NCBI GenBank assembly: GCA_030603805.1
Contig: JAUVXD010000001.1
Coordinates: 191,518 to 255,517 of the forward strand
Reading direction: 5' to 3'
Source of the DNA: Acholeplasmataceae bacterium
GTDB lineage: Bacteria; Bacillota_I; Bacilli_A; Acholeplasmatales; Acholeplasmataceae
Length of the DNA: 64,000 nt
The first letter of the stretch is position 1. Every line of letters starts with the position of its first letter. A model generated the notes under the pieces. That model had not been told where the DNA came from, searched no databases, and worked only from the letters and a program-made list of their open reading frames with translations. A program made the translations under genes and the position numbers. Positions 1-64,000 of this stretch are shown here, in pieces.

Positions 1-169
1 TTTGCATGCCACTTGCTGATGGCACAATGTAATGAAATGAATAAATCACTGTTTCAATGACAGGCTTTATGAATAAGACTAAAAACCCAATCAGCCAGGG
101 TGAGATAAATAAAAGATTATAGAGTTGTTTTTTCTGATTAAGGGTGAGTCTCTTCTTTTTGCCTTTCAC
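1..169 (-). CDS. Sugar ABC transporter permease, N-terminal fragment (cut by window edge)
   Basis: Reading leftwards from a GTG at 169-167, the frame stays open to the edge, giving about 56 residues. They begin with a lysine-rich tail (KGKKKRLTLNQKK) and continue into a hydrophobic segment with the motif FISPWLIGFLVLF, which is typical of the first membrane helix of MalF-type permeases. The start is set by the GGAGGA of the upstream gene's last codons (174-179), five bases before GTG; the nearby ATG at 171-169 runs straight into TGA. The gene overlaps the 3' end of the DUF5696-like gene, so it belongs to the same operon. It would be a third permease in this operon. The conserved EAA loop lies outside the window, so the family call rests on the N-terminus only. 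Confidence 0.7.
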   Translation of the reverse strand, partial: MKGKKKRLTLNQKKQLYNLLFISPWLIGFLVLFIKPVIETVIYSFHYIVPSASGMQ

Positions 170-170
170 A

Positions 171-2765
171 TTATCCTCCAAGGATTTGGTATTGATAGGG
201 TTCTACAGTATGTGTTAAATAAGTTTGTGTTTGATGGGTCATATTAATTAAAAGTTTCTGATCAGTCAGATATGTCACCAGCACAAGTCCTGATGCCAGC
301 GTTTGATGATTTTTGATGATGCTTGTGCCTAAGGTTGCATAAATATCTTGAAGTAAGATGCTATAAGCAATAATCTCATCTTTCCAAACATCAAAAGATG
401 TTGCATACATGTAGTTAAAATATGAACTTGACTTAGTTACACTGCTATTCACATAAGTTAGATCATAAGCTAGACCAGAACCAGATGCAAGTGCACTTAA
501 AAACATCAAATCACTGGGTTTAATGCCCTTGGTGTTGGTGCTTTCAAGACGATATCGCATATGACCGTTTAAGATGAGTTGATAAAACGGAATGGAATAA
601 CTAAACATGTAATTGACTGAGCTTTGATAAGGCAGATCAGATACACTAGATGCATAAGGGATTGCATGCATAAAGGGTCTTCTTAAGGTGAGATCATAAG
701 AATGCTCTAAACGAGCAAGTGCATCATTGATGACGCCTTCAACAAGTGAAGGTGTTGTACCATCTCGCCCAAAGTCTGCTGTAAAGGTGTTTCCTAAATC
801 TCTTAATTCTAAAGCAGTGACACCAAGGGTTGATTGTTTTAAGAATTGATCGACAAATGAAGTGATATAACTTGGATTCATTAAATAATAAGTTCCAAGA
901 TCAGCACTTTCCTTCATCAACATACGAGATAAATCGTAGGGATAAAAAGCTCTTGTATAATCGCCAATCAGTTTTGCAGCATGTCTTTGACCATGAAACC
1001 CGTTTGAATTTTCATAAACATGAAGTATTGGAACATCTAAATTTAGACGAATATCTTCTGATGTTGCATAGCTTAATAAGTTATTAAAATCTCTTCTTGA
1101 GCCTAATGCACGTTCAAGGTTTAATGAGGTCATAGGTTTTCCAAGCATGCCACCTTCTGACCATCCTTGATAGGTATAAGAGTTAACATATCCTGATAAA
1201 CTTTCCATAATAAGCTTCGCATCCCTAAAGGATGTTAGAGCAATCATTTTTTCATAAGGTATACCGATAAAAAACGCACGATCCTTAATGGCACCAATCA
1301 AGTTGATATGAATATCAGGTATATAGTTTTCTTTGGGTTTTTCACCAAAGAGATAATCTTGATAGGATTCAACCATATTCATATAGGTGATATCATCTGT
1401 TTTTTCTAATAAACGATATCTCACTTGATAATCGATTTCATTTAAGGGTTTAGAATACATATCAATGACGACACCAGATAAGCTAAATGCATCTTTATGC
1501 CTGTAAATAATCGTGGGATAAATGGCATTGAGTGCATTATTTGAGGATGCTCGTCTGATTTGAAGTAAAGATTGCATCGCACCAGATTCAATAATGCCAA
1601 AGATTCCAAAGTTTTCTTTTGCGAGTCCAAAGACTGGCATTAAAATACTTTCTTGATCCAAATAAGGTGTGTAATGTGTTGATAACAAGGATCTAGCATC
1701 ATAGAACCCTTTGGTATATCTTGTATAGTTAAAATCAGGGCGACTGAGTTCAACAATGGCACCACTACCATCAGGAACAAACATAAAGGCATCACTATGA
1801 TTTTGAGTACTAAAGAAATAGGGTAGTAAATCAATATCTTGAATAAATAAGGATTCCTCATCATTAAAGGATAAGGATTCTTCTTTAATTTCTGGTAGAA
1901 CAACTCGTGCTATGAAATCGCCTTGATCAAGCTTATATTCCACAGGAATTTTAAAGCTTGGGATTTCAATAAAATTATTTCGAATGTTAAATGCACGATT
2001 GAGTTCAAATAAGGTTTCAAAAGTTAACCCATATTCTTCATACCAAACTGAATAAATTCGATCTATAAAGGGTTGTGCAATTGAACTCACAATTTGATAG
2101 AAGTTTGCACCTGAAGGTCTTTGATAAACATTTTGAAGTGCAATTTTACCTGAAGCATTGGTTTGAGCATGTAGTTCATCATATAGTGTTTCAGTAATGC
2201 GTTGTGGCATCCAAGATAAAGATGGTGTATGAACACCCATATGATAGATGACGCGAACCCCACCTTCGATGATGATGACCTCATATTTTTGACGAGAAAT
2301 GCTATGGGTAAAGGCATCAAGTCTTTTACCTGTTGTCCAACCTTCATACATATAAGTGATAAATAAAGGTGCTCTTTGAAGATTTTGATTGGCTTCATTA
2401 AGCGCTGAATTGACTTTAAGTGTTTCAAAAATGGCACCAGTTTGATGATCTTCTATGATGATATTGGTTGTGATGAGATTTATCGATAAACTTCTAAAGT
2501 TGTTTTCAACAGAAGGTGAAACAACTTCAATGATGTCAGGTGTATTTCCTAATTGAATCTGTTCATAGTTGATTTGAATAGTTTCACCTGATTCATAGAT
2601 GTATTCTGGTATATCTAAAGTATCTTTTCTCAATCGAAACCCAAAGATAAGATTCAAGACCAAAATAAGAACCATGGCACTTAAGATAACAAGAACTGTT
2701 TGTCTTTTGTGTGCTAAAGTCCAATGGTAAACTTGATTGACTTTTGATTTGAGATTACGATACAT
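171..2765 (-). CDS. DUF5696-like membrane-anchored protein
   Basis: 864 residues. One transmembrane helix lies at about residues 23-42 after a short basic N-terminus, and the large remainder is predicted to be outside the cell. There is no lipobox. Overall organisation and neighbours (sugar permeases, a Yip1-like protein, a propeller/TPR protein, a large solute-binding protein) match the DUF5696 proteins found in Bacillota carbohydrate loci. The middle region has features suggesting a TIM-barrel-like fold (segments such as IRLNLDVPILHVY), but I recognise no catalytic motif, so no enzyme activity is claimed. The AGGTG preceding ATG at 2765 is a usable ribosome binding site. Family assignment is from memory and needs a profile search; a surface sugar-handling role is inferred from context. 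Confidence 0.6.
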   Translation of the reverse strand: MYRNLKSKVNQVYHWTLAHKRQTVLVILSAMVLILVLNLIFGFRLRKDTLDIPEYIYESGETIQINYEQIQLGNTPDIIEVVSPSVENNFRSLSINLITTNIIIEDHQTGAIFETLKVNSALNEANQNLQRAPLFITYMYEGWTTGKRLDAFTHSISRQKYEVIIIEGGVRVIYHMGVHTPSLSWMPQRITETLYDELHAQTNASGKIALQNVYQRPSGANFYQIVSSIAQPFIDRIYSVWYEEYGLTFETLFELNRAFNIRNNFIEIPSFKIPVEYKLDQGDFIARVVLPEIKEESLSFNDEESLFIQDIDLLPYFFSTQNHSDAFMFVPDGSGAIVELSRPDFNYTRYTKGFYDARSLLSTHYTPYLDQESILMPVFGLAKENFGIFGIIESGAMQSLLQIRRASSNNALNAIYPTIIYRHKDAFSLSGVVIDMYSKPLNEIDYQVRYRLLEKTDDITYMNMVESYQDYLFGEKPKENYIPDIHINLIGAIKDRAFFIGIPYEKMIALTSFRDAKLIMESLSGYVNSYTYQGWSEGGMLGKPMTSLNLERALGSRRDFNNLLSYATSEDIRLNLDVPILHVYENSNGFHGQRHAAKLIGDYTRAFYPYDLSRMLMKESADLGTYYLMNPSYITSFVDQFLKQSTLGVTALELRDLGNTFTADFGRDGTTPSLVEGVINDALARLEHSYDLTLRRPFMHAIPYASSVSDLPYQSSVNYMFSYSIPFYQLILNGHMRYRLESTNTKGIKPSDLMFLSALASGSGLAYDLTYVNSSVTKSSSYFNYMYATSFDVWKDEIIAYSILLQDIYATLGTSIIKNHQTLASGLVLVTYLTDQKLLINMTHQTQTYLTHTVEPYQYQILGG

Positions 2766-2768
2766 AGG

Positions 2769-2905
2769 TCACCTATTGAGTCGATATAAGAATTCTTCTA
2801 GGAAAGACCAGATAAAGCCTAGAAGTTGTTGTAAGAGTGAAAAGAATAAAAGTAGGACAAAGACGATCACTAACATGGAAACTAAAGTGAGTATTAAAGT
2901 AAAAA
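2769..2905 (-). pseudogene. Out-of-frame C-terminal part of the Yip1-family protein
   Basis: About 45 codons in the frame next to the upstream Yip1-like gene encode a strongly hydrophobic helix followed by FLEEFLYRLNR and a stop 3 bases before the DUF5696-like start. An ATG exists inside it at 2876 but I see no Shine-Dalgarno sequence before it (the preceding bases read TTTAGTTTCC), so it is unlikely to be an independent small gene. It is better read as the displaced last helix of the Yip1-like protein. Confidence 0.55.
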
Positions 2906-3412
2906 TGTTTTGGACAAAGTAAATTGATGCATGACAATGAGTCCAACTAAGACTAAGAAGCCTGTCCAAATAAAGCCTAAACCCATCATGACTGTAATAA
3001 AGATCATTTCAGATTCGACAAAGACATTGGATAAGATGACCGAAATGATTCGACTGATTAATAGAGGAAATAATGCATAAGCAAGAAGTTTAAAAATTTC
3101 GTCCATTTTGCCTTTACCATCGAGTAAAGTGGTCATCGACCAGTTGGCTAAAACCATTAAGAGTAATGGAAATACTGAAGTAATTAGGATTACAATTGCA
3201 TTCATTTCTCTTGGGTCAAAGGTATTTAAGATAAATCCTGTATATTGATATTCAATAATGGACATGATACCCATGAGTAAGATCAGCGTCACTGCAACTG
3301 AAATTTTACCTTCATGTTTATCTTTAATGTCATCATAACCCTTAAAGGGTCTAAAGATTAAAGAAATCGGGAAATCCCAGAAATCGTGTTTGATTTGTTT
3401 GAGGATGTTCAT
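2894..3412 (-). CDS. Yip1-family membrane protein, reading frame ends early (apparent frameshift)
   Basis: 172 residues from ATG at 3412, chosen because GGAGG lies 8 bases upstream and the ATG overlaps the TGA of the preceding gene (ATGA, positions 3409-3412), which suggests translational coupling. About four hydrophobic helices follow an N-terminal stretch (DFPISLIFRPFKGYDDIK) typical of Yip1-family proteins in sugar operons. The frame stops after SKTFLL. The next frame continues with IFTLILTLVSMLVIVFVL and a terminal FLEEFLYRLNR (to 2769), which looks like the missing last helix. Adding one T to the T5 run on the minus strand (2901-2905) would join the two. Either the base is lost in this strain or it is a homopolymer sequencing error. 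Confidence 0.7.
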   Translation of the reverse strand: MNILKQIKHDFWDFPISLIFRPFKGYDDIKDKHEGKISVAVTLILLMGIMSIIEYQYTGFILNTFDPREMNAIVILITSVFPLLLMVLANWSMTTLLDGKGKMDEIFKLLAYALFPLLISRIISVILSNVFVESEMIFITVMMGLGFIWTGFLVLVGLIVMHQFTLSKTFLL

Positions 3413-4827
3413 TCTGGCTTCCTCCTCAACGTCAATAGAATGCCTGCAACTCCAACGATACCAACCAAGAAAATCCATGTAAAGTTAGATCTCAGCCATT
3501 CATTACGATACTTTTCGTAAGCTCTTGAGTAATAAATGCGATTATTACCAAGTCTAAAGTAATCAACTGCATCTTTATATTGTTCATTTTGATAGAAAAC
3601 TTTACCAATACCCACATAAGCAAGATCATAGTTCGTATTTAAGGTAAGTACTGTTTCCCAGTAGGATTTGGATGTTTCAAAATCGCCTTGATAATAATGA
3701 TAGACCGCTTGATTAATGGCATGTCCATAATCGGTTGGTGCCATGACAAAGACTTTATTTAATGCTTGATCAACGACTAAGATTTTGTCTTGATGCCACT
3801 TAATCGAGACAGGAAACTCGAACTGATTTTCTGAACTACCTCTATTTCCTAGAATATAGAGTAATTCTCCATTATCGTTATACGCAAAGATGCGATTCAT
3901 TTGAGTATCTAAGGCTATATAAATACCGTAATTATTGATATCAATGGATCTAAATGTTGATTTTTTGTTATCCCCAAGATTCACATCGCCACGAACAGGA
4001 ATATTGCCATTTTGAATTAAGATATCTTCCCCTTTAAAATTAAACTTTTGAATGGGGTTTACATTAGCAGATTCTGTGGTTGTGTAGATAAATCCTCTAG
4101 AATCCACAGCAAGCGATGTAAAAACAACAGGTAAATAAAGCTGCAAGCGACTTCTCGCTTCATCAGAGATGAGTTGTCTCCAAAAATAATCAATTAAATT
4201 CACTTCAACTTCATTGGTTCCAACAAATTGTTTAAAGTTACCATCAAAATCAAACTCCATTAAACCTTCATAAACATCACGGTTAATCACAAAGATTCTA
4301 CCTGATCTATCTACAGCAATTTTTAAGGGCTTAAATGCTAAGTCTTCCATCGATGGAATATCTTCTGGCATATAAATCGATTTGATGTATCGAAGACCAT
4401 GGATGGGTTGTCCAAATTCATCGGTATGAGCTAAAATTGCGATACGCTCTGTATCTGTATCAGAGACATAAATAAAATCATCTGTTATGGCAATCGAAGT
4501 TGATCTTCTTAAACGATCTGAATTTCCATCTTCATTGATAAAGTTGCTAAAGTGATATTGAAACTCATAAAGATGATTAAAGACATATAAACCTAGAGCT
4601 TCATCTAAAACATAAATAAAGTTTTTGCCCACAGCCACATCAGTCAATCTAATGAAACTTTGAATACTTGCAGAACTCGCATTAATCTCAGATTGATAAC
4701 GATATGCAGCTGGTGCATGGACGACTTGTCCAAAGTAATCATAATTGTAGGAGGATGCCTCACTCTTCATACCAAAAGTTAAAAGCATTAATGGTGTGAG
4801 CATCAATAAGATCAGTATCTTCTTCAT
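3409..4827 (-). CDS. Membrane-anchored beta-propeller (NHL-like) and TPR protein
   Basis: 472 residues. A signal peptide (about 1-24) is followed by repeated blades of roughly 50 residues (about 45-370), seen in patterns such as SIAITDDFIYVSDTDTERI, KIAVDRSGRIFVINRD and SIDINNYGIYIALDTQ. These resemble NHL/SMP-30-type propeller repeats. Then come two TPR-like helical pairs (about 375-440, for example DFETSKSYWETVLTLN) and a C-terminal membrane helix (about 447-465) ending in RRKPE. The bulk is therefore outside the cell and anchored at its C-terminus. It is translationally coupled to the Yip1-like gene. Function is unknown; a scaffold or glycan-binding role with the importer is inferred from the operon alone. 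Confidence 0.7.
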   Translation of the reverse strand: MKKILILLMLTPLMLLTFGMKSEASSYNYDYFGQVVHAPAAYRYQSEINASSASIQSFIRLTDVAVGKNFIYVLDEALGLYVFNHLYEFQYHFSNFINEDGNSDRLRRSTSIAITDDFIYVSDTDTERIAILAHTDEFGQPIHGLRYIKSIYMPEDIPSMEDLAFKPLKIAVDRSGRIFVINRDVYEGLMEFDFDGNFKQFVGTNEVEVNLIDYFWRQLISDEARSRLQLYLPVVFTSLAVDSRGFIYTTTESANVNPIQKFNFKGEDILIQNGNIPVRGDVNLGDNKKSTFRSIDINNYGIYIALDTQMNRIFAYNDNGELLYILGNRGSSENQFEFPVSIKWHQDKILVVDQALNKVFVMAPTDYGHAINQAVYHYYQGDFETSKSYWETVLTLNTNYDLAYVGIGKVFYQNEQYKDAVDYFRLGNNRIYYSRAYEKYRNEWLRSNFTWIFLVGIVGVAGILLTLRRKPE

Positions 4828-4829
4828 GG

Positions 4830-5726
4830 CTACTCCTTAATGCCTGATGTCGACATGGTTTCGACAACATTGCTTTGTGAAATGATAAAAACAGTAATTG
4901 GAATTGAGATCATCAGTAGCGATGCTGCACCTGCAACACCTGCTCTTGCGACACCACCCGCAACAATCGATGAAATAGCATCAGTCATCGTCTTCCAACG
5001 TTCACTATAGATAAATGCGCCACCCGCTGCACTCCATAGACCTTGAAATGAGAAAATCACTAAGGTTAAAATTGCAGGTTTCACTTGTGGCATGACGACT
5101 TTAAATAAAATCGTCATTTCGCTTGCGCCATCGACTCTTGCAGATTCAATTAATGCCATAGGCACTTGTTCCATAAACTGTTTTAACAAGTATAGACCAA
5201 GCGATGCTGAAAAAGCAGGTAAGATTAAGGCAAACGGTGTGTTAATCAAACCAAAGAATGAAATGGTAATATAGTTTGGCACTTGCGTGACTTCTTGTGC
5301 AAACATTAATGATAAGACAACGACTGCAAACATAAACTTTTTGCCAGGAAATTCATATTTCGCTAAAGGATAAGCTGCCATCGAAGCTAAAATGACGTGT
5401 CCTGCAGTACCGACTGCTGTATAAAATAACGTATTGAAAAAGTATCTAGACACAGGAACCCAAGAATCATTTAAAATTCTAAAAAGATCACTAAAATTTT
5501 GAAAAGTTGGGTTTCTGACAATGAGTTGTGGTGGAAATCTAAAGATTTCATCTAATGGTTTAAAGGCATTGGATGCGACATAAATGAGTGGCCATGCACT
5601 AAATAAACCAAAGCCTGCTAAAGCGAGGAATAAAAGAACATCCATTGTCTTAGAACGATTTAATCTTTTCTTCTTCTGACTTTTAACATATGTTCTAACT
5701 TTCTGATAAAGGGTCTGGGTCATCAT
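4830..5726 (-). CDS. Carbohydrate ABC transporter permease, MalG type
   Basis: 298 residues with about six membrane helices. The cytoplasmic EAA loop that contacts the ATPase is seen as ESARVDGASEMTILFKVVMP (about residues 190-210). The C-terminus ends MSTSGIKE, the usual MalG-type ending. The start codon overlaps the stop of the MalF-type permease gene (shared bases around 5726), so the two are co-translated and would form the channel heterodimer. The substrate is not readable from the sequence; the locus suggests an oligomannose or N-glycan fragment. No ATPase gene lies in this window, so a shared MsmK/UgpC-type ATPase encoded elsewhere must energise it. Confidence 0.9.
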   Translation of the reverse strand: MMTQTLYQKVRTYVKSQKKKRLNRSKTMDVLLFLALAGFGLFSAWPLIYVASNAFKPLDEIFRFPPQLIVRNPTFQNFSDLFRILNDSWVPVSRYFFNTLFYTAVGTAGHVILASMAAYPLAKYEFPGKKFMFAVVVLSLMFAQEVTQVPNYITISFFGLINTPFALILPAFSASLGLYLLKQFMEQVPMALIESARVDGASEMTILFKVVMPQVKPAILTLVIFSFQGLWSAAGGAFIYSERWKTMTDAISSIVAGGVARAGVAGAASLLMISIPITVFIISQSNVVETMSTSGIKE

Positions 5727-6664
5727 TAAGTCCCTACCTTTCTCAGAACTTTTTGAATAAACTTATTCGCAAAGATCATGAATAAAAATAAAACAGTTGC
5801 AATCGCAGAGGCATAACCCAGTTCATAACGAATCATTCCAAAATCATCTAAGTGATTAATGATGGTATGACCTGCATAATCGGTACTTGGGAAGCCAAGT
5901 AGATTTTTAGACAATAAACCAATCCCAAAGGATCCTGTAATTTGCATCACAGCACCAAACATCAGCTGTGGCACCATTTGAGGCAGTGTAATAAACCAAA
6001 GTTCTTGCCATCTATTTCTAATCCCATCAATCGCACCTGCTTCATAAAGCGTACGATCACAATTTTGAAGACCTGCAATGAAGGCTAAGAAACCCACACC
6101 TAAGCTCATCCATAATTGAACAACAATTAAGATAGGCAGTGCATACTGTGGATTTTGAAGCCATAAAATAGGTTCTCTAATGATATTAAAACGTATGAGA
6201 TAAGCATTTAAGAATCCATAAATATCACCAGAGAAGATTAGTAGCCAAATGGTAAATGCAGCTCCAGATAATGAAGGTGCATAGAAAATTAAGGTCATAA
6301 AGGTTCTTAACCTTCTTGGAAGTTCATTGATAAGCCATGCAAAGACAAAGGCTAAAAGATAACTGACAGGTCCTGTGACAATAGCTAAAACAAATGTATT
6401 TCTAATTGAGGTCATAAAGACATCATCATCTAAGAAAAGGCGTAAATAGTTATTAAAGCCAATAAAACGAGGTGCTTCAAGCATATTGTAATAGGTTAAA
6501 GATAATCCCATTGACATTAAAACAGGGAAAACAGTAAAAATAAAGAATAGGATAAAATAAGGTGCAAGCATAAAATAGAACACCTTATTTTTCTTCATCA
6601 GGTATTTGTTCATTTCCCATTTTTCTTTAAATGTCATAACTTTGGGTTGGGATGCTTGCGTCAT
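5726..6664 (-). CDS. Carbohydrate ABC transporter permease, MalF type
   Basis: 312 residues with six predicted membrane helices after a basic N-terminus. The EAA loop reads YEAGAIDGIRNRWQELWFIT (about residues 215-235), which defines the MalF/UgpA permease class. It pairs with the MalG-type permease that starts within its stop codon. Upstream, 13 bases separate it from the large solute-binding protein gene. Its Shine-Dalgarno is GAGGTC, a few bases before ATG at 6664. Confidence 0.9.
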   Translation of the reverse strand: MTQASQPKVMTFKEKWEMNKYLMKKNKVFYFMLAPYFILFFIFTVFPVLMSMGLSLTYYNMLEAPRFIGFNNYLRLFLDDDVFMTSIRNTFVLAIVTGPVSYLLAFVFAWLINELPRRLRTFMTLIFYAPSLSGAAFTIWLLIFSGDIYGFLNAYLIRFNIIREPILWLQNPQYALPILIVVQLWMSLGVGFLAFIAGLQNCDRTLYEAGAIDGIRNRWQELWFITLPQMVPQLMFGAVMQITGSFGIGLLSKNLLGFPSTDYAGHTIINHLDDFGMIRYELGYASAIATVLFLFMIFANKFIQKVLRKVGT

Positions 6665-6677
6665 AGAGACCTCTAAT

Positions 6678-9566
6678 CTAATCTAAATTAAACTCTTCAC
6701 GTTTTGATCTAATTTCTCGATCAATTTCTCTTGCATATTCATTCATAACTTCAAGGGGATTATATCCATCATTGACGACGGCTAAAAATGCATAAGTATA
6801 CATTCTAGTTGTCATATAGCCACCAGGTACTTGTGGAATACCTTTGGACCTTGACATCATTTCTAATATAATTGTTAAATCTCTTGCGGGCCAAGAAAGT
6901 TGTGCGAGTGCTTCTTTGTTGGCTGTTGGATATCTGGCTGCAGCCCCCATAATCGTTTCTAGTTCTCTTGCATACTGAATTTGTGTCTCAGTTGAGGTCC
7001 ACCATTTTAAGAATGCCCAAGAAGCTTCAGGAGATTTGGTGTCTTTAAGCATCATCGATGCAAATGGGACATTGGATGTCACCATTTGATGTTCAGTATC
7101 CATACCTGGTACAGTTGCAATCGCCCATTTGCCGCTAATTTCAGGAGCAAAGACGACTAAGGTGTTATAAATGGAATAATCCATTATCCCAGCAGCAATT
7201 TCACCACTTCTAAAACGATTGACGAAGTTTGCTTGTGTTGGGACACCATAACTGGTGAAAAGTTCTGTAAACATTCTAAATGCTTCTTTTGCCTGTGGTG
7301 TGAGTAAGCCGGTTTGACGACCATCATTTAAATAGAATGCACCACCGTGCTGGTATAAAAGTGTGCCAAAGAGTCCTGCATAAACAGTGTTATTCGCTGC
7401 AGTTGCTAGCGAAGTTGAACCAGAATCCACAAAGAAATCTAAATTGGCAGTGTTTAGTTGTGTTAGTAGTTGATAAACTTCAGTCCATGTTTCTGGTACT
7501 GTAAGTGATAAATTGTTAAAGATATCTGTTCGGTAAAAAAAGACAGGGAATGTTTGTTGTTCAGGTAGTGCATAGACGCCATCTAAATATTTAAAAGGAG
7601 TTAACGCACTTTCATAAAAGCGGTTGGCAACCATATCAAAATCACTAAACTGTGTTAAATCATAAGCTGCATTTCTAAAGGCGAAATCAATCGGTGTACC
7701 TTCTGCAATCATTAATGCGACATCAGGACCTCGATTCGAAACTGTTGCACGCAGTAACACATCGCGACTCACAAGTTCTAAATCGATATTGATATCTTCA
7801 TCAAAATAGTCATCAATGAGACGTCTTAAGATTTGTGCATTATCTCGACCTGCAGTCACCCATACACGAATCGTTTCTCCATCACCACCGCCACCAAAGG
7901 CGTCGTTATCTTGAAAAAACGAGAAGAAAAAGCGTCTAAACTCATGCAAAATTGATTCAAAAATATTGTCCTTACCGCGTTCTAATTTAAGGTTAGGATC
8001 AAAGAAACTAAAATGATCAAGCGTTAGTGGTTGTTCGCTTTCCTGCATAATCCATGTACCGAGAGCTGAAATATTTGATTCCATACTCGTCAGTTCTCTA
8101 ACGATTAGTTCAGGATCTTTGATAAACCTTTCAAGTTGAATGCTCATATTTGATAAAATCGAGGTTTGAGCAGCACTGCTTGAACTGATTTCTTTATACG
8201 AGTTAATCACTTCAGTCAAACGCTCATATTCTGTTATTAAGATTGATTTAAGATTTAAAATATTTCTTTCAAGTTGATAGTCACGATAAGGTTGTGGGTT
8301 CACAGTTGTATACATGATGATGGATAAATAAAGCTGATTCAGTCGATTAATTGATTGACTAACCTGATTGACTGCATCGCCTACATTACCTAATGAAATC
8401 TGGAATTTGATTTCTCTAACACCGGATTCTAAGTAGAATAGATAAGGTTCATCAGGTGTTCCAATCACATAGTTATTAAACGATGAATTATAGGAAAAAG
8501 GTAGGTAAGATGCTTCCTTAAAGGGGACGACCCCATCAATCGTGATTTGTCTTGAGACGAATGAGCCTTGTTTAATATCTTGTTTCATTCTAAAGTTTAA
8601 AGCGTAGAGTCCAGACTCTGGCACTTCCAGTTGATAAGATACCCAATAACCTGGCAGTCTCCAAGAATAAATACCCATCACATTGAGGACAGTTCTTCTA
8701 CCTTGAAACTTTGGATAGGAAAGAAAACTAGATGTATCAGCAAGCGGAATCATTGTCGGTGAATTTTTTTCAAACATATGTTCAGCTTGAACTGTTAACT
8801 TCGCATCTTCAACGATTTGATAATTTTTTTCTTCATAGACTGCTTTCATCTCTTGATAGGTTTTAACTCTAGGTAGACCGATAAAAGAGATGGATTTAAT
8901 TTGAAGAGGTTCTCTAATCGATTCAAAAGAAAGTGTATGATTACCTGTCTCTAAATAAACATAGTAGGGATCGACTTCATATTTTTCATAATCATCGACA
9001 AAGTGATTAACTAATCTCACTTTTTCGACTTGTCTTGGTCTAATTTGATTGCCAAACCTGTCTTCTAAGATTTCAGTTTGATCTTCCCATATACGAGATA
9101 GACGAATGCGTTCAAATTCAGTAAAGGGGACTTCACCATTAATTAAAATCTGACGTTCAATCGCTGAAGACTTTCCAGTGATGCCTAAAGACTCAATTTC
9201 TACGATTTGATAATATTCAATTCTTAAATTGTATAACCCTGGAGTATCCACATCAAAACGCCATGTAATGATGCCTTGCTCATCTGTAATCAATGTTGAG
9301 TTCAATTGATGATAAACCATGGATGTTTGATCTAAATCAATATCAAATATATTGACAGTAACGATATCATCAAAAATGATGTTTTTATCTTGATGATGAT
9401 CCATATAAGCACGGTAACTACCTTCAATAAGAAGCGTATCACTAACGCGTGCTAAGTATGATGAAATAGACCCCGAATACAAAGGTCTTTGTGATTGGAT
9501 CAACGAGATGATGGATAAAGATGTTAAAGTGATGAGCAACAGGATGGTAATAATCTTTTTCTTCAT
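6678..9566 (-). CDS. Large extracellular solute-binding protein with N-terminal beta-sandwich modules
   Basis: 962 residues from ATG at 9566, chosen over an upstream in-frame TTG because TGGAG lies about 6 bases before it. A hydrophobic signal/anchor (about 1-24) has no lipobox cysteine. Two similar beta-rich modules follow (about 25-245 and 265-410); each contains a phrase of the type 'gly-leu-tyr-asn/ala-leu...' and an 'I-dG-x-VPF' element (ILINGEVPF and ITIDGVVPF), suggesting a duplicated carbohydrate-binding-like domain. A helical stretch (about 415-540) leads to a type 1 solute-binding domain (about 550-950, with GDGETIRVWVTAGRDN and WAFLKWWTSTETQIQYA). The size is about twice that of a normal binding protein. 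The gene lies between the lipoprotein SBP and the permeases, so this importer may use two binding proteins. Confidence 0.8.
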   Translation of the reverse strand: MKKKIITILLLITLTSLSIISLIQSQRPLYSGSISSYLARVSDTLLIEGSYRAYMDHHQDKNIIFDDIVTVNIFDIDLDQTSMVYHQLNSTLITDEQGIITWRFDVDTPGLYNLRIEYYQIVEIESLGITGKSSAIERQILINGEVPFTEFERIRLSRIWEDQTEILEDRFGNQIRPRQVEKVRLVNHFVDDYEKYEVDPYYVYLETGNHTLSFESIREPLQIKSISFIGLPRVKTYQEMKAVYEEKNYQIVEDAKLTVQAEHMFEKNSPTMIPLADTSSFLSYPKFQGRRTVLNVMGIYSWRLPGYWVSYQLEVPESGLYALNFRMKQDIKQGSFVSRQITIDGVVPFKEASYLPFSYNSSFNNYVIGTPDEPYLFYLESGVREIKFQISLGNVGDAVNQVSQSINRLNQLYLSIIMYTTVNPQPYRDYQLERNILNLKSILITEYERLTEVINSYKEISSSSAAQTSILSNMSIQLERFIKDPELIVRELTSMESNISALGTWIMQESEQPLTLDHFSFFDPNLKLERGKDNIFESILHEFRRFFFSFFQDNDAFGGGGDGETIRVWVTAGRDNAQILRRLIDDYFDEDINIDLELVSRDVLLRATVSNRGPDVALMIAEGTPIDFAFRNAAYDLTQFSDFDMVANRFYESALTPFKYLDGVYALPEQQTFPVFFYRTDIFNNLSLTVPETWTEVYQLLTQLNTANLDFFVDSGSTSLATAANNTVYAGLFGTLLYQHGGAFYLNDGRQTGLLTPQAKEAFRMFTELFTSYGVPTQANFVNRFRSGEIAAGIMDYSIYNTLVVFAPEISGKWAIATVPGMDTEHQMVTSNVPFASMMLKDTKSPEASWAFLKWWTSTETQIQYARELETIMGAAARYPTANKEALAQLSWPARDLTIILEMMSRSKGIPQVPGGYMTTRMYTYAFLAVVNDGYNPLEVMNEYAREIDREIRSKREEFNLD

Positions 9567-9588
9567 GGTGTCTCCAGACAAATCAATG

Positions 9589-9623
9589 AAAAAGGGTCGA
9601 CAGCTTCAAGGATGCCGTCGACC
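9589..9623 (-). terminator. Hairpin plus T-run between the two binding-protein genes
   Basis: On the minus strand, GGTCGACGGC (9614-9623) pairs with GCTGTCGACC (9595-9604) over 10 positions, including one G-U, around a 9-base loop, and is followed by TTTTT (9589-9593). It lies just after the stop of the lipoprotein SBP gene. Because the following genes face the same way with no clear new promoter, it probably acts as a partial terminator, giving more SBP than permease transcript. Confidence 0.75.
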
Positions 9624-9632
9624 GGTTATCCA

Positions 9633-11147
9633 TTATTTAAGGCTTTCTGCAATCGCATCAAGCATTCTTCTAATATTTTGGTTAATTTGAGGAATGATGG
9701 CATCAATATAGTTTCTTGGTGAACCACCATTTTGGAAATAATCTTGGACAGCTTGTACATAGAGCACTTCACCATTCAAATATGCAAGTTCATTTGAACG
9801 TACAGATGGATAAGTGAGTGTTCCTTGAAGGAATGAAAATACTTCTTGAGCTTGTAAAATATCTGTTTCATTGGTAAGTCTTAAGTATTTTTGAACATTG
9901 GTGATGGCTTGACATTCGATGGCAGTACTGCCTGGATTTGCAACAAGGCATAAATCAAGTTCCGCTTCTCTTTGTCCTTTATGGAACTCATTGATTAAAA
10001 ACATGATGGTTGCAATCTCATCTGAATCACTACCAATGGTTACCATTTGTAAATCACCTGGATTAAGTGGTGTATAATAATCATTTTTGGTGCGATTTGA
10101 AGATTGTGGGAATGGAACTGCACCAAATTCGAAACTGACATTTTGTGCAAAGCCTTCGAGTTGCCACATCATCGCGACGCCGAAGACTGAATCTTGGTTT
10201 GCCCATGGATTAGCTATGGAGTGCTTTAAAATATAACCCATATTGAAATTCATCGGACGGATATAACCATAATCATACCAATCTTTATAGCGGTAAATGA
10301 CATCTAAAGTTTGAGTGTTTAATAGACTCAAATTACCTTGTGCGTTGACAAACTGAGAACCATTGGCTGCTGGTGCATACATCGCCACATGGTATGGCGT
10401 GATCGCGAGTGGATATGGGGCTGTTCCAAACTCTAATCTGAGTTGATTTAAATAATCACCCATTTTATCTAGTGTCCATTCACCTTTAATCCAAAGGTCG
10501 GCAGGTGTTTGTGTAATACCTGCTTCTTGAAGTAGCGTCTTATTGTAAACTAAGAGCTCAACATATTGCACACCATCTTTGTTTTGGATGGCAAAAACAT
10601 TATCTTGAACGGTTCCAGCTTGAATTTGCCAATCATTAATCGCATAATCATCTTTAAGTGCATCTGCAACATGTGTGATATTGGATAAATAACCTGCTGA
10701 TATTAAGTCTAACATGAAATCGAGTTCTGGTGATCTGACGATTGCAGATCCTCCTCCACCTAAAACGTGAGATGCGATATCTGTAATACGGTTATTGTAA
10801 TCTGTCCAACTTCTAAAATTTAAGGTGAAGTTATATTGTGTCTGAAGTTGAGTTAAGAAAGCTTGATAAGCAGCCTTATCTGTTCCAACATAACCTTCTG
10901 AAAATGGGTTATCTTCAGAACTGACATGCGTGAAGTAGTTGACGACTCTGCCACCTAAGTTTAACGTAGATAAATCAATATCATATGTTTTACCAGGATC
11001 CGTTGGAATCACTGGATCTGTTGGTTCAGTGGGTACAGTTGGTTCTGTTGGTGATGTAGGAACTGTCGGTTCTGAGGGTGTGTTGTTACAAGCGATGAGT
11101 GCTAACGATAAAGTTAACATCAATAAAATGGATAGTATTTTTCTCAT
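9633..11147 (-). CDS. Carbohydrate ABC transporter substrate-binding lipoprotein
   Basis: 504 residues. The signal peptide ends in the lipobox LALIAC, with cysteine at residue 20, so the mature protein is lipid-anchored. A low-complexity linker of PTEPT-type repeats (about residues 23-52) precedes the extracellular solute-binding domain (family 1 type; TWTLDKMGDY-like elements such as GEWTLDKMGDYLNQL, and VAMMWQLEGFAQN). It lies directly after the GH130 gene and before the large SBP, and is the likely primary receptor for imported glycans. The proline/threonine linker would hold the binding domain away from the membrane, as is common for cells without an outer membrane. Substrate is inferred from the surrounding mannosidases. 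Confidence 0.88.
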   Translation of the reverse strand: MRKILSILLMLTLSLALIACNNTPSEPTVPTSPTEPTVPTEPTDPVIPTDPGKTYDIDLSTLNLGGRVVNYFTHVSSEDNPFSEGYVGTDKAAYQAFLTQLQTQYNFTLNFRSWTDYNNRITDIASHVLGGGGSAIVRSPELDFMLDLISAGYLSNITHVADALKDDYAINDWQIQAGTVQDNVFAIQNKDGVQYVELLVYNKTLLQEAGITQTPADLWIKGEWTLDKMGDYLNQLRLEFGTAPYPLAITPYHVAMYAPAANGSQFVNAQGNLSLLNTQTLDVIYRYKDWYDYGYIRPMNFNMGYILKHSIANPWANQDSVFGVAMMWQLEGFAQNVSFEFGAVPFPQSSNRTKNDYYTPLNPGDLQMVTIGSDSDEIATIMFLINEFHKGQREAELDLCLVANPGSTAIECQAITNVQKYLRLTNETDILQAQEVFSFLQGTLTYPSVRSNELAYLNGEVLYVQAVQDYFQNGGSPRNYIDAIIPQINQNIRRMLDAIAESLK

Positions 11148-11158
11148 GTTTTTCTCCC

Positions 11159-12163
11159 TTATTTATTTTTGTCGAGCAGATTGTTTCCAAGCAACCATGG
11201 AATGATTAAGTCAATGGTTGTAAAGGCAACACCTGTCACTGTATCTGCTGCGCCATAATAGATGGCGATTTTACCTGTTTTTGAATCTGCCAATGCTGCA
11301 CATGGGAAGACTACATTAGATACATCTCCATTTAGCTCATAATCTGTGTAGGGGGCTAAGAGATAATCTTGAGATCTTGCGATCACCTTTGAGGGATCAT
11401 TTAAGTCAAGGAGTGCAGCACCCATGGAGTAATGATACCCATTACATGAGCGCAGAACGCCATGATAAATCAGTAACCATCCTTGATCAGTTTCAATGGG
11501 TGATGGACCAGCACCAATCTTTAAGCACTGCCATGCGCTATCTTCGAAAGGTGCAACCCCTAAAACAAATCTATGTTTACCCCAATAAATCAAGTCTTTA
11601 CTTTGACTTAAGAAGATATCACCAAATGCAGTGTGTCCTGTATCACTTGGTCGTGAGAGCATGACGTAATGTGAGTTAATCTGTCTCGGGAAAAGCACAC
11701 CATTACGATTAAATGGGAGGAATGCATTTTCCATTTGATAAAAAGTTTGAAAGTCATCGGTGTAGCCTAAGCCGATGGTTGGCCCGTGATAACCATTACA
11801 CCATTGAATATAATAACGTCCATTGATTTCAACCACTCTAGGATCGTATTTATAATCAGATGTTGCAAGTGTTTCAAAGTCATGTGCAACAAACGTAATT
11901 GGAGATTCATCAATCGTCCAGTTTAAGCCATCTTTGGAAAATCCTCTGTGGATATTCATTTGTCTTGCACGATTGTCACACCGAAAGACACCAGCAAACC
12001 CATCTTTAAATGGGACAACAGCACTATTGAAAATGCTGTTTGATGATTTAATTAAGTTTCTAGGGATGATTGGATTTTTAGAATACCTCCAGATGATTTC
12101 TTCAAAACCTTGTGGACGATCTTCCCATGGCATGTTTGCAATCGGTTTACCAATGATTTTCAT
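11159..12163 (-). CDS. GH130 family beta-mannoside phosphorylase
   Basis: 334 residues, no signal peptide, so cytoplasmic. It shows the five-bladed propeller signatures of GH130 enzymes: [20 protein letters not shown] near the N-terminus, [16 protein letters not shown] (about 102-117), [20 protein letters not shown] and [14 protein letters not shown] at the end. Known GH130 enzymes phosphorolyse beta-1,4-mannosides; one branch splits Man-beta-1,4-GlcNAc, the N-glycan core disaccharide, into mannose-1-phosphate and GlcNAc. With GH85, GH38, GH125 and nag genes around, that specificity is the likely one here, but this is inference. It is the first gene of the minus-strand operon running to the left edge. 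GAGGT lies 5 bases before ATG. Confidence 0.88.
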
Positions 12164-12180
12164 AATGTACCTCTTTTTAA

Positions 12181-12194
12181 CTTGTCTAGATGAG
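12181..12194. promoter_or_regulatory. Candidate GntR operator upstream of GH130
   Basis: CTTGTCTAGATGAG matches the recurring region A palindrome CTTGTCTA(T/G)ACAAG at 12 of 14 positions. It lies only 18 bases upstream of the GH130 start, so a bound repressor would block an elongating polymerase. A second imperfect palindrome, TGTCTCTAGATCGACA, follows at 12196-12211. Confidence 0.5.
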
Positions 12195-12466
12195 TGTCTC
12201 TAGATCGACATATTTTTTTAAGTTTATAATGGATTTTGATGCTATATCTGATGGGTTTGATGAGGTTATGCATTTGAAATAACATAAAATTTTTCATGCT
12301 TCACTACGTCTTATCGATACAATCTATGATTGTGTAAGCGTTATTTCTGACATGTAAAAAAAATATGATGCCATTTCATTGGTTTATTTGCATGAAAAAC
12401 CATATTTATCAACCTATATTTAGTCTATCATATCTTACATGTATATACAATCCTTTTCCTCAAAAA

Positions 12467-12495
12467 AAGTTGCATAGACATTATCTAGACAACTT
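12467..12495. terminator. Second hairpin beyond the GH38 terminator, also operator-like
   Basis: AAGTTGCATAGA (12467-12478) pairs with TCTAGACAACTT (12484-12495) around a 5-base loop with two mismatches. A-runs lie on both outer sides (12462-12468 and 12496-12502), so T-runs would follow the stem on either strand. Its right arm also resembles the region A operator half-site TCTAGACAA. Confidence 0.5.
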
Positions 12496-12527
12496 AAAAA
12501 AAGAAGGAAGCACTTTGCTGTGTTTCC
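12494..12527 (-). terminator. Rho-independent terminator of the YesL-GH38 operon
   Basis: On the minus strand GGAAACAC (12520-12527) pairs with GTGCTTCC (12506-12513), including one G-U, around a 6-base loop. TTCTTTTTTT follows. It lies 14 bases after the stop of the GH38 gene at 12541. Confidence 0.8.
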
Positions 12528-12540
12528 CTCTATAAAGAAC

Positions 12541-15132
12541 TTATGATTTGAATTTGAGTGTATGAATTTCTTTAGGACCAAAGTTAAGTACAACTTGATG
12601 ATCTTTCATCTCTAACAATTTAATCTCTTCTTCTCCAAGTGTTGCAAGGTATACTTGCTTGTAATCTTTGTTTATTTTAAGTTTTAAAGCTACCTTTTTT
12701 GGTGAGATATTATAAAGCCTTAAAATGTGTGCATCTTCATATTCTGCTTTCTTAAATGCACTCATATGGATTCTAGATTCTTCATAGCTTGCAAAAGATT
12801 CTGCCTTAAGGGGACCTGTTTGATGACTTGAAGTTTGATAAGTTTTAAGGTCAAGACCGTTGTAGATATAACCAAGTCTTGCAACTTGATAGGTGTCTTT
12901 AGGTTCAAAGAGTGTCACCTGATAGGCAAGTTTGTGTGTCCCTTTCATCTGGGATTTTGGTGTTGGAAATATGCCCCAATCACCTAATTCTCCTGTCCCT
13001 CTGAGTAAGGTGAGTGCAAGCGTGTTATCATCAAATCTTAAGACTTCATATTCAAGTAATCCTTGAGCTGCAACTTGAAGACCTTGTTCATCATCTTTTA
13101 ATTGAACAAACGCTTGAAATCTTTGGGTATTGCTTGGATTTTCCCAACCTTCCCATGGCATAATGTCCCGTTCAACAATGTCAAACTGTCCATCAGCATC
13201 AACCTTCTTAGTATTAATCTTGTTTGGGAATAAAGCGCGAATTCTAAAGTTTTCTGCTTGATTGGTGATGGTTGTTTCAATATCTACTGATTTAGAGTTT
13301 TGATAGAGTGTGTAAGTTGAAATCATTTCTGTTTTTACAGTGTCCAAAGATCGTTTTTGATTTTCTACACCTTTAGGTACTTTGAGTACATGTTTGATTT
13401 GATATACTTTTTTAAGTTTATTTTCAAGAATCAAACGAATTTCAGCTTTTTGATTATTGGTTAATAGTTTAAATCGATCGATTGATTGTTCATAATTGTA
13501 CTCATTACCAATATCTAAGGTGTATTCAAATGTGTTTAAGTTGAATTGATATCCATGGGTTAGTTTATCATAGATATTGAAGGAACCATCGAGATTGATT
13601 GTTACTCTAATGAATTCATTTTCCATGATACGGTCATCTGTTTGATTATTTTCAATGAGACCTGAATTAGTAGGCACCACATCAAACAAAGTAAATCCAA
13701 GTGGATTTAAATCGTGAGCAATGAATTCAACTTCAAAGTGGTCGACATAATGTACTTGTCTAAATCGATCTTTTGGTAGTTCATAAGTAAACTGATTTTC
13801 TAATAATGAATATGTTACTTCTAATTTTTGACCATAGCAATCCAATAATTCGATTGCTTTGACACCTTCACCTACTAAAAAATCAACGTGTGCTTTAATT
13901 GGTTTTGTCACCTTAAAGGGATATGGATTAAATACTGCTAAAACCTTACCTTTAAATGAAGTTGTATCCAGTTGAGATAAGTATTTACGTGCAGCTTCTG
14001 CCTCAATTAAATCGGCAACTTGAATGACTTTATTAAAACGTGTAGTCATTTCATCATGTACTGGATCAACCGAACATGAACAAATCGAATCATGAGGATG
14101 GTTTTCCATGAGAAGTTTCCATGCATAATCAAAATATTCTGAATCATGTCTGATGCCATAGTGATGCGCAATTGCTGCAATCGGTTCAGCTCGTTTTTCT
14201 AATGTAACTTGTGCTTGGTGATTGAGTTTCTTTAAATCAACTCTTGAAGAGGCAGTATTAATTAACAAGTGATATCCGCGGGTTAGTTGACCTGCAATTT
14301 CCCCTTGAACAAGCCCATATCGATTTTTATGCTTTAAGACGATGTCTAAGTAATCCTTCATATTACTATGAATAATTTCAACATCAGGAATGGTTTTTCT
14401 TGCATGATTCAGCGCACTGGTTAAATCCTTTTGAATCGGTGTGTGGTCACACCCATTCATTCCCAGTAAATCATCTAAATGACTGAATTTTTGAGTATTA
14501 TCAATGATTTTTTGGAATCTTTCAGTGTTTTCTTTGCCAGATAAAGGTAAGTCAATGGCATTACAATACCAGTTGGCAAACATCACACAGGCTACTGTAC
14601 TGCCATCTGGTGATTGCCAGTTGACTTCAGATTTGTTGATTCCTTTTTGCGAAATAATTTCATTATTAAACCCAACCTCATTGAGACCACGCCCAAAAAC
14701 AGCAGTTTCAATTCCAAATTTTTTTAAAATTTGTGGAGCTTGTGAGATATTACCAAAAGAATCTGGGAAATATCCCGTCATCACAGGTTTTGCACCTAAA
14801 CTTTTAGAAAGCTTTAATCCAATCAGCATATTTCTGACATTGGCTTCACTTGAAATTAAGTATTCATCTTGCAAGATATACCAAGGTCCAATTTGAATTT
14901 TATCTAGAGCAATCAGTTTTAAGACTTCATCTTTTCTAGATGGCTTGACTTCTAGATAATCTAAAATAGGGATGACTTGACCATCCATATGGAAATACTT
15001 ATATTCTTTATCATTTTTCATGACCTCTAAAAGATCATCCATTAATTCAACCAAGCGGTAGCGATGTTGTTCAAATGGCATATACCATTCTCTATCCCAA
15101 TGCGTATGTGGAATGATGTGTAGTTTTTTCAT
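12541..15132 (-). CDS. GH38 alpha-mannosidase (MngB/SpGH38-like)
   Basis: 863 residues, no signal peptide. The GH38 metal-binding motif HTHWDREW lies at residues 9-16 (Asp13). The nucleophile is likely Asp124 in YFPDSFGN, and a further family signature is ENHPHDSICSCSVDPVHDE. Its size and motifs resemble the shorter GH38 branch that includes E. coli MngB and a streptococcal alpha-1,3-mannosidase. Given no mannosylglycerate transporter here and a neighbouring GH38 of another branch, trimming of N-glycan alpha-mannose is more likely than mannosylglycerate hydrolysis. It is the last gene of a minus-strand operon after GH38 (15136), the MurF-like and YesL-like genes, and 3 bases separate it from the GH38 upstream. 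Confidence 0.9.
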   Translation of the reverse strand: MKKLHIIPHTHWDREWYMPFEQHRYRLVELMDDLLEVMKNDKEYKYFHMDGQVIPILDYLEVKPSRKDEVLKLIALDKIQIGPWYILQDEYLISSEANVRNMLIGLKLSKSLGAKPVMTGYFPDSFGNISQAPQILKKFGIETAVFGRGLNEVGFNNEIISQKGINKSEVNWQSPDGSTVACVMFANWYCNAIDLPLSGKENTERFQKIIDNTQKFSHLDDLLGMNGCDHTPIQKDLTSALNHARKTIPDVEIIHSNMKDYLDIVLKHKNRYGLVQGEIAGQLTRGYHLLINTASSRVDLKKLNHQAQVTLEKRAEPIAAIAHHYGIRHDSEYFDYAWKLLMENHPHDSICSCSVDPVHDEMTTRFNKVIQVADLIEAEAARKYLSQLDTTSFKGKVLAVFNPYPFKVTKPIKAHVDFLVGEGVKAIELLDCYGQKLEVTYSLLENQFTYELPKDRFRQVHYVDHFEVEFIAHDLNPLGFTLFDVVPTNSGLIENNQTDDRIMENEFIRVTINLDGSFNIYDKLTHGYQFNLNTFEYTLDIGNEYNYEQSIDRFKLLTNNQKAEIRLILENKLKKVYQIKHVLKVPKGVENQKRSLDTVKTEMISTYTLYQNSKSVDIETTITNQAENFRIRALFPNKINTKKVDADGQFDIVERDIMPWEGWENPSNTQRFQAFVQLKDDEQGLQVAAQGLLEYEVLRFDDNTLALTLLRGTGELGDWGIFPTPKSQMKGTHKLAYQVTLFEPKDTYQVARLGYIYNGLDLKTYQTSSHQTGPLKAESFASYEESRIHMSAFKKAEYEDAHILRLYNISPKKVALKLKINKDYKQVYLATLGEEEIKLLEMKDHQVVLNFGPKEIHTLKFKS

Positions 15133-15135
15133 GTG

Positions 15136-18100
15136 TTACCTCTTCTCTAATTTGACCTTAAAGGTCTTGATTTCATAGGGTTTTAGATCAAATTTAATAC
15201 AATCTTCATAAATACATGGCGAAAGTTCATGTTCCAAAAGATTGACTTCTTGATAAAATTTAATCTGATAATCACTAGAAATTGTAACTTCTTTTCTAAA
15301 GCCCTTATACTCATGAACACGTAGAATGATGTCATCACCTTCTTCAGCATGTTTTATCGCATCGATCCAAACATGCGTATCTGATAGATTAAATAATGAA
15401 TGCTTATCAACACTTAAAAGATTTGAAGATGCGATCATTGGATTATTAAGATACCATGCTTCAAGATGAGTCTCAGCTTCCCTCCATGTACCTTGATGTG
15501 GATAAAGCGCATATGTAAAATGGTGATCACCTAAATCAGCAAACGGGTCTGGATATTCAGTTGCTCTAAGGAGTGTTAATCTTAAAACATTTTCTTTGAT
15601 ATCATAACCATATTTGGAATCATTTAACAGGGAAACTCCATAATTACCTTCAGATAAATCTGCCCATTGATGGCCAACCACTTCAAATCTAGCAAGATCC
15701 CATGATGTGTTCCAGTGTGTAGGTCTTTCGACGTTACCAAATTGGATATCATAGGTTGCCTTAGTTGATCGAATATCCACTGGGAATGCAACTTTTAAAA
15801 CATGTTTTTTTGCATGCCATGACACATGGGTATCAAAATCAATTCTCGGAGTATGTGCATAGAAAATAATATTTTGCGTGATTGTGGTTTTACCATAGGT
15901 ATAAATCTGTTTGATGACATGTCTTAACTCACCCGTCTCAACGACTTGACTTGAAATAAGTTTTTCCATCTTTTTCATCTTTTGTTGATAGAATATGTCT
16001 AAGTTCCATGCATCATAAGTGAGTGGCATATCTTCAAAGAGTTGAAACTGATTTAATGGCTCATTTGTTGAAATCATGCGCTTTGAGATACGGTCAACTA
16101 AAGACTTAATTTCACCAAATGCATTAAACTTAACTTCAAAGAATGGTGTGATCAGAAAGTCTTGATGATGCTCAAAGACTTGACTTCTATGTGCTAGCTT
16201 GGATGGTTTAGTTAAGAGATTTGTATAGGCTAAGGGTTTTAACTCATCAAAATACACCAATAAGCCAGTTTGACTCATTTGAGACTTGAGTTTCTGATCA
16301 CCATCATAGACATCTAAATTCGTTGATGTTGGGATTAAAATCAAATCACGACGAGAGTGACTACTGCTATTAAATACATGATAATGCTCAGGTTTTTCAA
16401 GCAATATCTCTAAAGTTTCTTTAAGAACCGATGATGCAATTTGATCTGCTTCTAAGTAATCCATTTTCGCATCTTGATAGACTTCTGTAATTGATGAACC
16501 TGGGATAATATCATGAAATTGATTGGTTAATAAAATCTTCCATCCATGAAGTAGTGCTTGCTTAGGATAAATAAAATCTTTAGATTCTAGATAGGCAACA
16601 TTTGATCTAATCTCTGCATCACGGTACTTGATTTCTAATTTGCGGTTATTCTTTTTAACATCAGCTTGCGTCGTATAAGTGCCACGATGATATTCGAAAT
16701 AGAGTTCTCCATCCCACTTAGATAGATAAGATTTTTTTTCATTAACGGTATGATGTAGTTTCTTAAAGTATCTTGAAATGGTTGAGGTTTGAATGTGAGG
16801 TAATCCTGGTATTTCATCGAGTCGTCTTCTCATTTCAAGCATGTCGCGAGTAACGCCACCCCCACCATCACCAAAGCCATAAGAAATGAGAATATCTTGA
16901 TTCAAATCCTTATCTTGATATTTACGCCATGCACCATGAATGGTGTATGGGGCAAGGATTGCATTATAACCGCTATAAAAGTTTTCTTTAGGTTGATACT
17001 TCCATGGGGTTGTAATAAAGTGTGTTAAGACTTCTGAACCATCAATGCCTTTCCATAAAAAGGTGTCATGTGGAATGTGGTTGTATTCATTCCAACTGAT
17101 TTTAGTGGTCATAAATGTCTTGATATTTGAAAGCTTCAATATTTGAGGTAGTGCCCATGAATATCCAAATACATCAGGTAGCCATAAGACTTCTGTATCG
17201 ACATCAAATTCGTCTTTAAAGAATTTCTTCCCAATTAAAATTTGTCTGACTAAAGACTCGCCACTGGTAAGATTGCAGTCTGCTTCAACCCACATCGAAC
17301 CTTCAGCTTCCCATTGCCCCCTTTTAATCGCTTCTTTGATTTTAAGGTATAGATTTGGATCATCGGTCTTAATCTTTTCATAGACTTGTGCTGTAGTGTG
17401 CATAAACTTATATTCTGGATAATGTTTCATAAGTTCTAAAACCGTTGAAAAAGAACGAATCGCTTTTTCTCTGGTGTGTTTTAATCTCCAAAGCCAAGCA
17501 ACATCAATATGTGTATGACCCACGGCATGAATTTGAATATTGGAATGTTTTTCCATATACTCAAGCTCAGTTCTTAAATAATTGCTTGCTTGGTGTAGGG
17601 ATTCATAAAAGAGAGATGGGTCCATATCTTTTAATGACCAATCAATTTTAAGGATAGCCTCATCAAGTGTTGTCATCAACAAATGAATCGAATCATGACT
17701 TTGATCGTGAAGATTTAAGGTTTCAATCGTTTCCCAAATCGCATGACTTGTAAAATACAAATCATCGATTTTAGGATCTAACCAACATAAAAAAGCTGTT
17801 TTAACCTTGTGTAAAACATCTTTTACACCATGTCCACCTGTTAAACCTGACCATAATCTAAATAAGAGGGTGTTTGATAATTCGTATGTTTCTTTAGGAA
17901 AAAAGAGTTCTTGATGATTGGCATCAATCGCTTGAATCATTTCACCATTGATATAGGCTAAGGATTCAAAACCTTCATTGTTACCATCACCGACATGCTT
18001 TCCAAAATCAAAAAAGCCTAATACTTGTTTGGTTTTAAAGTCTTCTGGAATGATGATGTTATTAAACTTAATCCATAAGTAACGATCATACCCTTTCCAT

Positions 18101-18291
18101 TCATAACCCGTGGTTTCTTGCCTAAACCCTATACTAGACTCAGGTAATTTAGGATGAATTTCTTTATCTAAATCTTCTTTCACCTCAAAAAGACTGAGTT
18201 CTATCTTATCCCGATATCTTAGAGGTTCAATCATTTGAATTCTTTTCTTTAGTTTTTCCATGGTAAACATCATATTTGAATGTGTGGACAT
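15136..18291 (-). CDS. GH38 alpha-mannosidase, long form (about 1050 residues)
   Basis: 1051 residues, cytoplasmic. The N-terminal 240 residues precede the catalytic domain. The motif GHTHIDVAWLW carries metal-binding Asp263, and WLPDVFGYSWALPQ carries the likely nucleophile Asp373. This arrangement fits the fungal Ams1/bacterial long GH38 branch, whose members remove terminal alpha-1,2-, 1,3- or 1,6-linked mannose. It is paralogous to the gene at 34945 (shared motif WLPDVFGYS and FMTTKISW). Having two long and two short GH38 enzymes suggests division of labour between linkages. It sits between the MurF-like gene and the shorter GH38 in one operon. Confidence 0.92.
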   Translation of the reverse strand: MSTHSNMMFTMEKLKKRIQMIEPLRYRDKIELSLFEVKEDLDKEIHPKLPESSIGFRQETTGYEWKGYDRYLWIKFNNIIIPEDFKTKQVLGFFDFGKHVGDGNNEGFESLAYINGEMIQAIDANHQELFFPKETYELSNTLLFRLWSGLTGGHGVKDVLHKVKTAFLCWLDPKIDDLYFTSHAIWETIETLNLHDQSHDSIHLLMTTLDEAILKIDWSLKDMDPSLFYESLHQASNYLRTELEYMEKHSNIQIHAVGHTHIDVAWLWRLKHTREKAIRSFSTVLELMKHYPEYKFMHTTAQVYEKIKTDDPNLYLKIKEAIKRGQWEAEGSMWVEADCNLTSGESLVRQILIGKKFFKDEFDVDTEVLWLPDVFGYSWALPQILKLSNIKTFMTTKISWNEYNHIPHDTFLWKGIDGSEVLTHFITTPWKYQPKENFYSGYNAILAPYTIHGAWRKYQDKDLNQDILISYGFGDGGGGVTRDMLEMRRRLDEIPGLPHIQTSTISRYFKKLHHTVNEKKSYLSKWDGELYFEYHRGTYTTQADVKKNNRKLEIKYRDAEIRSNVAYLESKDFIYPKQALLHGWKILLTNQFHDIIPGSSITEVYQDAKMDYLEADQIASSVLKETLEILLEKPEHYHVFNSSSHSRRDLILIPTSTNLDVYDGDQKLKSQMSQTGLLVYFDELKPLAYTNLLTKPSKLAHRSQVFEHHQDFLITPFFEVKFNAFGEIKSLVDRISKRMISTNEPLNQFQLFEDMPLTYDAWNLDIFYQQKMKKMEKLISSQVVETGELRHVIKQIYTYGKTTITQNIIFYAHTPRIDFDTHVSWHAKKHVLKVAFPVDIRSTKATYDIQFGNVERPTHWNTSWDLARFEVVGHQWADLSEGNYGVSLLNDSKYGYDIKENVLRLTLLRATEYPDPFADLGDHHFTYALYPHQGTWREAETHLEAWYLNNPMIASSNLLSVDKHSLFNLSDTHVWIDAIKHAEEGDDIILRVHEYKGFRKEVTISSDYQIKFYQEVNLLEHELSPCIYEDCIKFDLKPYEIKTFKVKLEKR

Positions 18292-18300
18292 AGTCTCTCC

Positions 18301-19644
18301 TTATGATTTTTGAATGTGATCGATGATGATTAAATGTTCTATTTCTCTTTGCGTAAAACTTTCAAGTGCAACTTCATAGTCTTGATGAATAGTGTATCTG
18401 ATGTGATGTGTATCCAATGCTTGTATAAATTGATGATGATCTAGTGTTTTTAGTACATGAACTTCGAATTTGAGTATCTTAAGTAAATCAACGTAATCTT
18501 TAAAGTTTGATAGTGATGGATCATATCCTTCTGTGAGGTAAACCGTAGGTTTCAGATAATGCTTAAGATGACTTAAGAAAGATAGTGTTAAGTCTAAAGA
18601 TTTCAATAAACTTCGATCATAAATCACATGATTTTCATAGGGATAACATCTACCAAACCCCTGAGGGACTTGAAAATGGTTTGTATCAAAAGCTAATTGC
18701 GAACACTTCAGATAAGCAAATGCTGCAGATAATGAATTCAAGTGAAAATCCTCAAAAAGAGGAGCTTTAATATGGTAAATGAGGTCGTTTTGGTGATAGA
18801 CTTCAATGATGGATTCACTAAACGCGCGATGAACCATGGTTGATCGATACGCTTTATCGTCTTTTAGCCCATAAGTGATGATTTTTGATGCATATTTAAG
18901 TGAATTTTCTGTCATGATGGCATCAGGTTTTAGGAGGTCATCTGAAACAAACGTTGGATAAATGATGACCTCAAGATCACTTTTTTCTTTAGGTAACCCC
19001 TCTAAAAAATCATAGAGATGATAAGCTTCACTTCTATTCTTGGTAACCTTCATATGCTTTTCGACTGCTTGATAAATCAGAGATTGAGTCACGATTGAGG
19101 TTGGTCCTGATTGGATCAAAAGTCTTCGAGGTGGTTGAGTTAAGGATTTGATCTTTTTTTCAGTTTCTTTGAGATAGACTTTATAATAAAGATAAGACAT
19201 TAAAATCATCAATCCTGGTAATAGTGCAAGTAAGATAAAACCATAGATGAAAAGTGCTTTGGGGTATAAGATGACGGTAAAAACTTGAAAAAAGATATAA
19301 ATTAAGAAATGAATCTTTGTGATTAATGAAATTAAAGGATGCCATCGAATAGCAATCTGTTTTTTCTCGATACCAAAGCAAGTTAAAATCATAATGAGTG
19401 CAATCATGGTCAGTAAAAAGCTAATGACGTTTCCATATAATACGTAATATAGATAAGAGGCTCCCATAAACAGTAAACTTAAAACTTTGGGTTTTGAATA
19501 ATAAGTGAAAATGTTTTTTTGATATGATTTTCTTAAATAAGCATGTAGATCAAGTTCAAGTATCTGATAAAAAGACTGTCTCATAAAAACAAATAACATA
19601 ATCAGTGCCATTGCACTATGATAAATCCAATCGACAAGTAACAT
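18301..19644 (-). CDS. Membrane protein with a degenerate MurF-like soluble domain
   Basis: 447 residues. About four to five membrane helices occupy residues 1-160. The rest resembles a Mur ligase (MurF-type) fold: LLIQSGPTSIVTQSLIYQAV sits where MurF has its ATP-binding GxxGKTT loop, and FHLNSLSAAFAYLKCSQ then QGFGRCYPYENHVIYDRS and LDLTLSFL parallel the MurF segments around N-AxAA, GR and ID-x-Y-N. The P-loop lysine and threonines are missing, so ATP-dependent ligation is unlikely. It is in an operon with YesL-like and two GH38 genes, 5 bases from the YesL-like gene. I infer a structural or ligand-binding role; the family call is tentative because it rests on pattern likeness only. Confidence 0.45.
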   Translation of the reverse strand: MLLVDWIYHSAMALIMLFVFMRQSFYQILELDLHAYLRKSYQKNIFTYYSKPKVLSLLFMGASYLYYVLYGNVISFLLTMIALIMILTCFGIEKKQIAIRWHPLISLITKIHFLIYIFFQVFTVILYPKALFIYGFILLALLPGLMILMSYLYYKVYLKETEKKIKSLTQPPRRLLIQSGPTSIVTQSLIYQAVEKHMKVTKNRSEAYHLYDFLEGLPKEKSDLEVIIYPTFVSDDLLKPDAIMTENSLKYASKIITYGLKDDKAYRSTMVHRAFSESIIEVYHQNDLIYHIKAPLFEDFHLNSLSAAFAYLKCSQLAFDTNHFQVPQGFGRCYPYENHVIYDRSLLKSLDLTLSFLSHLKHYLKPTVYLTEGYDPSLSNFKDYVDLLKILKFEVHVLKTLDHHQFIQALDTHHIRYTIHQDYEVALESFTQREIEHLIIIDHIQKS

Positions 19645-19648
19645 AGCT

Positions 19649-20293
19649 TTAGTCCTCTAAATCGATTAAATCGAATTTTTTCTGCAACGCTTTAGTAATG
19701 ATGGATATAGACATCATCAACATCCCATATGCAAAAAAAATCATGATTTGTGGCATCAAGTAAGTCAGCACTGCAGTAACAAGATGCATCCCTAAAACAA
19801 GAAAGACTTCTTTTGGAAATCCCCAAACATATCTCATTGAAAAGATTAAGGATTCCTTCCAAGTTAAACTAAAACCATGTCTCATCATAAAAATCATATG
19901 AAATGCGGTCCAAATATAAATAAAGACAATGACATTAAGGATTAGACCTGAGGTTCGTATCCATGAAGGCTCAAGATTCAAGTAAAAGAAGTAAAAATTA
20001 AACCCAACCCCTAAAAATAAAAGGATTGATGCATAAAAAACAAGGTTATGCATCCAAAATGAAGTTCTAAAATAAGATAAGAGTGTTTTAAACATGGGTG
20101 GATATTCTTTATTTGACCAATCAAAGATGAGTCTCTTGGTTGCAGCAATCGCAGGTCCAATTCCAAAAATAATGCCGCCTAAAAGTGAAAAGATAACAAA
20201 AAAAAGATTAAGAATTAAGAGTTTCCAGATCATTTCATAAATCATATAAATTTTAGGATAACGGGACTCAAATACAATCTTTTTCTTTTCCAT
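19649..20293 (-). CDS. YesL-like (DUF624) membrane protein
   Basis: 214 residues with about five membrane helices. The N-terminal half has the DUF624/YesL hallmark IGPAIAATKRLIFDW, together with a first helix LLILNLFFVIFSLLGGIIFG. YesL-type genes are common in Bacillota polysaccharide operons beside ABC importers, but their role is not known. It is the first gene of the operon leading to MurF-like, GH38 and GH38. ATG at 20293 is preceded by AGG and a strong promoter at 20315-20343. A related gene lies at 42641-43255 in region B. Confidence 0.8.
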   Translation of the reverse strand: MEKKKIVFESRYPKIYMIYEMIWKLLILNLFFVIFSLLGGIIFGIGPAIAATKRLIFDWSNKEYPPMFKTLLSYFRTSFWMHNLVFYASILLFLGVGFNFYFFYLNLEPSWIRTSGLILNVIVFIYIWTAFHMIFMMRHGFSLTWKESLIFSMRYVWGFPKEVFLVLGMHLVTAVLTYLMPQIMIFFAYGMLMMSISIITKALQKKFDLIDLED

Positions 20294-20314
20294 ACATACC
20301 TACACTCTATTGAT

Positions 20315-20343
20315 ATTATACCTTAGTGCGCTTTCTATGTAAA
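20315..20343 (-). promoter_or_regulatory. Sigma-A promoter of the YesL-MurF-like-GH38 operon
   Basis: On the minus strand TTTACA (20338-20343), a 17-base spacer and TATAAT (20315-20320) lie 22 bases upstream of the YesL-like start. Confidence 0.8.
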
Positions 20344-20361
20344 TAGAAACTCTCGAAATGA

Positions 20362-20375
20362 AATGTAAATACAAG
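20362..20375. promoter_or_regulatory. Candidate GntR operator between YesL-like and GH125 genes
   Basis: AATGTAAATACAAG differs by one base from the site at 28234-28247 and lies about 20 bases upstream of the -35 box of the minus-strand YesL-like promoter. It is among the weaker matches to the region A palindrome. Confidence 0.4.
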
Positions 20376-20459
20376 TTAAATACATGTTAGTTCAATGTTG
20401 AGCGTTTTTTCACATATTTCTTCATTTTAACCGTTATTTAAGCGATTTGAGGAAGATTC

Positions 20460-20506
20460 TTTACTATTATCTTGTTCTGCTATATAATTAAAGATGTATA
20501 GACATA
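20460..20506 (+). promoter_or_regulatory. GH125 promoter with operator downstream of -10
   Basis: A TTTACT (20460-20465), a 17-base spacer and TATAAT (20483-20488) are followed at once by GATGTATAGACATA (20493-20506), a good match to the region A operator sitting on the expected transcription start. GGAGGA lies 7 bases before the ATG at 20525. Confidence 0.6.
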
Positions 20507-20524
20507 TAACTTTGGAGGACACCC

Positions 20525-21832
20525 ATGAATTCAAATGTACAAAAGATGATTGACTTAATCAAAAGCTATTATCCAAAAGATCAAAAAGTTGTTGATCTCT
20601 TTGAAAATGGCATCAAAAATACTTTAGAAACAACACTTAAAAAACAAGAGGACGGCACAGTTTTTGTCATTACCGGTGATATTCCTGCCATGTGGCTAAG
20701 AGACTCATCTGCCCAAGTCAGACCCTTATTGATGCTTGCAAGTCAAGATGAAGAAATTAAAGGCTTAATTCGAGGTGTCATCGAAAGACAAAAAACTCAA
20801 ATCATTGATAATCCTTATGCCAATGCCTTCAATTTAGTTGAACATCAAGGTCATCATGATGATTTGACTTTAATGACACCACTGACTTGGGAAGCCAAAT
20901 TTGAAGTCGATTCCCTATGTTATCCTATTCAACTTGCCTATCTTTATTATCAAGCAACAAAGGATGATTCTATTTTTGATCTCAAGTTTTATCGTGTCGC
21001 TCGAACAATCTTTGATACGTTTAGAACTGAACAACACCATGAGTCCAAGTCTCACTACAGATTTATAAGAACCAATCCTGAGATTATGAAAGATATCGAT
21101 AGAATTCCTTATGAAACCCTTCAAAGAGAAGGCAAAGGTACTTTAACAGCTTATACAGGCATGATATGGAGTGGATTTCGTCCAAGTGATGATGCCTGCC
21201 AGTTCGGATATTTAATTCCTGCTAATATGTTTGCTGTGGTCATCTTAGGTTACTTAACTGAGTTGATGACAGATATTTATCAGGACTTATCCTTTGCATC
21301 TGATTTAGCAAGGTTGAAAGATGAAGTCCAATCTGGTATAGAAAATTTTGGAATCGTTGATCATCAAACATATGGTCAAGTCTATGCATACGAAGTTGAT
21401 GGCCTTGGAAATTATTTACTCATGGATGATGCCAATGTCCCAAGTTTGCTTTCTGCACCTTACTTAGGATATTTAAAAAAAGATGATCTTCTCTATTTAA
21501 ACACTAGAAAGCTTCTTCTATCTAAGGATAATCCGTTTTATTATGAGGGTTTGGTTGCCAAAGGTATCGGCTCACCACATACCCCACCTAATCATATCTG
21601 GCATATCGCACTTGCAATCGAAGGTATGACCTCTTCGTCTGACGAAGACTGTTTACGTATTTTAGAACTTTTTAAAACAACAGATGCTCATACGAATCTC
21701 ATGCACGAAGGTTTTCATGTTGATGATCCTTCTTTGTTTAGTAGACCTTGGTTTAGCTGGGCAAATTCAATGTTTGCAGAATTCTTACTCATGATACATG
21801 GTCATCACATACCATCTAGCCCACTTAAATAA
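20525..21832 (+). CDS. GH125 exo-alpha-1,6-mannosidase
   Basis: 435 residues, no signal peptide. The GH125 signature GDIPAMWLRDSSAQVRPL (about 52-69), GSPHTPPNHIWHIALAIEG and SWANSMFAEFLL are all present. Characterised members (from Streptococcus and Clostridium) are exo-acting alpha-1,6-mannosidases that work on N-glycan branches with inversion. The enzyme would remove alpha-1,6-linked mannose after the GH38 enzymes have exposed it. Length is normal for the family. It is the only gene in its transcript, with a promoter and operator upstream and a bidirectional terminator after it. Confidence 0.95.
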   Translation: MNSNVQKMIDLIKSYYPKDQKVVDLFENGIKNTLETTLKKQEDGTVFVITGDIPAMWLRDSSAQVRPLLMLASQDEEIKGLIRGVIERQKTQIIDNPYANAFNLVEHQGHHDDLTLMTPLTWEAKFEVDSLCYPIQLAYLYYQATKDDSIFDLKFYRVARTIFDTFRTEQHHESKSHYRFIRTNPEIMKDIDRIPYETLQREGKGTLTAYTGMIWSGFRPSDDACQFGYLIPANMFAVVILGYLTELMTDIYQDLSFASDLARLKDEVQSGIENFGIVDHQTYGQVYAYEVDGLGNYLLMDDANVPSLLSAPYLGYLKKDDLLYLNTRKLLLSKDNPFYYEGLVAKGIGSPHTPPNHIWHIALAIEGMTSSSDEDCLRILELFKTTDAHTNLMHEGFHVDDPSLFSRPWFSWANSMFAEFLLMIHGHHIPSSPLK

Positions 21833-21847
21833 AGTTATAGATCATAC

Positions 21848-21883
21848 CAAAAAGGACCCATCTTATGATGAGTCCCTTTTTTT
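21848..21883. terminator. Bidirectional terminator between GH125 and GH85 genes
   Basis: GGACCCATC (21854-21862) pairs with GATGAGTCC (21867-21875), one mismatch, around a 4-base loop. T7 (21877-21883) follows on the plus strand and an A-run (21849-21853) gives a T-run on the minus strand, so it can end both converging transcripts. Confidence 0.85.
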
Positions 21884-21901
21884 ATGAAAAATGAAGTGTT
21901 G

Positions 21902-24900
21902 TTAAACGCGTCCGAAGACTTCTAATTCTTGAATACGTGAGTGATTATCAATTTGTGAACCTTGAGTGACAATAATTCTGACATATCTGCCTTGGATTGG
22001 TGTAAATGCATGTGAAGTTGTTGCTGCAACGTTATCTGTGACTTTTGCAACCATCACCCAATCTTCTAAATTCGTACTGATATAAACCTCATATCCTCTG
22101 GTATTCCAGATGCGTGTATTGCGATACGCAGGGTCATTATCAGCATGATAAAGGATGACCTCAGAAATAAAGAATTGTCCTCTTAAATCGACGATAATCC
22201 ATTTATTACCGGTGGTTGTTGCATCAGTTTCACACCATTTGGTTGCAAGATTGCCATCGATCATATATCTTGGATGTTCATCAGGTCTTGTTGGGTTAAA
22301 TCCTGAAAATGAGTGAATGCGTGCATTACCCGTGAGGTTGCTGACATTTGCTGCAATATTGGATACCGTAATTGCATAATCCACTTGATAGGAGTTACTT
22401 CCTAGAATGTTAAACGTGCTCAGTTTGACTGGGTAAACACCTTGATTTTCATAACGAACGGTCACTTGTGGTGAGGTCAGTGTACCAGTAACAAGCGTTG
22501 CACCAGGAAGTTCCCAAAGTACTGAATCTGTAATTTGTGATATGTTGGCAGTCAGTGTGAGTGTTTCTTGAGTTTTAACAACTGTTTTACTTGCTATAAT
22601 TTCAATTCTTCCACCAGCAATTGCTTCTGGCCAATCAAAGGTGAGTTGAGACTCTCCAACAACACGATTGACTTTATCATAAGCACGTAAAACGAGTTTA
22701 CCTGAAACATCATAGTCACTGATATTTGAACCATCATTTTTAACTAAACGTTCAATATTTTTGACATAAAGGAAATTATGATAGCTTGCACCAAGATATT
22801 GAAGTTCTCCAAGTGAATTTTCATGATAAACACGATATAAAATCGAATCATTTAAATGCTCTAAGACAACAGGTGCCCAAGTGAGTCGCATATCTGCACG
22901 ACGTGCAAATTGGAAACCACTTTGAACGATGGTAAATCCATTAATCTGTGCATCATAATCATCAGTTTGCTCTTGTCTATGAAGGTTTAATTCACCAAAA
23001 TTGACTTTATAATTGACTGGATTTTCAGCACCAACTGCAAATCCAATCGAGGTGATTTTCTTTCCTGCATAAAGGGATAAATCTAAGGTTTCAAGGAGCC
23101 ATGCGTCTGCTTGAGTTGGAGATAACGTCAGGTAGACAGTATCTTCATACCATGTTTCACCTTGCTCAAACGTGAGCTTAACGGCAACATCTGCTGCTAA
23201 ACTATTCACCTTATATCTTAAATCGAGTTTGGTATTTTCAAAGACATCTAAATAAGTCTTATACACTTTAAAATCTGTGTTATTATTTCCAGTCAGTTCA
23301 CCAGAAATGACTAATGATGTGCCACCAAGATAAGCATCATCATAATCAAACTTAATATCCATAGGTGTACCTGCACCGTGTACATCTTTCACCCATCTAA
23401 AATGGGGTTGAATGTCTTGGACGGATAGGTTACTCCAACCCTCAGTTAAATTTGAGATTTGCTGCCCATCTTTAAAGTATTGTTTACCGTTTCCGGTATT
23501 AAAGCTTGTATAGAATCCTTCGCCCATCACGGTTGTTCTTTCAACGATAAAGCTTGCGACTCCATACCAACCATTAGGATTATTCACTAAATCAACAAAG
23601 GCATTTCTTGGATCGCCATCAAAACCTACCCAGAAATCAGATGCTCTTTGTAGATATTGTTCATAAATGTTTCCACCAGGTTGTCCATCACGATTAAATG
23701 TCCAATCGGTACGATAGAATCCAATCGATGTATAAGGAATAAGTGTTTCTGGATCAAAGAAGCGATTCCATTGCCATGGTGTATTGGTACCACTTGATCT
23801 TACATATCCATATTGTTGTGTATCAAAGCCTGTATAAAGTTCATATGGGCTTCTTCCTAATGAAATGGCTCTTTGAGCAGATTCTCTAATACGTGTGGTT
23901 GATCCGCCATAACGTCCATCCCATCTAAAGTCGATGAATAAGGAATTAGATAATACTTGGTCACCATTTTGGAAGTATAAATCGTTATTGGCATTGAGTG
24001 CACCTTGCCATGAAATGCGTCCATTAATGTTTAATGAATCATAGTTTTGGATAATCATTTCAGGATAGTGAATATCTTTTTGTTCTTGAATATAAATTAA
24101 GAAATCTCTAAAATTAGCTGCAAGTTCTAAATTTGTTGAACCTGGATCTGTTTCTAAGTTGATAAACCATCCATCAAATTGAAAATACTTCGCCATTTGA
24201 ATCATTTTATCTGCAATTGGAAAGTTACCTTCAGCATCCTTTTGAAGCATCTTATACGTATTACCGATGGTACCACCAAATGCTGTAGGTGCCATAAAGA
24301 TGTTACCTAAAATAGGAACACCATTACGATGTGCTGAATTAATAATATCTCTAGATGGAATCACAAAACTTGCGATTTGTCCACCCCAAGCAACAGCAAC
24401 ATCCACATATTGCCAGTAATCGACGGTATAGTTATGATAACCTTGGAACGTTGCAACACCTGCGGCATTGACTGGCGTGAAAACATCTAAAATAGCAACA
24501 CCAGGCAGTGGAGATTTCGCGTTTGGATTAATACCTTGACCAGTCATTCTAGGTTGTAGTGGAATGGTGCCAATCCCTGTATATGGGTCATCTGCTTTAG
24601 GTTCCCAAGTGAAAACATCATCAATCATCAGATAAAGTAGACCTGGCTCTTGTGCAAAGCTGGTTTCAATATCAGTCGACCAAACGACACTTGAAGGTAA
24701 TACCGTGATTTCACGGAATTGATATGGCGTTTGTTCACCACCTGTTGAAGTGAGTGTGATTTCATTTTGTGTATTATTGTCCATATCCTTCACAGAATAA
24801 AAGACTTTATAATAACCCGGATTAGCAATAGATGTGACGACTTGATCGTTTTGATTTCTAATTTCAAATGTGATTTGAGTTGATAAATCAATACCGATAC

Positions 24901-25780
24901 CATCGACTGCAGTTAAGCCATCGAGCGCATTAAACTGTTCAGCTTGTGTGAGGGTGAGTGCACTCCCTGCAGATGATGCATGAATGATTGGTTTTGTTGA
25001 AATTGGTAAAACTCTAAATGTAATGACTTGGCTTTGTCTTAAGTTGTTGTTATCATCATAAGCAAAGAAACGGATTGAATAGTCACCACTGGTTGCAAAA
25101 TCGACAGTGCCTTCAATACTCATTAAGGATGTGACATCATTGCCTTCAAAATCAATGGCTCTAATGTTAAACTCTGTCGTAATATTGCCTGTAAATCCTC
25201 TAACAACTGAAAGTTGATTGGAGGATGGTAGGTTAATAATGGTGGGTTTACATACATCAAATACACTTTCAGGACCACATAAATCCGGATCTATGGTTGT
25301 GCCATTATTATGGGCAACGAGTGTATCTAAGCTACTTTTTGCTTGTTGAACAACATGTGCAGCCTCATGTGCTGTATTACTTTCTGCAACACGGTCCTTA
25401 TAATTATTGATGACACCTTGAAAATAAGCAGATAGTTCAGTGCTAAACCCTGTTCGATCCACATAATTTTCAATTTCTATATAAGCAGCATTTTGTGCGT
25501 TAACTGCATCCAAAATACCTTGAAGTGAAGCTCTACCTGATTCATAGAGCGCGTTGACTTGTTCAACAGTTTCAGCTTCATAAAGTGAGTTTTTAATTTG
25601 TGTTAATGTTTGATTAAACAAAGTCTTCATTCGATCAGGAAATCCTGATGGGTCAATGAATGCTTCGATTTGTTCAACTTTTTCTTCTTGTGCTTTAACA
25701 AGGGGATCTTCTTTTTCACTACATGCAACGATAAACAGTAGAGAAAATACAACCACAAGTAAAAGTATGAGTTTCTTCAT
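21902..25780 (-). CDS. Surface lipoprotein GH85 endo-beta-N-acetylglucosaminidase
   Basis: 1292 residues. Lipobox FIVAC with Cys20 anchors it outside. Residues about 38-160 hold two similar helical repeats (DPSGFPDRMKTLF and DRTGFSTELSAYF), then Ig-like strands (about 180-370). The GH85 barrel (about 385-720) carries the catalytic pair in FDGWFINLE: Asn541 and Glu543 in the N-x-E spacing used by GH85 for substrate-assisted hydrolysis. Beta-rich modules follow, then a PKD-like domain and a C-terminal F5/8 type C (discoidin) module (about 1150-1290, with RYMIDGNLATKW). GH85 enzymes cut between the two core GlcNAc units of N-glycans, releasing high-mannose glycans for import. It shares an operon with the upstream coiled-coil lipoprotein. 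Confidence 0.95.
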   Translation of the reverse strand: MKKLILLLVVVFSLLFIVACSEKEDPLVKAQEEKVEQIEAFIDPSGFPDRMKTLFNQTLTQIKNSLYEAETVEQVNALYESGRASLQGILDAVNAQNAAYIEIENYVDRTGFSTELSAYFQGVINNYKDRVAESNTAHEAAHVVQQAKSSLDTLVAHNNGTTIDPDLCGPESVFDVCKPTIINLPSSNQLSVVRGFTGNITTEFNIRAIDFEGNDVTSLMSIEGTVDFATSGDYSIRFFAYDDNNNLRQSQVITFRVLPISTKPIIHASSAGSALTLTQAEQFNALDGLTAVDGIGIDLSTQITFEIRNQNDQVVTSIANPGYYKVFYSVKDMDNNTQNEITLTSTGGEQTPYQFREITVLPSSVVWSTDIETSFAQEPGLLYLMIDDVFTWEPKADDPYTGIGTIPLQPRMTGQGINPNAKSPLPGVAILDVFTPVNAAGVATFQGYHNYTVDYWQYVDVAVAWGGQIASFVIPSRDIINSAHRNGVPILGNIFMAPTAFGGTIGNTYKMLQKDAEGNFPIADKMIQMAKYFQFDGWFINLETDPGSTNLELAANFRDFLIYIQEQKDIHYPEMIIQNYDSLNINGRISWQGALNANNDLYFQNGDQVLSNSLFIDFRWDGRYGGSTTRIRESAQRAISLGRSPYELYTGFDTQQYGYVRSSGTNTPWQWNRFFDPETLIPYTSIGFYRTDWTFNRDGQPGGNIYEQYLQRASDFWVGFDGDPRNAFVDLVNNPNGWYGVASFIVERTTVMGEGFYTSFNTGNGKQYFKDGQQISNLTEGWSNLSVQDIQPHFRWVKDVHGAGTPMDIKFDYDDAYLGGTSLVISGELTGNNNTDFKVYKTYLDVFENTKLDLRYKVNSLAADVAVKLTFEQGETWYEDTVYLTLSPTQADAWLLETLDLSLYAGKKITSIGFAVGAENPVNYKVNFGELNLHRQEQTDDYDAQINGFTIVQSGFQFARRADMRLTWAPVVLEHLNDSILYRVYHENSLGELQYLGASYHNFLYVKNIERLVKNDGSNISDYDVSGKLVLRAYDKVNRVVGESQLTFDWPEAIAGGRIEIIASKTVVKTQETLTLTANISQITDSVLWELPGATLVTGTLTSPQVTVRYENQGVYPVKLSTFNILGSNSYQVDYAITVSNIAANVSNLTGNARIHSFSGFNPTRPDEHPRYMIDGNLATKWCETDATTTGNKWIIVDLRGQFFISEVILYHADNDPAYRNTRIWNTRGYEVYISTNLEDWVMVAKVTDNVAATTSHAFTPIQGRYVRIIVTQGSQIDNHSRIQELEVFGRV

Positions 25781-25863
25781 TGAGTCATCTCCTTTTTGTC
25801 AGTTAATAATAAAGAGGGGAGCCATACTTTATGACTCCCCATCCTGTATCATTTACGAAATTT

Positions 25864-28179
25864 TTATGCCGTTGCCTTAAAGATTTGAACTTCTGATAGT
25901 CTTAATGTATAGCAGCAAGCCCAGTTCTTTTGGTCGGAGTCTGTAATTCTAATTCTAACACGGTTTGTTTCTACTGCAGTAAAGTTTGCAATATGGTATG
26001 AAAGTGCATTGTTAGGAACGTTAGTGATTGTAAACACAACTTGCCATGTTTCAGTCTCAAGGTTCCAAATATAGATTTCATAACCTCTGATCTTATCATT
26101 ACCAGTCACACCACTGTCAATTAAGACTGAGTTGATGGTTTCTGTTTGATCCATAGCGATGTCAATGATGATGAAGTCATTGAGACCGTTTGCTCTTTGG
26201 TTCACTTCGATTGCGAAAATTTCAGTTCTGTCGCCATCGATAATCTTTCTAATATCATCTTGGTTTGATCTCCAAGTTGGGTAAGTCCAAGTGTCCCAAT
26301 ATGGATCTTCATCAGATAAGAGCATACCTTCTAACCAGTCATTACCAGCCACAGTGTAACCAACGATTGAGAGATCATCCCAATGAATCATATTGGTCTT
26401 CAGTGTGAATGTATATTCAAGAGTCTTAGTAATGAAGACTGGGTTTTCTTCTGTACCAGTTGCATAATCAAAGACTTTGATTTGTGCACTGATTGTAATG
26501 GTTGTTTCAGTAAATGGAGCAGATACTTGAACACCACGAGAAGCTGTAAATGAAGTGAAATCTGGGTGTGAACTTGTCCAAATGATGTCCATATATTCGA
26601 TACCATCATTAACATTATCCCATTTTCTACCTACTGGAAGAATGAAGTTTTGGTCTTGAGTTGAGACATAGTTTGTTGGAATAGTTCTAATGAATTGGTC
26701 TTCAACTTTATCCATAAATTGTTGAGATGTTAAAACAGTGATATCTGAACCATCGCCAACATATTGTGCACGAACTAAGTTTTCACCAAACATAGTTTCA
26801 TAATCAACATAGTAAACAGGAATGGTTACAAACTTGCCATTGAGTGCATCAAGTGCAGTCTTTTGAGCATCTGTTAAACCATAAAGTTCAAATCTTCTGT
26901 CATTGAATTCTACGAAGTAAATTTCTGTTGGGTATAATGGGTCACCATCAACTGCACCAGTTAAGAATCTTTCTTCAGTTGACTTATAAAGTTGACCTGT
27001 AACATGATATTCATAACCTTGTGTTAAGATTCCAGTTACTGTTGGAAGGTTTGCAAATTCGTTCGCCATAATGGTTTGAACAGTATTCTTCGCTTCATTG
27101 CCCTTACTTAAAACATAAACTCTATCTTGAGTGACTTGGTCAACGAACCAAACGTTATTCATCGTTGGTGAGAAGAAACGACCTGTACCATAACGTGTAT
27201 TTCTACCCATCACATAGATTTCGTCGCCGATTTCTAATTCTGGTGTATTTTCTTCAATACGAACACGTTTCATTAAGTTTGGAAGTGCATCGCCATTTTG
27301 ATTAGTTCTGCCATCGTTATCAACAACTAAGTAGAAACTACGGTCTTGAGGATCTGTATAAATACCAGCAACGATACCAACGAATGAATGTAATCTACCA
27401 TTTGTCGTAATAAATGCTTCTTGAACTGAACCAAACGCATCATAACCAGAAATTGGAAGTGTCACAGCGAAATCCTTAGTGAATTGGAAATCACCAGACT
27501 TAAATGTTGCAGTTAAAGTCAAGTTTTGAGCAGCTGTTCTGTGTGGTAATACAACAGCACCATGAGTCATTCTTGATACTGTTTCATCTTCTACTGTTTC
27601 GTGGACTAAAGCTTCACGGAAGATAAATCTTGGTGATGCAGAAGACCAAACAATTTCATAACCAGCACCATTGGGTGACTTGTTAGGAAGTTCGATAAAA
27701 TATTGAGTAATTGGTGCAGCGAGTGATGCAACATCGAAATCTTGGAACTCGATATACATATAAACGAGGTTCGTAATTTCAGTGATTGCAAGTTCTGCAT
27801 CATTAATCTTGCCATTAGCTACGAGTAAATCAGCAACTAATCCTTGAATTTGAGCTAAGAGTGCTGCTTGAGCTGCTGCAAGTTCACCTTGTAAGTTTGT
27901 TATAGCTTGTGAGTTATTTGCAGTTTGAGCTTGTAATGTAGCAATTAACGCTTGTAGATCTTCAATCGATCCATGAGCTGCATCAAGTTCATCTCTAAGT
28001 TCATCAATAAGACCTCTAAGTTCGGTGATATCGACACCAAGAGCATCTTCAAGTGCTTCAATACCATCTTTGACACCATTAATTTCGTCATAGATTGGGC
28101 CAGTGATATCTGTTTCGCCACATGCCACTAATCCTATACTGAAAAGCAGTGTTAAGACTACGAAAAACAACTTCTTCAT
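25864..28179 (-). CDS. Surface lipoprotein: coiled coil, Ig-like domains and C-terminal discoidin domain
   Basis: 771 residues. Lipobox GLVAC with Cys20. A heptad-rich coiled coil (about 25-150; ITELRGLIDELRDELDAAHG and the repeated A/L heptads after it) would form a rod or oligomer. The middle has beta-rich modules, one with an OB-like pattern (RLHSFVGIVAGIYTDPQDRSFY) and an Ig-like unit near 500-600. The end is an F5/8 type C-like sugar-binding module (about 620-771; IIIDIAMDQTETINSVLID and RVRIRITD). No catalytic motif is seen. As first gene of the GH85 operon it likely captures glycoproteins or cell surfaces for the endoglycosidase. AAGGAGAG precedes ATG. Confidence 0.7.
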   Translation of the reverse strand: MKKLFFVVLTLLFSIGLVACGETDITGPIYDEINGVKDGIEALEDALGVDITELRGLIDELRDELDAAHGSIEDLQALIATLQAQTANNSQAITNLQGELAAAQAALLAQIQGLVADLLVANGKINDAELAITEITNLVYMYIEFQDFDVASLAAPITQYFIELPNKSPNGAGYEIVWSSASPRFIFREALVHETVEDETVSRMTHGAVVLPHRTAAQNLTLTATFKSGDFQFTKDFAVTLPISGYDAFGSVQEAFITTNGRLHSFVGIVAGIYTDPQDRSFYLVVDNDGRTNQNGDALPNLMKRVRIEENTPELEIGDEIYVMGRNTRYGTGRFFSPTMNNVWFVDQVTQDRVYVLSKGNEAKNTVQTIMANEFANLPTVTGILTQGYEYHVTGQLYKSTEERFLTGAVDGDPLYPTEIYFVEFNDRRFELYGLTDAQKTALDALNGKFVTIPVYYVDYETMFGENLVRAQYVGDGSDITVLTSQQFMDKVEDQFIRTIPTNYVSTQDQNFILPVGRKWDNVNDGIEYMDIIWTSSHPDFTSFTASRGVQVSAPFTETTITISAQIKVFDYATGTEENPVFITKTLEYTFTLKTNMIHWDDLSIVGYTVAGNDWLEGMLLSDEDPYWDTWTYPTWRSNQDDIRKIIDGDRTEIFAIEVNQRANGLNDFIIIDIAMDQTETINSVLIDSGVTGNDKIRGYEIYIWNLETETWQVVFTITNVPNNALSYHIANFTAVETNRVRIRITDSDQKNWACCYTLRLSEVQIFKATA

Positions 28180-28233
28180 ATTTCTCTCCTTATTTTACTG
28201 ATTTTTTGATTTTTAACACAAGAATGTATAGAT

Positions 28234-28247
28234 AATGTATATACAAG
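28234..28247. promoter_or_regulatory. Candidate GntR operator, leader of the GH85 operon
   Basis: AATGTATATACAAG contains the perfect 10-base palindrome TGTATATACA (28236-28245). It lies about 20 bases downstream of the -10 box of the GH85 operon promoter. A second degenerate copy (TGTATAGATA) is at about 28224-28233. Confidence 0.65.
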
Positions 28248-28250
28248 TTG

Positions 28251-28265
28251 TGTAACCGCTTTTAT
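28251..28265 (-). promoter_or_regulatory. cre-like (CcpA) site on the GH85 operon promoter
   Basis: The minus strand reads ATAAAAGCGGTTACA, one mismatch from the cre consensus WTGNAARCGNWWWCA. It overlaps the end of the -10 box and the expected transcription start, a usual position for carbon catabolite repression. No CcpA gene is in the window. Confidence 0.5.
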
Positions 28266-28292
28266 TTTAACATCATTTTCTAGACATGTCAA
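28264..28292 (-). promoter_or_regulatory. Sigma-A promoter of the lipoprotein-GH85 operon with operator in the spacer
   Basis: TTGACA (28287-28292 on the minus strand), a 17-base spacer and TAAAAT (28264-28269) form a near-perfect promoter. An operator-like ATTTTCTAGACATG (28275-28288) fills the spacer. Confidence 0.85.
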
Positions 28293-28341
28293 CACTTATT
28301 AGTATACTTAATTTTTTTATCACACGTCATAAGATAATCAA

Positions 28342-28355
28342 CCTATCTAGACAAG
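28342..28355. promoter_or_regulatory. Candidate GntR operator between gntR and the GH85 promoter
   Basis: CCTATCTAGACAAG carries a full right half-site (TCTAGACAAG) of the region A palindrome. It lies upstream of the GH85 operon -35 box and next to the gntR terminator. Confidence 0.45.
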
Positions 28356-28379
28356 AAAAAAAGCCTTTGACGGCTTTTT
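28356..28379 (-). terminator. Terminator of the region A gntR gene
   Basis: On the minus strand AAAAGCC and GGCTTTT pair around a 6-base loop, followed by a T-run (28356-28360). The stem begins at the stop codon of the gene. Confidence 0.75.
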
Positions 28380-29085
28380 ATCTAAATGCATGTTGGATGA
28401 ACCTATATTGATCTGCACGGTAGTATGAGGTAACATATTCAAATGGATGTCCATTATCTAAGAAAGTATTGAGTGTAATGTGAAGTACGGCATTGTTCAA
28501 AGGGATCCCTAGATACTTAGAAACTGTCTCATCAGCATTCACTGCTTCAATTGATTGAATCGAGAAATTGATGCTCATCTTGAGTTCTTTTTCTATATAG
28601 GTATATAAAGACTCTCTAATGATCTGCTCAGTTAAATCTTTAAATATTCTTCTTGGGAGAAAGAGTGTTTCATATAAAACGGGAATACCATCTGCAGATC
28701 TGATACGCTCGATTCGGTATACTTCTTCGTTTTTATTGAGAAAGAGTTTGGCTGCAACTTCTTCAGAGGCTTGCATTAAAGTGAATGAAGCAACTTTATT
28801 AGTAACTTTTCGGTTCATGAGCTGCATCTCTTCTGTAAAACTCAGTAATCCTTGGATTCTTTTTTCCATCTTCGTATGATTGACAAAGGTTCCTTTACCT
28901 TTATGTCGGTAGAGGAATCCATCGTTGACAAGGTTGTTTAAAGCTTGTCTGACAGTCATCCTTGATACACCATAGGTTTCTTTAAGTTCATTTTCTGATG
29001 GGATTTTCATGCCATGTTTAAGTTCGGATTTTTTGATTTTTTCTTTAATTTCATTTTCGATTAGCTGATATGATGGGACTCTCAT
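28378..29085 (-). CDS. GntR/UTRA transcription regulator of region A
   Basis: 235 residues from ATG at 29085, preferred because AAAGG lies about 8 bases upstream; the longer frame has no better start. The N-terminal winged helix (about 5-70) has the GntR pattern ENELKETYGVSRMTVRQALN (recognition helix) and wing GFLYRHKGKGTFV. The C-terminal UTRA domain (about 85-235) binds small effectors in the HutC/NagR subfamily, with YRIERIRSADGIPVLYE typical. Its position beside nagA-nagB, and operators resembling NagR/DasR-type sites, suggest a GlcNAc-6-phosphate, GlcN-6-phosphate or mannose-phosphate effector. It probably represses region A operons and itself. Confidence 0.9.
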   Translation of the reverse strand: MRVPSYQLIENEIKEKIKKSELKHGMKIPSENELKETYGVSRMTVRQALNNLVNDGFLYRHKGKGTFVNHTKMEKRIQGLLSFTEEMQLMNRKVTNKVASFTLMQASEEVAAKLFLNKNEEVYRIERIRSADGIPVLYETLFLPRRIFKDLTEQIIRESLYTYIEKELKMSINFSIQSIEAVNADETVSKYLGIPLNNAVLHITLNTFLDNGHPFEYVTSYYRADQYRFIQHAFR

Positions 29086-29141
29086 GGGTCTACCTTTCTC
29101 GCAAGTCAAGATACAACTTTACGTTTAATTCTACTATTTTC

Positions 29142-29170
29142 ATCATACTCTTTTTTTTAAGAGATAACAA
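29142..29170 (-). promoter_or_regulatory. Promoter of the region A gntR gene
   Basis: On the minus strand TTGTTA (29165-29170), 17 bases and TATGAT (29142-29147). The operator-like GAAGATTAGACAAT (29171-29184) abuts the -35 box, consistent with autoregulation. Confidence 0.65.
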
Positions 29171-29191
29171 GAAGATTAGACAATTTTTAAA

Positions 29192-29205
29192 AAACTATAG
29201 ACAAG
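29192..29205. promoter_or_regulatory. Candidate GntR operator between gntR and nagA
   Basis: AAACTATAGACAAG has a strong right half-site (TATAGACAAG) of the region A palindrome. It lies upstream of both divergent promoters. Confidence 0.5.
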
Positions 29206-29235
29206 TCACTTCTTTATATTTTGTTACAAAAAAAA

Positions 29236-29265
29236 CTTGTCTATATAAGTTGAATAGAGTATAAT
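29236..29265 (+). promoter_or_regulatory. nagA-nagB promoter with operator over the -35 box
   Basis: TTGTCT (29237-29242), a 17-base spacer and TATAAT (29260-29265). The operator CTTGTCTATATAAG (29236-29249) covers the -35 hexamer, so a bound regulator would exclude polymerase. The expected start is only about 11 bases before the nagA ATG, leaving just GAGGTG as leader. Confidence 0.75.
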
Positions 29266-29282
29266 GGAGTTGAGGTGATACC

Positions 29283-30443
29283 ATGTACATAGGAATTAAG
29301 GACGCGAAAATACTCACATCAGACGGATTTATACATGGCAATATTGGAATTATTGATGATAAAATTGTACAAGTTGGTCAGAAAGATTGTGAGCATTGTT
29401 TAGTGTTTCCTACCCCTGTATATGTCTTACCTGGCTTTATAGACGAGCATATTCACGGTGCAATGAACGCTGATAGTATGGACAATACTTTTGAAGCTTT
29501 GAATGTGATTGCCAAAGCTTTAGCTAAAGAAGGCACAACAGCGTTTCTACCAACAACCATGACACAAAAGAAAAGTTTACTGGTTGAAGTTGTCTCGACA
29601 ATTTCAAACTACATGGAACAAGATCCTCAACCTTTTGCTGAAATTATAGGTATACATCTTGAAGGCCCCTTTATTAATAAGAAGTCCATAGGTGCCCAAT
29701 CAGAAGAACACGTGATTCCGCCAAGCATTGAAGATTTTAAATTATTCGAGAGTGCATCAAAAAATAAAATCAAAAAAGTAACCCTTGCTCCAGAAATTAG
29801 AGGCGGCAATGAGCTAATCAAATATTTAACAAGTAAAAAGATTATTGCATCTTTAGGACATAGTGAAGCAAACTATCAAGAAGTTTTAGATGCAGTAGCC
29901 TGTGGAGCAACATCGATTACCCATTGTTATAATGCGATGAGTCCACTTCATCATCGAGATATCGGTTTAGTCGGTGCAGCACTTCTGCATGATAATCTTT
30001 ATACAGAACTCATTGCAGATGGCGTCCATGTCAGTAATCCTGCCATGAAACTCCTTTATAAGAATACTAAAGGGACAAAGCGATTAACCTTAATTACGGA
30101 TTCAATGCGTGCTAAAGGATTATGTGATGGCATCTATGATTTGGGTGGTCAACCTGTCTATGTCGATAAGAAAACTGCAAGACTTAGAAATGGTGTTTTA
30201 GCAGGTGGTGTTCTATCGATGCTTGATGCAGTCAAACATGTCATCCAGGTTTTAGGGATTCCACTTGAGGAAGCCGTCAAACTTGCATCTGAACATCCTG
30301 CACGAAAACTTGGTATCTATGATCGTAAAGGTTCCATTGAAGTTGGTAAGGATGCTGACTTAGTTATTCTCGATGAAAATTTAGAATTGCAGATGACCAT
30401 TTGTCGAGGAAAAATTGCGTATGATAAGTCACAAGAACTTTAA
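29283..30443 (+). CDS. nagA: N-acetylglucosamine-6-phosphate deacetylase
   Basis: 386 residues, the normal length. It converts GlcNAc-6-phosphate to glucosamine-6-phosphate and acetate in the cytoplasm. Family motifs are present in order: GFIDEHIHGAMNADSM (about 59-74), GIHLEGPFINKKSIGAQ (substrate loop and metal Glu), SLGHSEANYQE (metal His), ITHCYNAMSPLHHRDIG (metal His) and the catalytic Asp in LITDSMRAKG. The C-terminal HPARKLGIYDRKGSIEVGKDADLVIL is the usual amidohydrolase ending. It overlaps nagB by 23 bases. The GlcNAc kinase that would feed it lies at 52138. Confidence 0.97.
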   Translation: MYIGIKDAKILTSDGFIHGNIGIIDDKIVQVGQKDCEHCLVFPTPVYVLPGFIDEHIHGAMNADSMDNTFEALNVIAKALAKEGTTAFLPTTMTQKKSLLVEVVSTISNYMEQDPQPFAEIIGIHLEGPFINKKSIGAQSEEHVIPPSIEDFKLFESASKNKIKKVTLAPEIRGGNELIKYLTSKKIIASLGHSEANYQEVLDAVACGATSITHCYNAMSPLHHRDIGLVGAALLHDNLYTELIADGVHVSNPAMKLLYKNTKGTKRLTLITDSMRAKGLCDGIYDLGGQPVYVDKKTARLRNGVLAGGVLSMLDAVKHVIQVLGIPLEEAVKLASEHPARKLGIYDRKGSIEVGKDADLVILDENLELQMTICRGKIAYDKSQEL

Positions 30444-31179
30444 ACTATATATAGACAAGAACTATCAAACGGTATGTAAGGCAGCTGCCTTGCATATCGT
30501 TTCTCATGTAAAGACAACCCCAAGATCCATACTCGGTTTGGCGACTGGAGATTCCCCTAAGGAACTATACAAGTCGATGGTTTTTTATAGTCAAACAATG
30601 AATGTCTCTTTTTCAAAAGTTTTGACCTTTAATCTCGACGAATATATTGGCTTAGAAGAAAATTCAAAAGATAGTTATCAGTTTTTTATGAATGAACACT
30701 TATTTAAACATTTAGATATCGATTTATCTCATACCCATTTCCCTTTAGTCCATCAAAATATTGAAACCTCTTTAAGACATTATCAAACATTATTAGAGAC
30801 CCACAGCATAGATATTCAAATTTTAGGGATTGGAACCAATGGTCATATTGGATTTAACGAGCCAGGAACTCCTTTTAATTCAAAAACACATATTGCAAAC
30901 TTAACTGAATCTACACTTAAAAACAATCAAAAACACTTTAAAGATCAAGCACATTTACCCAGTCAGGCCATGACGATGGGTATTGATGAAATCATGCGTG
31001 CCAAAAAAATTATGCTCTTTGCTTCTGGAAAACATAAGAAAAAGCCCATTGACGACATGGTCAATGGACCGATTTCTATCGATTTTCCAGCATCGATTTT
31101 GCAGACGCATCCAAATGTTGAATTATATCTTGATTTAGATGCTGCTGAAGATTTGCTGAAACTACTTGAAATAGAGTAG
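30421..31179 (+). CDS. nagB: Glucosamine-6-phosphate deaminase
   Basis: 252 residues from ATG at 30421 (AGGA about 10 bases upstream); an in-frame TTG lies two codons earlier and cannot be fully excluded. The enzyme turns glucosamine-6-phosphate into fructose-6-phosphate and ammonia. Motifs: GLATGDSPKELYKSM (phosphate loop), FNLDEYIGL (catalytic Asp) and GIGTNGHIGFNEPGTPF (catalytic His/Glu). The length is that of the short Gram-positive NagB form. The start lies inside nagA, so the two are co-translated. Confidence 0.97.
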   Translation: MISHKNFKLYIDKNYQTVCKAAALHIVSHVKTTPRSILGLATGDSPKELYKSMVFYSQTMNVSFSKVLTFNLDEYIGLEENSKDSYQFFMNEHLFKHLDIDLSHTHFPLVHQNIETSLRHYQTLLETHSIDIQILGIGTNGHIGFNEPGTPFNSKTHIANLTESTLKNNQKHFKDQAHLPSQAMTMGIDEIMRAKKIMLFASGKHKKKPIDDMVNGPISIDFPASILQTHPNVELYLDLDAAEDLLKLLEIE

Positions 31180-31187
31180 TTTTTTTA
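31159..31187 (+). terminator. Terminator of nagA-nagB
   Basis: AAACTACT (31159-31166) pairs with AGTAGTTT (31175-31182) around an 8-base loop, and T-rich sequence follows. The stem starts within the nagB 3' end and the converging GH38 gene ends 6 bases beyond nagB. Confidence 0.75.
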
Positions 31188-33611
31188 TTTTCTAACTTGA
31201 TAAACAATGAGTTCATCTTGTAACTTTGAAACTTTATGCATCAGTTCTTCTTTGTTAAGGTTGCCTTGATCAAGCTTTATCGAATAATTAAACTGATAAA
31301 ATCCACCTAAATTGGTTGCAAAATTCGTTTCCCAGTAGTTGTTCATCACCCAAACGTACTGATCATCACTATTTTTGAGTGAACCATCATGATACTTAAT
31401 TAAACCTGGATCTAGTGTGCCTAAATGAAGTAAAGGTGTATCTTTTAAATTTACTAAGAGTGAACGTTTGCTTGATGTGAGGGCATAACCTGACTTTGTT
31501 GTATAAAATAATGCTTGAGAATAAGGAAGTTGATCAATTCTTGGTCTGATGATGGTGCCAGCTTTATCTAAGTAGAGTATTTCGTCCTGTGCTACTTGAA
31601 GCGGTAATGATAAATAAACACTTTCTGGCTCCCAAACTGTATCTTTTTGCATGATGAGTGCAACATCTAATCTCGGTTCATTTCGATAGGCTGTCAGTTC
31701 CACGACTGTATAGGTAGAACCCATCATTTGATACTTTAACTTAATTCTTCCAATGAGTGGTCCATGATCTACGACTTGAACATTGATGAGCTTACCGATA
31801 TCTCTAAGTGTTGAAAATACCTTTCGATTTCTACCATAATCACCTCGAACACTTCTCATATCAGGAACATTAAACTTATACTGATATTCAACCTCTGTCT
31901 TTTCATAGATTGGCGTAAATAACCCGGTTTGTTGATGCGTTCTCATCAAATCTAAGTTAAGTGCTTTATCTATGAAGGTATAAATACCCTTATCTTTATT
32001 CCATAAGAGCTTATAAAAAGGTGTTTCAAGCATATAGGCATTAACAATGAGTGTTTGATCCAAATATGGCGTGATGTAATCGTAGTCAGAATCATGAGTC
32101 ACCAGTGGATCACGTGATGCCAGTCTTTCTCTTTGATGATGAGGTTCGATTGACAGTAATAAAGCTTCAAAAGGGTTGAGTTCAACTTCGACATGAACTT
32201 CTCTTCTTGCTTTTTCATCCACTCTGATTTCTTGATGCATTAAGATTTGATTGGTTTTTAAGTTTTTAACTTGATAACCATCTTTAATATAGAATGCTTC
32301 CCACCAAGGGATATAAAGCTTTACTTTTTCCTTTTTTGTGTATGAGAAAGGATTGAAAACCTCAAATCTTAATGGTCTACCCGTTGATTTTAAAAACTCA
32401 CCTTGAGAGACCTTAAAAGCATCCATCATGTGATCAGATAATTCATTTGCACGTGCTGCAAAGAGTTCTTTTCTCGCCTGTAGTTTTTTAGTCATTTTAT
32501 TCCATGGTTCAGAAACTGATGTGAAATATCCCCAGGTGTGTTCAGAAAACATGATGAGCTCATATTTAAGTTCGTCTAACTTCTTTGCATCAATCGGATA
32601 GCCTTGTCTTAAAAGTTTATCAAGTTTATGATAGGTTCTCAAGGATTCCTTATAATCAACCACACTTTGTGGGGTTGACATAAAGCCATCACTCCACCAG
32701 TCATTCCAATCACCCTTATAGGTCGGAATATTTAAGTTTTTAGACTCAATAAAATCAAAGAAGTCATGAATGCCCATCATTTCGATGGTGTAGATATCAC
32801 CATATTTTAAGTTAAAAGCACGAACCACTTCCATCACATAGGGGTTTGGTGGTGCATTATCAACAAATAACCCTAAGGACATGAGAGGTAAAAAGTCATA
32901 AGGATACTTTTGATTGTTCATGGAATCCATATAATCATCTAAGAAATGTTTAATCCGATCAAGTTGTGCATCTGTAATTCTTGCTTCTTGGTGATAGGTG
33001 TTATCCTCGATAATGCCATGAACTTCAGGGTGGATACCTGCAGCATTACCTTCCGCATAGTGATCCCCATGCCATACAAGTAGTTTTCTACCGTCTTCAG
33101 CTTCCCAGTAAAAAGGCATATGCACTTGATTAAAAGGAACCAGTCCGTGATGGTTGTGTATACATGTATAAAAATAATCAACCCCATGATCAAGTAGTGC
33201 ATCCAAATACCCATAACTCCAACCATTGATATCCATCGAGATTGCAGCATTCATTCTGATATGATGAGTTTTACCGAAGTCTTCTGCTTTTTTTAAAAAA
33301 TGTCTTAAGATGTCAATATCAACAAGGTCAGTTAAGTTTAAATAATTCGATGTCAGTTGAATATGGCCTCTTTTAACTGCAGAAATTAGCCTTTCATGCC
33401 AAGAATCATCTGTTGATTCTAAGAATTTTTCAATAATCCAAAATGTTTCATTGTTCCAAATAAATCCTTGAAATGATTTTTCACCTTTGAGAATCGCTTC
33501 TGAGATAATAATCGCTTGTTTCAAAAAGTCGACATGATAGTCTTTAATTTTTTCCTGTCTTTCGGTATATCCAATATCTGTGTGGGTTTGTTGCATTAAG
33601 ATGATTTTCAT
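31185..33611 (-). CDS. GH38-family alpha-mannosidase-like hydrolase, divergent
   Basis: 808 residues, no signal peptide. The GH38 N-terminal metal motif is present as QTHTDIGYT (Asp12), and the likely nucleophile is Asp127 in SMDINGWSYG, in place of the DPFG/PDSFG form of the other copies. It has the family's C-terminal beta-sandwich region. It is thus a divergent GH38 branch, in which several members lack characterised substrates. It is transcribed alone from an operator-bearing promoter region and converges on nagB. A specific linkage, or release of mannose from a modified glycan, cannot be read from the sequence. Confidence 0.8.
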   Translation of the reverse strand: MKIILMQQTHTDIGYTERQEKIKDYHVDFLKQAIIISEAILKGEKSFQGFIWNNETFWIIEKFLESTDDSWHERLISAVKRGHIQLTSNYLNLTDLVDIDILRHFLKKAEDFGKTHHIRMNAAISMDINGWSYGYLDALLDHGVDYFYTCIHNHHGLVPFNQVHMPFYWEAEDGRKLLVWHGDHYAEGNAAGIHPEVHGIIEDNTYHQEARITDAQLDRIKHFLDDYMDSMNNQKYPYDFLPLMSLGLFVDNAPPNPYVMEVVRAFNLKYGDIYTIEMMGIHDFFDFIESKNLNIPTYKGDWNDWWSDGFMSTPQSVVDYKESLRTYHKLDKLLRQGYPIDAKKLDELKYELIMFSEHTWGYFTSVSEPWNKMTKKLQARKELFAARANELSDHMMDAFKVSQGEFLKSTGRPLRFEVFNPFSYTKKEKVKLYIPWWEAFYIKDGYQVKNLKTNQILMHQEIRVDEKARREVHVEVELNPFEALLLSIEPHHQRERLASRDPLVTHDSDYDYITPYLDQTLIVNAYMLETPFYKLLWNKDKGIYTFIDKALNLDLMRTHQQTGLFTPIYEKTEVEYQYKFNVPDMRSVRGDYGRNRKVFSTLRDIGKLINVQVVDHGPLIGRIKLKYQMMGSTYTVVELTAYRNEPRLDVALIMQKDTVWEPESVYLSLPLQVAQDEILYLDKAGTIIRPRIDQLPYSQALFYTTKSGYALTSSKRSLLVNLKDTPLLHLGTLDPGLIKYHDGSLKNSDDQYVWVMNNYWETNFATNLGGFYQFNYSIKLDQGNLNKEELMHKVSKLQDELIVYQVRK

Positions 33612-33626
33612 AAATTATCCTCTCTA

Positions 33627-33640
33627 CTTGTCTATACATT
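33627..33640. promoter_or_regulatory. Candidate GntR operator upstream of the divergent GH38 gene
   Basis: CTTGTCTATACATT matches the region A palindrome at 12 of 14 positions and lies 15 bases before the start of the minus-strand gene. A TAAAAT -10-like sequence lies just upstream on the minus strand; the -35 is unclear. Confidence 0.65.
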
Positions 33641-33716
33641 TCTATTTTATCTCATTTTAATCAAAAATGATACCGTATTCAGTCGATTCATCTAAGTTTT
33701 ACTTTTCATCTACTTG

Positions 33717-33743
33717 TTTGTTTGCTATACTGTGTATAGATTA
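33717..33743 (+). promoter_or_regulatory. Extended -10 and operator upstream of the PfkB-type kinase
   Basis: TGCTATACT (33723-33731) is an extended -10 sequence. A degenerate operator, CTGTGTATAGATTA (33730-33743), overlaps the expected start site, 20-30 bases before the kinase ATG. The -35 (about TTTACT) is weak. Confidence 0.45.
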
Positions 33744-33765
33744 TGAAGATCATATGGAGAAAACA

Positions 33766-34887
33766 ATGAATCAAAAACGTCTAATCGTAGCAGATCTACT
33801 CAAAACTAAAGATCCAAAGTCACTCAAAATGGTTTTAGGATTGGATGGCTTTGTGGATGAAATCATTCATTTAGTTGATAAATGGACAACCAAAGAAACA
33901 TATAAAAGAATCGAGACCATCGGTGCACTTGCTATGCGTATCGAAAAAGCTAGCGGTTTATCAACCAATATCGAACTTATCCCTGTTCAAAAGAAACTTG
34001 GAGGTAATGGACCGATTATGTGTAACGCTTTAGCACTTCATGAGCCACAAATTACTTACATTGGCGCATTAGGATTACCTCATTTAGACGAAGTCTTCCA
34101 AGAGATGGCAAATAAAACCACCTGTTATACACTCGCAATGAATGGTCACACAGATGCCCTTGAATTTCACGATGGCAAACTCATGCTTGGTAAAATGGCG
34201 TATTTAAATGAAGTCACCTTCGAAAAAATGGTTGAAGTCATTGGTTTTGATAGACTTAAAGACTTAATTTTAAATACGGATTTACTTGCAACCGTCAACT
34301 GGTCTATGATCCCACATATGACTGATATTTGGCATAAGATTTGTGACCAAATTCTCATATTAGAAAAACCAAGAACAAAGAAACCTTTTGTCTTTGTTGA
34401 TTTAGCTGACCCAGAAAAAAGAGAGCCTCAAGATATTATTGATGCGATTGATACATTAAAGAGATTTAACTCGCATTTCAATGTCGTTTTAGGCTTAAAT
34501 AAAAAGGAAGCCTTTGATGTAGCTAAAGTCTTAGGATTACATGCTTTAACTGAAATGCCAGATGATTTAGAAGTCTTAGCAATGACCTTATATGAACGTA
34601 TTGGTATCTATGCGATTGTGATTCACCCTGTAGACCGGTCATGTATCGTCATCGATAACATCTACTATGAAGAAAAAGGTCCTTATGTGAAAGAACCCAA
34701 ACTCACCACAGGTGCGGGCGATAACTTTAATTCAGGCACAATGCTTGGTCTATTGCTTGGACTTAAACCCGATCATGCCATTTTATGTGGGATGGCAACG
34801 AGTGGATTTTATGTCAGAAATGCGAAAAGTCCAACAACTTCTGAACTCACCCAGTTCTTAACAGACTGGGGTCACGACAAGATTTAA
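33766..34887 (+). CDS. PfkB-family carbohydrate kinase
   Basis: 373 residues from ATG at 33766 (GGAG 6 bases upstream). The in-frame upstream ORF is longer but lies in the promoter. Ribokinase/PfkB features are GLDGFVDE near the N-terminus, GGNGPIMCNALAL (substrate loop) and TTGAGDNFNSG at about residue 314, with catalytic-base Asp319. The enzyme would phosphorylate a hexose using ATP. In this locus the best candidates are free mannose from the GH38/GH125 steps, giving mannose-6-phosphate for ManA, or GlcNAc. I cannot tell which; the C-terminal half is not close to a characterised subgroup by eye. Confidence 0.75.
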   Translation: MNQKRLIVADLLKTKDPKSLKMVLGLDGFVDEIIHLVDKWTTKETYKRIETIGALAMRIEKASGLSTNIELIPVQKKLGGNGPIMCNALALHEPQITYIGALGLPHLDEVFQEMANKTTCYTLAMNGHTDALEFHDGKLMLGKMAYLNEVTFEKMVEVIGFDRLKDLILNTDLLATVNWSMIPHMTDIWHKICDQILILEKPRTKKPFVFVDLADPEKREPQDIIDAIDTLKRFNSHFNVVLGLNKKEAFDVAKVLGLHALTEMPDDLEVLAMTLYERIGIYAIVIHPVDRSCIVIDNIYYEEKGPYVKEPKLTTGAGDNFNSGTMLGLLLGLKPDHAILCGMATSGFYVRNAKSPTTSELTQFLTDWGHDKI

Positions 34888-34897
34888 CCCACAGAAA

Positions 34898-34943
34898 TCA
34901 AAAAAAACCAGTGCTTCCGAGGAGGATGAAAGCACTGGTTTTA
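34898..34943. terminator. Bidirectional terminator between the kinase and GH38 gene
   Basis: AAAACCAGTGCTT (34904-34916) pairs perfectly with AAGCACTGGTTTT (34930-34942) around a 13-base loop. A-run and T-run flanks serve both strands, ending the two converging transcripts. Confidence 0.9.
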
Positions 34944-34944
34944 T

Positions 34945-37884
34945 TTATGATAATTTAAATGTCTTCACTTCAAATGGGCTAAAGTGGACAATCTTCTTAG
35001 AATGTGTGGATAGTGATTCTTCAACTAGGTTAGATAACTCAGCTTTTTGGTACTTAGTATTGAATATAACTTCAGCAGATACCATGTGATTTGACTTATT
35101 ATAAAGTCTAACAACATCGTAACTTTCATGAAACCCTTTTTTAATTGCCGACACTTCAATGAGTGGTTCATCAATTGATACAACCTTTTCTAATGGTAAT
35201 ATTTTGGCAAAGGTTGGCTTAAATGCGTTAAAAATCATTGCTTTTTGATCGATTTCAGCCTCTTCATGATTACCCTTGTGAGAAAGAATCTGATAACGAT
35301 AAGTGGTTTTATCAATATCGCCATTATGACATGGATAGTTGGTACTTCTTAGTAAATTCATATCTAAGACTTGATCTTTGACATAAAACCCGTATTTTGA
35401 TGAATTGATCAATGAAAAGCCACAAATACCATCCGTGACTGAAACCCATTGCTGTCCTGGAACTTCAAACTGTGCACTTGTGATTCTGTTTTCATTTCTT
35501 GCGCTACGTTTGATTTCACCAAATTGAATATCAAATGTAGCTTCATCAAAGACGATATTCAGTGGAAATGATGTTCTAAGCATATAGCCAACATCTTTCC
35601 AATCGAGTTCATGATGAAATGTAATCGCATCTGTTTCTAAATCGACTAAAACCGTTTCAATTAGTGTTGATTTCTTATATTCATATAAATTCTCTATTTC
35701 AACAAGTGCTTGATTTCTTCTCATCTTTTGAGACTTTAATGTCATGACTTCTGGGGTTTGTTTGCGGTAATGATCTGAAATATTCCATGCATCCCCTTTA
35801 TCTTGATAAACTGCAAGCACATTACCTGGAGCAGACAAGATTTCCTTCATGCATCTTAAATCCTTAATCGAATCTAGGGCTCCTGTTTTTGAATTAATGG
35901 ATATAATTAAATGCTTCGTTTGAATCGTTTTAAGTGCTTCTACGTTTTCTAGTTTATGAACTCTTTTTGGACGACTCATTTCAAAAGCACCCACTTCATA
36001 AGATAGATATTCATGATTTGATTTTTCAGTCCACCTAATGGGATAAGATAACGGATTAAAGAGCGCTTTATCTATCGATGTGCCTTTTTGATAGGTTGGA
36101 TCAATTGTTTCAAAGATTTGATCTAGTGCTTGATCTAAAACAAGATATCGTGCAAGACACTCATCATAAACACGTTTAATTGATGATCCTGGTAATATAT
36201 CATGGAATTGATAAAGTAAAACTTCTTTCCAAATGTCATCAAGCTTCTCTTTGATTTCATATGACCAAGCATTTGTCATAGTCAGTAAGATTTCTAGAGA
36301 TCTTAACTTATGTTCCATATGACGATTATATTTTTTAACATTAGCTTGTGAGGTATAAGTGCCTTGATGATTTTCTAAATAAAGTTCACCTTGCCAGGTT
36401 GGAAGTTTGTCTTGATATTTTTCTAGTTCTTTAAAATAAAGATTAGAATCTGCATATTCTACCTTTGGTAGAGGACAAAGATTATGCTGACGGTCGATTC
36501 TCGCTAAATGTTCATAGCCTGGACCACCACCGCCATCACCAATCCCATAAACAAGGAGTGCAACAGGTGCGATTTCTTTTTCTTTGTAGTTCACATCAGT
36601 TAAATGAATAGATCTTGGAGATGCAGAACTGTTATAGGTCCCTTCGGGTGGCATATGTACTAATACTTTAGATTGATCAATGCCTTGCCAAAAGTAACTA
36701 TGATAAGGAAACTTATTGATGAGACTCCATGAGATCTTTGTTGTCATAAAATAATCTAAACCAGATTTTTTAATGATTTGAGGCATGGCACCGCTATAAC
36801 CAAAGACATCAGGTAGCCATAAGTTTTTAACTCTAACCCCAAATTCTTTTTTGTAATATTCAATACCATAAAGCATTTGTCTGACTAATGCCTCTTCACC
36901 TGCAACATTGGTATCGGATTCCACCCACATACCTCCTTGAAGTTCAATACGACCTAATCCAACATAATGTTTAATTTTTTCAAAGAGTTTTGGATAATCT
37001 TGCTTGATCCAATCAAGCAGTTGAGGCTGAGAAATACCAAAAATAAAGTGTTCATGATGCTCAATCAAGTCAATGACATTAGAAAGTGTACGTCCTGCTT
37101 TTCTTCTGGTCTCACGTATCGGCCATAACCAGGCTAAGTCGATATGTGCATGACCTACAGCATATACTTTTAAGGGATTATTCGTTTTGGTTAAAAGAAG
37201 TTCTTCAGTCATCTTTAAGCTTCGATCTAACCATTCTTTTTCTTGATAAATAACTAAATAGTATAAATCAAGTAAGGTTTTTAAATACGTTGGATAAGGT
37301 TCTTGATTTCTATCAATCACTTTGATGAGGGTAATTAATGTATCTAAATCATCATAGAGTTTCGAAAGTTTTGGGTCTCTATAAATAAGTTCAAAGGTTT
37401 TCATTTCACCTTGTTCACAAAGCACACCAAAAAGATCATTGGATCCACCTTCAACCCACAAATCAACTTGACCATCTTCACCAATTAAGTGATTGATTTG
37501 ATATATGGTTTTACCAGGCTCACCGTGTGTCTTATCGAAAGTTGAACTCCCATTGGTAAAACCCTTAATCGGTGTTCCAGTGGAATCAAATAAACATGCT
37601 TCACCTGATAAATCAAGTTTTAAATAAACAGGTTCTTTTGTTTTCTTTATCTGTCCTTTAAGATGAAACCACCCACAAAGAAATAATCTACCCCAAGTAT
37701 CTCCTTTTTTAAAGGGTTTTAAGGCATATTTTTGAATATCCTTAAACAAAACAGGTTCATCAGTGATAAAACCTTCCATCGATAAGGATGCTGCATGAAT
37801 ATCTATTTTGGGTTTAATGATGTTTTCTTTCATGTGAACGAGCTGATCAATGAGCCCTTTTTCATAATCTAAGTTAAATTCCAT
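34945..37884 (-). CDS. GH38 alpha-mannosidase, long form
   Basis: 979 residues from ATG at 37884, chosen because GAAAGGA lies 5 bases upstream; an ATG at 37902 in the same frame has no ribosome binding site and lies in the preceding gene. Asp249 in GHAHIDLAWLW is the metal ligand and Asp359 in WLPDVFGYSGAMPQ the likely nucleophile. The catalytic Zn/His set and C-terminal beta-sandwich region are as in the 15136 paralogue. It follows the unknown 705-residue gene with overlap, so the two should act in one pathway. Confidence 0.92.
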   Translation of the reverse strand: MEFNLDYEKGLIDQLVHMKENIIKPKIDIHAASLSMEGFITDEPVLFKDIQKYALKPFKKGDTWGRLFLCGWFHLKGQIKKTKEPVYLKLDLSGEACLFDSTGTPIKGFTNGSSTFDKTHGEPGKTIYQINHLIGEDGQVDLWVEGGSNDLFGVLCEQGEMKTFELIYRDPKLSKLYDDLDTLITLIKVIDRNQEPYPTYLKTLLDLYYLVIYQEKEWLDRSLKMTEELLLTKTNNPLKVYAVGHAHIDLAWLWPIRETRRKAGRTLSNVIDLIEHHEHFIFGISQPQLLDWIKQDYPKLFEKIKHYVGLGRIELQGGMWVESDTNVAGEEALVRQMLYGIEYYKKEFGVRVKNLWLPDVFGYSGAMPQIIKKSGLDYFMTTKISWSLINKFPYHSYFWQGIDQSKVLVHMPPEGTYNSSASPRSIHLTDVNYKEKEIAPVALLVYGIGDGGGGPGYEHLARIDRQHNLCPLPKVEYADSNLYFKELEKYQDKLPTWQGELYLENHQGTYTSQANVKKYNRHMEHKLRSLEILLTMTNAWSYEIKEKLDDIWKEVLLYQFHDILPGSSIKRVYDECLARYLVLDQALDQIFETIDPTYQKGTSIDKALFNPLSYPIRWTEKSNHEYLSYEVGAFEMSRPKRVHKLENVEALKTIQTKHLIISINSKTGALDSIKDLRCMKEILSAPGNVLAVYQDKGDAWNISDHYRKQTPEVMTLKSQKMRRNQALVEIENLYEYKKSTLIETVLVDLETDAITFHHELDWKDVGYMLRTSFPLNIVFDEATFDIQFGEIKRSARNENRITSAQFEVPGQQWVSVTDGICGFSLINSSKYGFYVKDQVLDMNLLRSTNYPCHNGDIDKTTYRYQILSHKGNHEEAEIDQKAMIFNAFKPTFAKILPLEKVVSIDEPLIEVSAIKKGFHESYDVVRLYNKSNHMVSAEVIFNTKYQKAELSNLVEESLSTHSKKIVHFSPFEVKTFKLS

Positions 37885-37894
37885 AAGATTCCTT

Positions 37895-40012
37895 TCAGTC
37901 ATGGATGATTAAAGTTTCCAGACGATTACTTAATAGGATTGGGATATGTAAGACGTTGCTTTCTGCATGATAACCAAAATCTATGATTTTATCCCCAAAT
38001 ATGACTTCTTTAGGTACTTCATTTGCTTTTAAAACCACATAACCATTGATTTCTTTTTTACCTTGTAGCTTAATCATTGTTTGACCAAACACTTGCTGAT
38101 GCTCTAAAATGCGGTAAGTTGAGCCCATCACTTCATGATGTTTAGCTTTCTTTACATCAAAATAAATAGCAACTTCACCTGGTTCTATCACAGGATTTTT
38201 AATGAGTTCAAACGTTTTTGAAAGCATATTTAAGTAATAGCCTTCTAATGTTAAATGATCAGGCTTGCATGTTTCATCCATCACTGAAATGATTTCATAA
38301 GACCCTCGTTTCAGTCTAATATAAGGTTTTGGCTCAAATGATCTAGCTTGAGCTTTTAAGAGCTTCATAAAGAACTGTGTATATAAAGATTTATGAATCA
38401 CTTCTTTGGTTAATTTATAGGGTGCTGTTTGAAAATATCCAAAAAGTCCTTGACCTACAGGATAAATACCAGTCATATGGTGATTGACACCTAGTGTTTC
38501 AAATAAATGTTTTCTTGGTGTGTATTGAGCTTGTTTTTGATTCCACCAAGCATTGACATGATGAAATGGATCAGAATCATCACCTACATATAGTAAAATC
38601 TTACCTGATTCGACAAATCTCTTTAAAGCATAATGAATATCTGGTGTCAGCGGCTTCATAAATTCATAAGATAGCACGATCATATCATAATCCTCTAAAT
38701 AGGATTCAAAATGCGCTGCATGATCTAAAATGACACCCATGAGGGGCACACCCATCTTAAGTAATGGAAGTGCTAAACCATAGTAATCAGGAAATTCAAT
38801 CGAAACTTTATGAAGGTTAACTTCACAGGTTTCATTTTGTGGGGTTTTTCTTTGATACATGGCAGAATCAGATAGACATAAACCAACTTTTAAGTCGACA
38901 CCTTCATAATGAGGTTTACTTAGCGGCATATCTCCTAACATTTGAAATGTATTATTGAGAAGCACATCATAGGATGCTGGAATGAACTTAGGTTCAACTA
39001 AAGATGGGCTATTGTTATCAATTCTTGGAAGTTTTCTTTTAAAGACACGTGTTGGCCAAGGACAAATCTCATATTGATTCACTTGTGGATGGAGTAGGGA
39101 TGCTACCAAAGTTCTTTGGTAATCATAAGCATATGTCTCCCATGTCAGTCCTGGGTTATCTTCAATCGGGTCATTTAAATACCACATGGTCTTCTTTGAT
39201 CCATAATTAAGCCCAGAAACGATGCCATATTCTAAAAAGGCTGTTTCAAAGGTTCTCTCTTTTTTAACGCCTAAATAACGATTTTGAACCTTTGCAGTGC
39301 CTGCCCAAATTTGACCGATGAATCCATCCACCTCATTTAAATGTGCAAGCTTAGATTCTGGGGAGACCAAATGCCACTGGGTATAATTTAATAAGCTATG
39401 GGTTGGTATATACACAAAAACATTTTGATTATAGGTTTCTTTTCCATAAAGTTTTATGGCATAGGCAATATGTGCGATGGCTCTCGTATATAAATGTGAC
39501 TTAAGCTGTGCGACTTTAAAGATTTGATTATGGTTATCTAGCGTTTGATTATAGGGCTCTTGATAATAGATTTCATATTCTCTTTCAAATGCTTTAGAAT
39601 ACCCACCGTGTTGCCAAAATTCAGGTTCCTCTAAATGAATATGATAAACACCTTGGTCAATGATTTTTTTAAGTTTTTCAATCATGTAATTGGCATAATT
39701 TAAGGTAGGTACCATATAAGGTACATCAACACCATGAAGAATGTATTGACCATCTTTATCCATTTGAGCTTCATCCCAATGGTTTTTACCATCGAATTTA
39801 CCATAGAGATAATCTTCATAATGACCCCAAGCGATACCTGTCATGAAATGCACGTGATAGCCTTGTTCTCTAAACTGTTTAATTCTTTCTTCTGCATTGT
39901 TGTGAAAACCATAAACCATGACAAAATCATAAGCCATATCAATAGCATCACTAAAGACTTCTATTTCTTGAACACCTGTTTTAAACACTTTAGAATCTCT
40001 TTTGTATGACAT
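37895..40012 (-). CDS. Unrecognised cytoplasmic protein, possible glycoside hydrolase
   Basis: 705 residues, no signal peptide. I do not recognise a named family. The N-terminal half reads like a TIM barrel: a strand VHFMTGIAWG (about 53-62), then HIHLEEPEFWQHGG (about 144-157) with two adjacent acids near a strand end, and TMWYLNDPIEDNPG (about 285-298). Residues about 450-510 resemble a Rossmann-like beta-alpha unit (YDMIVLSYEFMKPL and SGKILLYVGDD), as in GH42-type beta-galactosidases, and the last 150 residues look like a beta-sandwich (with EPGEVAIYFDV). The upstream promoter has a good operator, and the gene overlaps the downstream GH38. A role in the glycan pathway is inferred from this. 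Confidence 0.55.
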   Translation of the reverse strand: MSYKRDSKVFKTGVQEIEVFSDAIDMAYDFVMVYGFHNNAEERIKQFREQGYHVHFMTGIAWGHYEDYLYGKFDGKNHWDEAQMDKDGQYILHGVDVPYMVPTLNYANYMIEKLKKIIDQGVYHIHLEEPEFWQHGGYSKAFEREYEIYYQEPYNQTLDNHNQIFKVAQLKSHLYTRAIAHIAYAIKLYGKETYNQNVFVYIPTHSLLNYTQWHLVSPESKLAHLNEVDGFIGQIWAGTAKVQNRYLGVKKERTFETAFLEYGIVSGLNYGSKKTMWYLNDPIEDNPGLTWETYAYDYQRTLVASLLHPQVNQYEICPWPTRVFKRKLPRIDNNSPSLVEPKFIPASYDVLLNNTFQMLGDMPLSKPHYEGVDLKVGLCLSDSAMYQRKTPQNETCEVNLHKVSIEFPDYYGLALPLLKMGVPLMGVILDHAAHFESYLEDYDMIVLSYEFMKPLTPDIHYALKRFVESGKILLYVGDDSDPFHHVNAWWNQKQAQYTPRKHLFETLGVNHHMTGIYPVGQGLFGYFQTAPYKLTKEVIHKSLYTQFFMKLLKAQARSFEPKPYIRLKRGSYEIISVMDETCKPDHLTLEGYYLNMLSKTFELIKNPVIEPGEVAIYFDVKKAKHHEVMGSTYRILEHQQVFGQTMIKLQGKKEINGYVVLKANEVPKEVIFGDKIIDFGYHAESNVLHIPILLSNRLETLIIHD

Positions 40013-40035
40013 GGTAAGCCCTCGATTGATATAAA

Positions 40036-40049
40036 GATGTATAGATATC
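40036..40049. promoter_or_regulatory. Second operator-like site, leader of the 40012 operon
   Basis: GATGTATAGATATC, a degenerate copy of the region A palindrome, lies about 24 bases upstream of the start of the unrecognised gene, in its approximately 108-base leader. Confidence 0.4.
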
Positions 40050-40126
40050 TCAAATCACTGATAAAACAAAAGAATACGACTAATAACCGATTTTATAACA
40101 ATCTATCGGATGTTTAGCATACTTTC

Positions 40127-40155
40127 ATCTTAACATGTCTATACAATTATGTCAA
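40127..40155 (-). promoter_or_regulatory. Promoter of the unknown protein-GH38 operon with operator in the spacer
   Basis: TTGACA (40150-40155 on the minus strand), 17 bases and TAAGAT (40127-40132). The operator CATGTCTATACAAT (40134-40147) fills the spacer, the same arrangement as at the GH85 operon. Confidence 0.8.
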
Positions 40156-40201
40156 TTTAAATTCAAGCGATTTCTCATTAAAATCACTGGGTATGATGTA
40201 T

Positions 40202-40229
40202 AAAAAACAAAGGCAATTTCTACCTTTGC
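40202..40229 (-). terminator. Terminator of the region B operon
   Basis: On the minus strand CAAAGG (40223-40228) pairs with CCTTTG (40208-40213), and six T residues follow (40202-40207). It begins at the stop codon of the SGNH gene. Confidence 0.75.
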
Positions 40230-40925
40230 TTAAGTGAGTATTTTTTTAATTTCTTTTGTAATTAAATCATATCCATTTTGATTGATATGTAGTCCTTCTA
40301 CCGTATATGTTTTATCTAAATTACCTTTGTCATCAAGTAATTTGTCGTATAAATTAAGATAAGACACACCTTCTATGGTTTGATAAAGTGCATTTAAAGC
40401 TTGAATGTTTTGATTTGTTCTACCCCCAACACTCATCTGATCCAACGTAGGATTCACTGGATATACAGAAATCAATATAATCTTTGTTTGAGGTATTTTG
40501 AGTTGAATCAACTGGACAACTTTTTTCATCCGATTATAGATATCTTTAGACTTTGCATTTAAGACTCCAAAATCATTGGTACCCATGAGGATAATGACAT
40601 GTGAAGGATTTAAATCAAAGATTGATTCATCCATCCGTTTTAAGAGTCCTTCTGTGGTATCGCCGCCAATCCCTCTGTTATAGACTGTATATTCAGAAAA
40701 ATATTCATAGACATTATAGTCTTGAGTAATCGAGTCTCCAACAAACGCAATCCCACCTTTTTGAATGAACTGATTTTGTTTTCTAAAGCCTTGAACTTTC
40801 GCTTCAAAACCGCTCTTGATGAAAAGACTTAAAAGAAAGTTCATGCCTTGTTTCTTGCCATATCCATAGATATAAAGACAAGCTAATGGAAATAAGATTA
40901 CTAAAACAATTAAGACATATTCCAT
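40230..40925 (-). CDS. SGNH/GDSL-type esterase with N-terminal membrane helix
   Basis: 231 residues. An N-terminal hydrophobic helix (about 2-20) precedes the SGNH hydrolase domain. Motifs: FVGDSITQ (nucleophile Ser, about 64-71), NRGIGGDTT (Gly block), LMGTNDFG (Asn block) and VEGLHINQNGYD (catalytic His/Asp). This family often deacetylates or cleaves esters on carbohydrates. As the last gene of the region B operon, it could remove O-acetyl groups from an imported or surface glycan. The substrate is not indicated by the sequence. Confidence 0.85.
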   Translation of the reverse strand: MEYVLIVLVILFPLACLYIYGYGKKQGMNFLLSLFIKSGFEAKVQGFRKQNQFIQKGGIAFVGDSITQDYNVYEYFSEYTVYNRGIGGDTTEGLLKRMDESIFDLNPSHVIILMGTNDFGVLNAKSKDIYNRMKKVVQLIQLKIPQTKIILISVYPVNPTLDQMSVGGRTNQNIQALNALYQTIEGVSYLNLYDKLLDDKGNLDKTYTVEGLHINQNGYDLITKEIKKILT

Positions 40926-40928
40926 AGA

Positions 40929-42641
40929 CTACCTCACATGGGCTTTAATCAGCATACACGAATCATCTAAACAACGAACTCTAACTTTTTCTAATGTTGC
41001 AGGAATGATAAATGTTTCAGCATAATGGATTTCATAAGGTTCAAATGAATCATCCAGTGATTCAATTAAAGCACGTTTACCTGAAACAAGATTTCCCATA
41101 TTGACAGAACCGAAAGTTTTAATTTCTACAGTGTCACTAAAGGTATATCTTCTCGTTTCTAAAAATTCTCTTTCATGAAGTCCAGTGATTTCTTCAGTAT
41201 CACTCACCTTTTTGATGACATTAACGAGTTCTTGATCCACCCACGAGGTTGTTCGATCATACTGTAAGGCCTTAAATCCGTGTTCTAAATGCACAGGACG
41301 GGGTTTCCCATCTAGGCCTAGTCTGCCCCAGTCCCAAAGCTTAAACGTGAAAATAAAGGAGGTTGCACTAATTTCTAGCACTAACGTATTTTTACCTGAA
41401 CAGTGAATGGTTCCTGCAGGAATTAAGAAATGGTCGTGTTTTTTTGCAGGATATATATTGACATATTTTTCAGCAGGAAAATCGAGTTCTCCTTGAGCTG
41501 CTTTTCTCATATCGTGCTCAAATGCTTTTTTATCGATATCTTCCTTAAATCCAAGATAGACCGTGCCATCATTTTCTGTATCTAATATGTAATAAGATTC
41601 ATCTTGTGTAAAAGGCATGCCAAATTTGTCATAAATATATTCAGTGAGTGGATGCACTTGAAGTGAGAGATTGCCACCACCCATGGTATCGAGTAAATCA
41701 AAACGAACTGGGAAATTTCTGCCAAATCTTGCATGGACGCGTTCGCCCATTAAAAGTCTTGGTCTAAATAAAACCAAATCATTGGCAGGTATTTCAAAAA
41801 TACCTTCATTAAACCCTAATTTAATACTGTTTTCTTCGGGTACACCATCAAATGACCATGCATAGTTTTTTTCACTAGGATCTAGATTACAAACTTCTTT
41901 CATCCACTGTCCACCCCAAACACCAGGATCAAAATAAGGCACCATTCTAAAGGGACGTGTTAATAGGTGGTCAAGCGCATGAAAATAGGCATTTTTAGTC
42001 ATCATCACAGGACTATTTGTTAAAGTATAGTCGATTAAGTAGGTTGCATGTTCCATGATAGATAGTTTAATGCGATCTGCAACACGCCATTCAATAAAAA
42101 ATCCACGTTTATATTTTTTTAAGATATCTTCTTTAGGGTTGTGTTTCTTAAAGTTGGAAAAGCCTTTACGATAGCGTTGTTGAATTTCCCATCTGGTTAA
42201 AGAAACATAAACCAAATGTGTATGATGGATAAGGCTTGCACCAAACCCGTAAACAATGGTAAGTCCTTTTTTTTGATTGAGTCTTTTTCTTAAACTACGA
42301 ATGAGTTCCATTTGGTAAAATTCATCAATCGTGTGATGTGAAACAAGACCAAAGACTCTATCATCTGTTAAATTTTTATCAAGCATGAGGTCGATTTCGG
42401 TCTCAGACTTTGTATAATCTTCAATAAAAACAATTTCATCAGCCTTGAGTGGATTGATGATATCTTTTAATAAGATACTTAAATCAATACCTGGATAAGT
42501 TTCAAATACGATAATGCCTTCTTTGATGCTTTGCAAAGCTTCAAGAATTTCTTGTTTGTCCTTAAAAAAGTCATTTGAATCTGACTTGATTGGGATAATT
42601 GGAGATTTGTCATAAAGTGATTTAAAGTTTAAATAGCTCAT
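40929..42641 (-). CDS. manA: Class I mannose-6-phosphate isomerase with long N-terminal extension
   Basis: 570 residues, against about 310-320 for short bacterial ManA. The C-terminal part (about 240-570) has the type I features: NLSLQVHPLTEY (zinc), DESYYILD, IPAGTIHCSG (metal His) and FKLWDWGRLGLDGKPRP. It interconverts mannose-6-phosphate and fructose-6-phosphate, linking mannose release to glycolysis. The N-terminal ~220 residues contain segments such as EGIIVFETYPGIDLS and RVFGLVSHHTIDEF that look like a kinase-type alpha/beta fold without a P-loop lysine. The start overlaps the stop of the YesL-like gene by the TGATG arrangement. Confidence 0.9.
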   Translation of the reverse strand: MSYLNFKSLYDKSPIIPIKSDSNDFFKDKQEILEALQSIKEGIIVFETYPGIDLSILLKDIINPLKADEIVFIEDYTKSETEIDLMLDKNLTDDRVFGLVSHHTIDEFYQMELIRSLRKRLNQKKGLTIVYGFGASLIHHTHLVYVSLTRWEIQQRYRKGFSNFKKHNPKEDILKKYKRGFFIEWRVADRIKLSIMEHATYLIDYTLTNSPVMMTKNAYFHALDHLLTRPFRMVPYFDPGVWGGQWMKEVCNLDPSEKNYAWSFDGVPEENSIKLGFNEGIFEIPANDLVLFRPRLLMGERVHARFGRNFPVRFDLLDTMGGGNLSLQVHPLTEYIYDKFGMPFTQDESYYILDTENDGTVYLGFKEDIDKKAFEHDMRKAAQGELDFPAEKYVNIYPAKKHDHFLIPAGTIHCSGKNTLVLEISATSFIFTFKLWDWGRLGLDGKPRPVHLEHGFKALQYDRTTSWVDQELVNVIKKVSDTEEITGLHEREFLETRRYTFSDTVEIKTFGSVNMGNLVSGKRALIESLDDSFEPYEIHYAETFIIPATLEKVRVRCLDDSCMLIKAHVR

Positions 42642-43255
42642 CAGTTTTCATATCCTTCCTCTTCGTCTATTTCCCCTAATTGTTCTAAAAAGGGGCGAAA
42701 TACTTTTTTAAGGTGAAAGCTTACCAAAACACCATAGAGACCAACAGCAATCAAGATCAAACTTTGGTGAACAAAAATCACTAACAAAATGAAAAAGGCA
42801 AGACTCCCTAAAACCTTGAAATTTGTCCATAGATTGGTATTGGATAATAACATAACGTTTTTAATTAAATCGCTTGCACGTTTTGTTTTAAATGTTGCAC
42901 ATACTGGAAAAAAATAAATTGCAAAGATGATCAGTTGATAAAACCCTACAATCGCAAGCACGATCATAAAGACTAAATCGTTATTTAAAGCATAGTGGTA
43001 CATGAAAAATAGGGGAACACCAATCGCCATCAGTGCGAGCCAAACCAATGTGCTGATTACAAAGTTTTCTTTGAAACTTTGAAAGAATAAGGGTAGCACA
43101 TTGGTTGGTTCACTCTTTTTTAAGATTTGTTGGGTGACGCGAAACATCGCTGTTGTTGCGGCACCGGTTGTGATCAGTAACCCTAAAAAGCTTGCTAGAA
43201 TCCAGATGAAGTTGACGAATATCATATCTGTGAGTTTTCTAAACAGCTCTTTCAT
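42641..43255 (-). CDS. YesL-like (DUF624) membrane protein
   Basis: 204 residues with about five helices, resembling DUF624/YesL proteins (MIFVNFIWILASFLGLLITTGAATTAMFRV is the first helix, with the internal GAATTA element). It is a distant paralogue of the 19649 gene. It is translationally coupled to manA. YesL-like genes often accompany carbohydrate importers, but the function is unknown. Confidence 0.7.
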   Translation of the reverse strand: MKELFRKLTDMIFVNFIWILASFLGLLITTGAATTAMFRVTQQILKKSEPTNVLPLFFQSFKENFVISTLVWLALMAIGVPLFFMYHYALNNDLVFMIVLAIVGFYQLIIFAIYFFPVCATFKTKRASDLIKNVMLLSNTNLWTNFKVLGSLAFFILLVIFVHQSLILIAVGLYGVLVSFHLKKVFRPFLEQLGEIDEEEGYEN

Positions 43256-43272
43256 GAGTTCTTATCCTTTAA

Positions 43273-44100
43273 TTATTTCTTTAATACCTTTTTGAAAACG
43301 AAGAATCCGCCTGCACCAACTGCAGCAACGCTTAAAATCACGATAACAAGTAAGCCAGTATTAAAGAAACTACCAGTCACTTCAAAGTCTTCACTTTCAA
43401 CAAAAATCACTTTACCAACGCCATCTCCATCTGGAGCTGTTGGGTTATAGAATCTAAGTTCTTCATAAAGACCTTCATTAATCTTAACGGAGTAGCCTGC
43501 TAAGACTGAAATGTCAGCTTTTCCTACAAAACCAGCAAGGTCAGCAGCATCATAAATAGAATTGAAAATACCATCAATTGCCCAATCTAGAGAAGCTTCA
43601 ACGATTGCTTTAGATTCTGTGAACTTTAAAGTTCTTGTGAAACCACCAGATACTTCAAGTTTTGGAAGTTCTGATTCATCAAAGTCATTCCAAGAAAGGT
43701 TAGGTGATAAGTTAACTAAAGTTTGATATTTTGCAACAAAATCATCAAAGCTTGAGAAATTGTAGCTCATTGTAAAGATACGATGATAGCCTTCGACTTT
43801 AGCTTCATGAACCGTAATAAAATCAGGTGCATTTTCTTCTAACCATGTTTGAATCGCAATGACACCACCAGTAATGTGCTTATCATTTAAGACAGCACCT
43901 TTGCCTTCTGTTTGATCTGGATCATCAGGATTGATGATTGGAGTTGTTGACAAAAGGTCATCCATGACATCTAAGATAATATATCTTGTGCCTGAACCAT
44001 CAGCATTAAACTCAGTGCTGACAGTAATTTCTCCTGGCCAACATGCGGATAATGCAAAAGCCAGAACAAGTAAAACGAGTAATGATAAAGCTTTCTTCAT
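43273..44100 (-). CDS. Lipoprotein with C-terminal transmembrane helix, unknown function
   Basis: 275 residues. Lipobox ALSAC with Cys20 suggests lipid anchoring; a C-terminal helix (about 247-270) ends in KKVLKK, so the protein may be attached at both ends. The body is beta-rich, with ADGSGTRYIILDVMDDLL and an LppM-like feel (STEFNADGSGT). I do not recognise a family with confidence. It lies between the MalF-type permease and the YesL-like gene in the region B operon. Confidence 0.6.
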   Translation of the reverse strand: MKKALSLLVLLVLAFALSACWPGEITVSTEFNADGSGTRYIILDVMDDLLSTTPIINPDDPDQTEGKGAVLNDKHITGGVIAIQTWLEENAPDFITVHEAKVEGYHRIFTMSYNFSSFDDFVAKYQTLVNLSPNLSWNDFDESELPKLEVSGGFTRTLKFTESKAIVEASLDWAIDGIFNSIYDAADLAGFVGKADISVLAGYSVKINEGLYEELRFYNPTAPDGDGVGKVIFVESEDFEVTGSFFNTGLLVIVILSVAAVGAGGFFVFKKVLKK

Positions 44101-44124
44101 ACTTTTTTCTCCCTTTATATTTTT

Positions 44125-45042
44125 TTATCCTTCATCGCCTAAATAAACAACGTATTTATTGAGACGTAAAGCAACCATAGTTAAGATCAGCACAATGACA
44201 AGGAGTATCCATGCCATGGCTGAGGCCATGCCCATTGCTCTATCGGCCATCATCTTATCAAACATATAATATGCATAGTAATATGTTGATCTAGATGGTC
44301 CACCAGAGGTCATAATATAGGCAATCGTAAAGACTTGAAATCCACCAATTAAACTCATAATGAAATTAAAGAAAATGGATGGGGTCATTAAAGGTAGTGT
44401 AATATAGTAAGTTTTCTTAATCCAATTGGCACCATCAATTTCTGCGGATTCATAAAGTGTTGTGGGTATATCTTGTAATTGTGCAAGATAAATGACCATC
44501 GTGCCCCCAGCTGTCCATAAACCCATAATAATGAGTGTAATCTTTGAGGTTTCTTCTGCTTGGTGCCATCTTAAAGGCTCCATGTTTAAAAGTTTATAGA
44601 TGGGATCTAAGAGTTGGTTAATAATCCCAAAGCTTGGTTGAAAGAGCCATAACCATAATAAAGACATTGCAACCACACTGACCACATTGGGTAGATAGAA
44701 CAGTGTTCGATAAACGCTCATGCCTTTAATCTTGTTATTCAGTAAAAGTGCAAGAGAGACCCCAACAACAATCCCTAATGGGATGGCAATGACGACATGA
44801 TAAACCGTATTACCTAAACTTTTCCAAAACAAATTATCATTGGTTAGTAAGATCCGGTAATTTTCAAAACCTATCCATCTAGGAGCGGCAATCATGTTAT
44901 AAGTTGTAAAACTAATATATAACGATGCAAGTATTGGAAATAATCCTAAAACAATGAGACCAAAAAGCCATGGGGATGCAAAAAGATAACCCATCAAGTT
45001 TTCTTGTTTCTTTAATTTTTTGATCGAAATTGTTTTAGCCAT
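44125..45042 (-). CDS. Carbohydrate ABC transporter permease, MalF type (region B)
   Basis: 305 residues, six predicted helices. The EAA loop reads YESAEIDGANWIKKTYYITL (about residues 200-220). It pairs with the MalG-type permease at 46375 and the SBP at 45052. In this operon the SBP gene sits between the two permease genes. The sequence does not tell the sugar; the neighbours suggest a glycan processed by the DUF5005-like proteins. No ATPase gene is here. Confidence 0.92.
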   Translation of the reverse strand: MAKTISIKKLKKQENLMGYLFASPWLFGLIVLGLFPILASLYISFTTYNMIAAPRWIGFENYRILLTNDNLFWKSLGNTVYHVVIAIPLGIVVGVSLALLLNNKIKGMSVYRTLFYLPNVVSVVAMSLLWLWLFQPSFGIINQLLDPIYKLLNMEPLRWHQAEETSKITLIIMGLWTAGGTMVIYLAQLQDIPTTLYESAEIDGANWIKKTYYITLPLMTPSIFFNFIMSLIGGFQVFTIAYIMTSGGPSRSTYYYAYYMFDKMMADRAMGMASAMAWILLVIVLILTMVALRLNKYVVYLGDEG

Positions 45043-45051
45043 AGGGACTCC

Positions 45052-46359
45052 TTAAGGATTAACTGCGTCGTAGTTTTGTTTCTTTTGAATATAGTTTGCT
45101 CTTGCAGCAGCTAATGCTTGTTCTGCAGTTAAAGATCTCGATAATGCTTGATTATAATAAGGCTGCCAGTCATTTCCATGCCAAGAAGGTGCATATGGTA
45201 TGTAAACCTTATCAATGGCATAGTCCACTTCTGCCAGTAATTTCTCTAAAATAGGATTGCCCTCAACATATTCTTCCATGGCAGAAATATGACTCATAAT
45301 CCAACCATTGACTTGTGCTAATCTGATTTGAGTTTCTTTACTCATTAAGTATTTTAAAAACTCAAAGGCACCATCACGTTTAGCTGTTTGGTTTTTATTG
45401 TTGTCATACATTTCAATAGAAAACCCTGAACCCCAGTTCACACGTCTACCGCCCTCTGGAATGGGGATAGGTGCGACACCATAATTAAAGGTTGCGCCAG
45501 CATCTTTAATGACTTGATATAAGCCATCTACTTCAACAATCATTGCAACTCTTTCAGATGCAAAGGGATTAATGCCTAAGGTTTGATTGGCTTCACCAAA
45601 GGTCGTCAGTTGTGCTCTGGTGAAATTTTCATTAAAATACATAATCCATTCTAAGACATCAATATGACCTTGAGTGTTTAAGGTTGGCATTTTGTTTTCA
45701 TCAAAGAAATCTAAATTCTTTTGCCATAACCATCCGTGATAAGTCGCATTCCCGTAAGTTGGATCAAAGCCTAAACGTGTGATTCTATTTTGATTATCGA
45801 CACGATCAAAGAGTTTTGCAACGGTTTCTAATTCTGCCCAAGTTGTTGGAACATCAGCTTCAGTTAAACCCATTTCTGTAAACATATCGATGTTATAATA
45901 TAAAACTCTCGTTGTTGCAGAAAAGGGAAGCGCGAAGAGATGGCCATTATAGGTTGCAAAATCCTTTTGACTTTGTCTAAACTCATTTAAATCAATGTTA
46001 TTGTCTGAGGTGTCATTAGCAATTAACTCAGATAGGTTATATAAAACCCCTGCTTTCGCTCTCGCCTCAACATCATCAATCGTTGAAAATCCTAAATCCG
46101 GTGCTGTTCTTGAGGAAATTGCGACATTGATTTTATCCCAATAATCCCAAAATGAAAATCCAGTACCTCTGACAAAATATTCATCTTGACTGTTATTAAA
46201 GTCGTTGATGATCCCTCTCATGCCAGAAAATGAGGGGGAACCTACAGGAGACATATGCCAAAATTCAATGACGGTCTTATCTCCGGTATCCTCGCCATTA
46301 CATGCAGCTAAAGTCACTAAAGATGCTAAAATCATGAGTATGACTAATACTTTCTTCAT
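45052..46359 (-). CDS. Carbohydrate ABC transporter substrate-binding lipoprotein (region B)
   Basis: 435 residues. Lipobox TLAAC with Cys20. The mature part is a family 1 solute-binding protein: TVIEFWHMSPVGSP at the start, LPFSATTRVLYYNIDMF, PTTWAELETVAKLFD and GAFEFLKYLMSKETQIRLA are all typical. It is the receptor for the region B importer. GGAGGA precedes ATG by about 6 bases. Confidence 0.92.
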   Translation of the reverse strand: MKKVLVILMILASLVTLAACNGEDTGDKTVIEFWHMSPVGSPSFSGMRGIINDFNNSQDEYFVRGTGFSFWDYWDKINVAISSRTAPDLGFSTIDDVEARAKAGVLYNLSELIANDTSDNNIDLNEFRQSQKDFATYNGHLFALPFSATTRVLYYNIDMFTEMGLTEADVPTTWAELETVAKLFDRVDNQNRITRLGFDPTYGNATYHGWLWQKNLDFFDENKMPTLNTQGHIDVLEWIMYFNENFTRAQLTTFGEANQTLGINPFASERVAMIVEVDGLYQVIKDAGATFNYGVAPIPIPEGGRRVNWGSGFSIEMYDNNKNQTAKRDGAFEFLKYLMSKETQIRLAQVNGWIMSHISAMEEYVEGNPILEKLLAEVDYAIDKVYIPYAPSWHGNDWQPYYNQALSRSLTAEQALAAARANYIQKKQNYDAVNP

Positions 46360-46374
46360 TTTTAATCCTCCTTT

Positions 46375-47247
46375 TTAACCTTTAATACCTGTAAAGGTAA
46401 TCCCTTCGATAAAGCTCTTCTGTGTAAAAAAGAAGAGTACTAGGGTGGGTAGCATAATCAAAATAGCCGCAGCCATCATTAAATCAAAGCGTCCACCAAA
46501 TTGAAGTTGAAACGCTCTTAAACCTAATGCAAGTGTCCAATGATCTGGATTACTTAAAAAGATCAAGGGACCAAAATAATCGTTCCATACTCCCATAAAT
46601 GTAAAGAGTGCAACGGTGATGATGGCTGGTTTACATAAGGGAAGCATAATTCTAATAAATATTTGAAAATGATTCGCACCATCAATAATGGCAGATTCTG
46701 ATAACTCTCTTGGAATCCCTTTGAAAAATTGTCTCAGTAAGAAAATATAGAAGGCAGCACCACCCCCAAAGAATGCCGGAACAATTAAGGGCAGTCTCGT
46801 TCCTAACCAACCAATTTGTGCATACATAATATAGGTTGGAATTAAAATCACTTGAATGGGAATCATCATGGTCGCAAGCATAATTAAAAACCATTGATCT
46901 CTACCCTTCCAATTGAGTTTAGCAAATGCATACGCGGCTGTGGTTGCAGAAAATAAGGTTCCAGTCATCACGGTGATGACGATAATTAAACTGTTCTTTA
47001 AATAAAGTAAGAATGGAATGGATTGAACTGCGGTTATAAAGTTTTGCCACTGAGGATCTTTTGGGAAAAAAGACTCTGTGCCCTGAAGCAGCTCTTGAGG
47101 TGTCTTTAGGGCAGTAAAAAGCATCCACAAGAATGGGAAGATAAACCCAAAGCTTGCAGTGATTAAGACCAAGTGAAGTAAAATCTTTTTAATGAGGTCT
47201 TTTTGCTTTTTATTTAAAAGTGGCTTTTTAATGGCTTCTGTCATCAT
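46375..47247 (-). CDS. Carbohydrate ABC transporter permease, MalG type (region B)
   Basis: 290 residues, six helices, EAA loop ESAIIDGANHFQIFIRIMLP (about residues 185-205) and the usual C-terminal EGITFTGIKG. It forms the channel with the 44125 permease. AAGGAAG lies just upstream of the first ATG at 47247. Confidence 0.93.
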   Translation of the reverse strand: MMTEAIKKPLLNKKQKDLIKKILLHLVLITASFGFIFPFLWMLFTALKTPQELLQGTESFFPKDPQWQNFITAVQSIPFLLYLKNSLIIVITVMTGTLFSATTAAYAFAKLNWKGRDQWFLIMLATMMIPIQVILIPTYIMYAQIGWLGTRLPLIVPAFFGGGAAFYIFLLRQFFKGIPRELSESAIIDGANHFQIFIRIMLPLCKPAIITVALFTFMGVWNDYFGPLIFLSNPDHWTLALGLRAFQLQFGGRFDLMMAAAILIMLPTLVLFFFTQKSFIEGITFTGIKG

Positions 47248-47256
47248 TTGACTTCC

Positions 47257-49053
47257 TTACTTTGTTGTATCGTTTAATTTAATGAAGCGTGCTCTATAAA
47301 TCAGATTATTCGACATATTATGTTCAAAATTATATGTGTTGGTATTATAAGACACTAAAATTGAGGTTGATTTGGATAAATGTGGATGTGCTTTGGCATT
47401 GTATGTGTAAGTCGTTGATTTAAACAATGCTTGTTCTGGGGTGTGATAAATCTTTTGAGGTTTACTAAAGGGGCCAACTAAAGAATCCCCAATCGAAAAT
47501 GCAACATAAGGTGTATTGGTATCATAGGTGTAAACTGCAATATATTTATCTTTATATAAACCATCTAAGAGTTGTGAGACACTCATTTCACAAGAGATGT
47601 GTTCTAAGATACCTTTAGCATCAAAGATATTGGTCACCCAATCCTTGCCATTATAAAATCTCCAGTCATCAAAGAACTCAAAACGTTCTGCTAAGACTCT
47701 TGCAACAACAAGTTCTCTTAAACCCATGGTTGTTTTATAACCGTAGATATAAATATAACCATCTGGATCTTTCGCACCGGCTTGTTTGGTGTTTGCAGTC
47801 ATCGCTGCACCAAAGAGCCACTGAGAATCCTTAGAATCCACTAAAAGTGGTGCCATTTTCATTTCTGCCGTCTGATAGTCTGGCATACCGTCGACGATTT
47901 TGCTCTTATAAAGAGAGACGCCTTTGACACAAAACTGTAAGCCTTCGGGTTGATTTAAATCACTATTTATGACCATAGGCAGCGTATATAAGTAATCTCC
48001 AATAATCACACCATCTTGTAGCCAAATCCAGGAATGCTCATAATCTTTAAGTAAGACTGAATTTGATGTCGTATAGATATCTCTATATTGTTGAGTTTGA
48101 TTAAAGAACTTGACTAAGCTTAAGGCATACATCCCTTCAGAAAATTCTAAGTCGTTATGATTTCCAACACCCTTAATCGTTGGGACAACAATCTTAAAGT
48201 AGCGATAACCTTTTTCAATATTCACTTTTTCTTTATCGCCTTTAACTTTAGCTTGATCAAGTTTAACTTCTTTAATGAGTTCAAATGTCTTGTTATCTAA
48301 GGATCCATGAATTTGGAAGTTCTTTAACCCTCTTTTAGAAAGAAGATCAGATTCTTCACTAAAGTAGTTATAAAAATCAATATGTGTCACATGTCTAACG
48401 TCATGTAAATCAAACAAAATTTCTAACGATTTTGGATTAATTCCTGAAATAAATCCATCATTTTTTTCTTTACGGTCATAATAGGTGATATTAGAGGGGA
48501 CAGTGCCTGATAAATCAAATCTTGGATCTACTTTATAAAAAGCTGAAACGGAACCATCTTCTTGCCAGTTGACTAAAAACTTGGTTTCTCCTTTTTCATA
48601 AAGTCCAAAACTATTATTTGGCATCAAATGGGGTTGATATCTTCTATTGGTCTTTAAATCGGATGTGCCAACAAAAGTATCTCCAAAGAAAAATAGTGTT
48701 TTAACCTCTTCTTTTTGGTCAAATCCATCTAAAGCATTCGTCATATTAAAGGAATAGATACCATCGCCGCCTGACCACCCAGAATAACTTAGAAATTTAT
48801 TGGTGAGTTCATCGTCTTTTTCTGCTAAATAACCCGCACCTACTTTAAGCTCAAATTTTTCAGCATTTTTCGCATCAATCATGATTTTATTGGCATAAAT
48901 CACACCATCACTCATAATCTCATCATCAACCATATAGGTGACAATATTATGATTTTTAGATTTAAAAGGTTCTAGTGGATAAATACGATCAAGTAAAACA
49001 GTGTTAATACCTTTTTTTAAATCAACACTTAAGATTAAATCTCCTTGTTTCAT
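47257..49053 (-). CDS. DUF5005-like propeller protein with inserted discoidin-like domain, no signal peptide
   Basis: 598 residues with no signal peptide or lipobox, so it appears cytoplasmic. The DUF5005-type signature SGWSGGDGIYSFNMTN (about 91-106) and FFFGDTFVG are present, together with later propeller blades such as WLQDGVIIGDYLYTLPM and GYIYIYGYKTT. Between them (about 185-330) is an F5/8 type C-like module (FDLHDVRHVTHIDFYN and GYRYFKIVVPT). It is a paralogue of the lipoprotein at 49065, with the same order of parts. Whether it binds or hydrolyses sugars is unknown; a five-bladed propeller fold is shared by several glycosidase families, so enzymatic activity is possible. Confidence 0.65.
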   Translation of the reverse strand: MKQGDLILSVDLKKGINTVLLDRIYPLEPFKSKNHNIVTYMVDDEIMSDGVIYANKIMIDAKNAEKFELKVGAGYLAEKDDELTNKFLSYSGWSGGDGIYSFNMTNALDGFDQKEEVKTLFFFGDTFVGTSDLKTNRRYQPHLMPNNSFGLYEKGETKFLVNWQEDGSVSAFYKVDPRFDLSGTVPSNITYYDRKEKNDGFISGINPKSLEILFDLHDVRHVTHIDFYNYFSEESDLLSKRGLKNFQIHGSLDNKTFELIKEVKLDQAKVKGDKEKVNIEKGYRYFKIVVPTIKGVGNHNDLEFSEGMYALSLVKFFNQTQQYRDIYTTSNSVLLKDYEHSWIWLQDGVIIGDYLYTLPMVINSDLNQPEGLQFCVKGVSLYKSKIVDGMPDYQTAEMKMAPLLVDSKDSQWLFGAAMTANTKQAGAKDPDGYIYIYGYKTTMGLRELVVARVLAERFEFFDDWRFYNGKDWVTNIFDAKGILEHISCEMSVSQLLDGLYKDKYIAVYTYDTNTPYVAFSIGDSLVGPFSKPQKIYHTPEQALFKSTTYTYNAKAHPHLSKSTSILVSYNTNTYNFEHNMSNNLIYRARFIKLNDTTK

Positions 49054-49064
49054 AAATTTCTCCC

Positions 49065-51137
49065 TTATTTTTTGACTTCAATCATTTTAATAAATCTTGG
49101 ATAGTAGATGCGCGCATCACTTAAGGCGCCAGCTTGTGTGGTATTGACATTATAGCTAATTAGATAACTACCTGGTTCAGATAAAACAGGATGCATTTTC
49201 GCATTATAAGAAAATGCGCTTCTTAAATAGGTGTGTTCGATGGTTTGATAAATGAGGTTATAATCGCCAAAAGGACCATAAGGTGTATCTGAGAGCGCAT
49301 AACTAATTCTTCCAGATGTCGTATTTTCCATGACAACAAGCATATATTTTCCAGCAAATAAACCAGAATTCATATAGGTGACAGATAACTCTGCAGAAAC
49401 GCCTGTCTTAAGACCAACAACTTTCGTTATATCAGATGTAAAGCTTGTGCCATCAAAATAAGTCCAGTTGTTAAAGTTTAAAATATCTTCTGGTAAAAAT
49501 CTACCAACAACTAAATGTCTACCTGCTAAATCTTTATAACCATAAATATAGATGTAGCCATCAATTTCGATGTGATTCATCACCCCTGCACCCATAAAGA
49601 TGGTGCCACCATCGTCAGTTTTTACTTGAAGTGGGGTATTGTAGTAAATTGTTTCACTGTAGATCAATCTACCCTCACGAATCGGTGTTTGGGTCATCCC
49701 GACGTTATGGACTTTAAAGATGGTACTTTCATCTTTGACTAAGATTGGGAAGTTATAAAATGTATCATTGAGTACAACACCATCTTGAAGCCAAAGTCGA
49801 GCTGATAGCTCATTTTGATGTAGCGTCGATAGATAGGATGACGAAGTCGCTTCGCCAAAGAGAAATCTACTTTCTTCATCAAAGATCATCAATTTTCCTA
49901 GTCCAACATAAGTTTCATCATATGATTCTATGAGCTTTAATTTAAGATATCTTGCAGGTAATGCATTTAAATCAATACTTAAGGTATAGGTTTCTTGATT
50001 AGAACCAGTTGCTTGATTCATGAGATAATCTGATACAAGATTAAAGTCTATACCATTGATGGATGTATAAAGTTCAAAGCGTTTGGTTCCATAATTTGGA
50101 TTGGCGTTATAATTCCAAATCACGAGTTCTGATAAACGATGAGTTGTTCTTAAATCAATATCAATTTCTGATGGGATTTCTTGACTTAAGTAGCTAATCC
50201 CTTCACTTGATGTATTTAAGGTCGCATCTTTGGATTGCGTGATACTTAAACCATCACCATCTGTTAAATTTCTTGCACGATTACCGATATAGTGATCTGG
50301 ATGATAAATTGAATCTGGTTTATCATCTTTAATCCCCCACTCAAATTGGAATGCTTCATTAAAGGGCAGTGAGGTTGACATGTAACCTAATGAGTTATTA
50401 ATCATCACACTACTTTTTCTAAGCTTATTATGAGGATAGACTTCCCCAATAAAGGTATCTGAGAAAATAAAACCAACATCTTCTTTGGGTGCACCAATCA
50501 TCGGATTGCCATCAGTTAAGTTATAGGTAAAAATGCCATCAGCACCTGTCCAACCATTATATCTTAAAAATGTATTAGACCATGCCTCATCTTCTTTAAT
50601 GATGATACCATCTGCAAGTGTTGCTTCAAGATGAGAGATGACTTTGGTATGATCATCATGTGCAAAAATGAGTTTAATTGCTTGTGCCATAGTGCCTCCC
50701 ATGGAAATGATGGTTTCATGATCATTTAAAGGTGTTTGATTGATTACTCTTTGATAGGTGAGTTTGTTTAAAGAGGTTTCAATGGATAGTGTTTCTATTT
50801 TTGAAGCTTCGATATCTTGAATCAATTTAAGTGATTCTATAGGATAGATCGCATCAAAAGTCAAAATGATTTGATGGGTTCTTATTTGAGACTTTGATAA
50901 CCTTAAGGGATTCATCTCTTCTGGTTTACAGTAGTTAATAAAATTCTCTTGATCTCCCTTGACTTCTGAATAAGGAATTGAAATATCCATCCAAGGAATT
51001 TTTTCACCCAAAGTCATTGTGAATTGATCTAAACATTCAGGAATAACGATGGGATCACTGTCTATAGATTCAACTTTACAAGCAGATAACATCATGAGTA
51101 CAGCAATGAGTTGTGTGATGATGCGTAATTTTTTCAT
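49065..51137 (-). CDS. DUF5005-like propeller lipoprotein with inserted discoidin domain
   Basis: 690 residues. Lipobox MLSAC with Cys20 places it on the cell surface. Signature GWTGADGIFTYNLTDG (about 190) and FIFSDTFIG identify the DUF5005-type propeller; an F5/8 C-like module (about 300-425; IDIDLRTTHRLSELVIWN and ARYLKLKLIE) interrupts it, and blades return at WLQDGVVLNDTFYNFPI and GYIYIYGYKDLAG. It is the first gene of the region B operon, with its paralogue next. A role in binding or cutting a surface polysaccharide is inferred. Its promoter and cre-like site are at 51149-51210. Confidence 0.65.
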   Translation of the reverse strand: MKKLRIITQLIAVLMMLSACKVESIDSDPIVIPECLDQFTMTLGEKIPWMDISIPYSEVKGDQENFINYCKPEEMNPLRLSKSQIRTHQIILTFDAIYPIESLKLIQDIEASKIETLSIETSLNKLTYQRVINQTPLNDHETIISMGGTMAQAIKLIFAHDDHTKVISHLEATLADGIIIKEDEAWSNTFLRYNGWTGADGIFTYNLTDGNPMIGAPKEDVGFIFSDTFIGEVYPHNKLRKSSVMINNSLGYMSTSLPFNEAFQFEWGIKDDKPDSIYHPDHYIGNRARNLTDGDGLSITQSKDATLNTSSEGISYLSQEIPSEIDIDLRTTHRLSELVIWNYNANPNYGTKRFELYTSINGIDFNLVSDYLMNQATGSNQETYTLSIDLNALPARYLKLKLIESYDETYVGLGKLMIFDEESRFLFGEATSSSYLSTLHQNELSARLWLQDGVVLNDTFYNFPILVKDESTIFKVHNVGMTQTPIREGRLIYSETIYYNTPLQVKTDDGGTIFMGAGVMNHIEIDGYIYIYGYKDLAGRHLVVGRFLPEDILNFNNWTYFDGTSFTSDITKVVGLKTGVSAELSVTYMNSGLFAGKYMLVVMENTTSGRISYALSDTPYGPFGDYNLIYQTIEHTYLRSAFSYNAKMHPVLSEPGSYLISYNVNTTQAGALSDARIYYPRFIKMIEVKK

Positions 51138-51148
51138 GATATTCCTCC

Positions 51149-51164
51149 TTGCAAGCGTTTTCTC
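51149..51164 (+). promoter_or_regulatory. cre-like (CcpA) site in the region B leader
   Basis: TTGCAAGCGTTTTCTC fits the cre consensus TGNAARCGNWWWCW closely. It lies between the region B promoter and its first ribosome binding site, where a bound CcpA would block elongation. Confidence 0.6.
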
Positions 51165-51181
51165 ACCCTTAATATATCATG

Positions 51182-51210
51182 AGTATACATCAAAAACAAT
51201 ACATTTACAA
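51182..51210 (-). promoter_or_regulatory. Promoter of the region B operon
   Basis: On the minus strand TTGTAA (51205-51210), 17 bases and TATACT (51182-51187). The -35 box sits inside the direct repeat AATACATTTAC at 51198-51208. Confidence 0.7.
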
Positions 51211-51238
51211 TACATTTATAATTTTTTCAATACATTAT
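51198..51238. repeat. Direct repeats over the region B promoter, candidate operator
   Basis: AATACATTTAC (51198-51208) is directly followed by AATACATTTAT (51209-51219), and a third copy AATACATTAT is at 51229-51238. The same pair of repeats occurs at 52040-52061 upstream of the regulator. These are probably the binding sites of the region B GntR protein. Confidence 0.6.
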
Positions 51239-51242
51239 ATCT

Positions 51243-51275
51243 AAAAAAAAGAAAACCGCAGTTATTTTCTGCGGT
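51243..51275 (-). terminator. Terminator of the region B gntR gene
   Basis: On the minus strand ACCGCAG (51269-51275) pairs with CTGCGGT (51255-51261) around a 7-base loop, followed by T-rich sequence (51243-51254). The stem includes the last codons of the gene. Confidence 0.8.
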
Positions 51276-51993
51276 AAAAGATTCTGGCTCTATATTCATA
51301 ATTGGATGCATTGTAATAGGTTTCTGTATATTCAATGAGTTTATTTGCCTCATCATAAGAATATCTTTTTCTCTTGAGTTGTGGGGTGTCATCATAGATT
51401 TGAAGAATCGACCTGATATGCTTAGGTGCAACCACTGCACTCACATATTCTTCAAACATATTAAAATAGACTTTTTGGGAAGCTAGGTATTGATATAGGG
51501 AACCATATAAAAATTCTTGGGTATTTGGAATTTCAATAATTGGAAGGATATAAGTATCTGAATAAAGAATCGGTATTTTAGAACCTCTCACACGTTGGAG
51601 GTTATAAAGCGGTTCTCCTTCTTTAATGTTAAAGATAGTTGCTAAGTTGTGATCGGCTTGAATCAGCTTTAAATGAGCATCTAGAGTCTCTGAGGATAAG
51701 CCCATTTCATTCATTTCATTGGTGAAACTTTGAATGAGTGTAAATGAAGATAAAGAACTTTTATTTTTCAGAACAGTTGTCCCATAACCTGCACGACGGG
51801 TCAGGTATTGTTCAGCAACGAGCTGTGATATGGCTGCTCGAATCGTGACCCTACTCACACCAAAGTCTTCAGAGAGTTCCTTTTCTGAAGGGATGAGATC
51901 GCCTTCTTTCCATTCACCGTTTTCTATTTTATTTTTAAGTGTATTTCTAATTTGTAGATAAAAGGGTTGTTTATCTGCGATGTTAATTTTCAT
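51262..51993 (-). CDS. GntR/UTRA transcription regulator of region B
   Basis: 243 residues. Winged helix (about 8-75) with SEKELSEDFGVSRVTIRAAI and wing TRRAGYGTTVL; C-terminal UTRA domain (about 90-243, with LYNLQRVRGSKIPILYSDTY). It differs clearly from the region A regulator. It lies between the region B operon and nagK, transcribed towards the operon, and the repeats at 51198-51238 and 52040-52061 sit on both its own promoter and the operon promoter. It likely responds to a sugar phosphate from the region B pathway. Confidence 0.88.
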   Translation of the reverse strand: MKINIADKQPFYLQIRNTLKNKIENGEWKEGDLIPSEKELSEDFGVSRVTIRAAISQLVAEQYLTRRAGYGTTVLKNKSSLSSFTLIQSFTNEMNEMGLSSETLDAHLKLIQADHNLATIFNIKEGEPLYNLQRVRGSKIPILYSDTYILPIIEIPNTQEFLYGSLYQYLASQKVYFNMFEEYVSAVVAPKHIRSILQIYDDTPQLKRKRYSYDEANKLIEYTETYYNASNYEYRARIFYRRK

Positions 51994-52023
51994 GTTTACA
52001 CCTTCTTTCTTTGGAACACCCTA

Positions 52024-52061
52024 ATTGTAGCATTTATATAATACATTTACAACACATTTAA
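52024..52061 (-). promoter_or_regulatory. Promoter and repeat operator of the region B gntR gene
   Basis: On the minus strand TTGTAA (52047-52052), 17 bases and TACAAT (52024-52029). AATACATTTAC (52040-52050) and AACACATTTAA (52051-52061) repeat at 11-base spacing across the -35 box, the same layout as at the region B operon. Confidence 0.7.
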
Positions 52062-52079
52062 TACAACATGATTGGCGAA

Positions 52080-52109
52080 TTTACATTTTAGTTTTAAAAA
52101 GAGTATGAT
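52080..52109 (+). promoter_or_regulatory. nagK promoter
   Basis: TTTACA (52080-52085), 18 bases and TATGAT (52104-52109), 28 bases before the ATG. It lies just downstream of the AATACATTTAC repeats. Confidence 0.5.
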
Positions 52110-52137
52110 AAAATGGTTAGGTAAAGAGGTACATACT

Positions 52138-53061
52138 ATGAACTATTACTTAGGTATTGATGGTGGTGGCACCAAAACAAAGGTTGCAGTCATCGATGAA
52201 GATAAAAACTTAATCTATATGGGAACTTCTGGACCCTCAAGTATTGATACAGTGGATCAAGTAACGACATTGAAGCACATCAAGGAAGCTTTAAGTGGTT
52301 TCACAAATGCTCATCAAGATATAACATTTTCTTCAGTTTTTTGTGGTCTTGGTGGTATCATCTCAGAAGATGATATTAAACTTGTGAAATCCTTAATCAA
52401 AAAGATTCCTGGTATTGATGATCATACCTTTATCGATGCATCCAATGATGTCGAAAATGCACTTTATTCTGGTCGTTGTTTTTTTGAAGGAATTGCACTC
52501 ATTTGTGGCACAGGCTCTGTGGCTTATGGAAAAGATTTAAATGGAACAAAGGCTAGAGCAGGTGGATGGAGTTTTAAAGAAGGTGACTTAGGTTCAGCCT
52601 ATGATTTAGGTATGAAAGCCATCAGACATGTTGTTAAAGCCTATGATGGCAGATTAGACCAAGATGATTTTTCATTAGAGATTGCTCAGTCGATTGGTTT
52701 AAACGAAGCAATCGACATCGTTTCAATCTTAAATGAAAAGTATTTAGAACGGACATGGATTGCTTCGCTTGCACCCATGGTCACTAAGCATGCAAACTTA
52801 AAAAACAAATACGCGATGACTTATGTCGATCAAGCTACTGACGATCTCAAACTGATGGTTCAAGCTGTCTATAAAAAACTGTCCTTAAGTGATAAACGCG
52901 TCGTTGTCATTGGAAGCTTAGGACTAACCCCAGGTTATTTTAACGAACAACTCATGAATAAAATTAAATCCATTGATTTAGAGGTTTATCCGATAGAGCC
53001 CATCATTGATCCAGCAGAAGCTGCAGCTCACATGGCATGGATTCAAATTCATCAAGACTAA
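52138..53061 (+). CDS. BadF/BcrAD-type N-acetylglucosamine kinase
   Basis: 307 residues from ATG at 52138 (GAGGT 8 bases upstream). The N-terminal phosphate loop GIDGGGTKTK (about 5-14), the GTGSVAYG loop (about 125) and DASNDVENAL (about 102-111) define the BadF/BadG/BcrA/BcrD ATPase family, which includes GlcNAc kinases. It would phosphorylate GlcNAc released by GH130 to GlcNAc-6-phosphate for NagA. It diverges from the region B regulator, so it may be induced with region B. Confidence 0.8.
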   Translation: MNYYLGIDGGGTKTKVAVIDEDKNLIYMGTSGPSSIDTVDQVTTLKHIKEALSGFTNAHQDITFSSVFCGLGGIISEDDIKLVKSLIKKIPGIDDHTFIDASNDVENALYSGRCFFEGIALICGTGSVAYGKDLNGTKARAGGWSFKEGDLGSAYDLGMKAIRHVVKAYDGRLDQDDFSLEIAQSIGLNEAIDIVSILNEKYLERTWIASLAPMVTKHANLKNKYAMTYVDQATDDLKLMVQAVYKKLSLSDKRVVVIGSLGLTPGYFNEQLMNKIKSIDLEVYPIEPIIDPAEAAAHMAWIQIHQD

Positions 53062-53088
53062 AAGGTGGGTTCATTCCTCCTTTTTTTT
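53060..53088 (+). terminator. Terminator of the GlcNAc kinase gene
   Basis: AAAAGGTGG pairs with CCTCCTTTT around TTCATT, with a T-run to 53088. It overlaps the -35 box of the next promoter. Confidence 0.7.
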
Positions 53089-53115
53089 GACTTTTATGAC
53101 GATACTCTCTATAAT
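53087..53115 (+). promoter_or_regulatory. Promoter of the O-antigen-ligase-like gene
   Basis: TTGACT (53087-53092), 17 bases and TATAAT (53110-53115), about 29 bases before ATG 53144. Confidence 0.85.
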
Positions 53116-53143
53116 GAATAGTGTAGTCATCTTGGGGGTTATC

Positions 53144-54562
53144 ATGACAAAAATAGAAAACTTTTTAAATAGCAATCTCTATATCGCTTCTGTTTTTCTT
53201 TTCACGTTCATCTCGTGGTCTTTTTTATTTGAAACACCACCCTTTTATTTTAATGTTTTTAATATGTTTGGTTTATTCATTTTAGTGCTTACGATCACGT
53301 TATGTTTAAGTTTTTTTTCTAATAGTCTTTATGCATTACCACCATCCATGGGGATGTTTTTTGTGGTGAATCATCCAAGTTTAACCTTTGACACCACAAC
53401 ACTCTTTTTTCCTATTTTAATGATGATTCTGCTCGTTTCTGGATTTATCATTCATTTAGTTAGATTTAAACCGATATTAAAAAAAGGTAGATTTTACCTT
53501 GGATTTCTTCTTTTAGCATTTGCGTATGTTATTCCACTCATTTATACACCTTTTCAGTTTAAAGCGATTCCAGTTTCGATGATGGCATTCTTCTATTTTG
53601 TCTTCTACGTCTTTTTTAGATCAACCATGAAAGGCAACCTTGATTTTCTATTCAAACTTCTTTTAAGCATTAATTTATTGATGTGTGCTCAAATGGCAGT
53701 TTACTTACTCATGGGATTTCTTGGACATCCAGAGCTTTCATTTTATGAAAGACTCTTTGTGGGATGGGATAGAAACTTAGGATGGGCAAATGTCAATGAC
53801 ATGTGTTTTTATATTGCTCTTACTTTCCCAAGTTATATTTATTTCATCTTTAAGAAGCCTAAAACATACTTAAACTGGTTTTTAATGTTGATTCCAATCT
53901 TAATTGTTATTTTATCTAAATCTAGAGGGGGCATCATTGGCTTTGGTGCATCAATTGCAGGAATCATATACTTCGCAATTTACCAAGGTGAAAAGGTACA
54001 GCTTAAACACGGACTCATCTTTGGTATTTTCTTAATTGTTTTCTTTTATATCAATAAAGATATCATTTATTTATGGTGGACCTATTTTAACGATACAGCA
54101 ACTGGAGATCTCAATGAATTTTCATCCAATCGTCTTTTTTTATACCGAGAAGGATGGCGTATGTTTCTAAGATACCCACTCTTTGGTGCAGGCTGGATGT
54201 CAATTGATCGGGTTGCGATTACTTGGTATGAAACTTATGGTGCTTACCAAAGACTCTTTATGTATCACTCCACCTTCTTTCATACGATTGCAACCATGGG
54301 TTTATTTGGACTGGGTGCCTTAATCCTTCATTTCACTCAAATCTTTAAGTTTTTACTCAAAAAGATGACTTTAGAGAAGTATTTATTTATGATTGGATTT
54401 GTTGCAAGCCAATTGCATGGCTTAATTGATAACGTGCAATTTGCAGTTCCCTATATGGGATTACTGGTCTTAATTCTTCCACTCTTTGAAACTGCACAAA
54501 AAAAGACAAGCTTTATGCTCGTCAATAATAGATATAAACTTAAAAGTGAGCATCAGCTTTGA
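53144..54562 (+). CDS. O-antigen ligase/polymerase-family membrane protein
   Basis: 472 residues from ATG at 53144, chosen because GGGGGT lies 4 bases upstream and a perfect promoter precedes it; the longer frame overlaps the kinase. About 11-12 membrane helices. The large loop and the motifs FSRNLGWANVNDMC-type (here RNLGWANVNDMCFYIALT), LSKSRGGIIGFGAS and REGWRMFLRYPLFGAGW are typical of Wzy_C/WaaL-type proteins, and YHSTFFHTIATMGLFG carries the family His. These polymerise or transfer repeat-unit polysaccharides on the outer membrane face. With CpsB/CpsD/Wzz nearby (58-60 kb), a capsule or exopolysaccharide role is likely. Confidence 0.82.
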   Translation: MTKIENFLNSNLYIASVFLFTFISWSFLFETPPFYFNVFNMFGLFILVLTITLCLSFFSNSLYALPPSMGMFFVVNHPSLTFDTTTLFFPILMMILLVSGFIIHLVRFKPILKKGRFYLGFLLLAFAYVIPLIYTPFQFKAIPVSMMAFFYFVFYVFFRSTMKGNLDFLFKLLLSINLLMCAQMAVYLLMGFLGHPELSFYERLFVGWDRNLGWANVNDMCFYIALTFPSYIYFIFKKPKTYLNWFLMLIPILIVILSKSRGGIIGFGASIAGIIYFAIYQGEKVQLKHGLIFGIFLIVFFYINKDIIYLWWTYFNDTATGDLNEFSSNRLFLYREGWRMFLRYPLFGAGWMSIDRVAITWYETYGAYQRLFMYHSTFFHTIATMGLFGLGALILHFTQIFKFLLKKMTLEKYLFMIGFVASQLHGLIDNVQFAVPYMGLLVLILPLFETAQKKTSFMLVNNRYKLKSEHQL

Positions 54563-54577
54563 TGCTCACCTTTTTTT
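54546..54577 (+). terminator. Terminator of the O-antigen-ligase-like gene
   Basis: GTGAGCATCA (54546-54555) pairs with TGATGCTCAC (54560-54569), followed by a T-run. It lies between two converging genes. Confidence 0.85.
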
Positions 54578-56207
54578 ATTGTCCGATGTATTTTTTTAAA
54601 TAGGTCATGATATCTTCTTCTTTAGCAGGTTTCTTAAAGTAATAACCTTGTGCAGAATGACATCCAAGTCTTTCTAAAAGATCTGCGGTTTCTTTATCTT
54701 CAATCCCTTCAATTAAAACCTCATAACTCAGTTGTTTAGCTAAATCGATGGTTGCTTTAACGATATGTTGTGTGGTTGGATTTATTAAGACTTGATTGGT
54801 GAAAAAGCGGTCAATCTTAATCGTGTTGATTGGAAATTGTGCCAGATATGCTAAAGATGAATAGCCTTTACCAAAGTCATCAATTGCGATTTTAAACCCG
54901 TAATTCGATAATGCTTGTAGCATTTTCTTTGAATTTTCGGGATCTTCCATTAAAAGAGATTCTGTAATTTCAAACTCTACCATATTAGGTTTAATCTTCT
55001 TATAAGATTTAAAGATACCAACCATCTTCTCATAAAAATGCAAGTCATATAAATTTTTGGTTGAGATATTGATTGAGATGGGTAGATAAATACTTTCTTT
55101 GTTTAACTTCACTTGATAATCAAGCGACCATTTGAATACTTGTTGTGTCATCTGATGAATCATATTCGTCTTTTCAATCGCGTAAATGAATTGATCAGGG
55201 TTAATCATTTTCTTTTTAGGATGTTCCCAACGAATTAAAGCTTCAAGTCCAATCGGTCTTTTTGTTTTTAAATCCATTTTAGGTTGATAAACCATATAAA
55301 TTTGACCATTAGAGAGCGCATCTTCAAAATCGGTTAAAAGTTCATATTCAAACTGTTTATTGGTATTGATATCACTAAAAGTGAGATACATTAAGTTTTT
55401 AGCCTTCGCTTCGGTTGCTGCTATATCAGATTGGATGAAATAATTGGCGATTCTTTTTTCAGCGATATGCTTTCTTTGAGTAAAACCTAAAGCAAAATCA
55501 ATAAAAAGGGTGAGATCATCGACATATTTTGAGCTTTGAACAAACTTGACATAGTCTTCAATTTCTAAATCAAAATCATAGGTGGGTTTAATCAGCCACA
55601 ACTTATGAATTTCTGGTTGAATGAAGATCATATCCGGATAAGTCTTCATAAACTTATCTGCCATGAGTCTCAGATACGTATAATAGACTTCATAACCTTG
55701 GACTTCACAAATCGCTTGAGCATTACCAATTATCAGTGTGGATACGGTATAGACTTTTTTAGTTTCAAGTTTAATCTCTCTTAAGTAGTTGAGATTATAA
55801 AGACCTGAATCTGGATGTTTGGTTTTGATATCTTTGATATCGATTTGAGATTTTCGGTAATTAAAACCAACCATACCCGATAATACACCAATCGATGCCA
55901 TCATTAAAAGACGAAAAAACCAGTCACCCCAAAATTGAGGTTGACCGGTGGTTAAGTTATAAGGCATGATAGGACCAACAGCTAAGCCAGATACAATTGC
56001 AATCACTAATCCATAAGGCGTGCCAAGAAAAGTTCCTGTAATGACAATCGGAATATACATCAAATGTGAAAATGAAAGATGATTACTTTTTAAATTCAAC
56101 ATGATGAAGTAATTCATCACAATTAAAAGCATACTCGATGTTAAAATCACAACATGTCGATGCTTTTTAATGGTTTCTATCAGATAACTCACAAACTTCT
56201 CTTTCAT
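54576..56207 (-). CDS. EAL cyclic-di-GMP phosphodiesterase with membrane and degenerate GGDEF domains
   Basis: 543 residues from ATG at 56207 (GGAGG 5 bases upstream). About four to five N-terminal helices (up to about 125) form a sensory region. Residues about 140-300 are a degenerate GGDEF domain with no GGDEF motif. The EAL domain (about 310-543) has intact-looking residues: EALIRWEHP (Glu322), EITES, DDFGKGYSS, KIDRFF, EGIED and QGYYFKKP. It should hydrolyse cyclic-di-GMP, but is not known to be a synthase. Its target pathway here, possibly polysaccharide production, is not shown. Confidence 0.88.
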   Translation of the reverse strand: MKEKFVSYLIETIKKHRHVVILTSSMLLIVMNYFIMLNLKSNHLSFSHLMYIPIVITGTFLGTPYGLVIAIVSGLAVGPIMPYNLTTGQPQFWGDWFFRLLMMASIGVLSGMVGFNYRKSQIDIKDIKTKHPDSGLYNLNYLREIKLETKKVYTVSTLIIGNAQAICEVQGYEVYYTYLRLMADKFMKTYPDMIFIQPEIHKLWLIKPTYDFDLEIEDYVKFVQSSKYVDDLTLFIDFALGFTQRKHIAEKRIANYFIQSDIAATEAKAKNLMYLTFSDINTNKQFEYELLTDFEDALSNGQIYMVYQPKMDLKTKRPIGLEALIRWEHPKKKMINPDQFIYAIEKTNMIHQMTQQVFKWSLDYQVKLNKESIYLPISINISTKNLYDLHFYEKMVGIFKSYKKIKPNMVEFEITESLLMEDPENSKKMLQALSNYGFKIAIDDFGKGYSSLAYLAQFPINTIKIDRFFTNQVLINPTTQHIVKATIDLAKQLSYEVLIEGIEDKETADLLERLGCHSAQGYYFKKPAKEEDIMTYLKKYIGQ

Positions 56208-56222
56208 GCAAACCTCCAAAGT

Positions 56223-57227
56223 TTACAGTGTCGTAATCCAACCGTCAGGGTCTTTGAGATCACCATATTGGATGCCAGTTAAGAGTTCATTGAGTTTTTT
56301 GGTGTAATGTCCCATTTCTTCTGAAGCAGGGAAAATATGCTTTTTATTTTGATAGGTAATTGATCCAATTGGGGTAATGGTAGCCGCTGTCCCACAAGCC
56401 CCAGCTTCAATTAAATCATCTAATTTATCAATATAGATTTCACCTTCAATGACTTCTATATTTAAGAAGTTTTTTGCTAAGTATTTTAAACTTCGGTTGG
56501 TAATACTATTTAAAATCGAAGGGGATTTGGGTGTGATGTATTGGTGATTTTTGGTAATACCAAAGAAGTTAGCAGCCCCAGCTTCTTCAATTTTTGTATG
56601 TGTCGTTGGATCTAAGAAGATACAATCCGCATAGCCTTCTCTTCTGGCTTTCACTTGTGCTTTTAAAGAGGCCGCGTAATTGCCACCTACCTTGACATGA
56701 CCTGTGCCATGAGGTGCTGCTCTATCATAGTCAGAGACACTCATATCAACAGGTTTAACATCACCATTAAAATAAGACCCCACAGATGAAACAATAATTG
56801 AAAAAATAAATTCAGGCGCAGGACGCAGTCCTAAGTTATCACCAACACCAATCATAAAGGGTCGAATATATAAGGATTCTTTATTCCCATAAGGGGGAAC
56901 AAAGTCTTGATTGGCGATTACTGTTTTTTTAACAGCAGCTATAAAATCTTCAACAGGGATAGTTGGCATCATCATATACTCACAAGATGTTTGAAATCTT
57001 CTTGCGTTATCTTGAACTCTAAATAAATTGATTCTACCATCTTTTCTACGGTAGGCTTTTAAACCTTCAAAGGCTTCTTGACCGTAATGAAGTGATGTGG
57101 AAAGTCCTGAGATCGTAAACTGATCGTTTGAATCGAGATGTCCTTCTTCCCAAGCCCCATTTTTCCACCTTTGAATCCAAATGACATGTGCTTTGACGTA
57201 GTTAAAACCTTTTGCTTTTGATATCAT
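56223..57227 (-). CDS. ilvE: Branched-chain amino acid aminotransferase
   Basis: 334 residues, a fold-type IV PLP transaminase. SLHYGQEAFEGLKAYRR, LFRVQDNARRF, SVSDYDRAAPHGTGHVKVGGNY (PLP Lys179 in HVKVGGN) and FLDPTTHTKIEEAGAANFF are typical of BCAT-II enzymes. It transaminates leucine, isoleucine and valine with 2-oxoglutarate. A cre-like site at 57261-57276 suggests catabolite control. It is transcribed alone; no biosynthetic ilv genes are in the window. Confidence 0.95.
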   Translation of the reverse strand: MISKAKGFNYVKAHVIWIQRWKNGAWEEGHLDSNDQFTISGLSTSLHYGQEAFEGLKAYRRKDGRINLFRVQDNARRFQTSCEYMMMPTIPVEDFIAAVKKTVIANQDFVPPYGNKESLYIRPFMIGVGDNLGLRPAPEFIFSIIVSSVGSYFNGDVKPVDMSVSDYDRAAPHGTGHVKVGGNYAASLKAQVKARREGYADCIFLDPTTHTKIEEAGAANFFGITKNHQYITPKSPSILNSITNRSLKYLAKNFLNIEVIEGEIYIDKLDDLIEAGACGTAATITPIGSITYQNKKHIFPASEEMGHYTKKLNELLTGIQYGDLKDPDGWITTL

Positions 57228-57260
57228 TGTGCAGTGTCCTCATTTCATAATATAGATATA

Positions 57261-57276
57261 TTGAAAGCGTTTTCTA
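57261..57276. promoter_or_regulatory. cre-like (CcpA) site upstream of ilvE
   Basis: TTGAAAGCGTTTTCTA fits the cre consensus at all fixed positions. It lies about 34-49 bases before the ilvE start, near a TATATT -10-like sequence. Confidence 0.6.
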
Positions 57277-57320
57277 TTAAATATCAAAAAGATAGGATGA
57301 TAGCTCATGCCTTCTTTTGA

Positions 57321-58205
57321 TTAATCACGTACCTGTTCTGCGTTATCGATTACTGGAATTCTTACCTTGAGTTTCAAATAGATGAGTGTTTCTTCGCGGT
57401 CATAAATCAACATGAATAAAAGTGAAATTAAACCACCATAAACAAGTGCTGGGATTAAGAGCCATAAGACTGGGAAATACCCTACGCCTGAATAAAAAGG
57501 ATTGATTCTTAAGAATGTAGGAACAAAGAGCCCTAAGGCCACACCGACACCCGTTAAATCGCCTCTTACACCAAAGATAAACGATGGATTTCTTTTAGAA
57601 GGATCAAAGAAATCTGCTTGAGGAACCCATCCAAATAGCGTCACTAAAACTTCATTGATAAAGATAATGATTAAGACGCCAAACAACATCAAGGGCATGC
57701 GCCAAGCTCTTTTGATGGAGAATTCATGGAAATGATAATGCATCATGAGAAATGGCACTAAAAATATTAAGTAATGTGTGATATAAAAACGAATAATTTC
57801 TAAGTTATACCAAGGTCTAAATCCGATGATTTCACCGTTAAAATACTCACTCATGGCATCCACAGGAATTAAAAGAGCGATAATTCCAGAAGCTATCCCT
57901 GCCATGACCATGTAATCTTTAAGTGTCTTATTTTTTGTAAAATAGAGAAATGGAAATGTAATTGCGGAAACCGCACAAATATTTTCGAATGTAATCTTAG
58001 TTAATACATAGTCTAAGGTTGTATAAGGCCAAATAAAGATTTTAAAAATATGGATTAAAAAATTAAGCATAATCAATCCAAACAAAAACCAGTATCTAAA
58101 TTTTTGTGTTTTATGCTTTAAAAATGCTAAGAAAAGCAGTGTTAAAACAACTGCGATCATAAGATAAAAAAAGTAGTAGATATTGCCAAATTTTAATAGT
58201 TGCAT
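57321..58205 (-). CDS. YwaF-like (TIGR02206-type) membrane protein
   Basis: 294 residues with about seven membrane helices. Features such as KITFENICAVSAITFPFLYFT and GWVPQADFFDPSKRNP resemble YwaF-family proteins of unknown function. A TATAAT -10 sequence lies about 40 bases upstream. I found no close functional clue from neighbours; it lies between ilvE and the CpsB-type phosphatase. Confidence 0.6.
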   Translation of the reverse strand: MQLLKFGNIYYFFYLMIAVVLTLLFLAFLKHKTQKFRYWFLFGLIMLNFLIHIFKIFIWPYTTLDYVLTKITFENICAVSAITFPFLYFTKNKTLKDYMVMAGIASGIIALLIPVDAMSEYFNGEIIGFRPWYNLEIIRFYITHYLIFLVPFLMMHYHFHEFSIKRAWRMPLMLFGVLIIIFINEVLVTLFGWVPQADFFDPSKRNPSFIFGVRGDLTGVGVALGLFVPTFLRINPFYSGVGYFPVLWLLIPALVYGGLISLLFMLIYDREETLIYLKLKVRIPVIDNAEQVRD

Positions 58206-58289
58206 ATGACTTTAACCTCTGCTTACACTGTCATTATAACATATCTTAATGTTGATCCTTAATCTAAGATTAACAAAAATATCAAAGTT

Positions 58290-58318
58290 TAAAATAAAGA
58301 CGCTTAAATTTAAGCGTC
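58290..58318 (-). terminator. Terminator of the CpsB-CpsD-Wzz operon
   Basis: GACGCTTAAATTTAAGCGTC is a perfect 20-base palindrome (58299-58318); on the minus strand a T-rich run follows (58290-58298). It overlaps the stop codon of the phosphatase gene. Confidence 0.8.
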
Positions 58319-59012
58319 ATTTTTGGATAATTTTTAATGCGTTATTATAGAAGATATCTTCTAAGTAATCTTGGTCAATGAGTTTTTCCAAATAGTGATA
58401 AGCTTCATTCATATTCGGTTTTCTTGAAGTCGTATTATGAGTATCGGATGCGACAATATCAATTAAACGATCTTCTAACATTTTTAAAATCGTTTTTCTT
58501 TGAACTTTTTCGTTAAGTCCAAGGATTGAGTGCGTATTGACTTGAAGGATACCACCTGCATCTTTAATCCTTTTAAAGTCTTCATACTTTAAATATTCAT
58601 AACGCTCAACATGGGCAACCACTGGAAAATATCCAGACCTTGAGATATCAAAGATGATATCTTCAATGGGTGCATATCTTGAAAAAGAAAACTCAATTAA
58701 AACATACTTAGAATGATTGAGTGAATATTTGTCATAATCAGGTTCTACATGAGATCTGTAATGAAGCTCGCAGCCTAAATAAAGCTCGATATCTATGCCC
58801 TCTAATAAGACTTGTTTCTTAAGTTCATCAAAGATGGGCTGATAAGCTTCAGGTTTAACTTTGGTCACCGATGATTGCACATGAGGGGTGAGAATCTGAT
58901 GTTTGACACCAGATCGAAAAGCCATTTTAAGCATCTCAATCGATTCTTCAAAAGATTGTGATCCATCATCAACTGCAGGTAGAATATGTGAGTGAATATC
59001 AATCATCATCAT
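58317..59012 (-). CDS. CpsB/CapC-type tyrosine-protein phosphatase (PHP family)
   Basis: 231 residues (three consecutive ATGs; the first is given, the third would be as likely). PHP domain motifs: DIHSHILPAVDDGS (metal His/Asp), LTPHVQSS, CELHYRS and ASDTHNTTSRKPN. These metal-dependent phosphatases dephosphorylate the CpsD-type kinase in capsule control. It follows the kinase gene by 2 bases, in the order Wzz-CpsD-CpsB. Confidence 0.92.
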   Translation of the reverse strand: MMMIDIHSHILPAVDDGSQSFEESIEMLKMAFRSGVKHQILTPHVQSSVTKVKPEAYQPIFDELKKQVLLEGIDIELYLGCELHYRSHVEPDYDKYSLNHSKYVLIEFSFSRYAPIEDIIFDISRSGYFPVVAHVERYEYLKYEDFKRIKDAGGILQVNTHSILGLNEKVQRKTILKMLEDRLIDIVASDTHNTTSRKPNMNEAYHYLEKLIDQDYLEDIFYNNALKIIQK

Positions 59013-59014
59013 TT

Positions 59015-59737
59015 TTATTCTTCGTATTTATAGGTATAGTCATACCCATAACCATATTCGCCACTCTTTAAGTTCACTTGAGTCAGTACTGTCCCAATGA
59101 TATTGACATTGTTATGCTTGAGTGTTTGAATCGCTTCTTTCACTAAGCTCTTCTTTGCATTGCCGTAGGCAACCACAAAGATAATACCATCAGTAAGTTT
59201 TGAAATATATAAAGCATCAGAAACAGCAATGACTGGCGGTGTATCAAGTAAGACATAGTCATAAGTTTCTCTAAGTTTGGCAATGAGTTCAGCAAGCTTC
59301 TTCGCTTCTAAAACATTCACAACGGCTGTTGTTTTTTCACCTGTAATCATGAAATCAATACCAAGCTCTTTAGAAGATTGAATGAGTTTATCATAAGGGA
59401 TTTTTCCTGATAGATAATCGGTTAATCCATTTTTATTGGGCACATTAAAGACTCGATGCATCTTAGGCTTTCTTAAGTCTAAGTCGATTAAAATCACTTT
59501 CTTACCCTTTTGACCTAAAAGATAAGCCATATTCGATACAAAAGTTGATTTACCTTCAGAGGCAAGCGTTGATGTAAATTGGATAACTTTATAATTGCCA
59601 TCGATATTGGCATAATCTAAATTGATTAATACTTTTTGGAAAGATTCTGCTGTATAGGATAAAGGTTGTTCTTTGGTGACGATATAATCATAGCGTTCAT
59701 TGCGTTCACCATTAAAGAGGTTTAATTTTTTAGACAT
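59015..59737 (-). CDS. CpsD/CapB-type tyrosine kinase
   Basis: 240 residues. Walker A is TLASEGKST (about 53-61), Walker A' is VILIDLDLRKP and Walker B is LLDTPPV. The C-terminus YGYGYDYTYKYEE is the tyrosine cluster that is autophosphorylated in these kinases. It needs an activating transmembrane partner, here the Wzz-like protein encoded just before it. The pair regulates polysaccharide chain length and export. Confidence 0.95.
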   Translation of the reverse strand: MSKKLNLFNGERNERYDYIVTKEQPLSYTAESFQKVLINLDYANIDGNYKVIQFTSTLASEGKSTFVSNMAYLLGQKGKKVILIDLDLRKPKMHRVFNVPNKNGLTDYLSGKIPYDKLIQSSKELGIDFMITGEKTTAVVNVLEAKKLAELIAKLRETYDYVLLDTPPVIAVSDALYISKLTDGIIFVVAYGNAKKSLVKEAIQTLKHNNVNIIGTVLTQVNLKSGEYGYGYDYTYKYEE

Positions 59738-59738
59738 A

Positions 59739-60443
59739 TTAGACCTTCTCCTTTACTTCAAATTCTGGGATAACCCCTAAAACTTGAATTCCAAATGCTG
59801 CTTCAAGTTGTTCTTTACTTCTAAATGTGTTATTAAGCATTTCCTTAAGGAATGCAAAGCCTACACCGACAATACCACCTAAAATTAAGCCAATCACGAC
59901 ATACAAGACTTTATTAGGTGAATCATAGATTCCATTATTGGCATAGGAAGTTCTCACGATATTATCATCTAAGATTGGGATATTAGCGTTCGCAAAGATA
60001 ATCGCTTGATTAATGACTTCATTAACGACATCTTTTGCTAAGACTGGGTCTTCTGAAAGATAGGAAACATTAATGAAAAAGGATGTTGTTGATGATGTCA
60101 CAGTTAAATTGTTTTTAAGTTGCGTTGGGGTTAAGTCTAAATCTAAGACATTAATCACTTGTTCTAAGACAACAGGCATTGAGATTAAATCTCCTGCAGT
60201 CGTCAGTAGTCTTTGTGCATTGATTAAGTCAAAGGAATCACCTTGTGATCCTGAGACTTGAACTGCAACTAAGACATAAGCATTGGATTTATATTTAGGT
60301 GTTGCAACTAAGAATGCATATAAAGCTGCAATCAGTCCGATTGCCAAAGTAAATGCGACAATCATGATGAGGTTGGCTCTGAGGATTTTAAATAAATCGA
60401 TTAAGCTGATCTCGTTTGTTGATTCTAGTTGTTGATTTTCCAT
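59739..60443 (-). CDS. Wzz/CpsC-type chain-length regulator and kinase adaptor
   Basis: 234 residues with two membrane helices (about 28-50 and 190-212) around an extracytoplasmic loop, and an N-terminal LIDLFKILRANLIM typical of Wzz proteins. The cytoplasmic tail (FRSKEQLEAAFGIQVLGVIPEFEVK) is the expected CpsD-activating region. It overlaps nothing but is 1 base from the kinase, so the two are co-translated. CGGAGGAAACTT lies just before ATG. Confidence 0.93.
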   Translation of the reverse strand: MENQQLESTNEISLIDLFKILRANLIMIVAFTLAIGLIAALYAFLVATPKYKSNAYVLVAVQVSGSQGDSFDLINAQRLLTTAGDLISMPVVLEQVINVLDLDLTPTQLKNNLTVTSSTTSFFINVSYLSEDPVLAKDVVNEVINQAIIFANANIPILDDNIVRTSYANNGIYDSPNKVLYVVIGLILGGIVGVGFAFLKEMLNNTFRSKEQLEAAFGIQVLGVIPEFEVKEKV

Positions 60444-60523
60444 AAGTTTCCTCCGAAATTTCTAACTTTACTTAAGTTCATTATATCATACACTTTATGA
60501 AGAATTAAGAAATAAGTAATAAA

Positions 60524-62275
60524 TTACTTGCCTAATGCCATGAGGTCACAGACCTCATCAATATCTTTCTTAATTTGTTCTAAAGAGTCATACCAAAAAT
60601 CCTTTTTGGTGACATCAATACCCATCGACTTTGCACATGCTTCAACAGATGTTTTGGTCGTTAAAGATAAGAGATCATCATAAGATTTTAAGAAACTTCT
60701 AGGATTTTTTTCATATTGTGCATAAAGTCCTAAGCCAAAGAGTAATCCAAAGGCATAAGGGAAGTTATAAAAGTTGAGTCCTGCACTATAGTAGTGACCT
60801 TTATTAAGCCACATGAAAGGATGGAGTTGATTGTGATCAAGTCCAGATAGATATGCTTCTTTTTGAGCTTCAATCATCATCTCTTTCATTTGGTTTTTGG
60901 TCACTGGACCTGTTGCCTTGGCGAAGAGATTGGTTTCAAAGATGAAGCGTGAAAGAATATCGATAATGACTTGTGTATCACCTTGAAGAGAGTTTTCTAA
61001 AATGGATAATCTTTCTTTTGGATCTTTAATTTGTGAAAGTAGATGATTTAAAACAATATTTTCGCAGAAAATAGAGGCAGTTTCAGCCAGTGGCATGGGG
61101 TAACTCCAATGAAGCGGTGCATTATCTGAAATAACCTCACCATGATAGCCATGACCTAGTTCATGCGCCAGTGTTAAAACATCAGATAAAGATCCAGTGA
61201 AGTTCGTCATAATCCGAGATTGCTTGATTTGAGGTTGATTGGAGCAAAAAGCACCGCCACGTTTACCCTTTTTCGGATAAACATCAATCCATGCGTTTTC
61301 AAATGCTTTTTTAGCAAAATCTCCTAAACGTTTCGAATATCCATAGAACGCTTCTAGAACTAGGGATTCTGCTTCTTCATGGGTATAGGTTTTATCGAGT
61401 TTTCCAACCGGTGCAAAAAGATCATAAAAAGGAAGATGGTTATCATGACCTAGATATTTTGCTTTCACTTGAAGATAACGCTCAAAATGAGGACGAAAAT
61501 CCTTCATGGATTCAATCATCGCATCGAGTGTTTCTTTGGTCATATTGGATTGATTGAGTGTTTTTTCTAAAACATGCGTATATCCGCGAAGTTCATTCAT
61601 AATGACCACTTCGCGTTTAATATTTGAAAGTGCCATCGCGACTTGATCTTCAATTTGAAGATAGGCTTTAAGTTCTGCTTCATAAGCATCTTTTCTAACA
61701 CTTGCATCACCATCATTAGCAAGATTTCTCACCTCTGATAACGTGATTTCTTTTCCACGATATGCTACAGGTAGATTAGCAGTTGTAATTGATTGCAGTT
61801 GACCCCATGAAGCAGATGCAAGTTCTCTTAGTTTTGCATAAAGCACTTCTTCTGATTCAGATAGTAGATACTTAGCATCTTCTTGACTTTTCTTAAGTTG
61901 ATATAAATATTTGTTGATGAGTTCTGATTTTTTTGCTAGAGCATCTAAATCTTTATCCACTAAATATCTGGTAAATAAGACATCTTCAGCGGTTGCTTTT
62001 CTACCTATTTTTTGAAGTTTTGCCATATAGCCAGGTGCAACCTGATTGGTGACATCAGTGGCCATCGTGAGCATCGCAAAGCTTCCTAAAGTTCTAGAAA
62101 TTTTAACAATGTCTTCTTCAATTTTAAGGTAAGTTTCAATATAGGTGATTGGATCTTTGGCATCTGAACGAACATGTTTGATATAGTCTTCAATCAGATG
62201 ATCAAACTTGGTTAAATCAGCTTCATATGTTTCATTAAAGCCTTGATATAAATCATTTAAGTCCCATGGTTTCAT
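60524..62275 (-). CDS. pepF: Oligoendopeptidase F-family metallopeptidase (M3B)
   Basis: 583 residues, cytoplasmic. HELGHGYHG (HELGH at 371-375) carries zinc ligands and the catalytic Glu; further family features are FCSNQPQIKQSRIMTNF and CENIVLNHLL. The enzyme cuts short oligopeptides, typically 7-17 residues. It lies next to glnA but separated by a terminator. Family membership is firm; the exact peptide preference is not readable. Confidence 0.95.
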   Translation of the reverse strand: MKPWDLNDLYQGFNETYEADLTKFDHLIEDYIKHVRSDAKDPITYIETYLKIEEDIVKISRTLGSFAMLTMATDVTNQVAPGYMAKLQKIGRKATAEDVLFTRYLVDKDLDALAKKSELINKYLYQLKKSQEDAKYLLSESEEVLYAKLRELASASWGQLQSITTANLPVAYRGKEITLSEVRNLANDGDASVRKDAYEAELKAYLQIEDQVAMALSNIKREVVIMNELRGYTHVLEKTLNQSNMTKETLDAMIESMKDFRPHFERYLQVKAKYLGHDNHLPFYDLFAPVGKLDKTYTHEEAESLVLEAFYGYSKRLGDFAKKAFENAWIDVYPKKGKRGGAFCSNQPQIKQSRIMTNFTGSLSDVLTLAHELGHGYHGEVISDNAPLHWSYPMPLAETASIFCENIVLNHLLSQIKDPKERLSILENSLQGDTQVIIDILSRFIFETNLFAKATGPVTKNQMKEMMIEAQKEAYLSGLDHNQLHPFMWLNKGHYYSAGLNFYNFPYAFGLLFGLGLYAQYEKNPRSFLKSYDDLLSLTTKTSVEACAKSMGIDVTKKDFWYDSLEQIKKDIDEVCDLMALGK

Positions 62276-62360
62276 AGTTTATATCCCCTTTATTTGTTTA
62301 AGTTATTATATCATTCTTTTTAGATATATTCTAGGAACCAGCAAAAAACCATTTTTTCAC

Positions 62361-62386
62361 AAAAAAGAAAAGGGCAAATGCCCTTT
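62361..62386 (-). terminator. Terminator of glnA
   Basis: On the minus strand AAAGGGCA (62379-62386) pairs with TGCCCTTT (62369-62376), and a T-rich run follows (62361-62368). It is 3 bases after the glnA stop. Confidence 0.85.
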
Positions 62387-62389
62387 GGT

Positions 62390-63730
62390 TTAGATGATGG
62401 GTAGATATTTTTCAAGTTCCCACGCAGTGATCTTCATCTTGTATTCGTTCCATTCTCTTTCTTTAGCTTCAATGAGTTTTGCAAAGAGTTCTTCACCCAC
62501 AACTTCTTTCATCAGTGCACTACTTGAGAAATATTGGAGTGCTTCATTTAAGTTTTCTGGAAGATTTTTAATACCATTACGTTTTCTTTCTGCATCACTC
62601 ATCTTAAAGAGATTCTTCTTAACAGGTGAAATCGTTTCTAAGTCATTAACGATACCATCAAGACCTGATGCAAGGAGTGCAGACATCGCTAAATATGGAT
62701 TTGCAGATGGGTCTACAGATCTCACTTCAATCCGTGTTGATCTTCCTCTTGCTGCAGGAATTCTAATCATGGTTGAACGATTTGCATCACTCCATGAAAT
62801 ATAGCAAGGCGCTTCATAACCTGGAACAAGTCTCTTATAAGAATTGACGATCGGGTTGGTCAGGAGTGCAAACTCCATGGCATGCTTCATCACACCTGAA
62901 ATGAACTTAAGTGCTGTATTTGAGAGCTGGTTTTCCGTATTTGGATCATAGAAGACATTTTGTCCTTCTTTATTGGATAATGATAAGTTTGAATGCATCC
63001 CTGAACCATTAATGCCTTGAATTGGTTTAGGCATGAAGGTTGCATGAAAGCCGTGACGTCTGGCAACATTTTTGACTAAAACTTTAAATGTTTGAATATT
63101 ATCACAGGCTTCAAGAGCATTATCAAATTCAAAGTTTATTTCATGTTGTCCAAAGGCAACTTCATGGTGAGAAACCTCCATATTAAATCCCATTTTTTGA
63201 AGCTCTAAGACGATATCACGTCTGACATCTTCTGAACCATCAATGGGTGCTAAATCGAAATAGCCTCCAAGGTCCGAAAACTCCATGGTTGGTTTTCCTT
63301 TATCATCCAGTTTAAATAAGAAAAACTCTGGTTCCACACCAACATTAAACTTCTCAAATCCAGCTTCTCTCATTTTGGCAAGATTTCTTTTTAAGATATA
63401 TCTTGGATCACCTTCATAGGGTACATGTTGCGTGGTGTAGACATCACAGATAAGTCTTGCAACTTTACCTTGGGGTGGGTTTTCCCATTCGAGGACAAGC
63501 CATGTGGAAAGATCTGGATATAAATACATATCCGCTTCATCAATACGGACAAATCCTTGAATCGATGATCCATCAAACATCACTTCATTAGCCAGTGCTT
63601 TTTCTAGATTGGTCACTGGAATTTCAACGTTTTTAACTGTTCCAATCATGTCTGTAAATTGCAAACGTACATACTTTACATCTTTTTCTTTAGCAAACTT
63701 TAAAATGTCTTGTCTGGTATAATTTTTCAT
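62390..63730 (-). CDS. glnA: Glutamine synthetase, type I
   Basis: 446 residues, the shorter GSI-alpha length seen in Bacillota. Motifs in order: [45 protein letters not shown]-type ([15 protein letters not shown]), [12 protein letters not shown] and [13 protein letters not shown]. It makes glutamine from glutamate, ammonia and ATP. The adenylylation site of GSI-beta is absent, so regulation would be by feedback or GlnR-type control; no glnR gene is in the window. Confidence 0.97.
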
Positions 63731-63756
63731 TTTATCAAATCCCCTTTATGTGTAAA

Positions 63757-63785
63757 ATATTACGCCTAAAAATAAAAGATGTCAA
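63757..63785 (-). promoter_or_regulatory. glnA promoter
   Basis: On the minus strand TTGACA (63780-63785), a 17-base spacer and TAATAT (63757-63762), 27 bases before the glnA start. Confidence 0.8.
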
Positions 63786-63836
63786 TAGAATTGAACACTC
63801 TATCAACAAATTTTACATTTCTTTACATTAATTAAT

Positions 63837-64000
63837 CTATTTTTTGTATTTCATGCGAGATTTTACTGCACGTTTTGATAAAATAGGTGCTATTGACATC
63901 GGACCTTCTGTATAGGTTTCTATCCTATTTTCTAGACAGGCTTGACTAAACTCAATAAAACGATGAGCAGCAAGCTTATGATTCCATAAGGAGTGAATCG
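63837..64000 (-). CDS. C-terminal end of an unidentified protein (cut by window edge)
   Basis: Reading in from the right edge, one frame stays open for 53 codons and ends with KRAVKSRMKYKK and TAG at 63837. The part includes LWNHKLAAHRFIEFSQACLE and ETYTEGPMSIAPIL. I do not recognise the family. It lies upstream of glnA and faces the same way; about 50 bases separate its stop from the glnA -35 box. Confidence 0.5.
   Translation of the reverse strand, partial: IHSLWNHKLAAHRFIEFSQACLENRIETYTEGPMSIAPILSKRAVKSRMKYKK

Follow-up and report, generated by a model that had tools for sequence, protein, structure and literature searches.

A protein family of Bacillota mannosidase operons with a GH42-like body and the probable function of an intracellular glycoside hydrolase

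The protein of 705 residues that is encoded at 37895..40012 on the minus strand of the window, by which we mean the whole 64-kb stretch of DNA analysed here, is probably an intracellular glycoside hydrolase of an undescribed family, which would work together with a GH38 enzyme on imported oligosaccharides containing mannose. This is the best reading of its fold, of the invariant acidic residues at the ends of its barrel strands, of the operons with GH38, GH92 and importer genes in which the family is found, and of the secreted relatives that carry CBM9 modules. The initial annotation of the sequence had proposed a candidate new glycosidase, and the fold, the conserved acids, the operons and the CBM9-bearing relatives all support that proposal, the activity being a predicted one.

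The open reading frame is intact, begins with ATG, comprises 705 codons and encodes no signal peptide by inspection. Its product has no significant match in Pfam, NCBIfam or PHROGs, is not recognised by the GH38 model PF01074 (GH38 is the neighbouring gene), and matches no solved structure in a sequence search of the PDB, where a profile built from 56 aligned members of the family also finds no chain. The 55 homologues, searched against Pfam and NCBIfam, likewise point to no convincing curated family, their best E-values of about 0.001-0.005 being scattered over unrelated families; Imm32, DUF4350 and DNA glycosylases were considered and rejected, as their matches fall below the cut-off, cover small pieces only and differ between members. 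No profile match to a non-glycosidase family appeared. The earlier statement that the protein matches no family therefore stands for the curated models of Pfam, NCBIfam and PHROGs, but not beyond them, since hundreds of relatives exist; in the literature we found neither a description of the family nor a CAZy number for it.

AlphaFold, run on the alignment of the 56 members (A4), produced a model with a pLDDT of 93.8 and a pTM of 0.94, in which the TIM barrel, the GH42-like alpha/beta domain and the beta-sandwich described in the initial annotation are all present. The barrel, which is the putative catalytic domain, spans residues 1-345 (38978..40012, minus strand) according to AlphaFold and DSSP, and Foldseek relates it to GH42 and GH164. 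The alpha/beta domain, resembling the trimerization domain of GH42, occupies approximately residues 375-545 (38378..38890, minus strand) by hhalign against GH42 and by the AlphaFold model, while DSSP on the model delimits the C-terminal beta-sandwich to approximately residues 560-705 (37898..38335, minus strand). Foldseek comparison of the predicted structure, a check that the initial annotation had named, placed GH42 and GH164 at the top over the full length: the best 33 matches in the PDB (E-values of 4e-13 to 3e-11) are GH42 enzymes, the GH164 beta-mannosidase and one alpha-L-fucosidase, all of them glycosidases, with GH31 and GH66 enzymes as weaker matches. Local hhalign against the GH42 profile aligns the middle domain with a probability of 53% (residues 416-527) and the whole length in a colinear, weak manner (48%); global hhalign finds nothing.

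A true GH42 enzyme modelled with the same pipeline served as yardstick for these similarities. Its TM-scores are 0.87-0.99 to GH42 structures, the range that members of GH42 show among themselves, and about 0.72 to the GH164 enzyme Bs164. The TM-scores of the 705-residue protein to GH42 and GH164 are 0.50-0.57 with 9-13% identity (0.50-0.56 and 9-13% for GH42, 0.50-0.52 and 9-10% in structural alignment for Bs164), and therefore the protein lies outside both families, farther from each than they are from one another. It shares with GH42 enzymes (3TTS, 5XB7; beta-galactosidases/alpha-L-arabinopyranosidase) the fold and the same order of three domains, of which the middle one is recognised by profile; in contrast to them, neither the protein nor its 55 homologues match PF02449, the NE motif of strand 4 is absent, EEPE being found in the protein, and by alignment the nucleophilic glutamate of strand 7 is replaced by histidine, asparagine or alanine, with D281 adjacent. 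Bs164 (6T5O, 6T7G) has the same architecture and a mannose context, and its catalytic glutamates, E160 and the nucleophile E297, lie on strands 4 and 7 (PMC7105311); by analogy to the GH42 alignment, this strand-7 glutamate too appears to be absent from the 705-residue protein. The GH5 exo-beta-mannosidase Op5Man5 also combines a TIM barrel with a Rossmann-like domain in a GH42-type homotrimer and releases mannose (PMC8233224), but it has no C-terminal beta domain, and the 705-residue protein has no GH5 profile match of any kind. Sequence, motif and structural distance separate the protein from GH42, and the strand-7 comparison leans against GH164, while the architecture is that of both families; it is best regarded as belonging to a new family within a familiar type of enzyme.

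Conservation was evaluated in 85 sequences, 81 of the core clade plus four distant secreted ones. The motif HIHLEEPEFW, to which the initial annotation had drawn attention for its paired glutamates, corresponds to residues 124-133, and the pair, E128 and E129, is invariant in 85/85; it belongs to the segment E128-E129-P-E131, with which barrel strand 4 ends (39620..39631, minus strand), in which position 131 is either Glu or Asp. Just after strand 7, the segment D281-P-I-E284-D285 (39158..39172, minus strand) has D281 and D285 invariant in all 85 sequences and E284 kept in the core clade only, and strand 8 contributes E315, W319 and R322, equally invariant, in the segment from E315 to R322 (39047..39070, minus strand). 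H205 after strand 5, and Q234 and W236 after strand 6, are also unchanged throughout the set, as are H78, R253 and Y262. A sugar pocket typically looks like this, with conserved polar and aromatic side chains where one barrel strand after another reaches its carboxyl end. Judging from the strand ends of the model, E128/E129, D281, E315 and the other conserved acids would share one such pocket; of the earlier idea of paired acids in a pocket, the conserved acids at strand ends are observed, and the pocket is what we infer from the model.

The comparison with clan GH-A finds acids at strand 4 (E128/E129/E131) and at strand 7 (D281/D285), that of strand 7 being an aspartate and shifted in position. 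The nucleophile position of the clan, equivalent to E307 inside strand 7 of the modelled GH42 enzyme, aligns with His, Asn or Ala, and the invariant D281 follows one residue later; since the strand-7 glutamate is absent by this alignment, the chemistry of the protein may differ from that of GH42. At strand 4, the alignment to GH42 fits E129 or E131 alike as the acid/base. The most likely assignment is that one of these two glutamates is the acid/base, while D281 (or else E315) acts as nucleophile or base.

In terms of distribution, a scan of named genomes identified at least 576 loci encoding the family in Bacillota, 80 of which were retained. One relative is a Paenibacillus plasmid protein of 38% identity, labelled 'hypothetical protein' and encoded directly behind a sugar ABC importer; other homologues are those of Paenibacillus cellulositrophicus (WP_152403512.1) and Eisenbergiella tayi. 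In a whole-genome sample, 56 of 151 Paenibacillaceae genomes carry the family; just two do so among 245 genomes from the class of genome G472 (which is itself counted), and the phylum of the window has two credible cases in 392 genomes. Within the genus of the window, two of 20 genomes have it, namely the genome of the window and one other, G005. The viral contigs scanned contain no relative, and a match within a protein of 4427 residues in genome G341, confined to a short stretch of a repeat-type region, was discarded as probably due to chance. In the phylogenetic tree, the copy of the window and its G005 orthologue form a long branch among clostridial sequences, a placement which suggests that the gene might have been acquired from the clostridial side, long branches being unreliable in this respect.

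Two sorts of divergent relatives deserve mention. Four distant ones (L134-L137), of 1565-1786 residues and with a signal-like start, occur in two Paenibacillaceae genomes; the three that were scanned all carry CBM9, two in combination with SLH and one with Big_2 domains, and one of the four is encoded directly after GH38 and GH2 genes in an operon that also contains a PhyH-type dioxygenase. The other is a homologue of 23% identity in genome G020 (L003), from which most of the residues conserved in the active site are gone and which stands isolated, with no GH38 gene nearby; it is probably an inactive copy, either decayed or repurposed.

The family recurs next to enzymes that break down mannose-rich glycans. 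Among its neighbours at 81 other loci are two ABC permeases (42 each), GH38 (34), a regulator of GntR/LacI type (31), GtaA-like proteins with DUF4964/DUF5127 (23), GH92 (7) and solute-binding proteins, together with putative glycoside hydrolases of the GxGYxYP type, a GH63-like protein and oxidoreductases of the GFO/IDH/MocA group. A recurrent order in Paenibacillus runs from a GntR regulator through two permeases and a binding protein to GH38, the present family and a GtaA-like gene. Across Paenibacillaceae, GtaA-like genes are present in 45 of the 56 genomes that have the family versus seven of the 95 that do not (Fisher p 1.5e-20, uncorrected for kinship; examples of shared loci are L026, L034, L037 and L060), and GH38 in 56/56 versus 79/95, again uncorrected for kinship. 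Probe labelling and a weak beta-galactosidase activity have led to the proposal that GtaA-like proteins are glycosidases (PMC9668830), and in Bacteroides thetaiotaomicron a locus that responds to alpha-mannan contains GxGYxYP genes (PMC4071793). Both are incompletely characterised putative glycosidases co-occurring with our protein in mannose-related loci, as partners that Pfam does not relate to it, and the association with GtaA-like genes suggests that the two proteins serve one pathway. Among the Paenibacillus clusters scanned, no amino-sugar genes were present. In about nine loci of Clostridia, the family adjoins a glycyl radical enzyme (PFL-like) with its radical SAM activase (L010, L013, L016, L018, L029, L048 and L056 among the loci with radical enzymes), a pair that would bring an anaerobic radical step into a mannosidase operon.

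In the window itself, the gene lies in a locus for N-glycans that comprises a secreted GH85 endo-beta-N-acetylglucosaminidase (21902..25780, minus strand), four GH38 genes, a mannoside phosphorylase-type GH130 gene (11159..12163, minus strand), nagA and nagB (identified by reading their sequences), a kinase and ABC importers. The downstream neighbour of the 705-residue protein is an alpha-mannosidase-type GH38 gene (34945..37902, minus strand; Pfam E-value 3.6e-83) on the same strand, with an overlap of 8 bp; consequently the two genes almost certainly form one message, and their co-transcription, asserted in the initial annotation, is borne out by this layout. The entire locus, including GH85 and GH130, is syntenic in G005 with the same gene order, the orthologue of the 705-residue protein adjoining GH38 there too, and only these two of the 20 genomes of the genus have GH85 above its cut-off. 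An interval of the window, 40230-53061, is missing from the otherwise syntenic locus of G005, by insertion in the one or loss in the other; it encodes a GDSL hydrolase, a DUF624 protein, an ABC importer, two proteins with DUF4185 and F5/8 domains and a protein that may resemble phosphomannose isomerase and has no match in Pfam. Three further genes of the locus, 25864-28179 (770 residues), 18301-19644 (446 residues) and 171-2765 (DUF5696, 864 residues), have no informative family match and possess counterparts in G005. A second GH85 gene is found just outside the window (G000:C7:185532-186485), some 5-6 kb ahead of its first position, and the locus may therefore extend beyond the window.

Upstream of the gene for the 705-residue protein, a gap of 217 bp contains a promoter of sigma-70 type, TTGACA-17-TAAGAT with an extended TG (40127..40155, minus strand), the spacer of which harbours a perfect copy of the operator TGTATAGACA (40136..40145, minus strand), in line with the earlier remark that this promoter has one of the best operators of the locus. 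The same promoter, with the same operator, precedes the orthologue in G005. Sites with at most one mismatch to TGTATAGACA number 17 in the window versus 5.3 expected, a count that none of 100 shuffles reached, and most of the better ones fall in intergenic gaps of the locus (12440, 20495, 28225-28236, 29238, 33629 and 40136). The regulator binding to TGTATAGACA is probably the HutC-type GntR protein encoded at 28378-29109. A NagR-like palindrome, TGGTNTANACCA, was also considered as operator and dismissed, being barely enriched, the real operator being TGTATAGACA.

These elements can be assembled in one scheme. Mannose-rich N-glycans would be set free in the surroundings by the secreted GH85 enzyme and taken up through an ABC importer; inside the cell, the 705-residue protein and the GH38 enzyme of the same message would cut them jointly, and GH130, NagA and NagB would complete the breakdown. 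The residues expected to make up the active site are E128/E129/E131 of strand 4, H205, Q234 and W236 of strands 5-6, D281 and D285 of strand 7, and E315 and W319 of strand 8. The enzyme is probably exo-acting.

Which linkage would it cut? The analogy with GH164 and the GH38 partner point to a terminal beta-linked mannose, or a similar sugar, as the likeliest single target, although we put this forward tentatively. A more specific form of the glycoside hydrolase interpretation is that the protein is a retaining beta-mannosidase that works like GH164 and the GH5 beta-mannosidases of GH42 shape: strand 4 would supply the acid/base, D281 would stand in for the strand-7 glutamate, and the enzyme would remove the beta-linked mannose once GH38 has trimmed the alpha-mannoses. 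Bs164 stands among the top structural matches, Op5Man5 is another beta-mannosidase of GH42 shape (PMC8233224), the GH38 partner is conserved, and a secreted relative shares its operon with GH38 and GH2; yet the strand-7 glutamate is absent by alignment, and such an activity is not strictly needed, as the GH130 of the locus can handle Man-beta-1,4-GlcNAc. The same GH130 led us to reject the 705-residue protein as the sole enzyme necessary for Man-beta-GlcNAc, and a beta-mannosidase of this sort is conceivable rather than probable. We are somewhat more doubtful of an alpha-mannosidase, or an endo-enzyme, for those arms of alpha-mannan or N-glycans with a linkage that GH38 and GH92 cannot cut. 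Such a specificity would agree with the neighbouring GH38, GH92 and GxGYxYP genes, the latter being those found in the alpha-mannan-responsive locus of Bacteroides (PMC4071793), and with the weaker structural matches to GH31 and GH66, which are alpha-acting families; against it, the best matches over the whole length are mostly beta-acting enzymes of clan GH-A, even if GH42 includes an alpha-L-arabinopyranosidase.

The families GH18, GH20, GH84 and GH85 use an acid pair in substrate-assisted catalysis. The adjacent and invariant E128 and E129 on strand 4 could act likewise in a hexosaminidase, for which a strand-7 nucleophile is dispensable, and both the missing strand-7 glutamate and the presence of nagA, nagB and GH85 in the N-glycan locus would fit this idea. 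However, the fold resembles GH42 and GH164, not clan K, and the Paenibacillus clusters scanned are devoid of amino-sugar genes, so that we judge a hexosaminidase unlikely. Least probable is that the protein has no enzymatic function, being a catalytically dead derivative of a glycoside hydrolase for binding sugars or for regulation: the divergent homologue of G020 illustrates that such losses occur in the family, but the acids and aromatic residues are strictly conserved in 85 sequences, including the secreted proteins bearing CBM9.

A broader form of the glycoside hydrolase interpretation, which we consider possible while giving it somewhat less than even chances, is that of a widespread family of glycosidases with a GH42 body and a different catalytic layout, devoted to a linkage of mannose-rich glycans for which Bacillota have no known enzyme. 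The layout could then consist of an aspartate nucleophile shifted by one residue, of an acid pair on strand 4 assisting the substrate, or of a glutamate on strand 8. The family, to which the curated libraries are blind, is present in hundreds of Bacillota living in soil, rumen and gut, and in a mannosidase operon that can otherwise be read it is often the chief gene without an explanation. Knowing its activity would give a name to a new family of glycoside hydrolases, complete the pathway by which these bacteria use mannose-rich glycans, and test to what extent the catalytic residues of a GH42-type body are free to change.
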